This document shows, piece by piece, positions 1 to 64,000 of a stretch of DNA of 64,000 nucleotides. The DNA comes from Cordylochernes scorpioides (lineage: Eukaryota > Arthropoda > Arachnida > Pseudoscorpiones > Chernetidae): contig CP092869.1 of assembly GCA_030710605.1 (NCBI GenBank), forward strand, positions 10,875,425 to 10,939,424, in the 5' to 3' direction. The notes below the pieces were generated by a model, which saw nothing but the letters and a program-made list of their open reading frames with translations, was not told where the DNA came from and did no database searches. Numbering within the stretch: position 1 is the first letter of the stretch; the number at the start of each line of letters is the position of its first letter. The position numbers and the translations under genes are program-made.

Positions 1-116
1 CTGAGAGACATAATGAAGTGGTGAGATGCGTCCACTTCAACTTGGCTAGAAAATATAATTTCACAGAGAACAAGAAGATAAAGCTCCAAAGAAACACATT
101 GCCACTCATTCAATAA
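1..116 (+). pseudogene. LINE ORF2 C-terminus (left-arm copy)
   Basis: The last ~38 codons of a non-LTR retrotransposon ORF run in from the window edge and stop at TAA 114-116 after LPLIQ. The sequence is identical to the minus-strand reading of 36049-36164, where the rest of the reading frame can be followed to 36642. Directly downstream the 3' region is expanded into 81-bp tandem repeats. Only the tail is present here. Confidence 0.8.
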
Positions 117-516
117 CTTATATCATTGCAGTAAGGTCTGTAGAGATAATATTTGATGATATTGTTGAAAAGAAACACATTGCCACTCATTCAATAACTT
201 ATATCATTACAGTAAGGTCTGTAGAGATAATATTTGATGATATTGTTGAAAAGAAACACATTGCCACTCATTCAATAACTTATATCATTACAGTAAGGTC
301 TGTAGAAAAAATATTTGATGATATTGTTGAAAAGAAACACATTGTCACTCATTCAATAACTTATATCATTGCAGTAAGGTCTGTAGAGATAATATTTGAT
401 GATATTATTGAAAAGAAACACATTGCCACTCATTCAATAACTTATATCATTGCAGTAAGGTCTGTAGAGATAATATTTGATGATATTGTTGAAAAGAAAC
501 ACATTGCCAGTAAATT
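91..516 (+). repeat. 81-bp satellite, left arm (5 copies)
   Basis: Five complete 81-bp units start at 91, 172, 253, 334 and 415, with a partial sixth from 496. The first unit begins inside the last codons of the LINE ORF, so the repeat unit was built from the ORF end plus the 3' UTR. Units differ by only a few substitutions. The right arm has six full units. Confidence 0.95.
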
Positions 517-539
517 TATTCGTTATAAATTTTATCGAT

Positions 540-725
540 AGATGGCAATTGAATTTATATTTTAAAAAAAGCTTGTAGAGCTTGAGACTTTTGATGGTGT
601 TTGCTGGGGATGAGTAGAGCTCATCAATGGATGAGTCAATACAGTCAATGATGTAGTTTGGAGTTGTAGGTTGACACTTAGTACATAGTGGGAAAACCTT
701 GCAACCATTCCACATTTTCCAAACA
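540..725 (-). pseudogene. Jockey-like LINE C-terminal fragment
   Basis: The minus-strand reading has a C-x2-C pair followed by P-x-T/P-x-x-IIDC and a D-E-L-Y-S-S segment. This is the kind of short cysteine/histidine tail found at the end of many arthropod LINE ORF2 proteins. Related fragments lie at 4880-4970 and 7553-7682 (+), and at 28540-28665 (-). The right-arm counterpart is 35320-35455 on the plus strand. There is no RT domain nearby. Confidence 0.55.
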
Positions 726-901
726 AATTTCTAATCAACAAATGATCTTCAATAAAAGAGTTGTTACTTTTTAAGAAAAGGTATCCCCTGATCGTGTAAT
801 TGGAAGTTGCTGATGGCTTGCGCCATCTGTCGGAATAAATAAACTAATCGTTTTTTTTTTCCCCGAGTTGGACAAATGCATTTTATTTATTATTCAAGAA
901 A

Positions 902-942
902 AGCTAACAACGTAGGCTGTTGGCTCTCATCAGCTTGGTGCA
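902..942 (-). ncRNA. Hammerhead remnant, GAAA segment deleted
   Basis: The RNA-sense minus strand keeps the stem I side CACCAAG, the core CUGAUGAG and the stem II hairpin. It then jumps from GCC straight to the outer stem I strand, so the GAAACGCGUC block is missing. It cannot be catalytic. The same deletion is present in the right-arm copy at 35071-35120. Confidence 0.7.
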
Positions 943-1082
943 ATTTTTTTTTCTTGACACCTGAACTTAATACAAATCACTTTTGTACTATTTTTTTACA
1001 TAATTTGGCGTTCTCACCGATACCTATTTCGTGAGTTTTCAGGATGCTTCTAAGACCAATTTTATTTTGGTCGTTGAGGTAC

Positions 1083-1133
1083 AGCTTGCACCACGCTGAT
1101 GACTACCAGCTAGGAACGCGTACGTGGTTAGCT
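1083..1133 (+). ncRNA. Hammerhead remnant, altered core
   Basis: Stem I (ACCACG with CGUGGU) and the outer AGC/GCU helix are kept, and CUGAUGA is intact. Stem II is rearranged to CUACCAGCUAG, and the GAAA block reads GGAAC, so the A15.1 position is lost. Probably inactive. The right-arm copy at 34872-34922 (-) carries the same changes. Confidence 0.75.
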
Positions 1134-1489
1134 TTTCTTGATTAATCAAGAATGTGTATTTGGCCAATTCTGGAATAATTTTGAAACAAATCAACGATCA
1201 GTTGATATTTATTCCGATAGATGGCACAAGCCATCAGCCAACTTTCAACTGCACGATAAGGAGACGCCTTAAAAAAAATTATTCACCTGATTCCAGTTCA
1301 CACAATTTCACTTTGGCACTATTTTTTCGCAGGTTTTTAATAGTTACAAAAAAAAAAAAAACTCGTTATGTTTTCTAAATTGATTCATCTTAACAAACAA
1401 GATTTTTCTTATTCAAATTATGCGTATCTTATTTTGATGATGCTGATAATAAAAGGTGAAAGTGTCGTACTATATATATTGCCTTATGA

Positions 1490-1712
1490 AAAAGGCATCT
1501 CCTTATCATACAACTGAAAGTTTCTGATGGCTTGCACCATCAATCGGAATAAATATCAACTATTTTAGTTGATTTTTAATCTAGTTGATTCTTGGTAGTT
1601 GGCCAATTCTGGAATAATAAAAAATCAACGAAAATTGTTGATAATTATTCCTATAGTTGACGCAAGCCATCATAAAATGTCAGTTGCACGATAAGGAGAT
1701 GCTTTTTTCTTA
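1490..1712. mobile_element. Hammerhead-family foldback lacking the ribozyme
   Basis: It has the same terminal arms as the hammerhead foldbacks, facing each other directly with only a short AT-rich loop between them. It is a derivative that lost the ribozyme segment. The right-arm equivalent is 34298-34519. Confidence 0.75.
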
Positions 1713-1863
1713 TAATAATTTATGCACCTTATCCCAGTACAATAACACATTTGTACTATTTTTTCACATATATTGGCTTATTATTATATCATTATTATTT
1801 AATTATCTCTAGTACACATGTGTATGTGTGGTACAGGTCATGATAATCATGTTGGGTAGAAGT

Positions 1864-2183
1864 TAACGAATGATGCCGCAGCCACCGTATTCCCCAGATC
1901 TGACCCCCTGTGACTTTTTCTTGTTCCCTAAACTGAAGAGGCCCATGAAAGGACGACGTTACGCTACGCTTGACGAGATAAAGACGGCAACGAAGGAGGA
2001 GCTGAAAAAGATTTTTTAAAATGATTTTTTGAAGTGCTTCGAAGATTGGAAAAACCGTTGGCACAAGTGTATAATATCTCATGGGGATTACTTTGAAGGG
2101 GACAAAATAGGTATTCAATGAATAAATAAATAATTTTTGAAAAAACACAAAAGTCGCGATACTTTTTGAACACACCTCGTATA
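1864..2183 (+). pseudogene. 5'-truncated mariner transposase, left arm
   Basis: The plus-strand reading starts at the signature PQPP-x-SPDLTPCDFFLFP, which holds the third catalytic aspartate of mariner (DD34D) transposases. It continues through the typical C-terminal helix (KR-M-GRRYATLDEI, then CFEDWKNRWHKCI). The element ends with the mariner-type terminal inverted repeat, ending TTTTTGAACACACCTCGTA. The N-terminal DNA-binding part and the first two aspartates are missing. This arm has an extra in-frame stop after KKIF that the right-arm copy lacks. Confidence 0.85.
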
Positions 2184-2312
2184 ATAATAATCTGATTCAA
2201 GGTATATACATTTTTTTTCTACGAAAAAAAAAAATTGAAAAGATAGCGAGTTTTTAAAACTATTTACCAGAATATTTGTTAAAAGATATTTTGAGGATAA
2301 ACACCAGTCAGC

Positions 2313-2992
2313 AAATGACAACAGCCAATCACATGTTTGCTTACATCTTGAGCGTTATCTAATCAGGCGCTATGTTTTAGATTTGGACAAAACATTGATT
2401 AACATTCCCGGGTAGTTGGCGATTTACGCTCCAGGAGCCCGGGTTACCTCAAATGACAACAGCCAATCACGTGTTTGCTTACATCTTGAGCGTTATCTAA
2501 TCAGGGGCTATGTTTTAGATTTGGACAAAACATTGATTAACATTCCCGGGTAGTTGGCGATTTACGCTCCAGGAGCCCGGGTTACCTCCAATGACAACAG
2601 CCAATCACGTGTTTGCTTACATCTTGAGCGTTATCTAATCAGGCGCTATGTTTTAGATTTGGACAAAACATTGATTAACATTCCCGGGTAGTTGGCGATT
2701 TACGCTCCAGGAGCCCGGGTTACCTCCAATGACAACAGCCAATCACGTGTTTGCTTACATCTTGAGCGTTATCTAATCAGGCGCTATGTTTTAGATTTGG
2801 ACAAAACATTGATTAACATTCCCGGGCGATTTACGCTCCAGGAGCCCGGGTTACCTCAAATGACAACAGCCAATCACGTGTTTGCTTACATCTTGAGCGT
2901 TATCTAATCAGGCGCTATGTTTTAGATTTGGACAAAACATTGATTAACATTCCCGGGTAGTTGGCGATTTACGCTCCAGGAGGGCCCGGGTT
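2313..2992 (+). repeat. 138-bp minisatellite, left arm (5 units)
   Basis: The GCCAATCAC marker recurs at 2324, 2462, 2600, 2738 and 2869, giving a 138-bp unit, with the last unit shortened by a 7-base deletion. Each unit contains two CCCGGG blocks around a GTTGGCGATTTACGCTCC core, which can form a GC-clamped hairpin in an AT-rich setting. The right arm has only two units (33252-33530). Confidence 0.95.
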
Positions 2993-3204
2993 ACCTTTAT
3001 TTTCTCTCTCATTGATTAACACCAATCGATACCAATATGTATTGGCAACTTTGAAATAATCCTAAACCACAATGAAAACTATAATTTATTGAAATTATTT
3101 TTGTGGTTTCCCTTCTAATTTTATTTCAGATTCAAAATAGCATATATTCTTTATAATTTATGTTTTGTGTTTGTTATGCCTGATGTTTTATGTGAAAAAA
3201 AAAA

Positions 3205-3415
3205 GTTTTTTGGTCGTTGAGGTACAGCTTGCACCACGCTGATGAGGGCCAACAGCCCGAAACGCGTCTGTGGTTAGCTTTTCTTGATTAATCAAGAATG
3301 GGCATTCGGCCAATTCTGAAATAAACAAAAATCAACGAGATAGTTGATATTTATTCCGATAAATGGCGCAAGCCATCAGCAACTTTCAGTTGCACGATAA
3401 GGAGATGTCTTTTTT
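3205..3415 (+). mobile_element. Hammerhead element, single-arm copy
   Basis: It starts with TGGTCGTTGAGG ahead of the ribozyme, continues through the palindromic TTGATTAATCAAG segment, and ends with the ~70-bp terminal arm (GATGGCGCAAGCCATC, then CACGATAAGGAGATG). The opposing arm is absent. This copy carries the best-preserved hammerhead in the window. The right-arm allele is at 32812-33015 (-). Confidence 0.8.
3226..3279 (+). ncRNA. Type I hammerhead ribozyme, intact core
   Basis: Parts in order: outer stem I AGC; internal-loop bases UUGC; inner stem I ACCACG; core CUGAUGA; stem II GGGC with loop CAACA and GCCC; core GAAA; the palindrome ACGCGU, read as stem III (A15.1-U16.1); cleavage site GUC at 3266-3268; then the stem I return strand UGUGGU, internal loop UA and outer GCU. 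Every conserved catalytic position (C3, U4, G5, A6, G8, A9, G12, A13, A14) and the G10.1-C11.1 pair are present. The first stem I pair is a G-U wobble. Stem III has 1-2 bp as a monomer but 6 bp in a dimer. Self-cleavage after C3268 is predicted, not shown. Confidence 0.88.
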
Positions 3416-3587
3416 TTTATAACTTATGTTTTATGTTTACTAGGGAATTAGTTTGTCATACATACGAGAAAATTATTGAATTAAAAATGCATCAACATAA
3501 TATAATAATATAAAAAAATCTTTCATATAATGTGTAAAAATACAAAAATAATTTTCACAATGAGTTACTTTTTATTTTAAAACGCTA

Positions 3588-3722
3588 GCTTTCAAGCAAT
3601 AATCGCTCTTCAACGGGCTTAATAAAAAAACATCGACCATATTTTTGTAAATATTTCTTGTAAAATATAGTCGATGTTTTTTATTAAGCCCATTGAAGAG
3701 CGATTATCGCTTGAAAGCTATC
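3588..3722. repeat. Inverted pair of hammerhead-like hairpins, type GCGATTATCGC
   Basis: Two facing copies of a motif read as UUGAAGA, then hairpin GCGAUUAUCGC, then UUGAAAGCU. They are separated by an AT-rich loop that is itself palindromic (ACATCGAC... GTCGATGT). The order of a purine-rich GAAGA block, a stem II-like hairpin and GAAA is hammerhead-like, but CUGAUGA is not matched. The right-arm copy is 32515-32652. Confidence 0.6.
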
Positions 3723-4075
3723 ATTTTAAAATAAAATAAAAACATATTGTGGGAAAATATTTTTGTATTTTTTAAACGTTTTTCACAATTGTATCATGAA
3801 TAATGATGTGTGTGATCATTCTTGAGCTGAAATCAATCCCAATTAAACAATAAAGATGTTAGATTTCTATAAATAACAAAGAATAAAACGTGAAAAAAAA
3901 AAGGTGAAATTGTATTGGAATTAGGTGGATAAATTAAGAAAAAGGCATCTCCTGATTGTACAACTGAAAGTTGCTGATGGATTGCGCCATCTATCGGAAT
4001 AAATATCAACTAATCGTTGATTTTTAATTATCACAGGATTGGCAAAATACCCATTCTTGATTAACCATGAAAAAG

Positions 4076-4127
4076 ATAACCACGTACGCGTTTCGGGCTG
4101 TTGGCCTTTATCAGCGTGGTGCAAGCT
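4076..4127 (-). ncRNA. Hammerhead remnant, G8 mutated
   Basis: RNA sense is the minus strand. Stem I, stem II, GAAA and ACGCGU are all kept, and the site is GUA. The core reads CUGAUAAAG instead of CUGAUGAGG, which removes the essential G8 and the first stem II pair. Predicted inactive. The right-arm counterpart at 32107-32160 (+) reads CUGAUUAAG and has ACGUGU. Confidence 0.8.
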
Positions 4128-4609
4128 GTACCTCAACGACCAAAAAAAAAAAAAGGGTGGGGGTCTTTCAGGCATCCTGAAAAATCATGAAACCGGTAGT
4201 TAAGGCCAAAAGTGCGTTAGAACAACAATTGACAAAATCCATCAGCAATCGAATGTCTTTTTTTCTTTTTTTTTTAAGAATAAAAAGCCCTAATCATTGT
4301 AATTGATAAATACTACTCTGAAATTTGTGTTTAAAAAGTAAAAGGGTTTTCAAACACCGAAAATAAAAAAAAATCCTAGAAACAAATCTAAGTTTTTATA
4401 TTTAATATAGAACTTCGTTGTGTGTATTCAAATCAGCCCCTGAGTTAAAAAAAAAAATACACGTGCCATTGAAGAGCCAATCAGAGGGAGAATAAACTGT
4501 ACATTGTTAATTTTTTTTATTTAGTCTATCAGTGTTGATTTTATTAACCAATCAGAATGTAGTGTTTCTTCAGCTCAGGGGCTGCATTTAACAACGAAGT
4601 TCTAAACTC

Positions 4610-4975
4610 GTATGAAAAAGGAGGAGGGGGAGCAGTAACAATCTCGCTAAAAAACCTGGGCTCAGCTGATAGTAGCCTGTAAGGGCTCCTGATCCAGGGA
4701 TACGGAATGTACTCCATGTTAGGAGCGGCTGTACATGGTGTCTGCTCCTTATGTCAGACATTTCATATTGTAGCTAAGTCGGCCTCCTACTGAGTAGTGC
4801 TCCCAGTCTTAATGACAAAGGCAGACACGCATTCTACTTCGCCCAATGGATAATTATTGATGTCAAATCTCCTTTGATGAGCTCTACTCATCCTTCCAGC
4901 AGACACCATCAACAAGCTTTACAGACTTGATGCTTTGATGAAATTGTTGAGTGGAGATAAGTAAAAAAAAGAGAC
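4610..4975 (+). repeat. Dispersed LINE-tail repeat
   Basis: It begins at GGAGGAGGGGGAGCAGTAAC and ends in TTGAGTGGAGATAAG. The same block is at 8360-8665 (+), 21060-21425 (-), 26330-26640 (-) and 31010-31385 (-). Its last part encodes the D-E-L-Y-S-S tail seen in the Jockey-like LINE fragments, so I read it as the 3' end of that LINE. No RT sequence is attached. Confidence 0.55.
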
Positions 4976-5157
4976 GATTTCTATATTAAATATAAAAATT
5001 TGGGTTCGTTTCTAGGAAGGTATTTTTATTTTGTGGTATTAATGATTTTGAAGGATTTTTTAAATAACACCAGTTTCTCGTGGCTTTTTTTTAAGTACAG
5101 ATTCCAATATTTTACAAAGAAACATTCCTCTTGTTATTAGAACTGCAATAGACCAGT

Positions 5158-5466
5158 CTATACAGTGTGGGGGTCGGTGAAAGGTCTAAACCGTTAGTTT
5201 TCGACCGCTACGATCCGGGTTCAATTCCCGCATTGGGCGGAAAAAAGAAATGCCCCAATAGCCCCCGATTCTTGCAAAAGTCCCAACCCCACCAGCGAGT
5301 GCAAGTAACCAAAACGGGGCTCTGGCACATTTGTAAGTGCAAAGTCGAACTACTTTTCACCTGTGTAGACATGTGGTGCACTAACAGTAATGTCGCCTAC
5401 TTCTACCCACCATGATAAACATGGCCTGTACCATGTGTACTAGGGATAAGCAAAAAAAAAAAAAAG
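5158..5466 (+). mobile_element. tRNA-derived SINE, family 1 (full length)
   Basis: The head (5166-5240) has a pol III B box, GGTTCAATTCC at 5218-5228, in a tRNA-like context. The body contains CACCAGCGAGTGCAAGTAAC and TAAGTGCAAAGTCGAA. The element ends with CTAGGGATAAGC and an A-run. A second full copy is at 62780-63095 (+), and a tail-only copy lies in the right arm at 30537-30665 (-). It encodes no protein and would depend on a LINE. Confidence 0.8.
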
Positions 5467-5512
5467 TCTATAGAGTTGAATTATGAAAGAATAAGAAACT
5501 ATTTATTTTTTC

Positions 5513-6180
5513 TCACTATAAGCATTTGGAGTCTTACTTCAATCGTGTTATTCCGATGACTGTAAAGCGATACGTTGCCCAAGTGAGAATTCTTTTTTCA
5601 CAATTTAAACATAATCACTTTATATTATTGATATCTAAAAACTTAGATTGCACTCTATGCAATAGCGAATTTAACCACGACTTTCCACAATATGTTTTAT
5701 TATCCGGCACTGGAGAAGAAGATGCAAATTCTCTGTCAAAATATTGGTTATTATAACAATTCTCTATATTTTCTAATCGCAAAAGTAGTGAAAAGCAAAC
5801 CCAATGCATTAGCATTTCACAAATTCTGGAAAACAGCATAGACAATAGACGCAAGACAGAAGATGGATCCAACTTGAAGAAAGGTCGATGTTAATATCCA
5901 CTTTCTGTAAATAACTGTTATGTTTACTTCTGTTTATCTATCTGGGAGAATCCTGTATGGAACGAGTGTCCTTTATAAAGCTTCTTGTTGTTTTACAATG
6001 ATTAGGCCTTTTTATTCTCCGTTTTATAGGGATCCTACATCTTTAATGTTTGATGGTAAATCTTTGCAGAATCAGAAGAGTCAATACCATATTATGTTGA
6101 TACATTTTTAGTTTATTGATTAAGTCGCATGTATGACGGGCTAATTCTCTAATAAACATAAGATTTATATTATAATAAAG
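5513..6180 (+). pseudogene. LINE ORF2 C-terminus and 3' region, left arm
   Basis: An open stretch reads through a cysteine pair in LDCTLCNSEFNHDFPQ, a C-x2-C ... H tail of the kind that ends LINE ORF2 proteins, then breaks down in stops. The counterpart in the right arm (29810-30480, minus strand) keeps a slightly different frame. RT and endonuclease domains are missing, so this is a 5'-truncated insertion. Confidence 0.6.
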
Positions 6181-6397
6181 ATATTATTTTTAATCTGAAA
6201 TAAAAGAATTAGAAAGGAAACTACAAAATAATTTCAATAAAATAAATTATAGTCTTCATTGTCGTTTAGAATTCATTTTAAAGTTGCCAATACTTATGGT
6301 GTATATACATATTGGTGCCAATCATAGAATAAATTGAAATCGATATGCAAATACAAAAACAACAAAAAGCTTTGTTAAAACCCTTTAGTGAAAATAC

Positions 6398-6566
6398 GAA
6401 ACTATTTTAGACGCGTAAGATTCTTTTTGAAATTAAACAATTTCTACTGCTCTTACTGAAATGGAAAAATTAATGGGAGGGCCTGGCTCATCAGTGGTGA
6501 ACCCTCCCAGCGGTTTCGCCAGTTTGAAACTGAATCTTACGCGTCTAAAATAGTTTCGGATTTTCA
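6398..6566. mobile_element. Foldback MITE, CCTCCCA family
   Basis: Inverted ends GAAACTATTTTAGACGCGTA and their complement enclose a core with GGGAGGG, GCTCATCAGTGGTGAAC and CCTCCCAGCGGTTTCGCC. The core recurs at 8930-9065, 25930-26130, 29440-29600, 43270-43480, 46340-46550, 50800-50925, 56950-57210 and 61590-61700, which makes this one of the commonest families in the window. No coding capacity. Confidence 0.75.
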
Positions 6567-7410
6567 TAACAGATGGCGCGCTTGTGCATCATAAAACCTT
6601 TTATATTTTCTACAAGCACCACACACACAGAGAGAGAAATGTAGGATACATGCAGGAAAAAGGCAATAATACCATTAATATATAAGCAATGTTATTATCT
6701 GGTTCCTAAATAATTTTACTAGGTGCCGCTCGAAAAGATATTTACAACAATGAATATAATATGTGAAGGTTATTCACATATTAAAACAAAGTGTCCAATA
6801 CGGGATTTGATCCTGGTTCATGGCTGTCGGGAATCGAGGGTTTTAACTGCTGGTTCACCGACTTAACAGACTCTTGTTCTCTTGTTCCAAAATAACTTTC
6901 TTAGGTACCGCTCAACAATAACAACCTAGTTTATGATATTTACAACAATGGTTATTATATCTGAAGGTTATTCACATATTGAATCAAAAAGTCCAATGCG
7001 GAATTCAATCCCGGTTCATAGCTGTCGGGAATCGAGGGTTTTAACCACTCGCGATCAGCGACTTCTTTTTTTGCAATGTTATAATTATTATTTTTAAAGC
7101 TAATCGATATATTTAATGGTAATATGATATTTATATATAAGAAAACTTAATTAAGACAATCAAGTTAATAAATAAATTAGTTTGGGTAAATTGGAGTGGA
7201 AAATAAATGTAGATATGTGAATAAGTTTTTTTTTTTTTTTTTGCAATTTGAGTTTGTTTATATAAAAAAGAGGGGATTTATTCAAACTCACACCCTTCAA
7301 CTAGTGGCGGTATATAATAAGATAATAAGCTAATAGAATGTTAAATATAATAAAAATAAATTCAAAAAATTATTTATTAACTTAGGTTGTAAAATAAATT
7401 CAAAGGATTT

Positions 7411-7833
7411 CAAAACGATATACCAATCGGAATAATTATATACAAAAAGTTTCTTTATTCAATAAAAATGGCAAGTTTTCAAGTGTTAGCTCTTCATCAG
7501 GCCAATTGTTTCGCAAATTCCTACAATGCCTCTATATATATATATTGTAGGACTATGCGTGCAATTCTTAACCTACAACCCCAAACCATATTATTGACTG
7601 TATTGACTCATCCATTGATGAGCTCTACTCTTCCCCGACAGACACCATCAACAAGCTCTACAAGCTTGATACCCTGATATGATTATTGAGTGGAGATAAG
7701 AAAGAATAAGTAATATTGTAGGAATTTGCTAAACAATTGGCCTGATGATGAGCTAACACTTGAAAGCTTGCCATTTTTTATTGAATAAAGAAACTTTTTG
7801 CAATTATCCTGATTGATATATCGTTTTTAATTA
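7411..7833. mobile_element. Foldback element enclosing a LINE tail, left arm
   Basis: About 120-bp inverted arms run from 7411 (AAAACGATATACCAATCGG) and from 7833 inwards. They meet around a short LINE tail at 7553-7682. Each arm contains CCTGATGATGAGCTAACAC followed by TTGAAAGC, a weakly hammerhead-like arrangement. The right-arm counterpart is 28388-28792. Confidence 0.7.
7553..7682 (+). pseudogene. LINE C-terminal fragment inside foldback
   Basis: The plus frame reads PTTPNHIIDCIDSSIDELYS and ends at TGA, closely resembling the fragment at 540-725. One stop interrupts it upstream. It is the C-terminal tail only. Confidence 0.55.
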
Positions 7834-7936
7834 TATATTATTTCTCATATTCGTTCTCACGCAATTCTGGCCTTAACTACCCGTTTCATGATTTTTCAGG
7901 ATGCCTGAATGACCAATTTTTTGGTTGTTGAGGTAC

Positions 7937-7990
7937 AGCTTGCACCACGCTGATAAGGGCCAACAGCCCGAAACGCTTATGTGATTATCT
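7937..7990 (+). ncRNA. Hammerhead remnant, left-arm allele
   Basis: Stem II and GAAA are intact, but the core reads CUGAUAAG (G8 lost), the palindrome has become ACGCUU, and the stem I return strand is weakened to UGUGAU. Predicted inactive. The right-arm allele at 27000-27052 has a restored-looking CUGAUGAG core. Confidence 0.75.
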
Positions 7991-8130
7991 TTTCTTGATT
8001 AATCAAGAATTGGTATTTAACCAATTCTGGAATATTTTTTAAAAAATCAACGAATAGTTAATATTTATTCCGATAGATGGCGTAAGCCATCAGCAACTTT
8101 CAGTTGCACGATAAGGAGATGCCCTTTTTC

Positions 8131-8355
8131 TTTTTAAATTTATATATTAGTTAAAAATGTAATCACAATAGCTTAGCGTCATCTCTCTCTATCGGTGAAA
8201 ATTATAAACAAATGATCCTGAATATTGATATAATAAAAATCGAACAATTAGTATGCAGGTAAGTATTTTGCCATTACAGAAAATTCAAGAAATATAAACA
8301 ACAAAAATCTTTATCAATAAATTTTAGTGTTATACAGATTCTCAGAAACTTTGCC
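8131..8355. other. AT-rich stretch, nothing recognised
   Basis: There is no open frame, terminal repeat or RNA-like structure that I can support. It is shared with the right arm (26645-26860). Confidence 0.5.
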
Positions 8356-8359
8356 GGTC

Positions 8360-8665
8360 CCAAGCCCGGATGAAAACGGAGGAGGGGGAGCAGTAACAAG
8401 CTCACTAAAAAACCTGGGCTCAGCTAATAGTACCCTGTAAGGGTTCTAGGGATACAGGATGAGTTTGTACTCCATGTTAGAAGCGGCTGCACATGGCGTC
8501 TGTTACTCATGTCAGAGGCGGCCATTTCTTTCGAGCTAAGTCGGCCTGACACTGAGTAGTACTCCCAGTCTTAATGACAAAGGCAGACGCATTCTACTTC
8601 ACCGAGTCATGATGGTTGTCAAAGCTTGATACCCTAATATCATTGAGTGGAGATAAGAAAGAAGA
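8360..8665 (+). repeat. Dispersed LINE-tail repeat, second left-arm copy
   Basis: Same block as 4610-4975, with an internal deletion before the TTGAGTGGAGATAAG end. The right-arm counterpart is 26330-26640 (-). Confidence 0.55.
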
Positions 8666-9584
8666 TAAAATATAAACAGCAAAAATATTTATCAGGAACA
8701 TTTGGTGTTTTACAGATTCTCCGACACTACTCGCATATACTATATAGGGTATATACAGGAATAGCAGTAATAGTAAAGATAATCAGAACTACAACGCAAT
8801 GACGCTTCATCTATGTAATTCTACTATCCTAAAAGCTTATGTACATAGTTTGCTTGAATACCGTTTCTAAGATTCCACCCTTCAGTGTTACATATAAAAG
8901 CAGAATGACCCAATACAGTATTAGAGCTCTAAAGAAGCGGTCTGGTAGATTAAATTAGCGAAACCGCTGGGAGAGTTCACCAATGATGATCCAAGCCCTC
9001 CAAATATTTTTTCATCGCAGTAAGGACAGTAGAAGTTTGAATTATATGTGAAAAGAAGCATTCGCGTCTTAATGTCTTAATTCATTATAATCGGCAATGT
9101 TATTTATAATGTATCAAATAAGAGGAAAGAAACAAGGAAGAGCTTGGTATAACTTTTAAACAAGCAATTAAGAACAAGCAGTTACTTTTCTTAAAAAAAA
9201 AAAAACAATAGTGATTTAAGAAACATAGTAACTATTCAAGTATGAATTTTTCTTTTTAAAATTTTGATAAAAATATATTCATTACAGTTATAAGGGCAAT
9301 ATATAAGTGTGTTATTTGAAAAGAAAAATTTATGCTTCAATAGTTACATTTCTTGAATAGCTTTCATCCAGTAAATCTGATTTTTAAGACATTTCGACAA
9401 AAAAGAATTCAGATGGTTTTTTTGCCTTTCCCTGCATCCTAAGGTAGTCATCCTTTTCTTAGAACAAATTTGTTTACATAGATAAAGAGGAAAGAATTTT
9501 GTATAATAATTATTTAATTCGCTAAGTTCTAATTATGTAAATATTTACCTGTATATAAATATTATCTTTCAGTTTCTTGGAAAG

Positions 9585-9640
9585 TTACCTGTCGAAGGAC
9601 GTCAAAGTCCGAAAACTTGCCGAATTTACAGCATTAATAA
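9585..9640 (+). repeat. Hammerhead-like hairpin, single copy
   Basis: Read as RNA: CUGUCGAAG, hairpin GGAC-GUCAAA-GUCC, then GAAAAC, with AATAAA just downstream. The block order matches a hammerhead core, but A6 and the U7-G8 context are not canonical. A near-identical copy is in the right arm at 25340-25415 (-). Confidence 0.4.
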
Positions 9641-9785
9641 AAGAAACACGTCGTCGTTAACTTTTGTTCTTTCTTCAAAAAAAGAATGTCATTGTCAGGT
9701 TAAAAGTAAAAGTTAAGAATTTGGTAAGGATTTTTGAATGCATTAACATATCGAATTGTTTGAGTCAAAAAACGATCCATTAAAA

Positions 9786-10075
9786 AAGTTTATATAAAAA
9801 AAGGCGTACCTGGATCTGTAAAAAAAAAAAACCAATTTGTTTCTCAAAATATTTCGAGAGATTGCTCCCTCTTTATCAATATATTGCACAATAAACTTAA
9901 TATACAAATTCTTGTAAATCACAAAGTTGTTTTCATGTAATCTACAAGAATTTGTAAATTACGTTTACTGTTTCAATAAATTGATAAAGAAGGAGCAATC
10001 TCTCGAAATGTTTTGAGAATTTTTTTTTTTTTAACAGATCCAATTACGCCCTTTTTTATATAAAACTTATCGAAA
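9786..10075. repeat. Inverted repeat with TTGATAAAG...CGAAATATT hairpins
   Basis: The arms start at GTTTATATAAAAAAAGGCG and contain CCTGGATCTGT and a hairpin flanked by TTGATAAAGAGG and CTCGAAATATTTTGAG. Copies are in the right arm (24905-25215) and at 50336-50510. The blocks resemble a decayed hammerhead arranged as an inverted pair. Confidence 0.6.
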
Positions 10076-10137
10076 GGTATTCAGAGATGTATTTACATTT
10101 AGATTTGTTTTGAAAATAAAGCAATCCATAGATAAAT

Positions 10138-10343
10138 ATTTAATTAAAAAGGCATATATTGGATCAAAATATCATTTATTTTACCAATATTTCAGTTGGC
10201 TGAACGCCAACCTTTATCAAGGTGTTATAACATATAGACATTAAATGTTATAATACCTTGATAAAGGTTGGCGTTCAGCCAACTGAAATATTGGTAAAAT
10301 AAATTATATTTTCATCCAATATATGCCTTTTTAATTAAAGATT
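10138..10343. repeat. Inverted pair, TTGATAAAGGTTGGCG hairpin family
   Basis: Two facing ~95-bp arms each hold CTTGATAAAG, a strong hairpin GGTTGGC-GTTCA-GCCAAC, and TGAAATATTGGTA. The ends are TTTAATTAAAAAGGC and its complement. The right-arm copy is 24638-24845, and a solo copy is at 42935-42980. The layout resembles stem II plus GAAA of a hammerhead, with a diverged first core strand. Confidence 0.65.
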
Positions 10344-11340
10344 TAGATTTGTGTTTACAGTTACGACAAAGGGACACTATTTGTAGTTGAATCATCAATA
10401 AAATAAAATATATTTTTGACCAACGTTTCGTTATTTGTATGAAGTGCTCTTTATATAAGATACTTAAAATATTAAACTAATAACTCAATTAGAAGAGAAC
10501 TGATTTATTTAAAATGTAACATTAAAAGATATCGTTATAAAAGAATCGTCAATGAAATATATTTTGAACAAAGTTTCCTTATTTTTATGACGTGCTCTTT
10601 ATATAAGAGATACATAAAATATTTAAAAAACTCAGAAAAACTAATAACTCAATTATAGAAAATAATTAAAATATTTAAAATGTAACATAAAAAAAACATC
10701 TACTCACCACCATGGTTGCTTGCAAATTTGATTATATGACTAAGTAATTTTAACAGTTAGTATGAATTTGCTTCAAAAAAATACTTTAAAAACGGAAATA
10801 AACAAGAGGAAAACAAGTTGTTGTTGTTTCTAGATAACAAGAAAGATATTTGTGGTGGGCAGAACTCAAATAACCAGGAAACATACTCTGTGATTTTTTG
10901 TTTTTTTAATCACTGTTTCAACAGAATAATAATGATAATATTTTACATTTTTATTAATCATATTTTTTATTAAAATTTATTTTTATGATGAAATATATAT
11001 ATATATTCCTTAATATTAGCAGAAAGTAAATTTAAAAAGTAATAATTTTTTTTTTTTGCAATTATTATTGGAAATATTAAAACATTTAAACAGTGTTGGG
11101 TAAAATTTATTCATGATTGTATTTTCTATAATACCAATTACAAGTAATCATAATTGTATTTTTATAATTATAATTAAAAGTAATTAAAAATTATATTTTC
11201 TATAATTATAAATATAAGTAATCATAATTACATTTGCTATAAATATAATTATAAGTAATTGTAATTAGAATTCTGATTTTTTAATATTTTTATTTATGAA
11301 AACAATAGAAAAAATAAAAAATAAAAAGGTTAAGTGTTGA
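10344..11340. other. AT-rich stretch without identifiable gene
   Basis: Long A/T runs are broken by one tidier motif, ACCAACGTTTCG near 10420, which resembles the GAAAC side of the hammerhead-like families. No ORF above ~40 codons looks coding. It is conserved in order in the right arm. Confidence 0.5.
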
Positions 11341-11344
11341 TATT

Positions 11345-11436
11345 AAGAATAAAAAAGGCATATCCTGACAATGAGCACATGGCGCTCTGCCATCTGAAAA
11401 GCACATGTGCTCCTGATCAGGATATGCCTTTTTTAT
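11345..11436. mobile_element. Small foldback MITE, GGCATATCCTGA family
   Basis: Inverted ends AAAAAGGCATATCCTGA face each other, with GAGCACATG and a GGCGCTCTGCCATCTG core between. The right-arm copy is 23555-23648. Larger relatives are 54434-54675 and the hammerhead carrier at 59031-59405, so this is a deletion derivative of the same family. Confidence 0.75.
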
Positions 11437-11485
11437 TTTTAATATTTATTTATATTTTTATTCCATAATTAAGAATCAAAACAAA

Positions 11486-11656
11486 ATATCACAGTAGAAC
11501 TACCTCCGTGTAAAGGACAACACCTAATTGCAGATCCAAAGTGTCCTTTAGGGAAAGTTATCTTCTTACCAAAGAGTTGCTAAGTTGTAAAAATGGCAAT
11601 TTTGCAAATGAAAACTGTCCTTTGTAGAGAGGTGTCATCTCAAGGAGGTTCTACTG
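11486..11656. mobile_element. pogo-like MITE
   Basis: Terminal inverted repeats CAGTAGAACtACCTCC and GGAGGTTCTACTG are typical of pogo/Tigger-type miniature elements that insert at TA. The internal sequence (AAGTGTCCTTTAGGGA, GTCCTTTGTAGAGAGG) recurs at 16541-16700, 23335-23501 and 46982-47135. Non-coding. Confidence 0.7.
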
Positions 11657-11860
11657 TATTACAAAAATTAAATATATCATAAACTATTTATAATTAAACA
11701 CAAGTAAAACTTATTGATAAGATAAAATATTTTATTTATGAGTCTAAAGATCAAAATCTGGAACAATCATTAATTTACAAATACAAAGAAGGATTCTAGC
11801 TGTTTCTGAATCATCATCAAGGTCAACAGATTATTAAAAATAAATTATATGTTATAATAT

Positions 11861-12341
11861 ATATAAAAATGAATGTATGTGTTTGTGTCCTTTATGCCTG
11901 ACCAAACCACTCATTGGAACGCCATGAAACTTTGGGAAGTTATTTAGTATAGTAATGGGAAGGTTTCTAGCAAATAAAATTTTTGAAATAACTTTTCACC
12001 TAAAAATAATCAAGATAAATATTCTAATTTATCTGTTATAATTCAACAATCTGCTCTAAATATTATCATGATGATACGATGATTTTGTAATGTAGAAAAT
12101 TAGGAAAGACAAAATTCAGGATGACACAGAAATTTATTTGAGACAAGAATAATGATACAATTCCAAGGCAAGATACTATTCCTTTAACTTCCAATTACCG
12201 AGGGAACCAATTAATATTGATTTTATTCAACTTATCGAGTATTTTTCAAGGGACCGGGAAAAAATGTTCACTTTATCGAGAGATTCGTTAGACAAACCTT
12301 TACTCGGGTAAAACCCGGGCGAAGCCGGGTACGTCCTCTAG
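11861..12341 (+). mobile_element. Non-autonomous Helitron-like element, family A
   Basis: The 5' end is of the TATATATAAAAATGAATG type, and the 3' end has a GC hairpin CCCGGGC-GAA-GCCGGG followed by a short spacer and CTAG, with T as the next base. A 3' hairpin ~10 bases before CTRR is the Helitron signature. No Rep/helicase gene is present. The right-arm allele is 22657-23138 (-). Confidence 0.75.
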
Positions 12342-12380
12342 TATGTTATAATATTTCCGAGAGAAAGAGGTGGTACAGTA

Positions 12381-12540
12381 GAAAAAGGTGACTTAAAAGC
12401 ACTCTATTTATGCCGCCTTCCTGCATGGTCTAGCGGGGGCCACCTCTATTTCACCAACTTGCCATATGTAAATAGCCAGGACATGGTAACTCGTGATATG
12501 TGCTCGAATGTAACGCCTGTAAGCTGAGACAAAATAAATA
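12381..12540 (+). repeat. Retroelement 3' end with AATAAA
   Basis: The sequence from GCCGCCTTCCTGCATGG to GACAAAATAAATAAAAG recurs at 20727-20855 (+) and in the right arm at 22440-22610 (-). The conserved block ending in AATAAA suggests a retrotransposon or processed transcript tail. Which one is unclear. Confidence 0.4.
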
Positions 12541-12949
12541 AAAGTCTATTTATACCTATTATAGGCAAAATATGAAAACATTTTTTAATATCACACATTG
12601 CCTATGTATTCAAAAGAATGTATAGGCAAAATCAAATCATAATATGTGCAAGATAAAAGAAAATCTTGGAATACGAAGACAGTATGCCCTAGAAAATGCC
12701 ATAAATACAAATAAAGAATTAAAGGTGCAAAGAAAATAACTTACACAATGTAGTTAATGCTAGAGAGCTAATATACCCGGCTTCGCCCGATTTTCATCTG
12801 TGTGAAAGTTTGCCTAATGAGCAATTATTAAAACAATATTTTCGTGTCGAACTCCCTACTGAATCTATTTTAATCAAAATACATCAATGATTGATACTTC
12901 TCTATTCCAAAACTATTGAATTGCCATTGAAAAATTTTGCATATAATAA

Positions 12950-13090
12950 TAATAACATCTTATTCGCGATCGAAAATATTAATTGTGGCCCACTGTACGT
13001 ATTACATCCCAAACAAGATGCCAGCCATCTCTGTTTTGAGCTCAATGTACCATCTCAGCGACCGTTAAGCCACTGAGTTCCTTTACATAT
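12950..13090 (-). pseudogene. LINE ORF2 3'-end fragment
   Basis: It matches the better-preserved minus-strand fragment at 40655-41006 (blocks TGGCCCA, GTACGTAT, CATCCCAAAC, GCGACCGTTAA). It is a very short tail of an endonuclease/reverse-transcriptase LINE, outside the inverted arms. Confidence 0.55.
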
Positions 13091-13337
13091 AAGTAGCCGA
13101 ATAATTTATGTTTAATATATTAATTACCAAAGGCTAATATTAGACAAATAACAAACCATTTTGCAAATTAGAGTTAGTGCGTTACCTCCGTCGATAGGCT
13201 TATAGACCCGAAAGCTTGAGTTAAAATAATAAAAACTTTCTAATAAACATAACCCTGGAAGAAATTTCGATTTTAATTTAATAAATAATATTCGTTAAAA
13301 TCTTTTAATTTCCAGAGGAGTATTTTTGAGTAGATAT

Positions 13338-13809
13338 TGTTACGACGCTTCTCAGCCGTCGATGTTTGCGTTCAAGGTTTACTGAGAAGACAATGTGGAT
13401 TCTTTAGGATACAGCTTAGTGCGGTATATTTATTACAAGAGCTTAAAAGAGTAGATAAGTAACTATACAGTAGAAGATTAACTTGCCTTCAATGTCCGCC
13501 ACTAGAGGGATCCTTCTCCGCTACCGTCTTCCCGGTCAGTCCATACGGCCACACGTTCGGAGCCCACTTCTCAGACAGACTTCTCTCCCCAGACTGCCAT
13601 GTCTTCTCGGCACACACAAATCCTCGGCAGGCCGGCCAGCTTCCTTCCACTGCGGCACCAGCTGGGCTCGGCTGATCCCTTCCCCACGGCGACGCCAGCT
13701 GGACTGCCCCTACTGTCTGCCACCCCCTCCTGGAATTTGTCAATCAACACTTCCTCGACGGGGCCTCTGCATACTTTCTTCCCTTCTACTTCTCTGCTGC
13801 ATCGTTTCA
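13338..13809 (-). mobile_element. 3' LTR of non-autonomous LTR retrotransposon
   Basis: A 472-bp repeat, identical by eye to 15428-15899. In element orientation (minus) it starts TGAAACGATG and ends GTCGTAACA, so it is a TG...CA repeat. An AATAAA lies on the minus strand at 13429-13434. A polypurine tract (AGAAGGGGG on the minus strand, ~13813-13822) sits immediately upstream. Its first ~240 bases encode the end of the internal ORF. Confidence 0.9.
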
Positions 13810-15388
13810 CTGCCCCCTTCTCAATCCTTTTCGTCCCGAAAAGGCTGATTTCACCAGAGGCGCTGATCGGCGGCCCTTTGATCTCCCTGACGTCTCTGGC
13901 CACATGAGGGTTGTCCGCCTCCCGGAAGCGTAGCGGCAGGGTTAACACCAACCCTTGTTTGCAGAACCACATCTCAACTCGGGCTTTCTTTCCACCCTCA
14001 ACCAATGCCGACGCCATTGATTGGTCTCGCTGTCTAGCACTGGGCGGTGGTTCTCCACAAGATGGCGGCCATATTTCACTGCCTACGATGCTCCCATCTG
14101 ATATTTTGAATTCTCCTTGAGAACACTCTGTAGCCGCAATGTACAAAGGGTTGTGATCGTTTGTGTTGCGCTTTCGCCGCTTCCTTCCACGACGGGGCTG
14201 TAGATCGCCGATCTTTACAGTGGATTCGTCCACCTGATCCACGCTGTCCATTTCGTGGCCTCCCTTTTCTTCTTTAGGTTTCCCATTCTCTTGCTCTAGA
14301 GGCTCTCTCTTTCCTAACCCTTCAAACCTGGTCTCCTCAGTGCCGACCACGCACAGGGCTGTGAATTTCTTAAACCTTCTGGAGGTGTCGGATCCCGTGG
14401 CAGTCTCAAGGTCGGTAGAACTTTTCCTAGGCGGTGGCTGCTTGATCTGCACCTTGTCGGGCGAAGGAACGAAGATGAATGGTACACATTCTTGGCACAT
14501 CTCTTCAGCTTGCATTGCAGACGACGGCGCTGACACATTGCGCGCGACTTCCGCGTCACAGACATTGTCGTCGGACTTCCACAGAGCGTCCAATGCTCTA
14601 TCCCGTTCAGTCGGGTTGCCGGCTCCAACTTCAGGGTGCTTCGACCATCTAGCCTTGTCGCACTTCCACGGAGCATCCAGCTCCGTCCCGTCCAGTTGGA
14701 TCGCCGCTGTAGTCCCTGACAGTCTGACACTGTCGCTGAAGTCAGCCACGCTGTCGCACTGCAGCTCGCCAAGATCGTTGCTGTTCTCATGGAGTATTTC
14801 AGAAAGAATCCCAGGGGTTGAATTTTCGCTCTGTATATCACCCTGAGGGCATTCTCCTTCCGTCCGCTTGATTTTATACAAAACACTCGTGCCACAGCCG
14901 TTGTCGGAGGCGATCAGCTCATCCTCCTCCGCTACACAACCAGTCTGGATCATTTCCTGCTGTCGACACTCTTCGGACTTCTGGATCACGGGAGAATCTT
15001 CTAGCGTAGATTCTGGCAGTTCACTTACAACGTCTCCTGACGTGATGATCTTTGTTGTGATGGTCTTGTCGGGATCTTCATCACCTGGGATCGTCTTTTG
15101 TCCCCTCAGACATTGAATACGTGGGCTATTGGTTGCTGTGATTGGTTTTGAAAAGCCATCAGGATTTTCTGGCGGTAGTACATTGAACTTAACTTCGCAA
15201 GACATGGGTGTGGCAGAACGTTTGGCATTCCGAATATGCTCGAGTCGGCTCAACCGAGAATCCAAGTTTTCTCCGAGCTCATCTACTTTCTGGCTTATTA
15301 GTCTGAGCAATTTTGTGAATTTTTCAATTTCGAGGTCGGTTAGTTTTTCCATTTTTCTTTTTAAATTAGCGCAAAATAAAATCTTCAA
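13571..15388 (-). CDS. 605-aa gag-like ORF of the LTR element
   Basis: The single internal ORF starts 20 bases inside the PBS and reads through the polypurine tract into the 3' LTR without a stop. Residues ~13-50 form a charged coiled-coil-like helix (EKLTDLEIEKFTKLL then KVDELGENLD). The middle is long, acidic, Ser/Asp/Glu-rich and probably disordered. A basic block RRGRKRRKR lies near residues 396-404, and the last ~80 residues are encoded by LTR sequence. There is no CCHC zinc knuckle, DTG protease motif or RT motif. It may be a gag, or a gag fused to a remnant of a pol tail by internal deletion. The intact frame fits a young insertion. I do not recognise a closer family. Confidence 0.7.
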   Translation of the reverse strand: MKILFCANLKRKMEKLTDLEIEKFTKLLRLISQKVDELGENLDSRLSRLEHIRNAKRSATPMSCEVKFNVLPPENPDGFSKPITATNSPRIQCLRGQKTIPGDEDPDKTITTKIITSGDVVSELPESTLEDSPVIQKSEECRQQEMIQTGCVAEEDELIASDNGCGTSVLYKIKRTEGECPQGDIQSENSTPGILSEILHENSNDLGELQCDSVADFSDSVRLSGTTAAIQLDGTELDAPWKCDKARWSKHPEVGAGNPTERDRALDALWKSDDNVCDAEVARNVSAPSSAMQAEEMCQECVPFIFVPSPDKVQIKQPPPRKSSTDLETATGSDTSRRFKKFTALCVVGTEETRFEGLGKREPLEQENGKPKEEKGGHEMDSVDQVDESTVKIGDLQPRRGRKRRKRNTNDHNPLYIAATECSQGEFKISDGSIVGSEIWPPSCGEPPPSARQRDQSMASALVEGGKKARVEMWFCKQGLVLTLPLRFREADNPHVARDVREIKGPPISASGEISLFGTKRIEKGAVKRCSREVEGKKVCRGPVEEVLIDKFQEGVADSRGSPAGVAVGKGSAEPSWCRSGRKLAGLPRICVCREDMAVWGEKSV

Positions 15389-15407
15389 TTAAAATTAACT
15401 AAGCTGT

Positions 15408-15425
15408 ATCCCACTTCTGACACCA
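15408..15425 (-). promoter_or_regulatory. Primer-binding site, tRNA-Leu type
   Basis: On the minus strand, two bases after the LTR, TGGTGTCAGAAGTGGGAT is complementary to the 3' end of animal tRNA-Leu (…ATCCCACTCCTGACA plus CCA) at 17 of 18 positions. This fixes the element orientation. Confidence 0.85.
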
Positions 15426-15427
15426 AA

Positions 15428-15899
15428 TGTTACGACGCTTCTCAGCCGTCGATGTTTGCGTTCAAGGTTTACTGAGAAGACAATGTGGATTCTTTAGGAT
15501 ACAGCTTAGTGCGGTATATTTATTACAAGAGCTTAAAAGAGTAGATAAGTAACTATACAGTAGAAGATTAACTTGCCTTCAATGTCCGCCACTAGAGGGA
15601 TCCTTCTCCGCTACCGTCTTCCCGGTCAGTCCATACGGCCACACGTTCGGAGCCCACTTCTCAGACAGACTTCTCTCCCCAGACTGCCATGTCTTCTCGG
15701 CACACACAAATCCTCGGCAGGCCGGCCAGCTTCCTTCCACTGCGGCACCAGCTGGGCTCGGCTGATCCCTTCCCCACGGCGACGCCAGCTGGACTGCCCC
15801 TACTGTCTGCCACCCCCTCCTGGAATTTGTCAATCAACACTTCCTCGACGGGGCCTCTGCATACTTTCTTCCCTTCTACTTCTCTGCTGCATCGTTTCA
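15428..15899 (-). mobile_element. 5' LTR of non-autonomous LTR retrotransposon
   Basis: Partner of 13338-13809, with no difference seen over 472 bases. It carries the U3/R/U5 for transcription on the minus strand, with AATAAA at 15519-15524 (minus). Confidence 0.9.
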
Positions 15900-15901
15900 C
15901 T

Positions 15902-16540
15902 ATAGTTATGCTGTTATTGAATTTGTTAAGTGTTTGAAGTGACTGTAATGAAAGGTATTTAAGATTTACGCTTTGTCTTTTTGAATGTTTTGTTCTGTTG
16001 CTATTTGAATAATACCGGAGATTTCAGTCTGTATAGCAGTATAGTCCATACAACCCTTCATGACCGAGAAGCTCTTTGAGTCTAAAATAGTTGACAGGTT
16101 TTCAACAAATTTGTAATCTTCTTTTAACAAATATTTTATTTTATACCTTTTTACACTCGGGTAAAAGGTGAAACTACATCGAATAAATCCTTAGCTTTGT
16201 CTGGGTCATTTGTCTAATTAAGAATAATAATTTTATAAGCGAATATCTAACATTTGTTGAAACAGTATTTTTGGGTGAACACACATCCACTCCAGCAGAA
16301 CCCGGACGTGTTTTATATTTTTTTCAAAGCTATGATGATATTTTAATGATAATGAATTAATATCATTATTTTATTATCAACGAGAAATTAAAAATATATT
16401 TGTCTTTTTCACGAAATAACTACTAAATCTATATTTATTGGGGTGTTGAATTGAAGAAGTTGGATTGTAAATTCTTTAACAATTTGACATTTCTAATTAA
16501 AAGTTTTTTTTATAGAAAGAGACATTGTTACAAAGAAATA
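15902..16540. other. Unassigned sequence
   Basis: Anonymous AT-rich sequence downstream of the LTR element. No convincing frame, terminal repeat or tRNA-like fold was seen. Confidence 0.5.
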
Positions 16541-16700
16541 CAGTAGAACCTCTATAAAGTACACTTAGTTGTAGATCAAAAGTGTCCTTTATAGAAGAGG
16601 TGACCTCTTACCAAATAGTTGCTATGTAGTAAAATGGTAATACTGGTGATGAAACTGTTCTTTGTATAGAAGTGTATGATCTCATGAAGGTTCTGCTTGA
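16541..16700. mobile_element. pogo-like MITE, decayed copy
   Basis: Begins CAGTAGAACCTCTATAAAG and ends TGAAGGTTCTGCTTG, with the AGTGTCCTTTATAGAAG internal block of the 11486-11656 family. Confidence 0.6.
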
Positions 16701-16789
16701 TTAGCCTAATTAGGTTGCCATTTTTCAAGATAGTCCGAAAGACACCAATAAGAATAATAATTATATTGTATTTTAAATTAATTAAAATA

Positions 16790-17062
16790 ATATTTACGAA
16801 CGGAAAAATATGTACAGGGTAGCCTAGTGGACATGGCATCTGCCTGGTAAGCGGAACACTGTGGGTTCGATTCCCATCTCTGGACACTTTTATTTTTCCG
16901 TTTATCATTACTCTTCACAATTCATCCTTTCATAATTCATCCCTAAGGTTAGAAATAATCGTTATTTCTCCTTAAAAATAAATTTCGATTTTTCGTTTAA
17001 AAGAAACACATGCGGGATAATTTTCAAATGTCGTTTTATAATCATAAGCCGCATTATATTGT
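16790..17062 (+). mobile_element. tRNA-derived SINE, family 2
   Basis: A tRNA-like head (16811-16886) is followed by TTTATTTTTCCGTTTATC, CTCTTCACAATTCATCC, GGTTAGAAATAATCG, AAATTTCGATTTTTCG and an end around GCCGCATTATATTGTATT. Copies or halves are at 20140-20462, 31600-31841, 42298-42592, 44590-44910, 58500-58990 and 63365-63620. Several copies are inverted pairs. A polymorphic copy in the right arm has a 12-bp target duplication, which identifies the family as a retroposon. Confidence 0.75.
16811..16886 (+). mobile_element. tRNA-like head of SINE family 2
   Basis: Parts in cloverleaf order: D arm GCCTAGTGG-ACATGGC (A box), anticodon stem TCTGC/GCGGA with 7-base loop, T arm GTGGG-TTCGATT-CCCAT (B box). 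The better copy at 17764-17837 (-) has a 6-of-7 acceptor stem and loop CCGGTAA, nominal anticodon GGT. Position 33 is C rather than U, so it is not a functional tRNA. Confidence 0.75.
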
Positions 17063-17283
17063 ATTAAGAATAATAATACTTAAAATACTAAATCTATATT
17101 ATCCTAAATATCAATTGATGTTTCCTGTTATCCTGAGCCATAACTACTGAAACACCATAGCTGGAAATATAGATTAGCATATCAGCTATAATCAAAGACT
17201 GATATTAGACAATAAACAAACATTTTGCATATTTTGATGTTATAAAATGATTATAATAATTATATGCTAACTAAATAACCCAG

Positions 17284-17457
17284 TTTCTTTCTAAGTGAAT
17301 TCTTTGTTTTTGCACTTTAGATTTTGTACTAAAGTATTATTTTCATATTTTTGGTTCATGTCTTCTATTATTCTATCTATCAATTCGATGGGAAAATCTT
17401 CGTTGATTAGTTCTTTTTTGATGTTGTTAATTTCTGAATGAATATTTTGCAGACTAA
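17284..17457 (-). pseudogene. Possible Penelope-like RT-linker fragment
   Basis: The minus strand has 58 codons open to TAG, containing SEINNIKKELINEDFPIELI then DRIIEDM. In Penelope-like proteins the linker between the reverse transcriptase and the GIY-YIG nuclease has a similar I-x-x-x-L-x-x-N-G-F/Y-P-x-x-x-I pattern. The match is by motif only, and no RT or GIY-YIG residues are visible. If right, it would be a relic of the kind of element that carries hammerheads. Confidence 0.3.
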
Positions 17458-17670
17458 TATTATTTCAACAAATGTTATCTGTTATGATTATATGATTATA
17501 ACTCTAATTAGTAGTCATATTACTCCCATTAATATTTAATTTTTACTAGTATTATACTTTTAAACTTAATTTTCATTTTTAAATTATTTTATTTTAGAAT
17601 GATAAGATTTTCCTTCCAGATCTCGTTATGATCTCTATATCACAGAATATTTGAATTAGTTATTACACAA

Positions 17671-20134
17671 TCTACTTATATAATTGCCTTATTCTGTCTG
17701 TGTGAAGTTCACTGTGTGAAGTTCACGGATAGATTTTGGTCAGAATGGATAAAATAAAAAAAGTGTCAAGGGATGGGAATCGAACCCACGACCTTCCGCT
17801 TACCGGGCAGATGCCATGACCACTAGGCTACCCTGGACATATTTTTCCGTTCATCTATATATATAAAAATGAATGTATGTGTGTCTGTTTGTTTGTTTGT
17901 CCTTTATGCCTGACCAAACCACTCATTGGATCGCCATGAAACTTTGGGAAGTTATTTAGTATAGTACTGGGAAGGTTTCTAGCAAATAAAATTTTTGAAA
18001 TAACTTTTTGCCTAGAAATAATCAAGATAAATATTCTAATTTATCTGTTATAATTCAACAATCTGCTCTAAATATTATCATGATGATACGATGATTTTGT
18101 AATGTAGAAAATTAGGAAAGACAAAATTCAGGATGACACGGCAATTTATTTGAGACAAGAATATTGATACAATTCAAAGGCAAGATACTATTCCTTTAAC
18201 TTCCAATTACCGAGGAAACCAATTAATATTGATTTTATTCAACTTATCGAGTATTTTTCAAGGGACCGGGAAAAAATGTTCACTTTATCGAGAGATTCGT
18301 TAAACAAACCTTTACTCGGGTAAAACCCGGGCGAAGCCGGGTACATCCATACAAGAATAATGATACAATTCCAAGGCAAGATACTATTCCTTTAACTTCC
18401 AATTACCGAGGGAACCAATTAATATTGATTTTATTCAACTTATCGAGTATTTTTCAAGGGACCGGGAAAAAATGTTCACTTTATCGAGAGATTCGTTAAA
18501 CAAACCTTTACTCGGGTAAAACCCGGGCGAAGCCGGGTACATCCATACAAGAATAATGATACAATTCCAAGGCAAGATACTATTCCTTTAACTTCCAATT
18601 ACCGAGGGAACCAATTAATATTGATTTTATTCAACTTATCGAGTATTTTTCAAGGGACCGGGAAAAAAATGTTCACTTTATCGAGAGATTCGTTAGACAA
18701 ACTTTTACTCGGGTAAAACCCGGGCGAAGCCGGGTACGTCCGCTAGTAAATTATATATAAATTAGAAATTAAAACTATATATTCAAATTATTCTACTTAG
18801 CTCACGAACAGCGCCCTCTATCAAGGTTATAAATACGTTTAAAATCGAAATCTTTTCAAAATTTTATTAATAATAGTTCGCTTACTAATTAGAATACTTG
18901 ATCTAAATCGAAATATTTATAGACGCTCGCTCGATTTGAAGATTTATATCGTAACTAATCTGACTGTAAAGTTTGGAGCGGGACGTTTCACAAGAGTGAC
19001 ATCCACGGCGCCAATTTATAATTGTAACGAATAGTGTTTGAATAAAACATTTAATCGGGTAAACCCAATCTCCATTCTGTCACCCCGGAAGCCCTGAACT
19101 GGCTGAAGGCCTTGCCTCTCAGACTTTAATGACCGATATGTCCTCACTTCTTTTTTCTAGATTTAATTCATTTTGTCATAAGCATAAATAAATATAATTG
19201 CCTTATTCTGTCTGTGTGAAGTTCACGGATATATTTTGGTCATCAACGCGCGCATCATCATTATGATCATTATCATTATCTAATAATAATTATTTATTTA
19301 TTATCTACTTATATAATTGCCTTATTCTGTCTGTGTGAAGTTCACTGTGTGAAGTTCACGGATAGATTTTGGTCAGAATGGATAAAATAAAAAAAGTGCC
19401 AAGGGATGGGAATCGAACCCACGACCTTCCGCTTACTGGGCAGATGCCATGACCACTAGGCCACATGACCACAATTTATAATGGAAACAAATAGTATTTG
19501 AATCAAAACATTCAATCGGGTAAAACACGGGCGTTGCCCGGGTCATTCGGCTAGTCTACTTATATAATTGCCTTATTCTGTCTGTGTGAAGTTCACGGAT
19601 AGATTTTGGTCATGAACGCGCGCATCATCATTATGATCATTATCATTATCTAATCATAATAATAATAATAATTATTATTATTATACTTATCTACTTATAT
19701 AATTGCCTTATTCTGTCTGTGTGAAGTTCACGGATAGATTTTGGTCAGAATGGATAAAATAAAAAAAGTGTCAAGGTATGGGAATCGAACCCACGACCTT
19801 ACGCTTACCGGGCAGATGCCATGACCACTAGGCTACCCATACACGATGAAATCTTTATGAAAATTCACATTTTTATTTTTATATTTTCAAGACACACACA
19901 GTTTGCGGCGGGACGTTTCACAAGAGAGACATCCACGGCGCCAATTTATAATTGTAACGAATAGTATTTTAATTAAAACATTTTAAAAACACACAGTTTG
20001 GAACGGGACGTTTCACAAGAGTGACATCCATGGCGCCAATTTATAATTGTAACGAATAGTATTTGAATTAAAACGTTTTAAAAATATATACGCACTCGGG
20101 TAAAACCCGGACGTTGCCCGGGCCATTCGGCTAG
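17671..20134 (+). mobile_element. Nested Helitron-like array, families A and B
   Basis: Family B units start TCTACTTATATAATTGCC and end with hairpin CGGGC-GTT-GCCCGGG, a short spacer ATTCGG and CTAG. Starts are at 17671, 19304, 19555 and 19690, and ends at 19554 and 20134. A family A element (17854-18746) is inserted into the first unit. Units 19304-19554 and 19555 onward abut directly. Some B units contain a reversed tRNA-like head from SINE family 2 (17764-17837, 19398-19466, 19774-19843). No Rep/helicase ORF. Confidence 0.7.
17854..18746 (+). mobile_element. Helitron-like family A with triplicated 3' end
   Basis: The 5' end TCTATATATATAAAAATG follows A, and the 3' end CCGCTAG precedes T, the expected A|T insertion context. 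The last ~193 bp (from ACAAGAATAATGATACAATT to the GC hairpin) occurs three times in tandem. The element at 51816-52697 has the same three-fold structure, so both derive from one triplicated master. Confidence 0.8.
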
Positions 20135-20139
20135 TACAA

Positions 20140-20462
20140 TATAATGCGGCTTGTGATTGTAAAACGACATTTGAAAATTATTCCGCATGTGTATCTTTTG
20201 AACGAAAAAAAATATTCCAAGGAGAAATAACTATTATTTCTAACCTTAGGGATGAGGTAGGAAAGGATGAATTGTGAAGAGTAATGATAAATGGAAAAAT
20301 AAAGTGTCCAGGGATGGGAATTTATCATCACCCTTCACAATTCATCCTTTCATACTTCATCTCTATAGTTAGAAATAATCGTTATTTCTCCTTAAAATAA
20401 ATTTCGATTTTTCGTTCAAAAGAAACACATGCGGGGTAATTTTCAAATGTCGTTTTATAAAT
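20140..20462. mobile_element. SINE family 2 foldback
   Basis: It starts ATGCGGCTTGTGATTGTAAAACG and ends with its complement at GTCGTTTTATAA. A fragment of the tRNA-like acceptor (GTGTCCAGGGATGGGAAT) sits in the loop. The unit therefore looks like two SINE bodies joined head to head. Confidence 0.75.
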
Positions 20463-20726
20463 TAGTTATTAGTTCAATTTAAATAGGTTTTGAATAGCCT
20501 AAATATCAAACTGACACTGAATCTAAACACACTTACTTGTTAAATTTATGATTTTTTTCAGAAGTTTTAATGCAAAAGAGTGAAGATGCCCTTTTAACTT
20601 TTCTTATTTATATTTGCTACCTGAGTGAATGTTTTTCCGAGAAAATCTTGCTTCTGCCCATAAAAAATTATGCATCAATATTATTATCATCATGTATTGA
20701 CTCGAAATAAATTATCACAGTACTTG

Positions 20727-20855
20727 GTGTGTTTTTTCTTTCTGCCTTCCTGCAAGGTCTGTCACCTCTACTCCACCAACTCTCCATATGTAAATAGCCA
20801 GGACATGGTGACTAGAATGTAACACCTGTAAACTGAGAAGGAATAAATAAATGAA
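20727..20855 (+). repeat. Retroelement 3' end with AATAAA, extra copy
   Basis: Same block as 12381-12540, with some indels, ending GGAATAAATAAATG. Confidence 0.4.
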
Positions 20856-21059
20856 CGTGTTTTTTTTTATTTTGCTTGAATATAAATGTGACAAAAACCT
20901 CTTCAGATTTAAAACCATATCCTGTTGAAATTTCTACCAGATTGTTTGAATATTAAGGAAATGTATAGGGGACAAATAAATGAACATATATATAGAGGGA
21001 AGAGATAAAAAATTAAGAAGATAGAATGCCAATATCTAAAATATATTAAGATTATCTCT

Positions 21060-21425
21060 TCTTCCTTCTTCTTCTTTCTTATCTCCACTCAATCATATTA
21101 GGGTATCAAGTTGTGACCCTTGATGGTGTCTGTTTGACAACCATCATGACTGGGTGAAGTAGAATGCATCTGCCTTTGTCACTAAGACTGGGAGCACTAC
21201 TCAGTGGAAGGACGACTTAGCTCCAAAAGAAATGGCCGCCTCTGACATGAGGAACAGACGCCATGTGCAGCTGCTCCTAACATGGAGTACAAACACTGCT
21301 TATCCTGTATCCCTGGGTTATGAGCCCTTACAAGGTACTATCAGCATGACCAGCTGAACCCAGGTTTTTTAGCAAGCTTGTTACTGCTCCCTCTCCTCCT
21401 TTTTCATCCGGGCTTGGGACCGGCA
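21060..21425 (-). repeat. Dispersed LINE-tail repeat, spacer copy
   Basis: Reverse-oriented copy of the 4610/8360 block, from TTATCTCCACTCAATCATAT to TTTTCATCCGGGCTTGGG. Confidence 0.55.
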
Positions 21426-21599
21426 AAGCCGGAGTTTTAAGAATATCTAAAAGAGAAAGAGTTATGCTGAGTACAAAGAAATGATGATATAAATAAAATA
21501 CAAAAATATGAAATATAGCTATTAAAATCTTGCAATTAGCTAAAAAATATATAATGATTCTTCAGCCCAGTTATCATCAAAATAAGCCTCAAAGCGCCA

Positions 21600-22077
21600 C
21601 CAAACATCGAATCTTTACAGACAATAGGCATATGCCTTATCCAGTGGGCCTAACTGAACGTAAGATCATTTAGGATTAGGTCGACAAGAAGTTAGGCGCA
21701 GACTTTATTCAGACATCAGAAAGCCCATGGGCCTCACCAGTCATCCTAGTGAGGAATAAAGATGGTTCGTTGCGATTTTACGTTGATTACAAAGGCTTAA
21801 ACAAAGTAACCAAGAAAGATATGCATTTCTACTCCACGTTGACCATGCATTAATCAGTTTGAGAGGTACAAATTCGTACTGAACGATCAACCTAAAATCA
21901 GACTACTGGCAAATTGAGATAAACAAAGAGGATAGAAAACTGCATTTATTACGCTAGTTGTTCTATATGAATTCAAGGTATTGCCGTTTGGACTTTGCAA
22001 TGAAACCAAGATCTTTGAAAGAATGAATGATGTATTACTTGCTGAAGGGACTCATATGGACAACGTACTTATGCTAC
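21600..22077 (+). pseudogene. Gypsy-type pol fragment (RT), truncated at gap
   Basis: Decayed reverse-transcriptase sequence in more than one frame. It has SPWASPVILVRNKDGSLRFY-VDY-KGLNKVT, then a degraded YWQIEI-N-EDR segment, then MPFGLCNE-x-x-F. These are RT blocks 2-4 of Ty3/Gypsy elements. The catalytic YLDD block would lie inside the assembly gap. Several in-frame stops and a frameshift make it non-functional. Confidence 0.85.
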
Positions 22078-22177
22078 NNNNNNNNNNNNNNNNNNNNNNN
22101 NNNNNNNNNNNNNNNNNNNNNNNNNNNNNNNNNNNNNNNNNNNNNNNNNNNNNNNNNNNNNNNNNNNNNNNNNNNNN
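22078..22177. other. Assembly gap (100 N)
   Basis: Exactly 100 undetermined bases, the usual placeholder for a gap of unknown size. It separates the Gypsy fragment from the first base of the right inverted arm. Confidence 0.98.
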
Positions 22178-22656
22178 TTGCTCATTAGGCAAACTTTCAC
22201 ACAGATGAAAATCGGGCGAAGCCGGGTATATTAGCTCTCTAGCATTGACTACATTGTGTAAGTTTTTTTCTTTACACCTTTAATTCTTTATTTGTATTTA
22301 TGGCATTTTCTAGGGCATACTGTCTTTGTATTCCAAGATTTTCTTTTATCTTGCACACATTATGATTTGATTTTGCCTATACATTATTTTGAATATATAG
22401 GCAATGTGTGATATTAAAAAATGTTTTCATATTTTGCCTATAATAGGTATAAATAGACTTTTATTTATTTATTTTGTCTCAGCTTACAGGTGTTACATTC
22501 TAGCACATATCACATGTCCTGGCTATTTACACATGGCAAGTTGGTGAAATAGAGGTGGCCCCCGCTAGACCATGCTGGAAGGCGGCATAAATAGAGTGCT
22601 TTTAAGTCACCTTTTTCTACAGTACCACCTCTTTCTCTCGGAAATATTATAACATA

Positions 22657-23138
22657 CTAGCGGACGTACCCGGCTTCGCCCGGGTTTTACCAGAGTAAAG
22701 GTTTGTCTAACGAATCTCTCGATAAAGTGAACATTTTTTCCCGGTCCCTTGAAAAATACTCGATAAGTTGAATAAAATCAATATTAATTGGTTCCCTCGG
22801 TAATTGGAAGTTAAAGGAATAGTATCTTGCCTTGGAATTGTATCATTATTCTTGTCTCAAATAAATTGCCGTGTCATCCTGAATTTTGTCTTTCCTAATT
22901 TTCTACATTACAAAATCATCATGATAATATTTAGAGCAGATTGTTGAATTATAACAGATAAATTAGAATATTTATCTTGATTATTTTAGGCGAAAAGTTA
23001 TTTCAAAAATTTTATTTGCTAGAAACCTTCCCATTACTATACTAAATAACTTCCCAAAGTTTCATGGCGTTCCAATGAGTGGTTTGGTCAGGCATAAAGG
23101 ACACACACACACATACATTCATTTTTATATATATTATA
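22657..23138 (-). mobile_element. Helitron-like family A, right-arm allele
   Basis: Minus-strand counterpart of 11861-12341, ending CTAG at 22657-22660. Its end reads GTCCGCTAG, against GTCCTCTAG in the left arm. Confidence 0.75.
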
Positions 23139-23334
23139 ACATATAATTTATTTTTAATAATCTGTTGACCTTGATGATGATTCAGAAACAGCTAGAATCC
23201 TTCTTTGTATTTGTAAATTAATGATTGTTCCAGATTTTGATCTTTAGACTCATTAATAAAATATTTTATCTTATCAATAAGTTTTACTTGTGTTTAATTA
23301 TAAATAGTTTATGATATATTTAATTTTTGTAATA

Positions 23335-23650
23335 CAGTAGAACCTCCTTGAGATGACACCTCTCCACAAAGGCCAGTTTTCATTTGCAAAATTGCCATTT
23401 TTACAACTTAGCAACTCTTTGGTAAGAAGACAACTTTCCCTAAAGGACACTTTGGATCTGCAATTAGGTGTTGTCCTTTACACGGAGGTAGTTCTACTGT
23501 GATATTTTGTTTTGATTCTTAATTATGGAATAAATATATAAATAAATATTAAAAATAAAAAAGGCATATCCTGATCAGGAGCACATGTGCTTCTCAGATG
23601 GCAGAGCGCCATGTGCTCATGGTCAGGATATGCCTTTTTTATTTTTAATA
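23335..23650. mobile_element. pogo-like MITE and small foldback, right arm
   Basis: Counterparts of 11486-11656 (here 23335-23501) and 11345-11436 (here 23555-23648), in inverted order and with the same termini. Confidence 0.7.
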
Positions 23651-24637
23651 TCAACACCTGACCTTTTTATTTTTTCTATTGTTTTTTCTTAAATAAATAT
23701 GTAAAAAAAAACAGAATTCTAATTGATATTACTTATAATTGTATTTATAGCAAATGTAAATATGATTACTTATATTTAAAATTATAGAAAAAAAATATAA
23801 TTCTTAATTACTTTTAATTCTAATTAGGAAAAAATGCAATAATTATTACTTGTAATTGTTAATTATAGAAAATACAATCATGATTACATTTTACCCAACA
23901 CTGTTTAAATGTTTTAATATTTCCAATAATAATTGCAAAAAAAAATTATTACTTTTTAAATTTACTTTCTACTGATATTAAGGAATATATTTCATCATAA
24001 AAATAAATTTTAATAAAAAATATGATTAATAAAAATGTAAAATATTATCATTATTATTCTGTTGAAACAGTGATTAAAAAAACAAAAAATCACAGAGTAT
24101 GTTTCCTGGTTATTTGAGTTCTGCCCACCACAAATATCTTTCTTGTTATCTAGAAACAACAACAGCTTGTTTTCCTCTTGTTTATTTCCGTTTTTAAAGT
24201 ATTTTTTGAAGCAAATTCATACTAACTGTTAAAATTACTTAGTCATATAATCAAATTTGCAAGCAACCATGGTGGTGAGTAGATGTTTTTTTTTTAATGT
24301 TACATTTTAAATAATTTAATTCTTTTCTATAATTGAGTTATTAGTTCTTCTGAGTTTTAAAATTTTATGTATCTTGTATAAAGAACACTTCATAAAAATA
24401 AGGAAACTTTGGTCAAAAATATATTCATTGACGATTCTTTTATAACGATATCTTTAATGTTATGTTTTAAATATATAAGTTCTCTTTTAATTGAGTTATT
24501 AGTTTAATATTTTAAGTATCTTTTATAAAGAGCACTTTATACAAATAACGTAACTTTGGTCAAAAATATATTTTATTTTATTGATGATTCAACTACAAAT
24601 AGTGTCCCTATGTCGTAACTGTAAACACAAATCTAAA

Positions 24638-25215
24638 TCTTTAATTAAAAAGGCATATATTGGATGAAAATATAATTTATTTTACCAATATTTCAGTTGG
24701 CTGAACGCCAACCTTTATCAAGGTGTTATAACATATTTAATGTCTATATGTTATAATACCTTGATAAAGGTTGGCGTTCAGCCAACTGAAATATTGGTAA
24801 AATAAATGATATTTTGATCCAATATATGCCTTTTTAATTAAATATTTATCTATGGATTGCTTTATTTTCAAAACAAATCTAAATGTAAATACATCTCTGA
24901 ATACCTTTCGATACGTTTTATATAAAAAAAAGGGCGTACCTGGATCTGTAAAGAAAAAAAAAAACATTTTTTTTTCTCAAAATATTTCGAGAGATTGCTC
25001 CCTCTTTATCAATTTTATTGAACAATACTAGTAAACTTAATTTACAAATTCTTGTAGATTACATGAAAACAACTTTGTGATTTACAAGAATTTGTAAATT
25101 AAGTTTGCTGTACAATAAATTGATAAAGAGGGAGCAATCTCTGCGAAATATTTTGAGAAACAAATTGTTTTTTTTTACAGATCCAGGTAAGCCTTTTTTT
25201 ATATAAACTTTTTTA
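24638..25215. repeat. Two hammerhead-like inverted pairs, right arm
   Basis: 24638-24845 matches 10138-10343, and 24905-25215 matches 9786-10075. Both keep the TTGATAAAG ... hairpin ... GAAATATT arrangement. Confidence 0.65.
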
Positions 25216-26865
25216 ATGGATCGTTTTTTTGACTCAAACAATTCGATATGTTAATGCATTCTAAACCTTACCAAATTCTTAACTTTTACTTCTAACCTGA
25301 CAATGACAAATTCTTTTTTGAAGAAGGAACAAAAGTTAACGGCAACGTGTTTCTTTTATTAAAGCTGTAAATTCGGCAAGTTTTCGGACTTTGACGTCCT
25401 TCGACAGGTAACTTTCCAAGAAACTGAAAGATAATATTTATATACAGGTAAATATTTACTTAATTATAACTTAGCGAATTAAATAATTATATTATACAAA
25501 ATTCTTTCCTCTTTATCTATGTAAACAAATTTGTTCTAAGAAAAGGATGACTACCTTAGGATGCAGGGAAAGGCAAAAAACCATCTGAATTATTTTTAGT
25601 CGAAATGTCTAAAAAATCAGATTTACTGGATGAAAGCTTTTCAAGAAATGGAATTGTTGAAGCATATATTTTTCTTTTCAAATAACACACTTATATATTG
25701 CCCTTATATTTGTAATGAATACATTTTTATCAAAATTTTAAGAATAAAAATTCATACTTGAATAGTTACTATATTTCTTAAATCACTATTGTTTTTTAAA
25801 GAAAAGTAACTGCTTGTTCAAGATTGTATAAAAATTTATACCAAGCCCTTTCTTTTTTCTTTTCCACTATTTGATACATTATAAATAACATTGCTGATTA
25901 TAATAAATTAAGACATTAAAACGCGAATGCTTCTTTTCACAACTAAATCAAACTTCTACTATCCTTACTGCGATGAAAAAATATTGGTAAGGTTTGGATC
26001 ATCAGTGGTGAACTCTCCCAGCGGTTTCGATAATTTAATTTACCAGATCGCTTCTTTAAAGCTCTAATACTGTATTGGATCATTCTGGTTTTATATGCTA
26101 CAATGAAGAGTGGAATCTTAGAAATGGTATTTAAGCAAACTATGGACATATGCTTTTTAGGATATTAGAATTACATAGATGAAGCGTTATTGCTTTGTAT
26201 TGCTGATTATCTTTACTTTTACTGCTATTCCTGTATATACCCTATATATATACGAGTAGTAGAAAAACTCGGAGAATCTGTAAAACACCAAATGTTTTGA
26301 TAAATATAAATTAAATTTAAATTCATCATCTTCATTCTTATCTCCACTCAATGATATTAGGGTATCAAGCTTTGACAACCATCATGACTTGGTGAAGTAG
26401 AATGCGTCTGCCTTTGTCATTAAGATTGGGAGTACTACTCAGTGTCAGGCTGACTTAGCTCGAAAGAAATGGCTGCCTCTGACATGAGTAACAGACGCCA
26501 TGTGCAGCCGCTTCTAACATGGAATACAAACTCATCCTGTATCCCTAGAACCCTTACAGGGTACTATTAGCTGAGCCCAGGTTTTTTTAGCGAGGTTGAT
26601 ACTGCTCCCCCTCCTACGTTTTCATCCAGGCTTGGGACCGGCAAAGTTTCTGAGAATCTGTATAACACTAAAATTTATTGATAAAGATTTTTTGTTGTTA
26701 TATTTCTTGAATTCTGTAATGGCAAAATACTTACCTGCATACTAATTGTTCGATTTTTATTATATCAATATTCAGGATCATTTGTTTATAATTTTCATCG
26801 ATTGATGACGCTAAGCTATTGTGATTACATTTTAAACTAATATATAAATTTAAAAACAAAAAAAG

Positions 26866-27070
26866 ACATCTCCTTATCGTACAATTGAAAGTTGCTGATG
26901 GCTTACGCCATCTATCGGAATAAATATTAACTATTCGTTGATTTTTTAAAAAATTATTCCAGAATTGGCCAAATACTCATTCTTGATTAATCAAGAAAAG
27001 ATAATCACATAAGCGTTTCGGGCTGTTGGCCCTCATCAGCGTGGTACAAGCTGTACCTCAACGACCAAAA
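26866..27070 (-). mobile_element. Hammerhead element, right-arm allele of 7917-8130
   Basis: Terminal arm (ACATCTCCTTATCG, GATGGCTTACGCCATC), TTGATTAATCAAG palindrome and ribozyme region in the order expected on the minus strand. Confidence 0.75.
27000..27052 (-). ncRNA. Type I hammerhead, intact core, altered stem III
   Basis: The RNA-sense minus strand has CUGAUGA, stem II GGGC-CAACA-GCCC, and GAAA, all intact. The next block is ACGCUU, so the self-complementary ACGCGU is lost, with cleavage triplet UUA. The stem I return strand UGUGAU leaves one mismatch and one wobble. It could still cleave weakly; activity is less likely than for 3226-3279. The left-arm allele has lost G8. Confidence 0.75.
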
Positions 27071-27149
27071 ATACTGGACATTCAGGCATCCTAAAAAATC
27101 ATGAAACGGGTATTTAAGGCCAGAATTGCGTGAGAACGAATATGAGAAA

Positions 27150-28379
27150 TCTATATATATAAAATTGAATGTCTGTCTGTCTGTTTGTCTGTACTCTATA
27201 GATTCAAAAACCATACATCCAATCGCCGTGAAATTTTGGGATATTATTAGGTATATCACCGGGAAGGTTTTTGAAAAATAATTTCATGAATATCTTGAAT
27301 ATCCTTAGAGTTATTTGTAGATTTAACTCGCAAGCAGCGCCCCCATTGTGACGATGATAACAAGTTTTCTTATCACTAAGTTTGTTATCTTAAATATTAT
27401 TTATCAAAAGTAAGAATATCTCAGGATGACACGGCAATGTGACACGGGAAAAATGTTCACTAGATAAAACTATGATTTTCTAATGTAGAAAATTAGGAAA
27501 GACAAAATTCAGGATGACACGGCACACAGGGACCGGGAAAAAATGTTCACTTTATCGAGAGATTCAAATTTACGAGTTTCAAATTATCAAAATATATCTT
27601 TTTTTTTTAATAAGTTTTTAGAGAGTTGTTTTAACAAATGTTCGCTAGACAAGCCTTTACTCGGGTAAAACCTCGGGCGAAGCCGGGTACGTCCGCTATT
27701 ATATATATAAAAATGAATGTCTGTCTGTCTGTACTCTATAGATTCAAAAGCCATGCATCCAATCCCCGTGAAATTTTGGGATATTATTAGGTATATCCCC
27801 GGGAAGGTTTTTAAAAATAATTTCTTGAATATCTTGAATATCCTTAGAGTTATTTGCGGATTTGTAGATTTAACTCGCAAGCAGCGCCACCATTGCGACG
27901 ATGATAACGAGTTTTTTTATATATAAGTTTTATTATCACTAAGTTTATTATCTTAAATATTATTTATCAAAAGTAAGATTATCTCAGGATGACACGGCAA
28001 TTCATTTGAGACAAGAATAATGATACAATTCCAAGGCGAAGATACTATTCCTTTAACTTCCAATTACCGAGGGAAATAATTAATATTGATTTTATTCAAC
28101 TCATCGAGTATTTTTCAAGGGACCGGGAAAAATGTTCACTAGATAAAACGATGATTTTGTAACGTAGAAAATTAGGAAAGACAAAATTCAGGATGACACG
28201 GCACACAGGGACCGGGAAAAAATGTTCACTTTATCGAGAGATTAAAATTTACGAGTTTCAAATTATCAAAATATATATATATTTTTTTTATTAGTTTATA
28301 GAGAATTGTTTCAACAAATGTTCGTCAGACAAACCTTTACTCGGGTAAAACCCCGGGCGAAGCCGGGTACATCCGCTAG
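27150..28379 (+). mobile_element. Helitron-like dimer present only in right arm
   Basis: It starts TCTATATATATAAAATTG after GAGAAA and ends CCGCTAG before TAAAATATA. The left arm shows the uninterrupted site (complement of 7840-7865), with A and T adjacent and no duplication. That is the Helitron A|T insertion rule seen directly. Two units are joined head to tail near 27699, each with a CGGGC-GAA-GCCGGG 3' hairpin. No coding capacity. Confidence 0.85.
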
Positions 28380-28387
28380 TAAAATAT

Positions 28388-28792
28388 AAATAAAAACGAT
28401 ATATCAATCAGAATAATTGCAAAAAGTTTCTTCATTCAATAAAAACGACAAGTATTCAAGAGTTAGCTCATCATCAGGCCAATTGTTTCACAAATTCCTA
28501 CAATATATCTTCTTCTTTCTTATCTCCACTCATTAATCATACCAAGGTATCAAGCTAGTAGAGCTTGTTGATGGTGTCTGCTGGGGATGAGTATAGCTCA
28601 TCAATGGATGAGTCAATACAGTCAAAAATTTTGTTGGGGTTGTTGGTTGAGAATTGCGCATAGTCCTACAATAGAGGCATTGTAGGAATTTGCCAAACAA
28701 TTTGCCTGATGATGAGCTAACACTTGAAAACTTACCTTTTTTTTTTTTTAATAAATAAACTTTTTGCCATTATTCCGATTGGTATATCGTTT
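28388..28792. mobile_element. Foldback enclosing LINE tail, right arm
   Basis: Counterpart of 7411-7833. The LINE tail (28540-28665) reads on the minus strand. Confidence 0.7.
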
Positions 28793-29439
28793 TTAAATCC
28801 TTTGAATTTATTTTACAACCTAAGTTAATAAATAAATTTTTAAATTTATCATTTTTTTTATTCAACATCTCCCTAATTTATTACTTTATTTTATAACGTC
28901 ACTAGTTGAAGGGTGTGAGTTTGAATGAAGCCGCCTCTTTTTCATATAAAGAAATTCAAATTTCAAAAAAAAAAAAAAAACTTATTTACATATCTACATT
29001 TCTTTTTCTCTCCAATTTACCCAAACTAATAAATTTATAAACTTGATTGTCTTAATTAAGTTTTCTTATATATAAACATCATATTACCATTATATATGAT
29101 TAGCTTTAAAAATAATAATTATAACATTGCAAAAAAAGAAGTCAGTGGACGAATGGGTAACGCCCTCGATTCCCGACAGCCATGAACCAAGATAGAATCC
29201 CGTATTGGACACTTTGTTTTAATATGTGAATAACCTTCACATATTATATTCATTGTTGTAAATATCTTTTCGAGCGGCACCTAGTAAAGTTATTTAGGAA
29301 CCAGATAATAACATTGCTTATATATTAATGGTATTATTACCTTTTTCCTGCATGTATCCTATATTTCTCTCTCTGTGTGTGGTGCTTGTAGAAAATATAA
29401 AAGGTTTTATGATGTACAAGCGCGCCATCTGTTATGAAA

Positions 29440-29600
29440 ATCCGAAACTATTTTAGACGCGTAAGATTCAGTTTCAAACTGGCGAAACCGCTGGAAGGGT
29501 TCACCACTGATGAGCCAGGCCCTCCCATTAATTTTTCCATTTCAGTAAGAGCAGTAGAAATTGTTTAATTTCAAAAAGAATCTTACTCGTCTAAAATAGT
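29440..29600. mobile_element. CCTCCCA-family foldback MITE, right arm
   Basis: Counterpart of 6398-6566, with the same TTTTAGACGCGTAAGATTC inverted ends. Confidence 0.75.
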
Positions 29601-29809
29601 TTCGGAATTTCACTAAAAGGTTTTAACAAAGCTTTTTGTTGTTTTTGTATTTGCATATCGATTTCAATTTATTCTATGATTGGCACCAATATGTACATAC
29701 ACCATATGTATTGGCAACTTTAAAATAAATTCTAAACACAATGTAGACTATATTTTACTGAACTTATTTTGTGGTTTCCTTTCTAATTCTTTTATTTCAG
29801 ATTAAAAAT

Positions 29810-30480
29810 AATATATTTTCTATAATATAAGCTTTATGTTTACTAGATAATTAGCCCGTCATAGATGCGACTTACCTTTTAAACCAAAAATATATCGACA
29901 TAATATGGTATTGACTCTTCTTACGCTGCAAAAATGTCCCTTTACACAATAAAGATATCAGATTTCTATAAAACAAATAATAAAAAAGGCCTAATCGTTG
30001 TAAAACAACAAGAAGCCTTTATTAAGAACACTCGTCCCATACAGGATTCTCCCAGATTGGTAAACATAGAAGTAAACATGGCAGTTATCTATAGAAAGTG
30101 GAGATTAAGATCGACCTTTCTTCAAGTTGGATTCATCTTCTGTATTGCACCTATTATCTGTGCTGTTTTCCAGAATTTGTGAATTGCTAATGCATTGGGT
30201 TTGCTTTTCACTACTTTTGCCATTAGAAAATATATAGGATTGTTATAATAACCAATATTTTGACAGATAATTTTTACATTCTCCAGTGCCTGACAAAAAA
30301 ACGTGTAGTGTGGAAAGTTGTGGTTAAATTCACTATTACACAGGGTGCAATCTAAGTTCTTAGATATCAATAATAAAATTTGATTACGTTTAAATAGTAA
30401 AAAAATAATTCTCACTTGGGCGAAGTATCACCTTACAGTCATTGGAATAACACCATTGAAGTAAGACTCCAAATGCTTAT
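29810..30480 (-). pseudogene. LINE ORF2 C-terminus, right arm
   Basis: Minus-strand counterpart of 5513-6180. It reads LDCTLCNSEFNHNFPHYTFF then an Asn/Lys-rich tail ending near 30122. It has a longer clean frame than the left-arm copy but still only the tail. Confidence 0.6.
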
Positions 30481-30536
30481 AGTGAGAAAAAAGTAAAGAG
30501 TTTCTTATTTTTTCCTAATTCAACTCTATAGTCTTT

Positions 30537-30665
30537 TTTTTTTGCTTATCCCTAGTACACGTGGTACAGACCATGATAATCATGGTGGGTAGTTAGTGAC
30601 TGCTTTTACTGTAAGTGCACCACATATCTACACATGTGAAAAGCAGTTCGACTTTGCACTTACAA
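30537..30665 (-). mobile_element. SINE family 1, head-truncated copy
   Basis: It has the A-run/GCTTATCCCTAG end and the TTCGACTTTGCACTTA body of 5158-5466. The tRNA-like head is replaced by another repeat (30670-30940, related to 45240-45620). Confidence 0.7.
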
Positions 30666-31599
30666 ATATTAGTAAATTAAATTTTATTGCCATCTATCGT
30701 TAAAATTTTACACAAATAAATTTACTGGCAATGCGTTTCTTTTAAATATCATCAAATAATTATCTCTACAGACCTTACTGCAATGATATGAGTTATTGAA
30801 TGAGAGGGCTTGGCTCATCAGTAGTGAACCCTCTCAGCGGTTTCGCCAAATTAATCTCTAGACCGCTCTACTATTGTATTGGACTGATTTTGTTATATAC
30901 CCTGCATTTTCTATGGAAGGCAGCTTAGGGGTGTTTAATACCTCAAAATAAAAATACCTTCTCAGAAAAGAACTCAAATTTTTATATTTAATATAGAACT
31001 CCGTCTCTTCTTTTTTTCTTATCTTCACTAAACAATCTTATCACAGTATCAAGCTTGTAGAACTTGAGATGGTGTCTGATGGGAGGATGAGTAGAGTTCA
31101 TCAAAGGAGATTTGACATCCATAATTATCTATTAGGCGAAGTAGAATAGGTGTCTGCCTTTGTCATTAAGACTGGGAGCACTACTCAGTAACATACCACT
31201 GACTTAGCTCCAATATGAAATGTCTGACATAAGGAGCAGACACCATGTACAGCCGCTCCTAACATGGAGTACATCCTGTATCCCTGGATCAGGAGCCCTT
31301 ACAGCCCTTACTATCAGCTGAGCCCAGGTTTTTTAGCGAGATTGTTACTGTCCCCCTCCTCCTTTTTCATACGAGTTTAGAACTTCGTTGTTAAATGCAG
31401 CCCGTGAGCTAAAGAAAAACACTTCATTCTGATTGGTTAATAAAATCAACACTGATAGACTAAATAAAAAAATTGACAATGTACAGTTTATTTTCCCTCT
31501 GATTGGCTCTTCAATGTCACGTGTATTTTTTTAGCTCAGGGGCTGATTTGAATACACACAACGAAGTTCTATATTAAATATAAAAACTTAGATTTGTTT

Positions 31600-31841
31600 G
31601 TAAAACGAAAATTGAAATTACACCGCGAATGTTGAAGGGTGTGGGTTCGATTCCCGCCCCTGGACACTTTTTATTTTTCCGTTCGCCATTGCTCTTCGTG
31701 TTTCACCTTTCCATACCTCATCCTCAAAGTTAGAAATGTCGCTATTTCTCTTTGAAAATAAATTTCGATTTTTATAAAAGAAACATTCGCGGTATAATTT
31801 CAATTTTCGTTTTACAGTCATCAGCCGCGTTATATTGTATT
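31600..31841 (+). mobile_element. SINE family 2 insertion present only in right arm
   Basis: 242 bp containing a T-arm/B box (GTGGGTTCGATTCCCGCC at ~31641) and the SINE 2 body. It is flanked by the 12-bp direct repeat TTAGATTTGTTT at 31588-31599 and 31842-31853. The left arm carries one copy of that 12-mer at the matching site (complement near 4380) and no insertion. It begins with an inverted scrap of its own tail, as in the foldback copies. Confidence 0.85.
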
Positions 31842-32514
31842 TTAGATTTGTTTCTAGGAAGTTTTTTTTTTTTAATTTTCGGTGTTTTAAAACACCTTTA
31901 CTTCTTAAACACAAATTTCAGAGTAGTATTTATCAATTACAATGATTAGGCCTTTTTATTCTTAAAAAAAAAAAAAGACATCTGATTGCTAATGGATTTT
32001 GTAAATTGTCGTTCTAACGCACTTTTGTCCTTAACTACCAGTTTTATGATTTTTCAGGATGCCTGAAAGACCCCCCCCCCCCTTTTTTTTTTGGTCGTTG
32101 AGGTACAGCTTGCACCACGCTGATTAAGGCCAACAGCCCGAAACGTGTACGTGGTTATCTTTTTCATGGTTAATCAAGAATGGGTATTTTGCCAATCCTG
32201 TAATAATTAAAAAATCAACTATTAGTTGATATTTATTCCTATAGATGACGCAATCCATCATCAACTTTTAGTTACACAATAAGGAGATGCCTTTTTCTTA
32301 ATTTATCCACCTAATTCCAATACAATTTCACCTTTTTTTTCACGTTTTATTCTTTGTTATTTATAGAAATCTAACATCTTTATTGTTTAATTGGGATTGA
32401 TTTCAGCTCAAGAATGATCACACACATCATTATTCATGATACAATTGTGAAAAACGTTTAAAAAATACAAAAAATATTTTCCCACAATATGTTTTTATTT
32501 TATTTTAAAATGAT

Positions 32515-32652
32515 AGCTTTCAAGCGATAATCGCTCTTCAATGGGCTTAATAAAAAACATCGACTATATCTTACAAGAAATATTTACAAAAATATGTTCG
32601 ATGTTTTTTTATTAAGCCCGTTGAAGAGCGATTATCGCTTGAAAGCTAGCGT
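32515..32652. repeat. Inverted pair of GCGATTATCGC hairpins, right arm
   Basis: Counterpart of 3588-3722. Both hairpins and the flanking TTGAAAGC blocks are kept. Confidence 0.6.
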
Positions 32653-32947
32653 TTTAAAAAAAAATAGTAACTCATTGTGAGAAATTATTTTTGTATTTTT
32701 ACACATTATATGAAATATTTTTTTATATTATGTTGATGCATTTTTAATTCAATAATTTTCTCGTATGTATGACAAACTAATTCCCTAGTAAACATAAAAC
32801 ATAAGTTATAAGAAAAAGGCATCTCCTTATCGTGCAACTAAAAGTTGCTGATGGCTTGCGCCATTTATCGGAATAAATATCAACTATCTCGTTGATTTTT
32901 GTTTATTCCAGAATTGGCCAAATGCCCATTCTTGATTAATCAAGAAA

Positions 32948-33001
32948 AGCTAACCACGGACGCGTTTCTGGCTGTTGGCCCTCATCAGCGTGGTGCAAGC
33001 T
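32948..33001 (-). ncRNA. Type I hammerhead, right-arm allele of 3226-3279
   Basis: It is identical to the left-arm ribozyme except at two bases. Stem I is perfect here (ACCACG with CGUGGU, cleavage site GUC), but stem II closes with GCCA instead of GCCC. This destroys the conserved G10.1-C11.1 pair next to GAAA. Predicted strongly impaired. Confidence 0.82.
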
Positions 33002-33251
33002 GTACCTCAACGACCCAAAAACTGGTCTTTTTTTTTTGGTTTTGTTTTTTTCACATAAAACATAAGGCATAACAAACACAAAACATAAATTATAGAGAAT
33101 ATATGCTATTTTGAATCTGAAATAAAATTAGAAAGGAAACCACAAAAATAATTTCAATAAATTATAGTTTTCATTGTCGTTTAGGATTATTTCAAAGTTG
33201 CCAATACATATTGGTATCGATTGGTGTTAATCATTGAGAGAGAAAATAGAG

Positions 33252-33530
33252 GTAGCCCGGGCTCCTGGAGCGTAAATCGCCAACTACCCGGGAATGTTAA
33301 TCAATGTTTTGTCCAAATCTAAAACATAGCGCCTGATTAGATAACGCTCAAGATGTAAGCAAACACGTGATTGGCTGTTGTCATTTGAGGTAACCCGGGC
33401 TCCTGGAGCGTAAATCGCCAACTACCCGGGAATGTTAATCAATGTTTTGTCCAAATCTAAAACATAGCGCCTGATTAGATAACACTCAAGATGTAAGCAA
33501 ACACGTGATTGGCTGTTGATATTTGCTGAC
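33252..33530 (-). repeat. 138-bp minisatellite, right arm (2 units)
   Basis: Two units with the same CCCGGG-flanked core as 2313-2992. Confidence 0.95.
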
Positions 33531-33633
33531 TGGTGTTTATCCTCAAAATATCTTTTAACAAATATTCTGGTAAATAGTTTTAAAAACTCGCTATCTTTTC
33601 AAATATTTTTTTCGTAGAAAAAAAATGTATATA

Positions 33634-33805
33634 CAGTAGAACTTGGATAATTCGAACTTCTTTAATTCGAAAACCTCTTTAATTCGAATATTTATCTTGG
33701 TCCCTAGAATTTCCTATAAATAGAATTTCCGTTTTTAATTCGAATTTTTGGATAATTCGAATTTTTTTATGGTCCCTTGGGGTTCGAATTATCTAAGTTC
33801 GACTG
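33634..33805. mobile_element. pogo-like MITE present only in right arm
   Basis: 172 bp, with ends CAGTAGAACTTGGATAATTCG and CGAATTATCTAAGTTCGACTG, flanked by TA on both sides (33632-33633, 33806-33807). The left arm has the empty site with a single TA (complement near 2200). The internal sequence is built of repeated TTAATTCGAA and GATAATTCGAA blocks. Non-coding. Confidence 0.88.
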
Positions 33806-33828
33806 TACCTTGAATCAGATTATTATTA

Positions 33829-34150
33829 TACGAGGTGTGTTCAAAAAGTATCGCGACTTTTGTGTTTTTTCAAAAATTATTTATTTATTCATGAATACCT
33901 ATTTTGTCCCCTTCAAAGTAATCCCCATGAGATATTATACACTTGTGCCAACGGTTTTTCCAATCTTCGAAGCACTTCAAAAAATCATTTTTTAAAATCT
34001 TTTTCAGCTCCTCCTTCGATACCGTCTTTATCTCGTCAAGCGTAGCGTAACGTCGTCCTTTCATGGGCCTCTTCAGTTTAGGGAACAAGAAAAAGTCACA
34101 GGGGGTCAGATCTGGGGAACACGGTGGCTGCGGCATCATTCGTTAACTTC
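33829..34150 (-). pseudogene. 5'-truncated mariner transposase, right arm
   Basis: The open 84-codon minus-strand frame has PDLTPCDFFLFP with the third catalytic Asp and the C-terminal CFEDWKNRWHKCI helix. It ends near the TIR (ACGAGGTGTGTTCAAAAAG at ~33831). The N-terminal two thirds are absent. It lacks the extra stop found in the left arm. Confidence 0.85.
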
Positions 34151-34297
34151 TACCCAACATGATTATCATGACCTGTACCACACATACACATGTGTACTAG
34201 AGATAATTACATAATAATGATATAATAATAAAGCCAATATGTGTGAAAAAATAGTACAAATGTGATATTGTACTGGGATAAGGTGCATAAATTAAGA

Positions 34298-35230
34298 AAA
34301 AGGCATCTCCTTATCGTGTAACTGAAATTTTCTGATGGCTTGCGCCATCTATCGGAATAATTATCAACAATTTTCGTTGATTTTTTTTTTATTCCAGAAT
34401 TGGCCAAATACCAAGAATCATCTAGATTAAAAATCAACTAGAATAGTTGATATTTATTCCGATTGATGGTGCAAGCCATCAGAAACTTTCAGTTGTACGA
34501 TAAGGAGATGCCTTTTTCATAAAGCAATATATATAGTACGACACTTTCACCTTTTATTATCAGTATCATCAAAATAGATACGCATAATTTGAATAAGAAA
34601 AATCTTGTTTGTTAAGATGAATCAATTTAGAAAACATAACGAGTTTTTTTTTTGTAACTATATTAAAAACCTGTGAAAAAATAGTGCCAAAGTGAAATTG
34701 TGTGAACTGGAATCAGGTGAATAATTTTTTTTAAGGCGTCTCCTTATCGTGCAGCTGAAAGTTGGCTGATGGCTTGTGCCATCTATCGGAATAAATATCA
34801 ACTGATCGTTGCTTTTTTTTTCAAAATTATTCCAGAATTGATCAAATACACATTCTTGATTAATCAAGAAAAGCTAACCACGTACGCGTTCCTAGCTGGT
34901 AGTCATCAGCGTGGTGAAAGCTGTACCTCAACGACCAAAATATAAAACTGGTCTTAGAAGCATCCTGAAAACTCACGAAATAGGTATCGGTGAGAACGCC
35001 AAATTATGTAAAAAAAAAAAAAATAGTAGAAAAGTGAAATTGTATTAAGTTCAGGCATCAAGAAAAAAAAATTGCACCAAGCTGATGAGAGCCAACAGCC
35101 TAAGTTGTTAGCTTTTCTTGAATAATAAATAAAATGCATTTGTCCAACTCTGGAAAAAAAAACGATTAATTTATTTATTCCGACAGATGGCGCAAGCCAT
35201 CAGCAACTTTCATTTATACGATCATGATAT
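34298..35230. mobile_element. Hammerhead foldbacks, right arm (two copies)
   Basis: 34298-34519 is the ribozyme-less foldback (pair of 1490-1712). 34727-35230 is the two-ribozyme foldback (pair of 772-1280), with damaged hammerheads at 34872-34922 (-) and 35071-35120 (+). Confidence 0.75.
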
Positions 35231-35499
35231 ACCTTTTCTTAAAAAGAAACAACTCTTTTATTGAAGATCATTTGTTGATTAGAAATTTGTTTGGAAAATG
35301 TGGAATGGTTGCAAGGTTTTCCCACTATGTACTAAGTGACAACCTACAACCCCAAACTACATCATTGACTGTATTGACTCATCCATTGATGAGCTCTACT
35401 CATCCCCAGCAAACACCATCAAAAGTCTCAAGCTCTACAAGCTTTTTTTAAAATATATTCAATTGCCATCTATCGATAATATTTGTAACAAATAAATTT

Positions 35500-36074
35500 A
35501 CTGGCAATGTGTTTTTCTTTTTAAAAATATTATCTCTACAGACCTTACTGCAATGATATAAGTTATTGAATGAGTGGCAATGTGTTTCTTTTCAACAATA
35601 TCATCAAATATTATCTCTACAGACCTTATTACAATGATATAAGTTATTGAATGAGTGGCAATGTGTTTCTTTTCAATAATATCATCAAATATTATCTCTA
35701 CAGACCTTATTACAATGATATAAGTTATTGAATAAGTGGCAATGTGTTTCTTTTCAACAATATCATCAAATATTATCTCTACAGACCTTACTGCAATGAT
35801 ATAAGTTATTGAATGAGTGGCAATGTGTTTCTTTTCAATAATATCATCAAATATTATCTCTACAGACCTTACTGCAATGATATAAGTTATTGAATGAGTG
35901 GCAATGTGTTTCTTTTCAACAATATCATCAAATATTATCTCTACAGACCTTACTGTAATGATATAAGTTATTGAATGAGTGGCAATGTGTTTCTTTTCAA
36001 CAATATCATCAAATATTATCTCTACAGACCTTACTGCAATGATATAAGTTATTGAATGAGTGGCAATGTGTTTC
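35500..36074 (-). repeat. 81-bp satellite, right arm (6 copies)
   Basis: The GGCAATGTGTTTCTT marker recurs at 35576, 35657, 35738, 35819, 35900, 35981 and 36062, giving exactly 81-bp spacing, plus a partial outer copy. There is one unit more than in the left arm. Confidence 0.95.
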
Positions 36075-38470
36075 TTTGGAGCTTTATCTTCTTGTTCTCT
36101 GTGAAATTATATTTTCTAGCCAAGTTGAAGTGGACGCATCTCACCACTTCATTATGTCTCTCAGTGTAGTCGTAAGGAAGCAATATTCCACAGTTTGTAG
36201 CAAGGTGGTCCACAGTCCTCTGTACCTTTTCACAGTGAGGGCATTTCAGGTTCTTATCCTTCGGGAACACGTTTCTATCTTGTATGAACATGTAGAACCC
36301 TTTATTTTGTGGTGTGTTGTTTCCCGTTTTGAGCCACTGTGAGGATTCTATCATGTCCAATAGCGGTTGGTCTTCATTTTTAAAGAATGTTCTGTGGATT
36401 ATTTTCTGGCCAATAATTCCTCTTAGATTTTCAATCTGTTTTTCTTTCAGAGTTTTCATTGTGATGTTTTGGGCTTCTATTTTGTACTTGTTTTCTATAA
36501 TTAGTTGGATGTGTGTGAGAATTGTGTTTTCGCCCTGTTCACACGCTTTAATGGCTTCCTTTCTTTTTGTTGTCTCCCCCCCAAATATATACTTGTAGAG
36601 GCTTAGCAGAATTCTTTCGTTTTTTTGGACCAAATTCACCAATCCATGTGCTCGTGGTCAGGAGATGCCTTTTTTATTTTTAATATATATATATATCTTA
36701 AGCAAGTATTTGTCGTCGATGCTGTCAAAGGCTTTCGCTATGTCGATCCACACGGTTTTCAGTTTATTTGCGTGTTCTTTGCATATAGCTTTGTTTAATA
36801 AGACCTGTTCCTTGGCGCCTTGAGTTCGCTGCGTCGTTCCTATCTGATTGATAGACAGATATCGTTCCTTATCTATGTATTTGTTCAGCTTTCTAGATAA
36901 TATCCGCGTGATTAATTTGTACAGGTTGCTCATGCAACTTATGGGGCGGTAGTTGCTGGGGGTGTTCTCTCCTCCTTTAGGAAACAAGAAGGTTTTTGCA
37001 GTAAACATCCAATCTGGAATTGTTTCTGGATTCCTTATAGCTTGGACAACGGCTTTATATAGATCTTCGTGTAGCGGGGTCAATTTTTTAATGAAGAAAT
37101 TATAAATTTTATCTATACCGCCTGCTTTCCAATTTGGCAAATTTTTCAATGTTTCCTCGAATTCTTCTTTTGTTATTTCTATTTGATCGATAGGTTTGTT
37201 TGTTTTCTAAATATTCTGGATGATGTATTCCGGAATATCGAGGTCTTGATTCTTCGTCCAAGTTTTGGACCAGAAATTTGTTAAATCTTCATTAATGGGG
37301 CCTTCATTTGCTTTTGTGGCTTTAATTATCTCTAAAATGCTCCCCTATTCAGTTCAAACATATAATTTGTCTTATTAAATTCACTTCTTTTTTCTGATAC
37401 CTCTATTCTTTTCTGTATTAGTTTTATTTCTTGGTTTATTTTTTCTTGAACTATTTTTAAATCTGATGTTTTCCTGGGGTCGCTTCTATATTTCTTGGCT
37501 ACTTGTTTTACCATGTGGTTTTCTTATCTTGGTTATCAAGACGCGAGACATCTACTTCTGGAGTGCCCAATTTTCCGGGATTTTAGGGAAAATAGATTTG
37601 GTCGTATTGGACATCTTGATGAATTTGTAGACAAAAAAGAAAAGTATAAAAATTTTGACCAATTTTGTAAATACATATACAACTTTCTCTTGAATTGGAA
37701 AAAAGAGAAGGAATCTTAGAAAAAAAAAAAAAAAGAACTGCGATGTTTGCTCTGTGTGTTTTGCTTTGCTGTTTGTTTTTCTCTTTGGACATTTTTCTTT
37801 AGTTAATTTGTGTAAAATAATGAATTGAACAGGATTGTATATAGCCGAATTGCTGTAATGCAGTGAAAAGTATTGACGCAAATATCCCTGAGTTTGGGAT
37901 ATCGCGTTTCATGATGTTAATAAAGTTGATGTAATGTGGTTTTCTTTGCTGTTCATTTTTCCAGATTCTATTCGTTTTTCAATTATTTTCATCATATTTT
38001 CTTTCTCTTGGATTGATTTGTTCGATGGACATTTTCAGTCCCCCGCTCTTTGCGGCTTTTTGGTTAACTGTTCATATGCCATTTGCGCTGCATAAATAAT
38101 TTTGCTGATTTTTTCCAAGTTCAGATTTCCCATTAGGTTTTCCTCAATATAATTGTTAATTTCCTCTAGAATATGCTTTTTATATTTTACGTATGGGATT
38201 TTGAACGTCGATGTCCACTCATTAACTTGTTTGTTCGAGCATTCTTCTGTCGCTTTCTCCATTGCCCTGTTACTCTCAGCCGCAATTCTATGTTTACTGG
38301 GTTATCGCTGTTTGTCTCTTCATTTGTTTCTTTTTCCTTATCTGGTTGGCTTACTAGTTCTGATGGATTCCTATCTTCCCTTTCGTTTGTTCTCTCACCT
38401 TCCTCTTGGCCTATCTGGTTATTGGTGATTTCACTATCGCAAGTTCTACTGTCACTGGTTTGCTCGCCGT
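36049..38470 (-). pseudogene. Non-LTR retrotransposon with RT domain, broken
   Basis: Minus-strand LINE. The N-terminal part (38262-38035, then 37514-37332) is charged and helical. 37149-36658 holds the RT fingers and palm start: WKAGGIDKI, NYRPISCMSNLYKLITRILS, and motif A DIAKAFDSI with the first catalytic Asp. The YxDD block and thumb are replaced by a scrap of the GGCATCTCC/CATGTGCTCGTGG foldback family (36648-36702). 36642-36049 is an intact C-terminal frame with C-x2-C ... H (KCPHCEKVQRTVDHLATNCG), ending in the 81-bp repeats. A second LINE is inserted at 37526-37933. Not functional. Confidence 0.85.
37526..37933 (+). mobile_element. 5'-truncated LINE nested in the RT pseudogene
   Basis: A plus-strand ORF tail (YQDARHLLLECPIFRDFREN, ending at TAG 37717-37719), an A-run, a 3' UTR and a terminal AATAAAGTTGATGTA. 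It is flanked by the 13-bp target duplication ATGTGGTTTTCTT at 37513-37525 and 37934-37946. The direct repeat and 5' truncation are typical of target-primed reverse transcription, and the insertion postdates the host LINE. Confidence 0.88.
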
Positions 38471-38474
38471 TGTA

Positions 38475-38525
<51 letters not shown>
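38475..38525 (+). repeat. (ATT)n microsatellite
   Basis: About 17 uninterrupted trinucleotide units at the upstream border of the broken LINE. Confidence 0.97.
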
Positions 38526-38526
<1 letters not shown>

Positions 38527-38527
<1 letters not shown>

Positions 38528-39170
38528 TAGCTATATTAATAAAATGGAAATTTCATAAGTGGACATCACTAAAAACTTTCGTTACAATGCATCAATTTCA
38601 ACCAAAATTTCAACATTTATGTAAAACGAGATGGAGCAGGTTTTGCTTAACATCAAAATATATTTCCTAACATTAACATGCGTAACTTCGCTGTTATCGA
38701 TTAAATTAAAAAAAAATCAACAGAGTTAATTTTATTTATATATAAATACAAAATTAAATTTCAACAGAGTTAATTTTTTTACATACTAGCTAATAATCTC
38801 AATCTAAAAAATATTCAAAACAAGCAATTTTAAGATAACACCATATGTAAAACAGTCGGCCAAGAAAACAACAACGATATTACATCTTTCTCACATATTC
38901 ACACACAATCTTGATAAATAATTAAAACTAATCTTTAACATTGTTTATTATACTTCAACTTTTATTTCTACATTTGTTTTTAAATACCCAATTGTTTTAT
39001 CATGTTTCTAATTTCGCCTAACAAATATACAAATTTATAGTGACCAACATATGCAAATTTTATCTTTGTTTTTATTTAACTTGATATCGTAAACATAACA
39101 TCCATTGTAAGCATTTTTCTGTTCACCTTCCGTGGTTTCTCTTTTCTCTGATAGTTTTTAGGTGTAGTAT
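38527..39170. other. AT-rich stretch, nothing recognised
   Basis: No supported coding frame, terminal repeat or structured RNA. A short direct repeat of CAACAGAGTTAATTTT occurs at ~38719 and ~38763. Confidence 0.5.
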
Positions 39171-39173
39171 ATT

Positions 39174-40173
39174 TTCTTATTACTAGACTACAAACATTCC
39201 CTCGAGAAAAACCTGGGCGAAGCCGGGTACATCCGCTAGTATATATATAAATGAATGTTTGTTGGTCCGTCCGTAAGTGATAATCTTCTACATCGCTCAA
39301 CCGATCGTGATGAAACTTTGGGAAGTTGTTTAGTATACTACCGGGATGGTTTCTGGCTAATTACTCTTTAGAAATAACCTTTCGTTGCATTTTTATTTAC
39401 AATAAAACGTAAATTCACTCGCAATCAGCGCCCCCTCGCGGCAGGCGTATGGCCTGAAATAGCCTCGCATGAGCGTATTTGTAACGTCAAGCTTAGCCAA
39501 TAGGTTAGGTACACAGATTCGTACCCCCACAACCTAGGTTCGAGGCTCAGCGTGGGTGTTTTTTTTTTTTTTTTTCATTTCTTTTATATTTTATTGTAGG
39601 AAATTATTAAAAATATTATTTTATTTAAAATGTAGGCTTTTTAAAATAAAAATTAACATAAACAATTTTTAAATAATATATATAACAAACCTAGGTTCGA
39701 GGCTCAGCGTGGGTGTCTTTTTTTTATTTTCATTTCTTTTATATTATTGTAGCAAAGTCTTTTTTTACAGCATTATTATATTTTAATTGGTTTATTTTAA
39801 ATATGTTTGTTATGAAGGCTCTATGTAATACTATTTAGAGCACATTTTACATTTTAAACACCTAAGCACCCCTCTTTTTAATATTGTAGCAAAGTATTAA
39901 AAGTATTATTTTATTTTAGATGTTTGCCATGAAACTTTGGGAAGTTGTTTAGTATACTACCGGGACGATTTCTGGCGAATTATTTTAAAATAATATTTAT
40001 AACAATAATTATAGCAAATTTTAAGACATTTTTAAATTCTGTGTTTGTGCATATATAAATATTTTACAAAAATTGTGAGAACGTTCTATTAGAATATCTC
40101 AAAAACAAAAAACAATACATATAAACAAGTTCACTGACATTTATTAATGCAGTGATTATAAAGGGCTATATTA
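39174..40173 (+). mobile_element. Helitron-like fragments with tRNA-like inserts
   Basis: A 3' end (GGGCGAAGCCGGG, CCGCTAG at ~39239) abuts a new 5' end (TATATATAAATGAATG). The body contains ATGAAACTTTGGGAAG and CGCCCCCTCGCGGC. A tRNA-like segment at ~39480-39565 has GCTTAGCCAATAGGTTAGG and AGGTTCGAGGC (A- and B-box-like). Part of it is repeated at ~39690. The reverse-oriented version is 56166-56240. Confidence 0.6.
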
Positions 40174-40363
40174 TCTATATATATAAAAATCACTTTCAAA
40201 TTTTAACGTAACGTTCCATTCTCAATCCCGTAGGGCTTTAGATCGGCTAAAACATTTTTATCTTTATAAGTGAATATTAACTTTACTGTACTGAATAGTT
40301 TAGTATAATATTAATTTAACATATTACAACTTAGCCACAGCAACGCGTGGCCGGGTTCGCTAG
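40174..40363 (+). mobile_element. Short Helitron-like element, third 3'-end type
   Basis: It starts TCTATATATATAAAAATC after A and ends GCAACGCGTGGCCGGGTTCG then CTAG before T. 190 bp. The 3' hairpin is different from families A and B. Confidence 0.65.
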
Positions 40364-40654
40364 TTATATATATATAATAATAATAATAATTTTTAAAAAA
40401 AGATGCCTTCTCCCATGCTAATCATTATACCTGTCCATATAACTACTCATAACCACCATATCTAACATTTAAACCCTCCTTGAAACAAGTAATTATAAAC
40501 AAAAACTTAATCAAACATGTTATAAAACAGCTTCAGGGGGTAACAGCCCTGACTTCTTTAGCTTGAGCATTGCCCCTCTGCATATCTCCACCTTCCGACG
40601 CACATGCTCGTCTTTGAAGACGTTTTTGTTTTTAATACATATATATAATAATTT

Positions 40655-41006
40655 TATACGCGATCGAACGTTGTGGCCCATTGTACGTATACATCCCAAA
40701 CATGATACGACGCTCTCTGTCTTAAGCTCGGTGTACCATCTCGGCGACCGTTAAACCAGTGAGTTCCTTTAATTGGTCCACAAAGCGTGTCAGCGGGCGT
40801 CCAGATATGCGTCGTCTAGACGTCTTTCCAGTCAGTGTGATGTACTCCATTCCCCTGCGTCGCGCGATGTGTGACTGAAGAATCTCAAACAATTCCATTG
40901 TACAGAAGTCGGTCATCTTCCGATAGTTGTGATAGTATTGATGCATTGGTCCTACGCGCTGTATTAATGTATGTAGGTTTTGAAAAATCTCCAAGCAAGA
41001 AAACAT
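40655..41006 (-). pseudogene. LINE ORF2 C-terminus (RTE/endonuclease-RT type)
   Basis: The minus frame reads LQSHIARRRGMEYITLTGK then SGRPLTRFVDQLKELTGLTV-EMVHRA. This is the conserved C-terminal tail of a widespread arthropod endonuclease-reverse transcriptase LINE (GHIARRDG ... GRP-TRWVDQIKELTG). Only the tail is present. Confidence 0.8.
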
Positions 41007-41500
41007 TCCTCCCAGATGGAGACAGGTTTACTGAAAATCCGAGGGATACTCTCAAGCGGACATTTAATGCTTACTTTGGCCCTATTCCACAAAATTAAAA
41101 AAAAAAAAAAAAAAATGCATCACCAACCTGCGACCAAGTCCGATTCTAGTTTTACTAGCAGCAAGCTGCAGAGAGCCACCTAGCTTGTTGTCGATTTGAA
41201 ATTAACATTTGCACATATGCAGGGAATCTGCAAACGCATCAACACACTCATCCCTAGGCTTAAAGCTGTTAGTGCTAACTTTGGTTTGTGATTTATGGCT
41301 ATGATAGGATTGTACAGCCAAGTAATCTTTCATTGTATTTCATACACCAGTCCATTTTAGTTCTCCAATTTGAAGCACTTGCAAAATATACTTCACTGTA
41401 CACAAATATATCCCTGATAAAAATGTGCAGAGCTTTCAGAATAACTAGTCCTGCATTGTTATTATCTTTAGCTAGATTACTGCTGATTGACTTGGTCATA

Positions 41501-41792
41501 CGAGGGGTGTCCCATAAGTCCGTGGCCCGACCATGAGAACGAAATATCAGAAACTAATAAATTTTACCATATATACCTTAAAGCCTTGTATAAAGATGCT
41601 GTTATTGATGCTGTAACCTCATTTTTTGAGTCATTTGAAACATCGTTCTTTTTGGAGGGCATAAAAGCATTAGAACATCGCTGGAAAAAAGTGTATAGAC
41701 CTTAAAGGGGATTATGTTGGAAAATATATCATAATCATTTTATTAGTCATTTTCTTTATATGTCGGGCCACCGACTTATGGGACACCCCTCG
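41501..41792 (+). mobile_element. Internally deleted mariner element
   Basis: 292 bp between TA dinucleotides (41499-41500, 41793-41794), with ~34-bp inverted ends starting CGAGGGGTGTCCCATAAGTC. The inner part encodes a mariner C-terminus (SFFESFETSFFLEGIKALEH-RWKK) and stops at 41705. Catalytic aspartates are deleted. Confidence 0.85.
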
Positions 41793-41829
41793 TACAAGCT
41801 AAATGTGATATTTATTTGCAATTCAACCG

Positions 41830-42290
41830 CTATTCATCCACTTCTGTTCATTTTTTAACCTCCTCCTAGTTCTTGCAATTTACATTATCTTCCATATTCC
41901 CTCCTAACAACGTTTATTCCTCTGCCTCCACCTTCACTGTCCTTTTCTACTGGATTCCCCCCCCCCCCTGTCAAGACTCCTGCTTCTCACTGCTCCCAGG
42001 CGCAGTTCCCCTGCCATCACTACGTTTCCTCCACCCTTGAGAGACATCTTTGCTGCCAGATCTTTGGATCTCTTGCCACTGGAAGTCGCGTTCTGCTGCC
42101 ATGATGGGGCTAGAAGACCATACCTGAAATGGCCAATTAGCCCGGAATAAAAGAAACTCCTAACAACGTTTAAAGAATTCCTGACATATATGACGTATGC
42201 TACTACACAGATGTTTCTAGAACAAAGGATGGGCTAGGTGTCAAACCTCTTCAGTATTCAGAAACACAAGTTAACTTCCGAAAAACATTC
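41830..42290. other. Unassigned, locally GC-richer segment
   Basis: Contains a C-run near 41958-41970 and a pyrimidine-rich stretch ending GAATAAAAGAAACTCC near 42147, which could be an RNA 3' end. No coding frame is supported. Confidence 0.4.
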
Positions 42291-42297
42291 CAGAATG

Positions 42298-42592
42298 ATA
42301 CAATATAATGCGGCTTATGATTGTAGAACGATATTTGAAAATTATCCCGCATGTGTTTCTTTTAAACGAAAAATCGAAATTTATTTCAAGGAGAAATAAC
42401 GATTATTTCTAACCTTAGGAATGAATTGTGAAGGGTAATGATGAACTTCTGATGATGATTACTCTTCACAATTCATCCTTTCATACTTCATCCCTAAGGC
42501 TAGAAATGATCGCTATTTCTCCTTAAAATAAATTTCGATTTTTCGTTCAAAAGAAACACATGCGGGATAATTTTCAAATGTCGTTTTATTCC
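42298..42592. mobile_element. SINE family 2 foldback without tRNA head
   Basis: Near-perfect ~135-bp arms (AATGCGGCTTATGATTG... and complement) with a short loop at ~42440. A clear head-to-head copy of the SINE body. Confidence 0.8.
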
Positions 42593-42934
42593 ATAATTTT
42601 ATTCCAAGTCGTTCCGCCAAGAGATCAACACCATAGAGGTCCGTACGTCTCTTGACCTCACGGACAATACAGCAGCTACACTCATTTTGTCTCCTCTCTT
42701 ATTGTAAAGACGTTGCTGTATCACCTCATAAGCATAAATAAAATAATGAAGCGATTGATGTATAAACGTGTTATAATGAAAAAAAAAAGCTAACATCATT
42801 ATTTTTCATTATAACATTTTTATGCATGAATTCTACCTCTCCTTTTGTATTTTTTTTATACAAAAACTATTTTAAACTTCATTTTAAGGACGTTTTGTCG
42901 CGCTGAGTTTGTTCATACAAAATAAATACATGAT

Positions 42935-42980
42935 TGACAAAAGTTGGCATTCAGTCAACCGAAATATTGGCAAAAAAAAA
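42935..42980 (+). repeat. Solo hammerhead-like hairpin
   Basis: TTGACAAAAG, hairpin TTGGC-ATTCA-GTCAA, CCGAAATATTGGCA. Same family as 10138-10343, but a single copy. Confidence 0.45.
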
Positions 42981-43269
42981 TCTTTATTTTTTCAATATAA
43001 TATATACCTTTTATTATGTATAAAGATATATTTAAATTTAACTATTGTTGGAATATTACACAGAGTAACAATGGCTATAGATGAGCTCGTGTTTGAAAAG
43101 GAACTTGCATATAATAATTATCGTTTTTGTTGTTTTCATGTATAAACATATACCAAGATATGTTTTGTATAATTGCTATTGATAATAAATAATATGTAAA
43201 GTTGGTTACGTCCTTCTTACTTACTTTGATTACATAACAGATATTGTTCTATTTACATAATAAATTAAT

Positions 43270-43480
43270 ATATTTCTATGATGCGCATTATCGTGCCATC
43301 TGTTATAAGAATTTGAAACTATTTTAGACACGTATGATTCTTTAAAAAATTAAATAATTATCTAATTCTCTCACCACTGATGAGCCAAGACCTCCCATAA
43401 ATTTTATAATTACAGTAAGGACAGTAGATATTGTTCAATTTTAAAAAAGAATCATTAACGTCTATAATAGCTTATCATAA
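43270..43480. mobile_element. CCTCCCA-family MITE
   Basis: Family core (CACCACTGATGAGCCAAG, CCTCCCATAAA) with inverted GAAACTATTTTAGAC ends, decayed. Confidence 0.65.
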
Positions 43481-43555
43481 TATATTTCACTTGAAATTTG
43501 AGGTTTTTTTTAGCTAAAATTCCAAGAAGATTTAAGATAGGAACTTGAATATTTG

Positions 43556-43866
43556 GCATCTCCTTATCGTGCAACTGAAAGTTGCTGATGGCTTGCGCAA
43601 AAATCGGAATAAATATCAAGTATTCTCGTTGATTTTTAATTATTCCAGAATTGGCCAAATACCCATTCTTGATTAATCATCTGCGTGATGATGAGGGCCA
43701 ACAATCCGAAACGCGTCCGTGGTTAGCTTTTCTTAATTAATCAAGAATGGGTATTTGGCCAATTCTGGAATAATTAAAAATCAACCAGAATAATTGATAA
43801 TTATTCCGATAGATGGCGCAAGCCATCAGCAACTTTCAGTTGCGCAATAAGGAGATGCCTTTTTCT
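43556..43866. mobile_element. Hammerhead foldback with partial ribozyme
   Basis: Both ~70-bp terminal arms are present. The loop contains a hammerhead lacking its 5' stem I strand (43681-43729): GAUGAUGAG, stem II GGGCCAACAAUCC, GAAA, ACGCGU, GUC, CGUGGU. C3 and U4 are changed and the partner of CGUGG is gone, so it should be inactive. Confidence 0.75.
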
Positions 43867-44063
43867 TTTCATAATTTATGCACCTTATCCCAGTACAATA
43901 TCACATTTGTACTATTTTTTTCACATTGAATATTTGGATTTATTCCTCCAATGAGGTTTTGAAAAGGTACTAAAAAAATCTCAACTACTAACAGTCCCTG
44001 AATTGATATTGCGGATTACAAATACTGTACTTATGCATTTAGATACTGCAACAATCAGCTACA

Positions 44064-44255
44064 GTTGAACCTGTCTATAGCGCCCCCCCCACCCCCCTCT
44101 TGGGGCTCACCAAAATAGGGTGCTATAGAGAGGGGGTGCTATAGACAGGTCACTTTTAATGTAAATCGCATCGTACTACGTATTTATAATCGGATGCTAT
44201 AGAGAGGAAGGCGTTATTTAGAGGGGTCGCTATAGACAGGTTTAACTGTATATTG
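44064..44255. mobile_element. pogo-like MITE, CTATAGAGAG type
   Basis: Ends TACAGTTGAACCTGTCTATAGCG and CGCTATAGACAGGTTTAACTGTA, with repeated GCTATAGAGAGG internal blocks and a C-run at ~44081-44098. Non-coding. Confidence 0.75.
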
Positions 44256-44589
44256 AATTTAAATTCTCTTTTATTTTTATGCTCTCATTTATTTCTAGAT
44301 ATATGTAGATACGTGACGTTGTAGTTTAGAAAACCGTGTATGTATATAAGTAGAAATAAGCTTCAAAATAACCATTGCCCTTAAGACAGTAACAGCGATT
44401 GACTGAAACGTCGAAAATGAAATAAATCAATGGTTGATGTAAATATATTTTTCCAAACCAACTTTCAACAAATGATTTTCCTAATTATATCAATGTTAAT
44501 TTTTCTATCATCCCTTGAAAACCATTTAAACAGACCCCTACTGCAATAAAAAGGATGAGCTTTATTATTTTCATATCCATAAACATTAA

Positions 44590-44910
44590 TTCCAATCCCT
44601 GGATACTTTATTTTTCCGTTTATCATTACTCTTCACAATTCATCCTTTCATACTTCATCTCTAAGGTTAGAAATGATCGTTATTTCTCCTTAAAATAAAT
44701 TTTGATTTTTCGTTCAAAAGAAACATATCGTCCCTACAACTGCAAACTATCGAATGTGAAAAATTCAATTTTGAAGGAGAGAGAAATCCTCTACTGAGGG
44801 TAGGCCACATGGTCTCTTCATTTCTCTCTCCTTCAAAATTGAATTTTTCACATTCGATAGTTTGCAGTTGTAGGGACGATATGCGGGATAATTTTCAAAT
44901 GTCGTTTTAC
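44590..44910 (+). mobile_element. SINE family 2 body interrupted by a hairpin MITE
   Basis: The SINE body (TTCCGTTTATCATTACTC ... TTCGTTCAAAAGAAACA) resumes after 44881 (ATGCGGGATAATTTTC). The interruption is a 152-bp foldback at 44728-44879. Confidence 0.8.
44728..44879. mobile_element. Near-perfect hairpin MITE with TA duplication
   Basis: ~62-bp inverted arms (TCGTCCCTACAACTGCAAAC and complement) around a ~25-base loop, flanked by TA (44726-44727, 44880-44881). TA suggests Tc1/mariner-type mobilisation. The arms look almost identical, so the copy is probably young. Confidence 0.85.
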
Positions 44911-45239
44911 AATAAACATTAATACAAAGCAAAATAACGCACCATCTATATACAACAAATGAAGACATTAAGACGCGAATATTTGAAAAATTGTAAGAGA
45001 ATCAGAGGCTGGATCTCAGAAATTATTGTTTTATTAACAATAACATTAGATTAAAATGACAAAGAACAAAAGAGACAAGCGTAGTAGCAGAAAACAAAAC
45101 TTAAACTACAGGTACAGTCGTTGTGGCGCCAGGTCACGTGGTGTCTGGTAGGAAGGTAGCGCTGTTCGGCAATAGCAGATGTGCGAAGTTACTCTCCAAC
45201 ACAAATGTTGTACATTAATGAATGTAAATTAAATTTAAT

Positions 45240-45620
45240 TGCCATCTATCGTTAAAATTTTACACAAATAAATTTACTGGCAATGCGCTTCTTTTAAATA
45301 TCATCAAATATTATCTATGAAGACTTTACTGCAATGATATGAGTTATTGAATGAGAGGGCTTGGCTCATCAGTAGTGAACCCTCTCAGCGGTTTCGCCAA
45401 ATTAATCTCTAGACCGCTCTACTATTGTATTGGATTGGTTTGGAATATACCCTGTATTTTCTATGGAAGGCAGCTTAAGGGTGTTTAGTGAACTATGGAC
45501 ATAAGCCCTCTCATTCAATAACTCTTATCATTGCAGTTAGGTCTGTAGAGATAATATTTGATGATATTTAAAAGAAGCGCATTGCCAGTAAATTTATTTG
45601 TGTAAAATTAATAAATGTAT
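45240..45620. mobile_element. Foldback repeat related to LINE satellite region
   Basis: Ends AATTTATTTGTGTAAAATT and complement; each arm has TTACTGGCAATGCGCTTCTT and ATCATCAAATATTATCT. These sequences also occur next to the 81-bp satellite, so the element shares that LINE 3' region. A partial copy is at 30670-30940. Confidence 0.6.
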
Positions 45621-45661
45621 TGCTATTTGTAGTAAATCAACATATGTATATATGTGTGCAG

Positions 45662-45748
45662 TGGGATCAACTCAAATGCCCTTGCGTATACGTGGCGGAG
45701 TCAACTCTCGAAAGAGCAAGTAAAAAGTTTAAGCAAGATTTACTTGAG
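45662..45748 (+). CDS. Candidate exon A of an unrecognised host gene
   Basis: 87 bases, 29 open codons (WDQLKCPCVYVAESTLERAS then KKFKQDLLE). It is preceded by a pyrimidine-poor but valid acceptor ending TGTGTGCAG and followed by donor GTAAAT. Phase 0 at both ends. Codon use and residue mix look like ordinary protein, unlike surrounding repeats, and it occurs once in the window. Exons B and C downstream are on the same strand and also in phase 0. I do not recognise the protein. Confidence 0.65.
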
Positions 45749-45837
45749 GTAAATATCAAATTCATATAACTCTCTAATTTTGTTTAATTTCATGATTTGT
45801 GCGGATTTACCACTTTGACCTTGTATTGATAATATTT

Positions 45838-46196
45838 CTATCTCTATATATATAAAAGTCAATGTCTGTCTGTTTCGCGATAAACTCAAAAACTACTGAA
45901 CCAATTCGTACCAAATTCGCCCGCGTGGCAGGCGAGCATTTTACCACTGAACCACCGATGCTTATAAAAATGGCCATATTTGGGTATTCATTTCATCCCG
46001 GATTACTCCGCGTAAAAAAAAAAGTTCTTCAAATGATAAAAGAAATAGCCAAAAATACTAATCAAAATGTAGCCGAAAAAATTCCCCAGGTTTATAAAAA
46101 ACGACATGCAAAATTTGGTACCAATTGGTTCAGTAGTTTTTGAGTTTATCGTGAAACAGACAGACAGAAATTGACTTTTATATATATAGAGATATA
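45838..46196. mobile_element. Foldback with tRNA-Gly 5' half in the loop
   Basis: ~75-bp inverted arms begin CTCTATATATATAAAAGTC and contain CTGTCTGTTTCGCGATAAAC and ACTACTGAACCAATTCG. Inside the left arm, the minus strand at 45917-45961 reads as the first half of tRNA-Gly(GCC): acceptor strand GCATCGG, D arm TGGTTCAGTGGTAAAATG, anticodon stem-loop CTCGCCTGCCACGCGGG. The 3' half is missing. Confidence 0.65.
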
Positions 46197-46339
46197 TTTG
46201 CATCTCTACAAGTCAAAAGATATATATCAGCAGAGTATCATTCCTTTTCTTATCAGAGCTCTACAATCTCTGAGCCTAATACTCTGTACAATACTGGCCG
46301 AAGTATTTTCCATTTTAAGAATGTCAATAGAAGTATGTT

Positions 46340-46550
46340 ATGATGCATTAGCACGTCATCTGTTATGAAAATCCGAAACTACTATAGACCCGTATGATTC
46401 TTTTTAAAATTAAACAATTTCTACTGTCCTTACTGCAATGGAAAACAGGCTCTCCCATTAAATTTTTTCATTGCAGTAAGGGCAGTAGATATTGTTTTAT
46501 TTTTAAAAGAATCATACACGTCTATAATATCATAAAGATAGAGGCTGCTT
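46340..46550. mobile_element. CCTCCCA-family MITE
   Basis: Inverted ends (GAAACTACTATAGAC, CGTATGATTC) and the family TTACTGCAATGGAAAA core, partly deleted. Confidence 0.6.
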
Positions 46551-46559
46551 GGCCGGAAT

Positions 46560-46980
46560 TCATAGTTCTTCAAATTAAAGATACTTCTGCCAGTAAATCT
46601 TCTATAATAGGTTCGAAATTCCATAAATATGTTAATTGTCAATTGTTTTAAATTTTGCTCTATTTCAAAATAAACTATTTTCTACGACCATCTTTCTCTT
46701 GCTGCGCGGTTACCAGCTCCAGCTTCTATGCTGCATGCTCATTCCACGACGGCATAAGTCTCGGTTAAACGTGTTTATGTACTTCCCACACGGGTAGCTA
46801 CTGCAGCAACCATTACGGATACAGTGCCAACCGAGCTAATCCCCTCCACAAATAAGAATGATACTCCTGAAGTGAAGATTGACCCTCCATCTTTATCATT
46901 TAGTTGATTTTGTTCTACTAGATGGCGCTCTGCAATCTAAAATGCTCATATGAGAGTTCATGATAAGCCTTTTTTGCTTA
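46560..46980. other. Unassigned sequence
   Basis: A GC-richer portion (46690-46870) has no frame or repeat I can name. The end (46918-46975) is a scrap of the GGCGCTCTGC foldback family. Confidence 0.4.
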
Positions 46981-46981
46981 T

Positions 46982-47135
46982 ACAGTAGAACACCCCTGTA
47001 AAGGACACCTAATTGCAGAGCCAAAGTGTCCTTTAGGGAGAGATGTTCTCTTACCGGAGAGTTGCTAAATTTTAAAAATGGTAATTTTGTAAATGAAAAC
47101 TGTCCTTTGTGGAGAAGCGTCGACTATATATATAT
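46982..47135. mobile_element. pogo-like MITE
   Basis: Begins CAGTAGAACACCCCTGTAAAG, with internal AAGTGTCCTTTAGGG and CTGTCCTTTGTGGAG. Same family as 11486-11656; the right end is degraded. Confidence 0.6.
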
Positions 47136-47244
47136 ATCAATATATGTCAATATACACTAAATATTTTCATATGTACCATAATTATAACAGCCCCATAATG
47201 TATATAAAATTCAACCGCCAGTTTGGCTATCATGTAATCATAAA

Positions 47245-48110
47245 CAAAACAATAAAGTTTTATTGAGAGTCAGTCGCAGACAAGGCAGGACAAAGGGGTC
47301 CAGGGTTCTGGGTCCATGTTAATTTTTCATCTATCACAGCAGTCGAAATGTTCTCTCTCTTGAGTGTGTAAAGTTCTGGGTCAATTTTCTGTTGTTGTCG
47401 TGTCCAACGAAGAGCCTCAGATGTCTCCTTACATCTCTATCACAGCAGTTGCAATGTTCTCTATCTTGGGTGTGTAAAGCTGCTGTTCTGGGTCTATGTC
47501 AATTTTATGTTGTTGTCGTCTCCAATGAAGAACCTCAGATGTCTCCGTACATCTCTATCACAGCTTTGTCCTCTATCTTGGGTGTGTAAAGCTGCTGTTC
47601 TGGGTCCATGTCAATTTTATGTTGTTGTCGTATCCAATGAAGAACCTCAGATGTCTCCGTACATCTCTATCATAGCAATGTCCTCTATCTTGGGTGTGTA
47701 AAGCTTCTGTTCTGGGTCCATGTCAATTTTATGTTGTTGTCGTGTCCAATGAAGAGCCTCAGATGTCTCCATACATATCTATCACAGCAAAGTCCTCTAT
47801 CTTGGGTGTGTAAAGCTGCTGTTCTGGGTCCATGTCAATTTTATGTTGTTGTCGTGTCCAATGAAGAACCTCAGATGTCTCCGTACATCTCTATCACAAT
47901 GTTCTCTACTTGGATGTAAAAAGCTGCTGTTCAGGGTCCACGTCAATTTTCTACAAGGCTGCGGCCATTGCTGGACATAAGAATACGTGGATAGGTATCA
48001 CCGCAGGATAATTGTTACATGTCCTATAGGTTCTTGTACCATCTGGATGTATTGTCATTCCTTTATAATGTTTAATTCTGAGTCTTGTGATTGTTTTTTT
48101 TTAAATTATA
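47245..48110 (-). pseudogene. LINE C-terminus with amplified 3' end, copy 1
   Basis: The minus strand first reads a LINE tail (~48090-47950: ...DGT-YKIC-N-C...CPAI-like, best seen in copy 2), then 112-bp tandem repeats (47380-47950). It then reads a 3' UTR with CTCAATAAAACTTTATTG near 47266. The motif C-x2-C ... H-x-x-x-CPA and MDPEQQLYTPKI resembles the RNase H/C-terminal tail of arthropod LINEs. The RT is absent. Confidence 0.65.
47380..47950 (-). repeat. 112-bp tandem repeat from LINE 3' end (5 units)
   Basis: CCAAYGAAGAGCCTCAGATG recurs at 47404, 47522, 47634, 47746 and 47858. On the minus strand each unit encodes MDPEQQLYTPKI-x-DIAVIEMYGDI then a stop, so the last codons of the ORF were repeatedly duplicated. 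Confidence 0.9.
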
Positions 48111-48159
48111 ATTCTTGTTAAAAAAACTAGTGAACCAATATAATGGATTTTATGTGCAG

Positions 48160-48255
48160 TTGAAGGGCAGAGAATTCCATTATGAAAGAATACCAAAGGA
48201 AAAACTTGATCGAATATATAGTCACCTAAGGCGTGAACCACATCATCGAATGCCA
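48160..48255 (+). CDS. Candidate exon B of an unrecognised host gene
   Basis: 96 bases, 32 codons (GREFHYERIPKEKLDRIYSH then LRREPHHRMP). Acceptor TTTTATGTGCAG and donor GTAAGT are strong. Phase 0 at both ends, compatible with exon A (2.4-kb intron) and exon C (11.3-kb intron). It lies between a LINE and a Tc1 element and is single copy in the window. No family recognised. Confidence 0.75.
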
Positions 48256-48441
48256 GTAAGTATGAAAATTATTTTTTAAAATTTCACTTTATATAGGAGA
48301 AATGTTATTATTTGTATATGTCACGTTTCCAACCATAGCAAATCTATCTTGTAGTATGCATGAGATGTAAAAATATAAGTTTTAATATTATTAGCATCAT
48401 CTTTTAGCTAGATATAGAGTTTAAATAGGTTTTTTTTTGTA

Positions 48442-49850
48442 TAACAAAAAAATCGACGCACCAAGAAGGAGTTGTCAGATTAGGACAAAAATTGGTGTGT
48501 GTAAAGAGCATGTATAGGGGAAAAAACGATTAAAATTTCAGAGTAATTAATTGTTTTATTTCAGAGTTTGATCGTCACGAATTGAGAATGTCAATATGTC
48601 GTTTGACCCCCACTGGCCTGGATGCAGGCTGCCACCCGGCGTGTCATGGACTGATAAAGATTCCGGATGGTGTGCTGCGGGATTTCTTGCCAAATTGTCT
48701 CCAACTGTCGGGCTAAATAGTCAACATTCCGGGATGGTTGCAATCGCCTTCCCATCACGTCCCAGATGTGCTCTAAGGGCGAGAGATCAGGCGACCTTGC
48801 TGGCCACGGAAGAGTTCGGCAAGATTGAAGACAATCCATAGTAACACGTGCCGTGTGTGGCCAGGCATTATCTTGTTGAAAAGTAAGCCCGGAGTGATGT
48901 GAGAGGAACGGCAACAAAACAGGCCGTAGAATGTCATCTACTTACCGTTGTGCTGTCAGGGTGCCAGGAATGACTACCAATGCGGTCCTGCTATCAAATG
49001 AAATGGCACTCCAGACCATAACGCCCTGTTGTGGACCTGTGTGGGGTTCGACAGTAAGGCCAAGATCCACACGCTGCCCAGGACATCTCCAGACACGTTT
49101 GCGACGGTCGTCAGGACACAGTAAGAAACGGGACTCGTCACTAAAGACTATACGTCCCCAGTCAGCGCAGTTCCAAGTTGATCGCTCCCGACACCACTGT
49201 AGTCGGACTTGCCGGTGCACGGGTGTGAGGGTTAGGCATCGTAACAGTCGGCGAGCCCTTAGATTCCGCTCTCTCAGTCACCTGTTGTTGGTCATTTTGG
49301 ACACTTGTGTGCCGGTCACACGTTGGATGGTAGATAACGTGGATTCCGGTGCTGCGACAGCCATTCTGACAATTGCTCTGTCCTCCCGTTCTGTTGTTGC
49401 TCTTGGTCGACCGCTGCCATCCTGACGTTGCATACTTCCGTTGTTGACCCACTTTTGCCAACATCGCCTAATAGCCGCATCACTTCGACGCAGATGTCGC
49501 GCGATTAGTCGATTAGACCAACCAGCCTCTTTCAATCCAATGGCACGACCAGTTTCAAACTCTGACATATGTTCGTAATGAGCACGAATCTTTCGGCGAG
49601 GCATTGATACAGTAGAAATAGGTGTACTGCTAAAATATTAAACGGAAATTCTGAAAATCAGCTCGTGCCGCGCCGAATATTGAGTCTAGAATGCTCGTGC
49701 TGGATGCGCAGTACAGATGCGCTGGAGCTCTTGCTTTGCATAAATCGGCCACCAAATTTCAATCACTTGCATGTTTGGTCGAAACCTCTTTGTATACGTA
49801 TTTTCATATAAATCGGACAACTGCTTCTTGGTGCGTCGATTTTTTTGTTA
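48442..49850 (-). mobile_element. Full-length Tc1-like transposon
   Basis: 1409 bp flanked by TA (48440-48441, 49851-49852). Terminal inverted repeats of at least 34 bp start TAACAAAAAAATCGACGCAC and differ at one base in that stretch. The transposase gene lies inside on the minus strand. Termini and target duplication are intact, so the copy could still be moved in trans. Confidence 0.93.
48591..49604 (-). pseudogene. Tc1 transposase (DD34E) with two in-frame stops
   Basis: A single frame of 338 codons from ATG at 49602-49604 to TAG at 48591 is interrupted only by TGA at 49278-49280 and TAA at 48942-48944. Order: paired-like HTH domains (LKEAGWSNRLIARHLRRSDA), a GRPR-type linker (SGRPRA), first Asp in IVFSDESRF, second Asp in FQQDNAWPH, Glu in SPDLSPLEHIWD. 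All three catalytic residues are present and the length is normal for Tc1. No frameshift is needed to explain it, so inactivation is recent and by point changes. Confidence 0.92.
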
Positions 49851-49852
49851 TA

Positions 49853-50330
49853 GAGTATATATACAAGTACATTGTATATATATTATTACAATAGGTTAAC
49901 TTGGTAAAGTGAAGCAAAAATAGTCAGAATCAATAACTTGGTAAAATAAGAAAAAGTGACTTTAAAATTGGTTAACTCTCAAAAATAGAGCAAAATACCC
50001 AATACACGTTATCTTAGTAAAATAAAATATAGTAACTAGTTAAAATAAAGCCAAATTGTTCAATATTGATTAACTTGGAGTAAAAATGGCTAAAATTTGT
50101 TAAGAAATCGAATGTCCAAAATTTGTCAACTCTGGAAAAGGGAAGCCAAAAATGGGTATCACCAAACAGGATTCAAATGAAAATTCCTGTTCCAACAAGA
50201 ACACCAATATATTTTCACGAAATTATAATCCTATAAATGGAGCAATTTCCTTACATTGATTAGCTCTTTTCAAAATACATTTTATGTTATTGATCATCAA
50301 CAACAAAACGAATATATTGTAACATATATT
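49853..50330. other. Unassigned, imperfect short repeats
   Basis: Contains repeated variations of AACTTGGTAAA(A/G)T and TTAACT spaced irregularly, perhaps a decayed minisatellite. No coding frame. Confidence 0.4.
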
Positions 50331-50335
50331 CTGAA

Positions 50336-50510
50336 TATAAAAGAGCGTACCTGGATCTGTAAAGAAAAAAAAAACATTTTTTTTTTCAAAATTTTGCACA
50401 GTGATCTGTACAATAAATTGATAAAGAGGGAGCAATCTCTCGAAATATTTTGAGAAAAAAATAGTTTTTTTTCTTTACAGATCCAGGTATGTCCCTTTTA
50501 TATAAACTTA
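50336..50510. repeat. Hammerhead-like inverted repeat, TTGATAAAG type
   Basis: Arms CCTGGATCTGTAAAGAAAA and complement. The motif TTGATAAAGAGGGAGCAAT then CTCTCGAAATATTTTGAG is present in the right half only. Confidence 0.55.
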
Positions 50511-50799
50511 ATTGATGGATCGCCTTTTGACTTAATCTATTCTGAAGTTTGTCTTTCCTAATTTTCTACTTTATATTTTGGTGGAGATACTGGGTAGATT
50601 AGAGAATACAAACTGAGGATCGCCGAGAAGACCTCGAGGTCTTGAAAGTCCTAAGGATTTTTCCATGTGGTAATATTCCAATATACATTAGCTTTTCATA
50701 TGTATCATAATTATAAATAGTATAATAACCCAAACATATGTAGATATAACACAAAGCAATAACGCGCTATCTATGCATATAAAATGAAATAATTTAAAA

Positions 50800-50925
50800 G
50801 CATTAATGTTTCTTTTATACATAATTAAATTGGCGGAACCGCTGGGAGGGTTCACCACTGATGAGCCAAGCTCTCCCAATATATTTTTTCATCGCAGTAA
50901 GGGCAGTAGAAGTTTGTATCTTATA
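50800..50925. mobile_element. CCTCCCA-family MITE fragment
   Basis: GGCGGAACCGCTGGGAGGG, CACCACTGATGAGCC and CGCAGTAAGGGCAGTAG blocks. Confidence 0.6.
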
Positions 50926-51400
50926 TATATAAAAATGAATGTATGTCTGTTTGTCCTTTATGCCTGACCAAACCACTCATTGGATCGCCATGAAACTTTG
51001 GGAAGTTATTTAGTATAGTACTGGGAAGGTTTCTAGCAAATAAAATTTTTGAAATAACTTTTCGCCTAGATATAATCAAGATAAATATTCTAATTTATCT
51101 GTTATAATTCAACAATCTGCTCTAAATATTATCATGATGATACGATGATTTTGTAATGTAGAAAATTAGGAAAGACAAAATTCAGGATGACACGGCAATT
51201 TATTTGAGACAAGAATAATGATACAATTCCAAGGCAAGATACTATTCCTTTAACTTCCAATTACGGAGGGAACCAATTAATAATGATTTTATTCAACTTA
51301 TCGAGTATTTTTCAAGGGACCGGGAAAAAATGTTCACTTTATCGAGAGATTCGTTAGACAAACCTTTACTCGGGTAAAATCCGGGCGAAGCCGGGAATAT
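50926..51400 (+). mobile_element. Helitron-like family A, 3' end degraded
   Basis: 5' end TATATATAAAAATGAATGTA. The body matches 11861-12341. The 3' hairpin reads CCGGGCGAAGCCGGGAATAT, with no CTAG. Confidence 0.65.
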
Positions 51401-51815
51401 CCATTTCGTAGCTACACCGTCTCTCCAAGAGGCAGTCTCTTATTAAAGGTCTATTAGAGATTCTTTAATAGCAATTAGAATCTTCAATGAGAGACCACCA
51501 ACAGGAGAAACAAGTTGATTCATGTTTTTAGGTGGTCTTTCTTAAGACTCTATTTACATATTTAAAATATGAAAAAAATAAAATATTTTAAAATTGAAAT
51601 ATTTTAAAATCAAAATTTTCTTACTGTTACGTTTAATTACTGTTAATATATATATATATATTATATATAAGCAGCAAACATAAATACCATAATAAACATA
51701 AACACCAGAGGATTCCACCTTATGATATATTATATATATAAATGAATCTGTCTGTGTGTGTGTTTTCAGAAATATGTCAAGTCACCTCTTTTGTTTTGAA
51801 AATTACTTTTGATAT

Positions 51816-52697
51816 ATATATATATAAATGAATGTATGTCTGTTTGTTTGTCCTTTATGCCTGACCAAACCACTCATTGGATCGCCATGAAACTTTGGGA
51901 AGTTATTTAGTATAGTACTGGGAAGGTTTCTAGCAAATAAAATTTTTGAAATAACTTTTCGCCTAGAAATAATCAAGATAAATATTCTAATTTATCTGTT
52001 ATAATTCAACAATCTGCTCTAAATATTATCATGATGATACGATGATTTTGTAATGTAGAAAATTAGGAAAGACAAAATTCAGGATGACACGGCAATTAAT
52101 TTGAGACAAGAATAATGATACAATTCAAAGGCAAGATACTATTCCTTTAACTTCCAATTACCGAGGGAACCAATTAATATTGATTTTATTCAACTTATCG
52201 AGTATTTTTTCAAGGGTTCGGGAAAAAATGTTCACTTTATCGAGAGATTCGTTAAACAAACCTTTACTCGGGTAAAACCCGGGCGAAGCCGGGTACATCC
52301 ATACAAGAATAATGATACAATTCCAAGGCAAGATACTATTCCTTTAACTTCCAATTACCGAGGGAACCAATTAATATTGATTTTATTCAACTTATCGAGT
52401 ATTTTTCAAGGGACAGGGAAAAAATGTTCACTTTATCGAGATATTCGTTAAACAAACCTTTACTCGGGTAAAACCCGGGCGAAGCCGGGTACATCGATAC
52501 AAGAATAATGATATAATTCCAAGGCAAGATACTATTCCTTTAACTTCCAATTACCGAGGGAACCAATTAATATTGATTTTATTCAACTTATCGAGTATTT
52601 TCAAGGGACCGGGAAAAAAATGTTCACTTTATCGAGAGATTCGTTAGACAAACTTTTACTCGGGTAAAACCCGGGCGAAGCCGGGCGGGTCCGCTAG
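51816..52697 (+). mobile_element. Helitron-like family A, triplicated 3' end, copy 2
   Basis: Same three-fold ~193-bp 3' structure as 17854-18746. It ends GGTCCGCTAG at 52697 and is followed with no spacer by the next element's TCTATATA. Confidence 0.8.
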
Positions 52698-52717
52698 TCT
52701 ATATATATAAAAATGAA

Positions 52718-52748
<31 letters not shown>

Positions 52749-53506
52749 GTGTGTGTGTGTCCTCTATGGATTCAAAAACCATACATCCAATCGCCGTGAA
52801 AATTTGGGATATTATTAGGCATATCCCCGGAAAGGTTTACGAAAAATAATATCTTGAATATCTTTAATATCCTTAGAGTTATTTGCAGATTTGTAGCTTT
52901 AACTCGCAAGCACCATTGAGACGGAGATAGGCTTAGGTTTGCTGCTCCTGATGACCTTGGGTCTGCCCCACCCCGTGAGAGAATGGATTCGCCCGGCCGC
53001 CAGTACCCACCGACCAATCAGGGCAGAGTTGGTGTCACAGCTATGCCAAGTAGACAAGAAATAAAGCCTCGCGGGAGCTTGCCCAAGATGACCTCCGGGA
53101 ACTTCGTCCATCTTACATAAACGACCATGAATTTATTCAACCTTATCGAGTATTTTTCAATGGACCGGGAAAAAATGTTCACTAGATAAAACGATGATTT
53201 AGTAATGTAGAAAATTAGGAAAGACAAAATTCAGAATGACACGGCACACAGGGACCGGGAAAAAATGATCACTTTATCAGTTTCAAATTATCAAAATATA
53301 TCTATTTCTTTTTATAAGTTTATAGAGAATTGTTTTAACAAATGTTCGTTAGACAGACCTTTACTCGGGTACTGATTAATATTGATTTTATTCAACTTAT
53401 CGAGTATTTTTCAAGGGACCGGGAAAAAATGTTCACTTTATCGAGAGATTCGTTAGACAAACCTTTACTCGGGTAAAACACGGGCGAAGCCGGGTACATC
53501 CGCTAG
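52698..53506 (+). mobile_element. Helitron-like element abutting its neighbour, with insert
   Basis: Starts TCTATATATATAAAAATG at 52698 and ends ATCCGCTAG at 53506 before T. It belongs to the CTGTCTGT / CTCTATGGATTCAAAAACC subfamily of 27150-28379. It contains a GC-rich block (52915-53130) with no counterpart in the other copies, ending GACAAGAAATAAAGCCTCGC and TTACATAAACG. Confidence 0.7.
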
Positions 53507-53596
53507 TTATGTATAAAAGAAACATTCGTACTTTCAAATTCTTTCATTTTATATGTAGATATAATTCAACGCGCCAGCTTAACCATCATGTAATGA

Positions 53597-53890
53597 CAAA
53601 AAAAAAAGAAAGAAAGTTTTATTGAGAGTCCGCCGTACCCAAGACAGGGCAAGTTCCGAGGAATCGAATTTCGTCAAGATTATACATTTCCTCCCAGGTA
53701 ACTTCCAGTAAGTTTTACGACCGCCACTGGACATTGACAAGAAGAACAGACAGCAACAGTTCATCTTTGCTTCTCATATAGATCACTCCCACCTAGTCTT
53801 GTCTACGTCTTCAGAGCTGGTTTTTCTCTGGTGACATCCAACTTGTCTCGTCCTTTTGTGTTATCGATTGACGCCTGAAACCACTTAGCC
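53597..53890 (-). repeat. Retroelement 3' end with AATAAA
   Basis: The minus strand ends CGGACTCTCAATAAAACTTTC followed by an A-rich run. The same ACTCTCAATAAAACTTT tail terminates the LINE at 47266, and both are inserted into the same flanking motif (TTACATGATRG). Upstream sequence differs, so it is a related but distinct LINE. Confidence 0.55.
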
Positions 53891-54038
53891 CTATGACTGC
53901 TAGTGCTTGCAATACCACATATATGTATATATTACTATATTCAGTTATCAGCGTCATAATCAATTCTCTCTTAATCAATTCTGTCACCGTTTGCTTTTGT
54001 GAATTGAATAACTACCCAAATATGGCCATTTCTCATAA

Positions 54039-54101
54039 CCATCGGTGGTTCAGTGGTAGAATGCTCGCCTGCCACGCCGGGTTCGATTCCCGGCCGATGC
54101 A
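54039..54101 (+). pseudogene. tRNA-Gly(GCC) pseudogene with 8-base deletion
   Basis: Acceptor CCATCGG/CCGATGC (first pair broken), D arm TGGTTCAGTGGTAGAATG, anticodon stem CTCGC, loop CTGCCAC (anticodon GCC), T arm CGGG-TTCGATT-CCCG, then a T-run. The 3' half of the anticodon stem and the variable loop are missing (only GC remains), so it cannot fold properly. Confidence 0.8.
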
Positions 54102-54125
54102 TTTTTTTTTTTACAATTTTTAAAA

Positions 54126-54246
54126 CTCATTTATATATTATACAAGAATGACATCCACGGCGCCAATTTATAATTGTAACGAATAGTATTTGAATAAAAG
54201 CATTTAATCGGGTAAAACCCGGGCGTTGCCTGGGCCATTCGGCTTG
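54126..54246 (+). mobile_element. Helitron family B 3' end
   Basis: Body GACATCCACGGCGCCAATTT and end CGGGCGTTGCCTGGGCCATTC then GGCTTG. CTAG is mutated to CTTG. Confidence 0.6.
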
Positions 54247-54433
54247 TATATATATATACTCAATGTATATGAAAATGTAATAAAAAATTCACTTTGGCAA
54301 AATAATTTGCTATCTTCCTCATTTGATATCTATAAAATGTGTGTTGAGAGGTATTACATTTAAATAAATCCAAAAGTTTGATATTTACAATTCTAAAAAC
54401 GAAGTTATTATTTTGGCAATACATTTTTTCTTA

Positions 54434-54675
54434 TTAAAAATAAATAAAACATATCCTGACCAGGAGCACATGTGCTTTACAGAAGGCAGAGCGCCATCTG
54501 GTGGAACAGAAATCAACTAAACATTGATTTAGCCTGTTCCCTGATATTTGGTTAACCCAACTGAACAGGGAACAGGATAAATCAATGTTTAGTTGATTTC
54601 TTCTCCACCAGATGGTGCTCTGCCTTCTGTAAAGCACATGTGTTCCTGGTCAGGATAGGCTTTCTTTATTTTTAA
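54434..54675. mobile_element. Near-perfect foldback, GGCGCTCTGC family
   Basis: Inverted arms of ~110 bp (AACATATCCTGACCAGGAGC, CAGAGCGCCATCTGGTGGA, AAATCAACTAAACATTGATT and complements) surround a loop of about 30 bases. Same family as the hammerhead carrier at 59031-59405, but without the ribozyme. Confidence 0.85.
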
Positions 54676-55130
54676 CTAGACGAATGACCCGGGCAACGCC
54701 CGGGTTTTACCCGATTAAATGTTTTTATTCAAATACTATTCGTTACAATTATAAATTGGCACCGTGGACGTCACTTTTGTGAAACGTCCCGTTCCAAACT
54801 TTACAGTTAGATTAGTTACGATATACACATGTGTAAATCTTCAAATCGAGCGAGCGTCTATAAATATCTCGATTTAGATCAAGTATTCTAATTATTAAGC
54901 GAACTATTATTAATAAAATTTTGAGAAGATATCGATTTTAAACGTATTTATAACCTTGATAGAGGGTGCTGTTCGTGAGCTAAGTAGAATAATTTGAATA
55001 TATAGTTTTAATATTTAATTTATATATAATTTAAAATAGCCTATCGTTTTCCTCGTATTTGTTTACCTTTATATGGAAATTTTGGTACTGTAAAAAAAAA
55101 AACTTTGCTTCAATAATATTAAAAAAAAAA
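54676..55130 (-). mobile_element. Helitron family B, minus strand
   Basis: CTAG at 54676-54679 followed by ACGAATGACCCGGGCAACGC (complement of the family B 3' hairpin) and AATTGGCACCGTGGACGTC. It abuts the preceding foldback. Confidence 0.65.
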
Positions 55131-55139
55131 AGCACCCAG

Positions 55140-55212
55140 GCTAAGTTTGGAACCAAGGTTGTGGAAATACGAAGCCAAACACCTAACCATTAAGCCACGC
55201 TTGGCATCATAA
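55140..55212 (-). mobile_element. tRNA-like SINE head
   Basis: The minus strand reads GCCAAGCGTGGCTTAATGG-TTAGG (A-box-like), then CTTGGTTCCAAAC (B-box-like), then TAGCCTGGGTGC. Related in layout to 56166-56240 (-) and 39480-39565 (+). Confidence 0.5.
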
Positions 55213-55319
55213 ATATTCGCATTTCAGGCCTTACATATTTCTAACGACCTTTTTGAAATAGGTTTTTGAAACATGGAAATTATAATACCTCAAATAAATA
55301 GAAATATAGTGAACACAAA

Positions 55320-55740
55320 TAAAACATACCAAATATTTCGAATTAGAGCAGTTATTTTAAACGGCGAATTAGATCAGTTATATCTAAAAATGAAAATATA
55401 TAAATAAATAAAACATACCAAATATTTCAAGAGCAGTTATTTTAAACGTCGAATTAGATCAGTTATATCTAAAAATGAAAATATATAAATAAATAAAACC
55501 TACCAAATATTTCAAATTAGAGCAGTTATTATATAAATATTTATATTATGTGTTATTAAGCGAACTATTTTAAACGGCGAATTAGATCAGTTAGTTATTA
55601 AGCGAACTATTATTAGATATTTTAAACGGCGAATTAGATCAGTTATATCTAAAAATGAAAATATATAAATAAATAAAACCTACCAAATATTTCAAATTAG
55701 AGCAGTTATTATATAAATATTTATATTATATGTGTTATTA
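55320..55740 (+). repeat. Imperfect ~100-bp tandem repeat
   Basis: AATAAAACMTACCAAATATTT, GAGCAGTTATT and AACGGCGAATTAGATCAGTT recur four times with indels, inside a minus-strand Helitron cluster. Confidence 0.75.
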
Positions 55741-55799
55741 AGCGAACTATTATTAATAAAATATTGAGAAGATTTAGATTTTAAACGTATTTATAACCT

Positions 55800-56682
55800 T
55801 TTAGTATTGATAGAGGGCGCTGCTCGTGAGCTAAGTTAAATAATTTGAATATATAGTTTTAATAATTGATTTATATATTTTTTTAAAATAGCCTATCGTC
55901 ACCCCCGTTATTTTTTACCTATGTATGGAAATTTTGGTTTGAATTAGTGAACTACTGCGAATTTGTATACCGGACATACCAACAGACCAACAAACAAACA
56001 TACAAACATTCATTTTTATATATATGTTTTTATATATATTTTATATATATATTTTTTTATATATTTTTTTAATATATATTTTTATATATATAAAACGTAC
56101 ATTTTAAATAAAATAATATTTTTAATAATTTGCTACAATAATATAAAAGAAATGAAAAAAAAAAAAAAAAACACCCACCCTGAGCCTCGAACCTAGGTTG
56201 CGGGGGTACGAAGCTGTGTACCTAACCTATAGGCTAAGCTTGACGTTATAAATAAGCTCATGCGAGGCTATTTAAGGCCATACGTCTGCCGCGAGGGGGC
56301 GCTGATTGCGAGTGAATTTACGTTTTATTGTAAATAAAAATGCAACGAAAGGTTATTTCTAAAGAGTAATTAGCCAGAAACCATCCCGGTAGTATACTAA
56401 ACATCTTCCCAAAGTTTCATCACGATTGGTTTAAACGTATTTATAACCTTTTAGTATTGATAGAGGGCGCTGCTCGTGAGCTAATTTGAATAATTTGAAT
56501 ATATAGTTTTTAATAATTGATTTATATATTTTTTAAAATAGCCTATCGTCACCCCCGTTATTTTTTACCTATGTATGGAAATTTTGGTTTGAATTAGTGA
56601 ACTACTGCGAATTTGTATACCGGACATACCAACAGACCAACAAACATACAAACATTCATTTTTATATATATAGATATCAACA
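55800..56682 (-). mobile_element. Minus-strand Helitron-like cluster with tRNA-like head
   Basis: The 5' end on the minus strand is TCTATATATATAAAAATGAA at ~56682. A second such end is nested at ~56025. The inner part (56166-56400) is the complement of 39300-39565, with tRNA-like boxes and CGCCCCCTCGCGGC. A ~120-bp block (TTATAACCTTTTAGTATTG, GATAGAGGGCGCTGCTCGTG) occurs twice, at 55787 and 56437. Confidence 0.6.
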
Positions 56683-56949
56683 CCTGACCCACTTATTTTT
56701 TCATTTTTTCCTATTGTTTTTTCATTTCTTCTTATATATCACCCAATGTTATCTACAGATCTTAATGCAATGAGAAATATTATTTGATGGGAGGACCTGT
56801 CAGTGATGTAACTTCAGCAGTTTCGCCAAATTAATCTCCAGACCGCATTGTAATGGATTGACTTTCATCAGGATTTACTAAAGATGGCAGCTTAGAGGTT
56901 TTTAGGGAACTTCTATGGATATATGGTTCGTATTAGGTTCGTAGAAGTA

Positions 56950-57210
56950 CATACATATAATTCGAAACTATTATAGACGCGTATGATTCTTTTCTACAAT
57001 TTCTACTGCCCTTACTGCAACGGAAAAAATAATGGGAGGGCCTGGCTCATCAGTGGTGAACCCTCCCAGCAGTTTCGTCAGTTTAATCTACCATACCGCT
57101 GCTATATTTCATTTTTGGAACTTCCTTTTATAGTGATACTGATGCTAGACTCTTGGAATATGGGTATTTTAGATAAACTATGGACATAAGCCTTGATAAC
57201 AGATGGCGCG
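56950..57210. mobile_element. CCTCCCA-family MITE
   Basis: GGGAGGGCCTGGCTCATCAG and GAACCCTCCCAGCAG are well kept, with CGAAACTATTATAGACGCG at the left end. Confidence 0.65.
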
Positions 57211-57507
57211 CTAATGCATCATAATACATATAAATACAAGAAAATCAATCTAGTATAATGATTTTTTATATTATTAGAAAATTATAATTTAAATCGCTAT
57301 ATAAACATCCCTAATTGGGTTTTAGTAAATCAGGTTATATAAGAGAAAACAATCCAATACAATAGAAGAACAGTTGAGAGGATTAATTCGACGTAAAACC
57401 GCTGAGAGAGTTCAACAACAACAAAAAGCTTTATTAAGACATTTTAGTCTTATACGGATTCTCCAAGCACGGAAATGTAGGGTACATACAAGAATAACAG
57501 TAATAAC

Positions 57508-58180
57508 AACAACAAAAGTCCCTGTTATGACCATCTGGTCTTATACAACTTCTCCACGTAGAAGAGGGTATATACAGGAATAACAGTAATAACAACAACA
57601 AAAGTCCCTGTTATGACCCTTTGGTCTTATACAACTTCTCCACGTAGAAGAGGGTATATACAGGAATAACAGTAATAACAACAACAAAAGTCCCTGTTAT
57701 GACCCTTTGGTCTTATACAACTTCTCCACGTAGAAGAGGGTATATACAGGAATAACAGTAATAACAACAACAAAAGTCCCTGTTATGACCCTTTGGTCTT
57801 ATACAACTTCTCCACGTAGAAGAGGGTATATACAGGAATAACAGTAATAACAACAACAAAAGTCCCTGTTATGACCATCTGGTCTTATACAACTTCTCCA
57901 CGTAGAAGAGGGTATATACAGGAATAACAGTAATAACAACAACAAAAGTCCCTGTTATGACCCTTTGGTCTTATACAACTTCTCCACGTAGAAGAGGGTA
58001 TATACAGGAATAACAGTAATAACAACAACAAAAGTCCCTGTTATGACCCTTTGGTCTTATACAACTTCTCCACGTAGAAGAGGGTATATACAGGAATAAC
58101 AGTGATAACAACAACAAAAGTCCCTGTTATGACCCTTTGGTCTTATACAACTTCTCCAAGTAGAAGAGGGTATATACAAT
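57508..58180 (+). repeat. 86-bp minisatellite (about 8 units)
   Basis: GAAGAGGGTATATACAGGAA recurs at 57561, 57647, 57733, 57819, 57905, 57991, 58077 and 58163, exactly 86 apart. Units are nearly identical, with an alternation of GACCATCTGG and GACCCTTTGG. A diverged unit precedes the array, and a single relic is at 8690-8780. Confidence 0.95.
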
Positions 58181-58499
58181 AGTTACAACAATCAGCAATG
58201 ATATTTACAATGTGTCAAGGGGAAAGAAGAGCTTGCTGGGGAACTAGAGTATTGACATGGGTAGTTGTTATCTCTTGAGGGAGAGTTCACCACTAATGAA
58301 TTGAATCCTTCCAATTTAATAATTTTTCGAACATTGCAGTAAGGTCTGTAGAGATGATTTTAAAAAAATATAATTTTTATGTGAGGAATATTTATCTAGA
58401 AACTATTTGTAAAGAGAGATTCTTTTAATTTTGATTATTTTATTTATTCTTTCTTTTTCATATAATTTTTACTTGCTAAAAAAATAATTGTATCGATAG

Positions 58500-58990
58500 G
58501 TAGTAATTGTAATATATACTTCATAATTCATCCTTTCATACCTCATCCAAAAAAAAAAAAAAAAAAAGGTTAGAAATGGTCGATATTTCACCTTGAAACA
58601 AAATTTTAATTTGTCGTTGAAAGGAAACTCATGCGGTGTAACTTCTAGTGTCGTTTTACAATCACAGGCCGCAGTGTATTATATTGTATTATAAGTTACT
58701 TTATGTATCATTTACGAACGGAAAAATACGTCCAGGGTAGCCTAGTGGACATGGCATCTGCCCGGTAAGTGGAACATTGTGGGTTCGTTTCCCATCCCTG
58801 GACACTTTTATTTTTCCGTTCATCATTACTTTTCATAATTCATCCTTTCCTACCTCATCCAGAAAAAGGTTAGAAATGGTCGATATTTCACCTTGAAATA
58901 AAATTTTAATTTGTTGTTGAAAGGAAACTCATGCGGTGTAACTTCTAGTGTCGTTTTACAATCACAGGCCGCAGTGTATAATATAGTAAT
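58500..58990 (+). mobile_element. SINE family 2, tandem bodies with tRNA-like head
   Basis: Two direct copies of the body (GGTTAGAAATGGTCGATATT ... GGCCGCAGTGTAT) flank a tRNA-like head at 58731-58803 (TCCAGGGTAGCCTAGTGG to CCCATCCCTGGA), which has a perfect 7-bp acceptor stem. This is a diverged subfamily also seen at 63365-63620. Confidence 0.8.
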
Positions 58991-59030
58991 ATATACTAAT
59001 TAATGGAAAAACAATAGAAAATAAGTGGGT

Positions 59031-59405
59031 CAGGTGTTGATATTAAAAATAAAGAAAGCATATCCTGACCACGAGCACATGTGCTTTTTAGATAGCAGAG
59101 CGCCATCTAGTGGATCAAAAATAAACTAACGTTTATTTAACTTTTTTTTGCTCCGTGATTGATTTCTCAAGAAACCTCTGGGACCAAAATTATTTTTGGT
59201 CGCAGTGGTACAGCCTACTCCACGCTGAGGAGCGCCAACAGCTCGAAACGCGTTCGTGGATAGCTTTTCTTGATTTGTCAATAAATTGGGTTGGCCAAAT
59301 ATCACGGAGCAAGTTAAATAAACGTTAGTTTATTTTTGCTCCACTAGATGGCGCTCTAATATAAAAAGCACATTTGCTTGTGGTCAGGATATACTTTCTT
59401 TATTT
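59031..59405. mobile_element. Foldback carrying an intact hammerhead
   Basis: Inverted arms of ~110 bp (AAAGCATATCCTGACCACG, CAGAGCGCCATCTAGTGGA, CTAACGTTTATTTAACTT and complements) enclose a central region with TTTTTGGTCGCAGTGG, the ribozyme and TTGATTTGTCAATAAATTGG. It has the same design as the 772-1280 family but with the terminal arms of the GGCGCTCTGC family, linking the two families. Confidence 0.85.
59212..59265 (+). ncRNA. Type I hammerhead ribozyme, intact core
   Basis: Outer stem I AGC/GCU; inner stem I CCACG/CGUGG with no mismatch; core CUGAGGA (variable position 7 is G); stem II starting GCG and closing CUC, with G10.1-C11.1 kept; GAAA; palindrome ACGCGU; cleavage triplet GUU ending at 59254. 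One internal stem II mismatch. All invariant positions are satisfied. The sequence is diverged from the 3226 copy, so conservation of the core argues for selection or recent activity. Confidence 0.85.
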
Positions 59406-59518
59406 TGAATACTAATTAACATAAAGCAATAACCGACATCTCTATAAACATGAAATCATTGATCAGGAATGTTTCTTTTACATATAATATATGCTAATGA
59501 AATGAACTTTTTGTCCAG

Positions 59519-59722
59519 GTCATATTTGAGACACATCCCAAATCCCAAATGCCTAAGATGGCCCCTAAGCTATATATATTTGAAGCTGATATCCCCTTTA
59601 GAACAGTAGCTTTTTGCTTCTTCCACGTTGAAAATATAAGGATGCACTGGGCAAAGCTACTTTTCACAATCAACGACGATATATGGCCAAAGTATGGAGA
59701 AACGTTAAATAAAATAAAGGAT
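59519..59722 (+). CDS. Candidate exon C of an unrecognised host gene
   Basis: 204 bases, 68 open codons, acceptor TTTTTGTCCAG and donor GTAAGT, phase 0 at both ends. It contains MPKMAPKLYIFEADIPFRTV then FCFFHVENIRMHWAKLLFTI and NDDIWPKYGETLNKIKD. It has no repeat character and no second copy in the window. With exons A and B it gives 165 codons of continuous frame. The composition suggests a soluble globular domain. I do not recognise it. Confidence 0.82.
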
Positions 59723-59829
59723 GTAAGTATTTCAATTTTTATTTGATAATATGACTTCATACTTTTATAATACAATGTACACTTTGCATTTTTACTTACC
59801 TCAAGCAAACTTTGTAATTTGAAGGAATA

Positions 59830-61420
59830 AATCCGATTATATGAGAGAGAATGTATGCGTGTTGTCGTGTCCAATGAAGAGATGTTTCCATACATCTCTA
59901 TCACAGCAATAGCAATATCCACTATCTTGGGTGTGTAAAGCTTCTGCTCTGGGTCCATGTCAATTTTCTGTTGTTGTCAAGTCCAATGAAGAGCCTCAGA
60001 TGTCTCCATACCTCTCTATCACAGCAATAGCAATGTTCTCTTTCTTAGGTGTGTAAAGCTTCTGCTCTGTGTCCATGTCAATTTTCTGTTGTTGTCAAGT
60101 CCAATGAAGAGCCTCAGATGTCTCCATACCTCTCTATCACAGCAATAGCAATTTTCTCTTTCTTAGGTGTGTAAAGCTTCTGCTCTGGGTCCATGTCAAT
60201 TTTCTGTTATGTCGTGTCCAATGAAGAGCCTCAGATGTCTCCATACATCTCTATCACAGCAATAGCAATTTTCTCTTTCTTAGGTGTGTAAAGCTTCTGC
60301 TCTGGGTCCATGTCAAATTTATGTTGTTGTCGTGTCCAATGAAGAGATGTTTCCATACATCTCTATCACAGCAATAGCAATTTTCTCTTTCTCAGGTGTG
60401 TAAAGCTGTTGCTCTGGGTCCATGTCAATTTTCTGTTGTTGTTGTCATGTCCAATGAAGAGCCTCAGATGTGTCCATACATCTCTATCTCAGCAATGTCC
60501 TCTATTTGGGTGTGCAAAGCTGCTGCTCTGGGTCCATGTCAATTTTCTGTTGTTGTTGTCGCGTCCAATGAAGAGCCTCAGATGTCTTCATACATCTCTA
60601 TTACAGCAATCGCAATGTACTTTATCTTGGGTGTGTTAAGCTGTTGCTCTGGGTCCATATAAATTTTCTTTTGTATTTGTGTCCAATGAAGAGCCTCAGA
60701 TGTTTCCATACATGTCAATTTTCTGTTGTTGTCGTGCCCAATGAAGAGCCTCAGATGTCTTCATACATCTCTATCACAGCAATAGCAATTTTATCTTTCT
60801 TAGGTGTGTAAAGCTTCTGCTCTGGGTCCATGTCAATTTTCTGTTGTTGTCGTGTCCAATGAAGAGATGTTTCCATACATCTCTATCACAGCAATAGCAA
60901 TTTTCTCTTTCTTAGGTGTGTAAAGCTGTTGCTCTGGGTCCATGTCAATTTTCTGTTGTTGTTGTCATGTCCAATGAAGAGCCTCAGATGTCTTCATACA
61001 TCTCTATCACAACAATTTTCTCTATTTTGGGTGTGTAAAGCTGTTGCTCTGGGTCCATGTCAATTTTCTGTTGTTGTTGTCGTGTCCAATGAAGAGCCTC
61101 AGATGTCTTTATACATCTCCTATCACATCAAATGCAATGTTCTATTTCTTAGGTGTGTAAAGCTGCTGCTCTGGGTCCATATCAATTTTCTGCAAATCTG
61201 AGGCAATTGCTGGACATCAGAATATGTGAGTAGGTGTTAGTTCCACACAAGGACAATTGTTACATATCTTGTAGGTACCTGTACCATCTGAATGTATTGT
61301 CATTCTTTTGTAGTATTTCATTTTGAGTCTTGTTAATGTCATAGCGTGCACGCATTTATGTCGCATATTTGAACTGTTAAATTATCTTGTATTTCGCCAA
61401 AACATCTACATAAAATACTG
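59830..61420 (-). pseudogene. LINE C-terminus with amplified 3' end, copy 2
   Basis: The minus strand from ~61330 reads LTRLKMKYYKRMTIHSDGTG then YKICNNCPCVELTPTHIF and CPAIASDLQ, a C-x2-C ... H-x-F-x-CPA tail typical of arthropod LINE ORF2 ends. It continues into MDPEQ-x-LYTPKI and about twelve tandem copies of the 3' end. RT sequence is not present. Confidence 0.75.
59860..61180 (-). repeat. ~112-bp tandem repeat from LINE 3' end (~12 units)
   Basis: CCAATGAAGAG recurs about every 110-120 bases from 59870 to 61085, with one short ~69-bp unit. Same unit as 47380-47950, but with more length variants (extra GTT triplets, AGCAATAGCAAT). A reversed fragment lies at 61872-61962 (+). Confidence 0.9.
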
Positions 61421-62258
61421 ACATTTGTTTTATGTATGTGTGTGTCCTAAGACATCAACATTCCCGTTTGATGAAAATAACGTTAGATTAAATACATGAT
61501 GATAAAATGGTTATAAAAATATATCTCAGTTTGAAAACTCGCTTAAATACCCAGTAAAGATAAGTTTTACTTTATTGGCCTTAAAATATACTTATACTGT
61601 CCTTACTGCGATGAAAAATATTGGAAAATTTGGTTTATCAGTGGTGAAGCCTTCCAGCAGTTTCGCCTATTTAAACTACCAGAGACCGCTTCTTAGAGCT
61701 TTAATACTGCAATGAACGATTTTACTTATATATGTTACACTGAAGGGTGGAATCAGAGAGGAAGAAGTCCGACCACACCTCCCTGCGATCCTCCCTGGAC
61801 CCTTGGAATATTCGACCAACTTCTGGTTTGTTTCCAAGGTGATTAACGTGGCAACGGCACCCATTTCCCAATGAAGAGCAAGATAGTGGACATTGCTGCT
61901 GCTGTGATAGAGATGTATGGAGACATCTGAGGCTCTTCATTGGACACGATAACAACAACAAGGGTAGAATCTCAGAAATGATATTCAAGAAAACTATGGA
62001 TATAAGCTTTTATTACAGTAGAATTAGATATAAATAATATAAACCTATTATTTCTGCATTTCCTACATATAGTTAACTATGTGAAAAAAAAACAATAGGA
62101 AAAAATGGTATATCAGGGATCAGTCTAAATCAACGTTTAGTTGATTTCTGTTCCACTAGATGGCGCATGTGCTCGTGGTCAGGATATGCCCTTCATCCCC
62201 ATCATGTTGTACGTAATCTATGTAAAACATTATCACAGTATGTATGTTATATTAAATA

Positions 62259-62652
62259 TGTGGAGACCACACTTTGCTTCAGCGAGCGCGGACAAAGCTT
62301 CACTACACATATGGGCAGTAGTGTACCAACAGTCATTACCTCCCATTGAAGCAAGAGTCACTACTTTCCTAATACCAATAACTCCTCCGGTACTCACGGC
62401 GACTATACCTATCGCTGAGCACACCATCGCGTCACTGCAAGCTAACAAGATGGTCGCCACCCATTACATCAGGCCAACATTTAAAAAGGACAGGTGTCTC
62501 CCTCAAGTCCCCAAGACCAGATCCCAACACAACAAGGCACCCTACCAAGAGTTCCTTCTAGGACTACATAGAATCTTTAAGGATCCTACTGGAGGGGGAG
62601 TAGTGTGGCGACCACACTTTGCTTCAGCGAGTGCGGACAAAGCTTCACTACA
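62259..62652 (+). mobile_element. Miniature LTR element (TRIM-like)
   Basis: Two 49-bp direct repeats (62259-62307, 62604-62652) start TGTGGMGACCACACTTTGC and end CTTCACTACA, thus TG...CA. They are flanked by the 4-bp duplication AATA (62255-62258, 62653-62656). A polypurine tract GGAGGGGGAGTAG precedes the right repeat. The 296-bp interior is one open frame (MVATHYIRPTFKKDRCLPQV then KTRSQHNKAPYQEFLLGLHR) that resembles the end of a retroelement polyprotein rather than a host gene. Confidence 0.75.
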
Positions 62653-62779
62653 AATATTTGCAGAGATAGATATTATTTTCATTTGCATTCTTTTTGGATA
62701 CATCAGCATTTTGGGGGCAATAGTATGAAGTATATGAGTATTTTATGATATTGCTTCGTCCGATACTGATGATTATAAT

Positions 62780-63095
62780 GATCGGTGGGTGGAAGGATGG
62801 TCTAAACCATTGGTTTTTGACCGCTACGACCCGGGAACAAATCCCGCTTTAGGCACTTTTTTTCTAATTAAAAAAAAAAAAAATCTCCAATGGCCCCCGA
62901 TTCTTGCAAAAATCCAACCCCACCAGCGAGTGCAAGTAACTAAACAGAGCTCTGGTACATTTATAAGTGCAAAGTCGAATTGCTTTTCATATGTGTAGAC
63001 TTATGATGATGCACTTACAGTAAAAACAGTCGCCAACTTCTACCCACTATGATTAGCATAGCCACGTGTATATACTAGGGATAATAATAACAATG
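62780..63095 (+). mobile_element. tRNA-derived SINE, family 1, copy 2
   Basis: Same head (GGTCTAAACCATTGG...TTTTGACCGCTACGACCCGGG) and body as 5158-5466. The B box is altered to GGGAACAAATCC. Ends CTAGGGATAATAATAA. Confidence 0.78.
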
Positions 63096-63360
63096 ATCAG
63101 TTAACTTATTAGGTTAGATTAAGCATTGGTTTAATTTCAGATTTGGCTAAATTTCTTCAGGTCTCGTCTTGGAAATTTCTATAGAGATAAAAATCATTAC
63201 TACCAAGTTCCACGTTAAAGATCCCTCTGTAGGGGGAATTTTTTTGTAGTTTTACAGAGATATAGTTAGAATAGATTCATATTAGGTATTGTTGTTGTCG
63301 TGATCATAGCGGTTTTGCTCTTCATTGGAAAATGGGTGCTGTTGCAACGTTATTCACTTT
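63096..63360. other. Unassigned sequence
   Basis: No supported feature. The end (63285-63350) has scraps related to 61780-61990 (CTCTTCATTGGAAAATGGG). Confidence 0.4.
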
Positions 63361-63364
63361 GTAA

Positions 63365-63620
63365 AACAACACTTGAAGTTACACCGCATGAGTTTCTTTT
63401 CAACGAAAAATCAAATTTTTATTTCAAGGTGAAATATCGACTATTTCTAACCTTTTTGGATGAGGTATGAAAGGATGAATTATGAAAAGTAATGATAAAC
63501 GGAAAAATAGTCGATATTACACCTTGAAATAAAAATTTGATTTCTCGTTGAAAGGAAACTCATGCGGTGTAACTTCAAGTGTTGTTTTACAATCACCGGC
63601 CGCAGTGTATTATATTGCTA
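63365..63620. mobile_element. SINE family 2 foldback, diverged subfamily
   Basis: Facing arms (ACTTGAAGTTACACCGCATG... and complement, to GGCCGCAGTGTATTATATTG) with the loop at ~63505. Same body as 58500-58990. Confidence 0.78.
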
Positions 63621-64000
63621 TTCACTTTGGACAGAATTTGGTCGAATATTCCAAGGGTTCAAGGGATGTGGTTGGACATAATCCTCTCCCCCATGTTAGA
63701 TACAATTTAAGAATTTATCCAAAGAACTTCCTATTGAGGCTAACGACTATCATCACCTTGAATTGTGTGTGTACAGAATTACATCATTTCACACGGCATC
63801 TATTATATCCACGTCTACTACAGGGAACATACGCCGCTGAGAGGACCCGTGACAAGTTTTTTGAGATCCGGCTTCTGTATCTGCTACAATACAACCACTA
63901 TGATCTACAACTTTCTTAAATCACTTACTTTGGAAACAATCGAAATGTGTTCAGACGCTTTAACAATAGGTGAAGAAGAAGAAGTGGATTAATAAATAAA
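63621..64000 (+). other. Possible coding remnant at window edge
   Basis: A moderately open plus frame (...HFTRHLLYPRLLQGTYAAER then DKFFEIRLLYLLQYN...LS stop at 63917-63919). The first part (ATTCCAAGGGTTC) is shared, inverted, with 61780-61820, which suggests a repeat. I cannot assign it. Confidence 0.3.

What the first reader, a model, noticed from the sequence alone, without database searches (positions are those of the whole stretch)
3226..3279. Intact type I hammerhead ribozyme in a dispersed foldback element
Seen: CUGAUGA, stem II GGGC-CAACA-GCCC, GAAA, GUC, with stem I ACCACG/UGUGGU extended by an internal loop and AGC/GCU. Known: natural hammerheads need exactly this core, and a stem I internal loop that contacts loop II. 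Inferred: transcripts of this element self-cleave after C3268.
Basis: partly seen in the sequence, partly recalled or inferred. Interest (0 to 1): 0.9.

Follow-up and report, generated by a model that had tools for sequence, protein, structure and literature searches.

The report
Self-cutting RNA jumping element
The stretch is a genuine self-cutting RNA motif inside one broken copy of a very abundant, non-coding jumping element, whose copies in this genome carry the insertion marks of Penelope-like retrotransposons, suggesting which enzyme moves such elements.

Summary
In detail: 3226-3279 carries an intact type I hammerhead core that would cleave after C3268. Helix III is one base pair with a CGCG tetraloop, a form reported to work better as a dimer, so this lone copy is probably weak. 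The 'foldback' reading of 3206-4147 does not hold: the two arms are separate insertions in opposite orientation, each with its own target-site duplication.

The whole genome (2.62 Gb, unnamed) shows what the element is: a 338-nt non-coding retrozyme. The exact 25-nt core occurs 12,581 times, that of a sister family 9,129 times; reversed-pattern controls gave 0.

In the 67 elements examined, 28 are head-to-head; 20 of these have one outer end at each of two fixed sites about 45 nt apart, mostly with 10-17 bp target duplications (16 of 20). The genome's Penelope-like elements (RT plus GIY-YIG) show the same layout. I read this as a circular or multimeric hammerhead RNA copied by Penelope-type machinery priming on both target strands.

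Retrozymes are known, and Penelope mobilisation was already proposed. New, as far as I searched, is the Penelope-like tail pattern in retrozyme insertions. Cleavage, circular RNA and the enzyme are inferred, not shown.

The parts
3226..3279 (+). type I hammerhead, predicted cleavage after C3268
   Evidence: one base different from the young monomer
3194..3425 (+). copy A1: 5'-truncated retrozyme copy (M74-289), 3' end at site s1
   Evidence: 94% to monomer M; edges set by the duplication
3183..3193 (.). target-site duplication of A1, left (ATGTTTTATGT)
   Evidence: 14 bp exact in mirror copy A1p
3426..3436 (.). target-site duplication of A1, right
3889..4275 (-). copy A2: 5' region, decayed hammerhead (G8 to A, 4090-4114), tail, 3' extension (alignment to M ends at M322, 11 nt inside the edge)
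3879..3888 (.). target-site duplication of A2, left (AAGAATAAAA)
4276..4285 (.). target-site duplication of A2, right
7844..8139 (+). copy B: 5' region, hammerhead with G8 to A, tail, end at s1; duplication doubtful (two-letter sequence, one mismatch)
771..1331 (.). copy C1/C2: head-to-head copy, left M288 (s1), right M338 (s2); hammerheads damaged; no duplication found
1488..1767 (.). copy C3/C4: head-to-head tails without hammerhead, left M288, right M338; 14-bp duplication with one mismatch (8 bp exact)
43557..43925 (.). copy D: head-to-head palindrome, hammerhead at the centre with C3 lost; left end M278 (just short of the s1 range), right end M338 (s2); 12-bp duplication
59004..59408 (.). 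copy E, family 2: head-to-head palindrome, hammerhead with a stem II C-U mismatch; 11-bp duplication

Best explanation
The hammerhead belongs to a non-autonomous, non-coding retroelement of the metazoan retrozyme kind, monomer 338 nt. Proposed cycle: tandem copies are transcribed; hammerheads on neighbouring monomers cleave, probably as dimers through the palindromic ACGCGU around helix III; monomers are ligated into circles. A Penelope-type RT/GIY-YIG enzyme nicks DNA on both strands and starts reverse transcription inside the RNA, on one strand at s1 (about M286-293) and on the other at s2 (about M333-338). It copies the circle or multimer, sometimes several times round, and the two cDNAs are joined head-to-head between target duplications, mostly 10-17 bp. 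Shown: monomer, array, the two fixed ends, orientation bias, duplications, Penelope-like elements with the same layout in the same genome. Inferred: transcription, cleavage, circularity, which enzyme. The copy at 3226-3279 is a single 5'-truncated member ending at s1.
For: Core copies 6323+6258, reversed-pattern control 0. L009: five cores at exactly 338-bp spacing, the four core-to-core monomers 99.4-100% identical. Of 67 elements, 28 are head-to-head; 20 of these 28 have one s1 and one s2 end, 1 has s1/s1, 0 s2/s2, 7 another combination (20 of 21 s1/s2-type pairs mixed, binomial p 1e-5). End classes were set after seeing L001-L028; in the later loci L029-L068, 8 of 12 head-to-head elements are s1/s2 and none s1/s1 or s2/s2. 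Duplications: 16 of 20 are 10 bp or more against 8.7% of 380 mismatched flank pairs. Penelope-like elements: RVT_1 and GIY-YIG in one ORF in 5 of 7 proteins tested; 4 of 5 head-to-head pairs carry a further ~32 nt on one side only. Opposite-strand neighbours under 1 kb, read by eye from the 100 listed places of each search: family 1 -/+ 5, +/- 1; family 2 6 and 0; Penelope hammerhead 18 and 0. Inner junctions of 13 of the 16 head-to-head elements of L001-L028 are evenly spread (KS p 0.90), as expected of two independent cDNAs. PMC11167929 (main text read): a Penelope protein cuts and extends both strands and starts at two internal sites whose interval is the genomic tail.
Against: No significant sequence likeness between the s1/s2 ends and the Penelope ends (0.46 and 0.19 of all window pairs score as high); the match is one of layout. 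PMC11167929 saw no difference in start site between strands, so strict one-of-each is not explained by it, and there hammerhead mutants did not change insertion in vitro. 5' ends of single-strand copies do not cluster at the cleavage site (M136/137), so the ribozyme leaves no mark on the insertions. 8 of 28 head-to-head elements are not s1/s2, and 1 of 5 Penelope pairs has the tail on both sides. Loci: 68 fetched, 67 used, all from the first 28.2 Mb of contig C1; L009-L018 were picked for multiple copies, the rest taken from the list with some skipped; every one has an exact core, which favours young copies. No expression data.
Confidence: 0.8

Rival explanations
1. It is a foldback DNA transposon (terminal inverted repeats, transposase-moved) that happens to carry a hammerhead.
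For: Many copies are palindromic: 43555-43859, 59041-59411; three inverted-arm pairs within 3206-4147 are 83-94% complementary.
Against: 35 of 67 elements are single-strand; a direct 338-bp tandem array exists; the two outer ends usually differ by the s1-s2 segment (20 of 28), so the inverted repeats are not flush with both duplications; A1 and A2 have separate duplications.
Confidence: 0.04
2. A retrozyme moved by LINE machinery with twin priming or template switching, the Penelope likeness being accidental.
For: An RT fragment with RVT_1 lies in the window (LINE clade recalled, not tested). Twin priming is recalled as giving 5' inversions.
Against: Twin priming is recalled as leaving a variable second end; here both outer ends are fixed in 20 of 28. 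The tail is called shared between and unique to Penelope-like elements (PMC11167929, abstract) and is seen in this genome's own Penelope-like elements.
Confidence: 0.12
3. Self-priming (snap-back) of a cDNA makes the palindromes, as proposed for rotifer Penelope elements.
For: PMC3846280 (passages) argues this from palindromes at the junction; copy D joins at the palindrome TGATTAATCA (by eye).
Against: Inner ends of 13 head-to-head elements are spread evenly round the monomer, and snap-back alone should give the same outer end on both sides, not s1 against s2.
Confidence: 0.15
4. The hammerhead at 3226 is a dead passenger with no present role (compatible with the best explanation, which concerns the family).
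For: Lone truncated copy, G-U at pair 1.1, weak helix III, non-native MFE; 7 of 8 window cores fail the strict descriptor.
Against: Core and stems of this copy are intact.
Confidence: 0.6

Closest known systems
Metazoan non-LTR retrozymes (Cervera and de la Pena 2020, PMC7229834)
   Same: type I hammerhead, monomer in the 170-400 nt range, tandem copies, under 50% GC, duplications longer than 4 bp, no long ORF
   Different: here many insertions are head-to-head with two fixed ends; in the main text of that paper the word 'inverted' does not occur, and it proposes Penelope enzymes as movers without showing it
Newt/axolotl satellite hammerhead (HHR_Amex1, PMC7229834 passages)
   Same: helix III of one pair with palindromic tetraloop, ~330-bp repeat
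   Different: not compared by sequence here; 126,247 motifs of both axolotl types in that paper against 12,581 exact cores here
Penelope-like elements (PMC3846280 passages, PMC11167929 main text)
   Same: head-to-head copies, one-sided tail of tens of nt, short target duplications (8-10 bp in the rotifer), minimal hammerhead
   Different: the 338-nt unit has no RT or GIY-YIG ORF, and its hammerhead and ends are not alike in sequence to those of this genome's Penelope-like elements
Plant LTR retrozymes (PMC4918200, search listing; features from PMC7229834 and PMC7761336 passages)
   Same: hammerhead-bearing non-autonomous retroelement
   Different: type III hammerhead and LTRs there; type I here, and no LTRs seen

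Membership tests
type I hammerhead ribozyme | core CUGANGA...GAAA...NUH with stems I and II, open at stem I | tested here: met
   stem I 1.6 A-U to U-A (24 and 5) and stem II 10.2 G-C to C-G (25 and 4) among 30 distinct sequences, of which 14 have all ten pairs standard
type I hammerhead ribozyme | stable helix III | tested here: not met
   one pair plus CGCG; the reported axolotl HHR_Amex1 form shares this, and Penelope forms are reported to lack helix III
type I hammerhead ribozyme | Rfam gathering threshold | tested here: not met
   window; sub-threshold HH9; L009, L010 and L014
type I hammerhead ribozyme | self-cleavage and loop I-loop II contact | not testable with these tools
   needs an assay
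metazoan non-LTR retrozyme | 170-400 nt monomer in direct tandem with type I hammerhead | tested here: met
   338 bp
metazoan non-LTR retrozyme | GC under 50%, no coding capacity | tested here: met
   41% GC, longest open stretch 49 aa in three tandem copies
metazoan non-LTR retrozyme | target-site duplication longer than 4 bp | tested here: met
   16 of 20 at 10 bp or more
metazoan non-LTR retrozyme | no primer binding site or polypurine tract | not tested
   no search made
metazoan non-LTR retrozyme | expressed as circular RNA | not testable with these tools
   no RNA data
Penelope-like element | RT plus GIY-YIG ORF in the unit | tested here: not met
   longest open stretch 49 aa
Penelope-like element | head-to-head copies with a tail on one side | tested here: met
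   20 of 28; the genome's own Penelope-like elements 4 of 5 pairs
foldback DNA transposon | inverted repeats flush with duplications at both ends, no direct tandem units | tested here: not met

The most novel reading that the evidence does not exclude
Animal retrozymes are to Penelope-like elements what SINEs are to LINEs: circular hammerhead RNAs captured by Penelope RT, which primes one cDNA on each target strand at two set sites in the RNA (s1 on one, s2 on the other) and so builds head-to-head insertions. The s1-s2 segment, with its hairpin, would be the recognition signal, kept by structure rather than by sequence.
Probability: 0.65. Interest if true: 0.75.

Novelty: new variant of a known kind. 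Interest (0 to 1): 0.58.

Why it matters
Which reverse transcriptase moves animal retrozymes is open; PMC7229834 (discussion) and PMC11722881 (passages) name LINEs or Penelope-like elements as candidates. Here one genome holds more than 12,000 exact retrozyme cores and Penelope-like elements, some with long open RT/GIY-YIG frames and near-identical arms, that share the head-to-head, one-tail insertion layout. The question can be tested directly with a purified enzyme and a 338-nt RNA. The s1/s2 pairing also bears on how Penelope elements themselves insert, since it suggests that the two target strands use different start sites.

Tried and rejected
Rejected: one foldback element at 3206-4147 (two duplications). 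Rejected: ribozyme cleavage site as insertion end (no clustering at M136/137). Rejected: sequence homology between the retrozyme ends and the Penelope ends. Covariation within the 8 window copies alone was weak: 1 pair with change on both sides, reached by 68 of 500 shuffles; only the comparison of two families is convincing. Duplications in the window under three nulls: random window pairs 0.002-0.006 for C3/C4, D and E; neighbouring pairs with tandem arrays kept, 0.05-0.15; arrays masked, 0.005-0.010 for the exact ones of A1, A2, D and E, 0.05 for C3/C4. Edges of A1, A2 and E were settled partly after seeing the duplications. Led nowhere: exact-pattern scans of viral contigs and genome contigs, phage records: no match. 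Phylum test: PF14830 and PF03392 gave no match, but their controls were silent too, so nothing follows. My early guesses of a bivalve or an arthropod are unproven.

In one search L008 was dropped because it overlaps L016; L001-L003 have the same ends and lengths, and L033/L034 end alike and lie 3 kb apart, so the 67 are not all independent. In one search three of the 16 head-to-head elements of L001-L028 (L004, L019, L027) were left out.

Full report
Observation. The sequence at 3226-3279 is as described. A strict hammerhead descriptor finds it once in the window and twice in all in 100 shuffles. Eight matches to the 25-nt core lie in the window at 3 mismatches or fewer, but the other seven fail the strict descriptor: G8 is changed at 4090, 7950 and 32120, C3 at 43688, the base of stem II at 32964; 59225 has a stem II mismatch, and 27015 keeps the core but has a stem I mismatch. 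Rfam does not call it. Helix III is A3262-U3267 with a CGCG tetraloop. PMC7229834 (section 12 part 1, section 17 and passages read) describes such a helix III for the axolotl HHR_Amex1 and better cleavage as a dimer.

Window architecture. Positions 1-12824 are repeated inverted as 36164-22178 in segments 87-98% alike, and the second copy begins right after the 100-N gap 22078-22177. I read this as the other haplotype scaffolded backwards, so the copies at 32120, 32964, 27015 and 34733 are not independent. The two arms at 3206-3420 and 3933-4147 have their own duplications: ATGTTTTATGT for A1 (14 bp in the mirror copy) and AAGAATAAAA for A2; D has 12 bp and E 11 bp (array-masked null 0.005-0.010 each). 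C3/C4 has 14 bp with one mismatch, 8 bp exact (null 0.05). C1/C2 has none, and B only a two-letter one.

Genome. The window lies in a 2.62-Gb genome of 24 contigs. The exact core occurs 6323+6258 times; the reversed pattern occurs 0 times. Fetched loci give the unit. L009 holds five cores 338 bp apart; the four core-to-core monomers are 99.4-100% identical, and the array ends at TTTTTTCACA in an AT repeat. Taking one monomer as M, rotated to start after this end, L009 holds five whole copies and a partial one in front; the hammerhead core is at M107, cleavage after M136, and a structured tail at M168-278. As a circle M folds at -114.4 kcal/mol (z -8.1, 0 of 100 shuffles as low); with the hammerhead stems enforced and core free it is -113.2, so the ribozyme fold costs little.

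Ends. Of 67 elements (L001-L068 without L008) 28 are head-to-head, 35 single-strand, 4 other. Head-to-head: 20 of 28 have s1 (M281-295) at one end and s2 (M331-338) at the other, 1 s1/s1, 0 s2/s2, 7 another combination. Single-strand: 25 of 35 end at s1, 5 at s2, 5 elsewhere. The classes were drawn after L001-L028; in L029-L068 the figure is 8 of 12 with no same-same pair. Duplications of the 20 have median 12 bp; 16 of 20 reach 10 bp against 8.7% of 380 mismatched flank pairs. Many are AT repeats; target composition was not measured further. Inner junctions of 13 elements are evenly spread. Several head-to-head copies hold more than one monomer on a side (L010, L014, L018), so the template was longer than one unit or circular.

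Second family. CTGACGAGCGCCAACAGCGCGAAACGCG occurs 4532+4597 times, control 0. Between the families stem I pair 1.6 and stem II pair 10.2 change on both sides, and so do pairs of the tail hairpin GGAATAA/TTATTCC against GGAGCAA/TTGCTCC. Family 2 shows the same two end types (L095 and copy E of the window).

Penelope-like elements. GIY-YIG gives 146 matches, with 150 of 17,015 first-look candidates scored. Of 7 ORFs tested, 5 have RVT_1 and GIY-YIG, 1 GIY-YIG only, 1 neither. Their hammerhead CTGACGAGGACAAAAGCTTTTTGTCGAAACGTC occurs 734+712 times, control 0. Of 18 Penelope 3' ends on hand 8 (one with a base change) carry a further ~32 nt and 10 do not; 4 of 5 head-to-head pairs have one of each, the fifth (L084) has it on both sides. 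PMC11167929 (main text read) reports that a Penelope protein cuts and extends both strands and starts at two internal sites whose interval is the genomic tail; PMC3846280 (passages) describes inverted pLTRs, a 31-bp tail on one of them and 8-10 bp duplications in a rotifer. The retrozyme ends match this in layout, not in letters.

Interpretation. The simplest account is a retrozyme RNA used by Penelope machinery. PMC7229834 (discussion read) calls Penelope-like elements a strong candidate; PMC11722881 (passages) names LINEs or Penelope-like elements. I found no paper in the searched library that reports a Penelope tail pattern in retrozymes (listings; few of the papers listed were opened). Most subscription papers are not in that library, and the 2014 and 2017 Penelope-hammerhead papers were not held.

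What this means for 3226-3279. It is one truncated, single copy ending at s1, with an intact but probably slow ribozyme. The interest lies in the family. The organism was not identified.

Noticed in passing
1-12824 and 22178-36164: Large inverted duplication, 87-98% alike by segment, the second copy starting right after the 100-N gap 22078-22177; looks like the second haplotype scaffolded backwards.
   Followed up: partly
88-509 and 35525-36077: 81-bp tandem array that stays open and would encode a 27-aa repeat (KHIATHSITYIIAVRSVEIIFDDIVEK-like).
   Followed up: no
36658-37206, - strand: RVT_1 fragment with a nearby Cys/His-rich stretch, perhaps a LINE remnant (clade recalled, not tested).
   Followed up: no
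about 1820-2180: Mariner-like transposase remnant, recognised by eye only.
   Followed up: no
16812-16887, 17763-17838, 58730-58805: Three tRNA-Thr-like genes lying in dispersed repeats, perhaps a tRNA-derived element.
   Followed up: no
11340-11461, 23530-23651, 36645-36696, 46899-46975, 54432-54675, 62125-62166: Further fragments resembling the second retrozyme family; the first two lie in the mirrored haplotypes.
   Followed up: partly
3226-3420 and other tails: The tail carries GATGGCGC (ATGGCGC in A1), in copy E CCACTAGATGGCGC, which resembles the CTCF binding motif (recalled); thousands of copies could matter for chromatin.
   Followed up: no
3536-3772: Palindromic element of about 237 bp between A1 and A2, seemingly unrelated to the retrozyme; it triggers sub-threshold microRNA matches in Rfam.
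   Followed up: no
2312-2996 and 33249-33525: 138-bp tandem array next to the A1/A2 region, 5 copies in one haplotype and 2 in the other.
   Followed up: no
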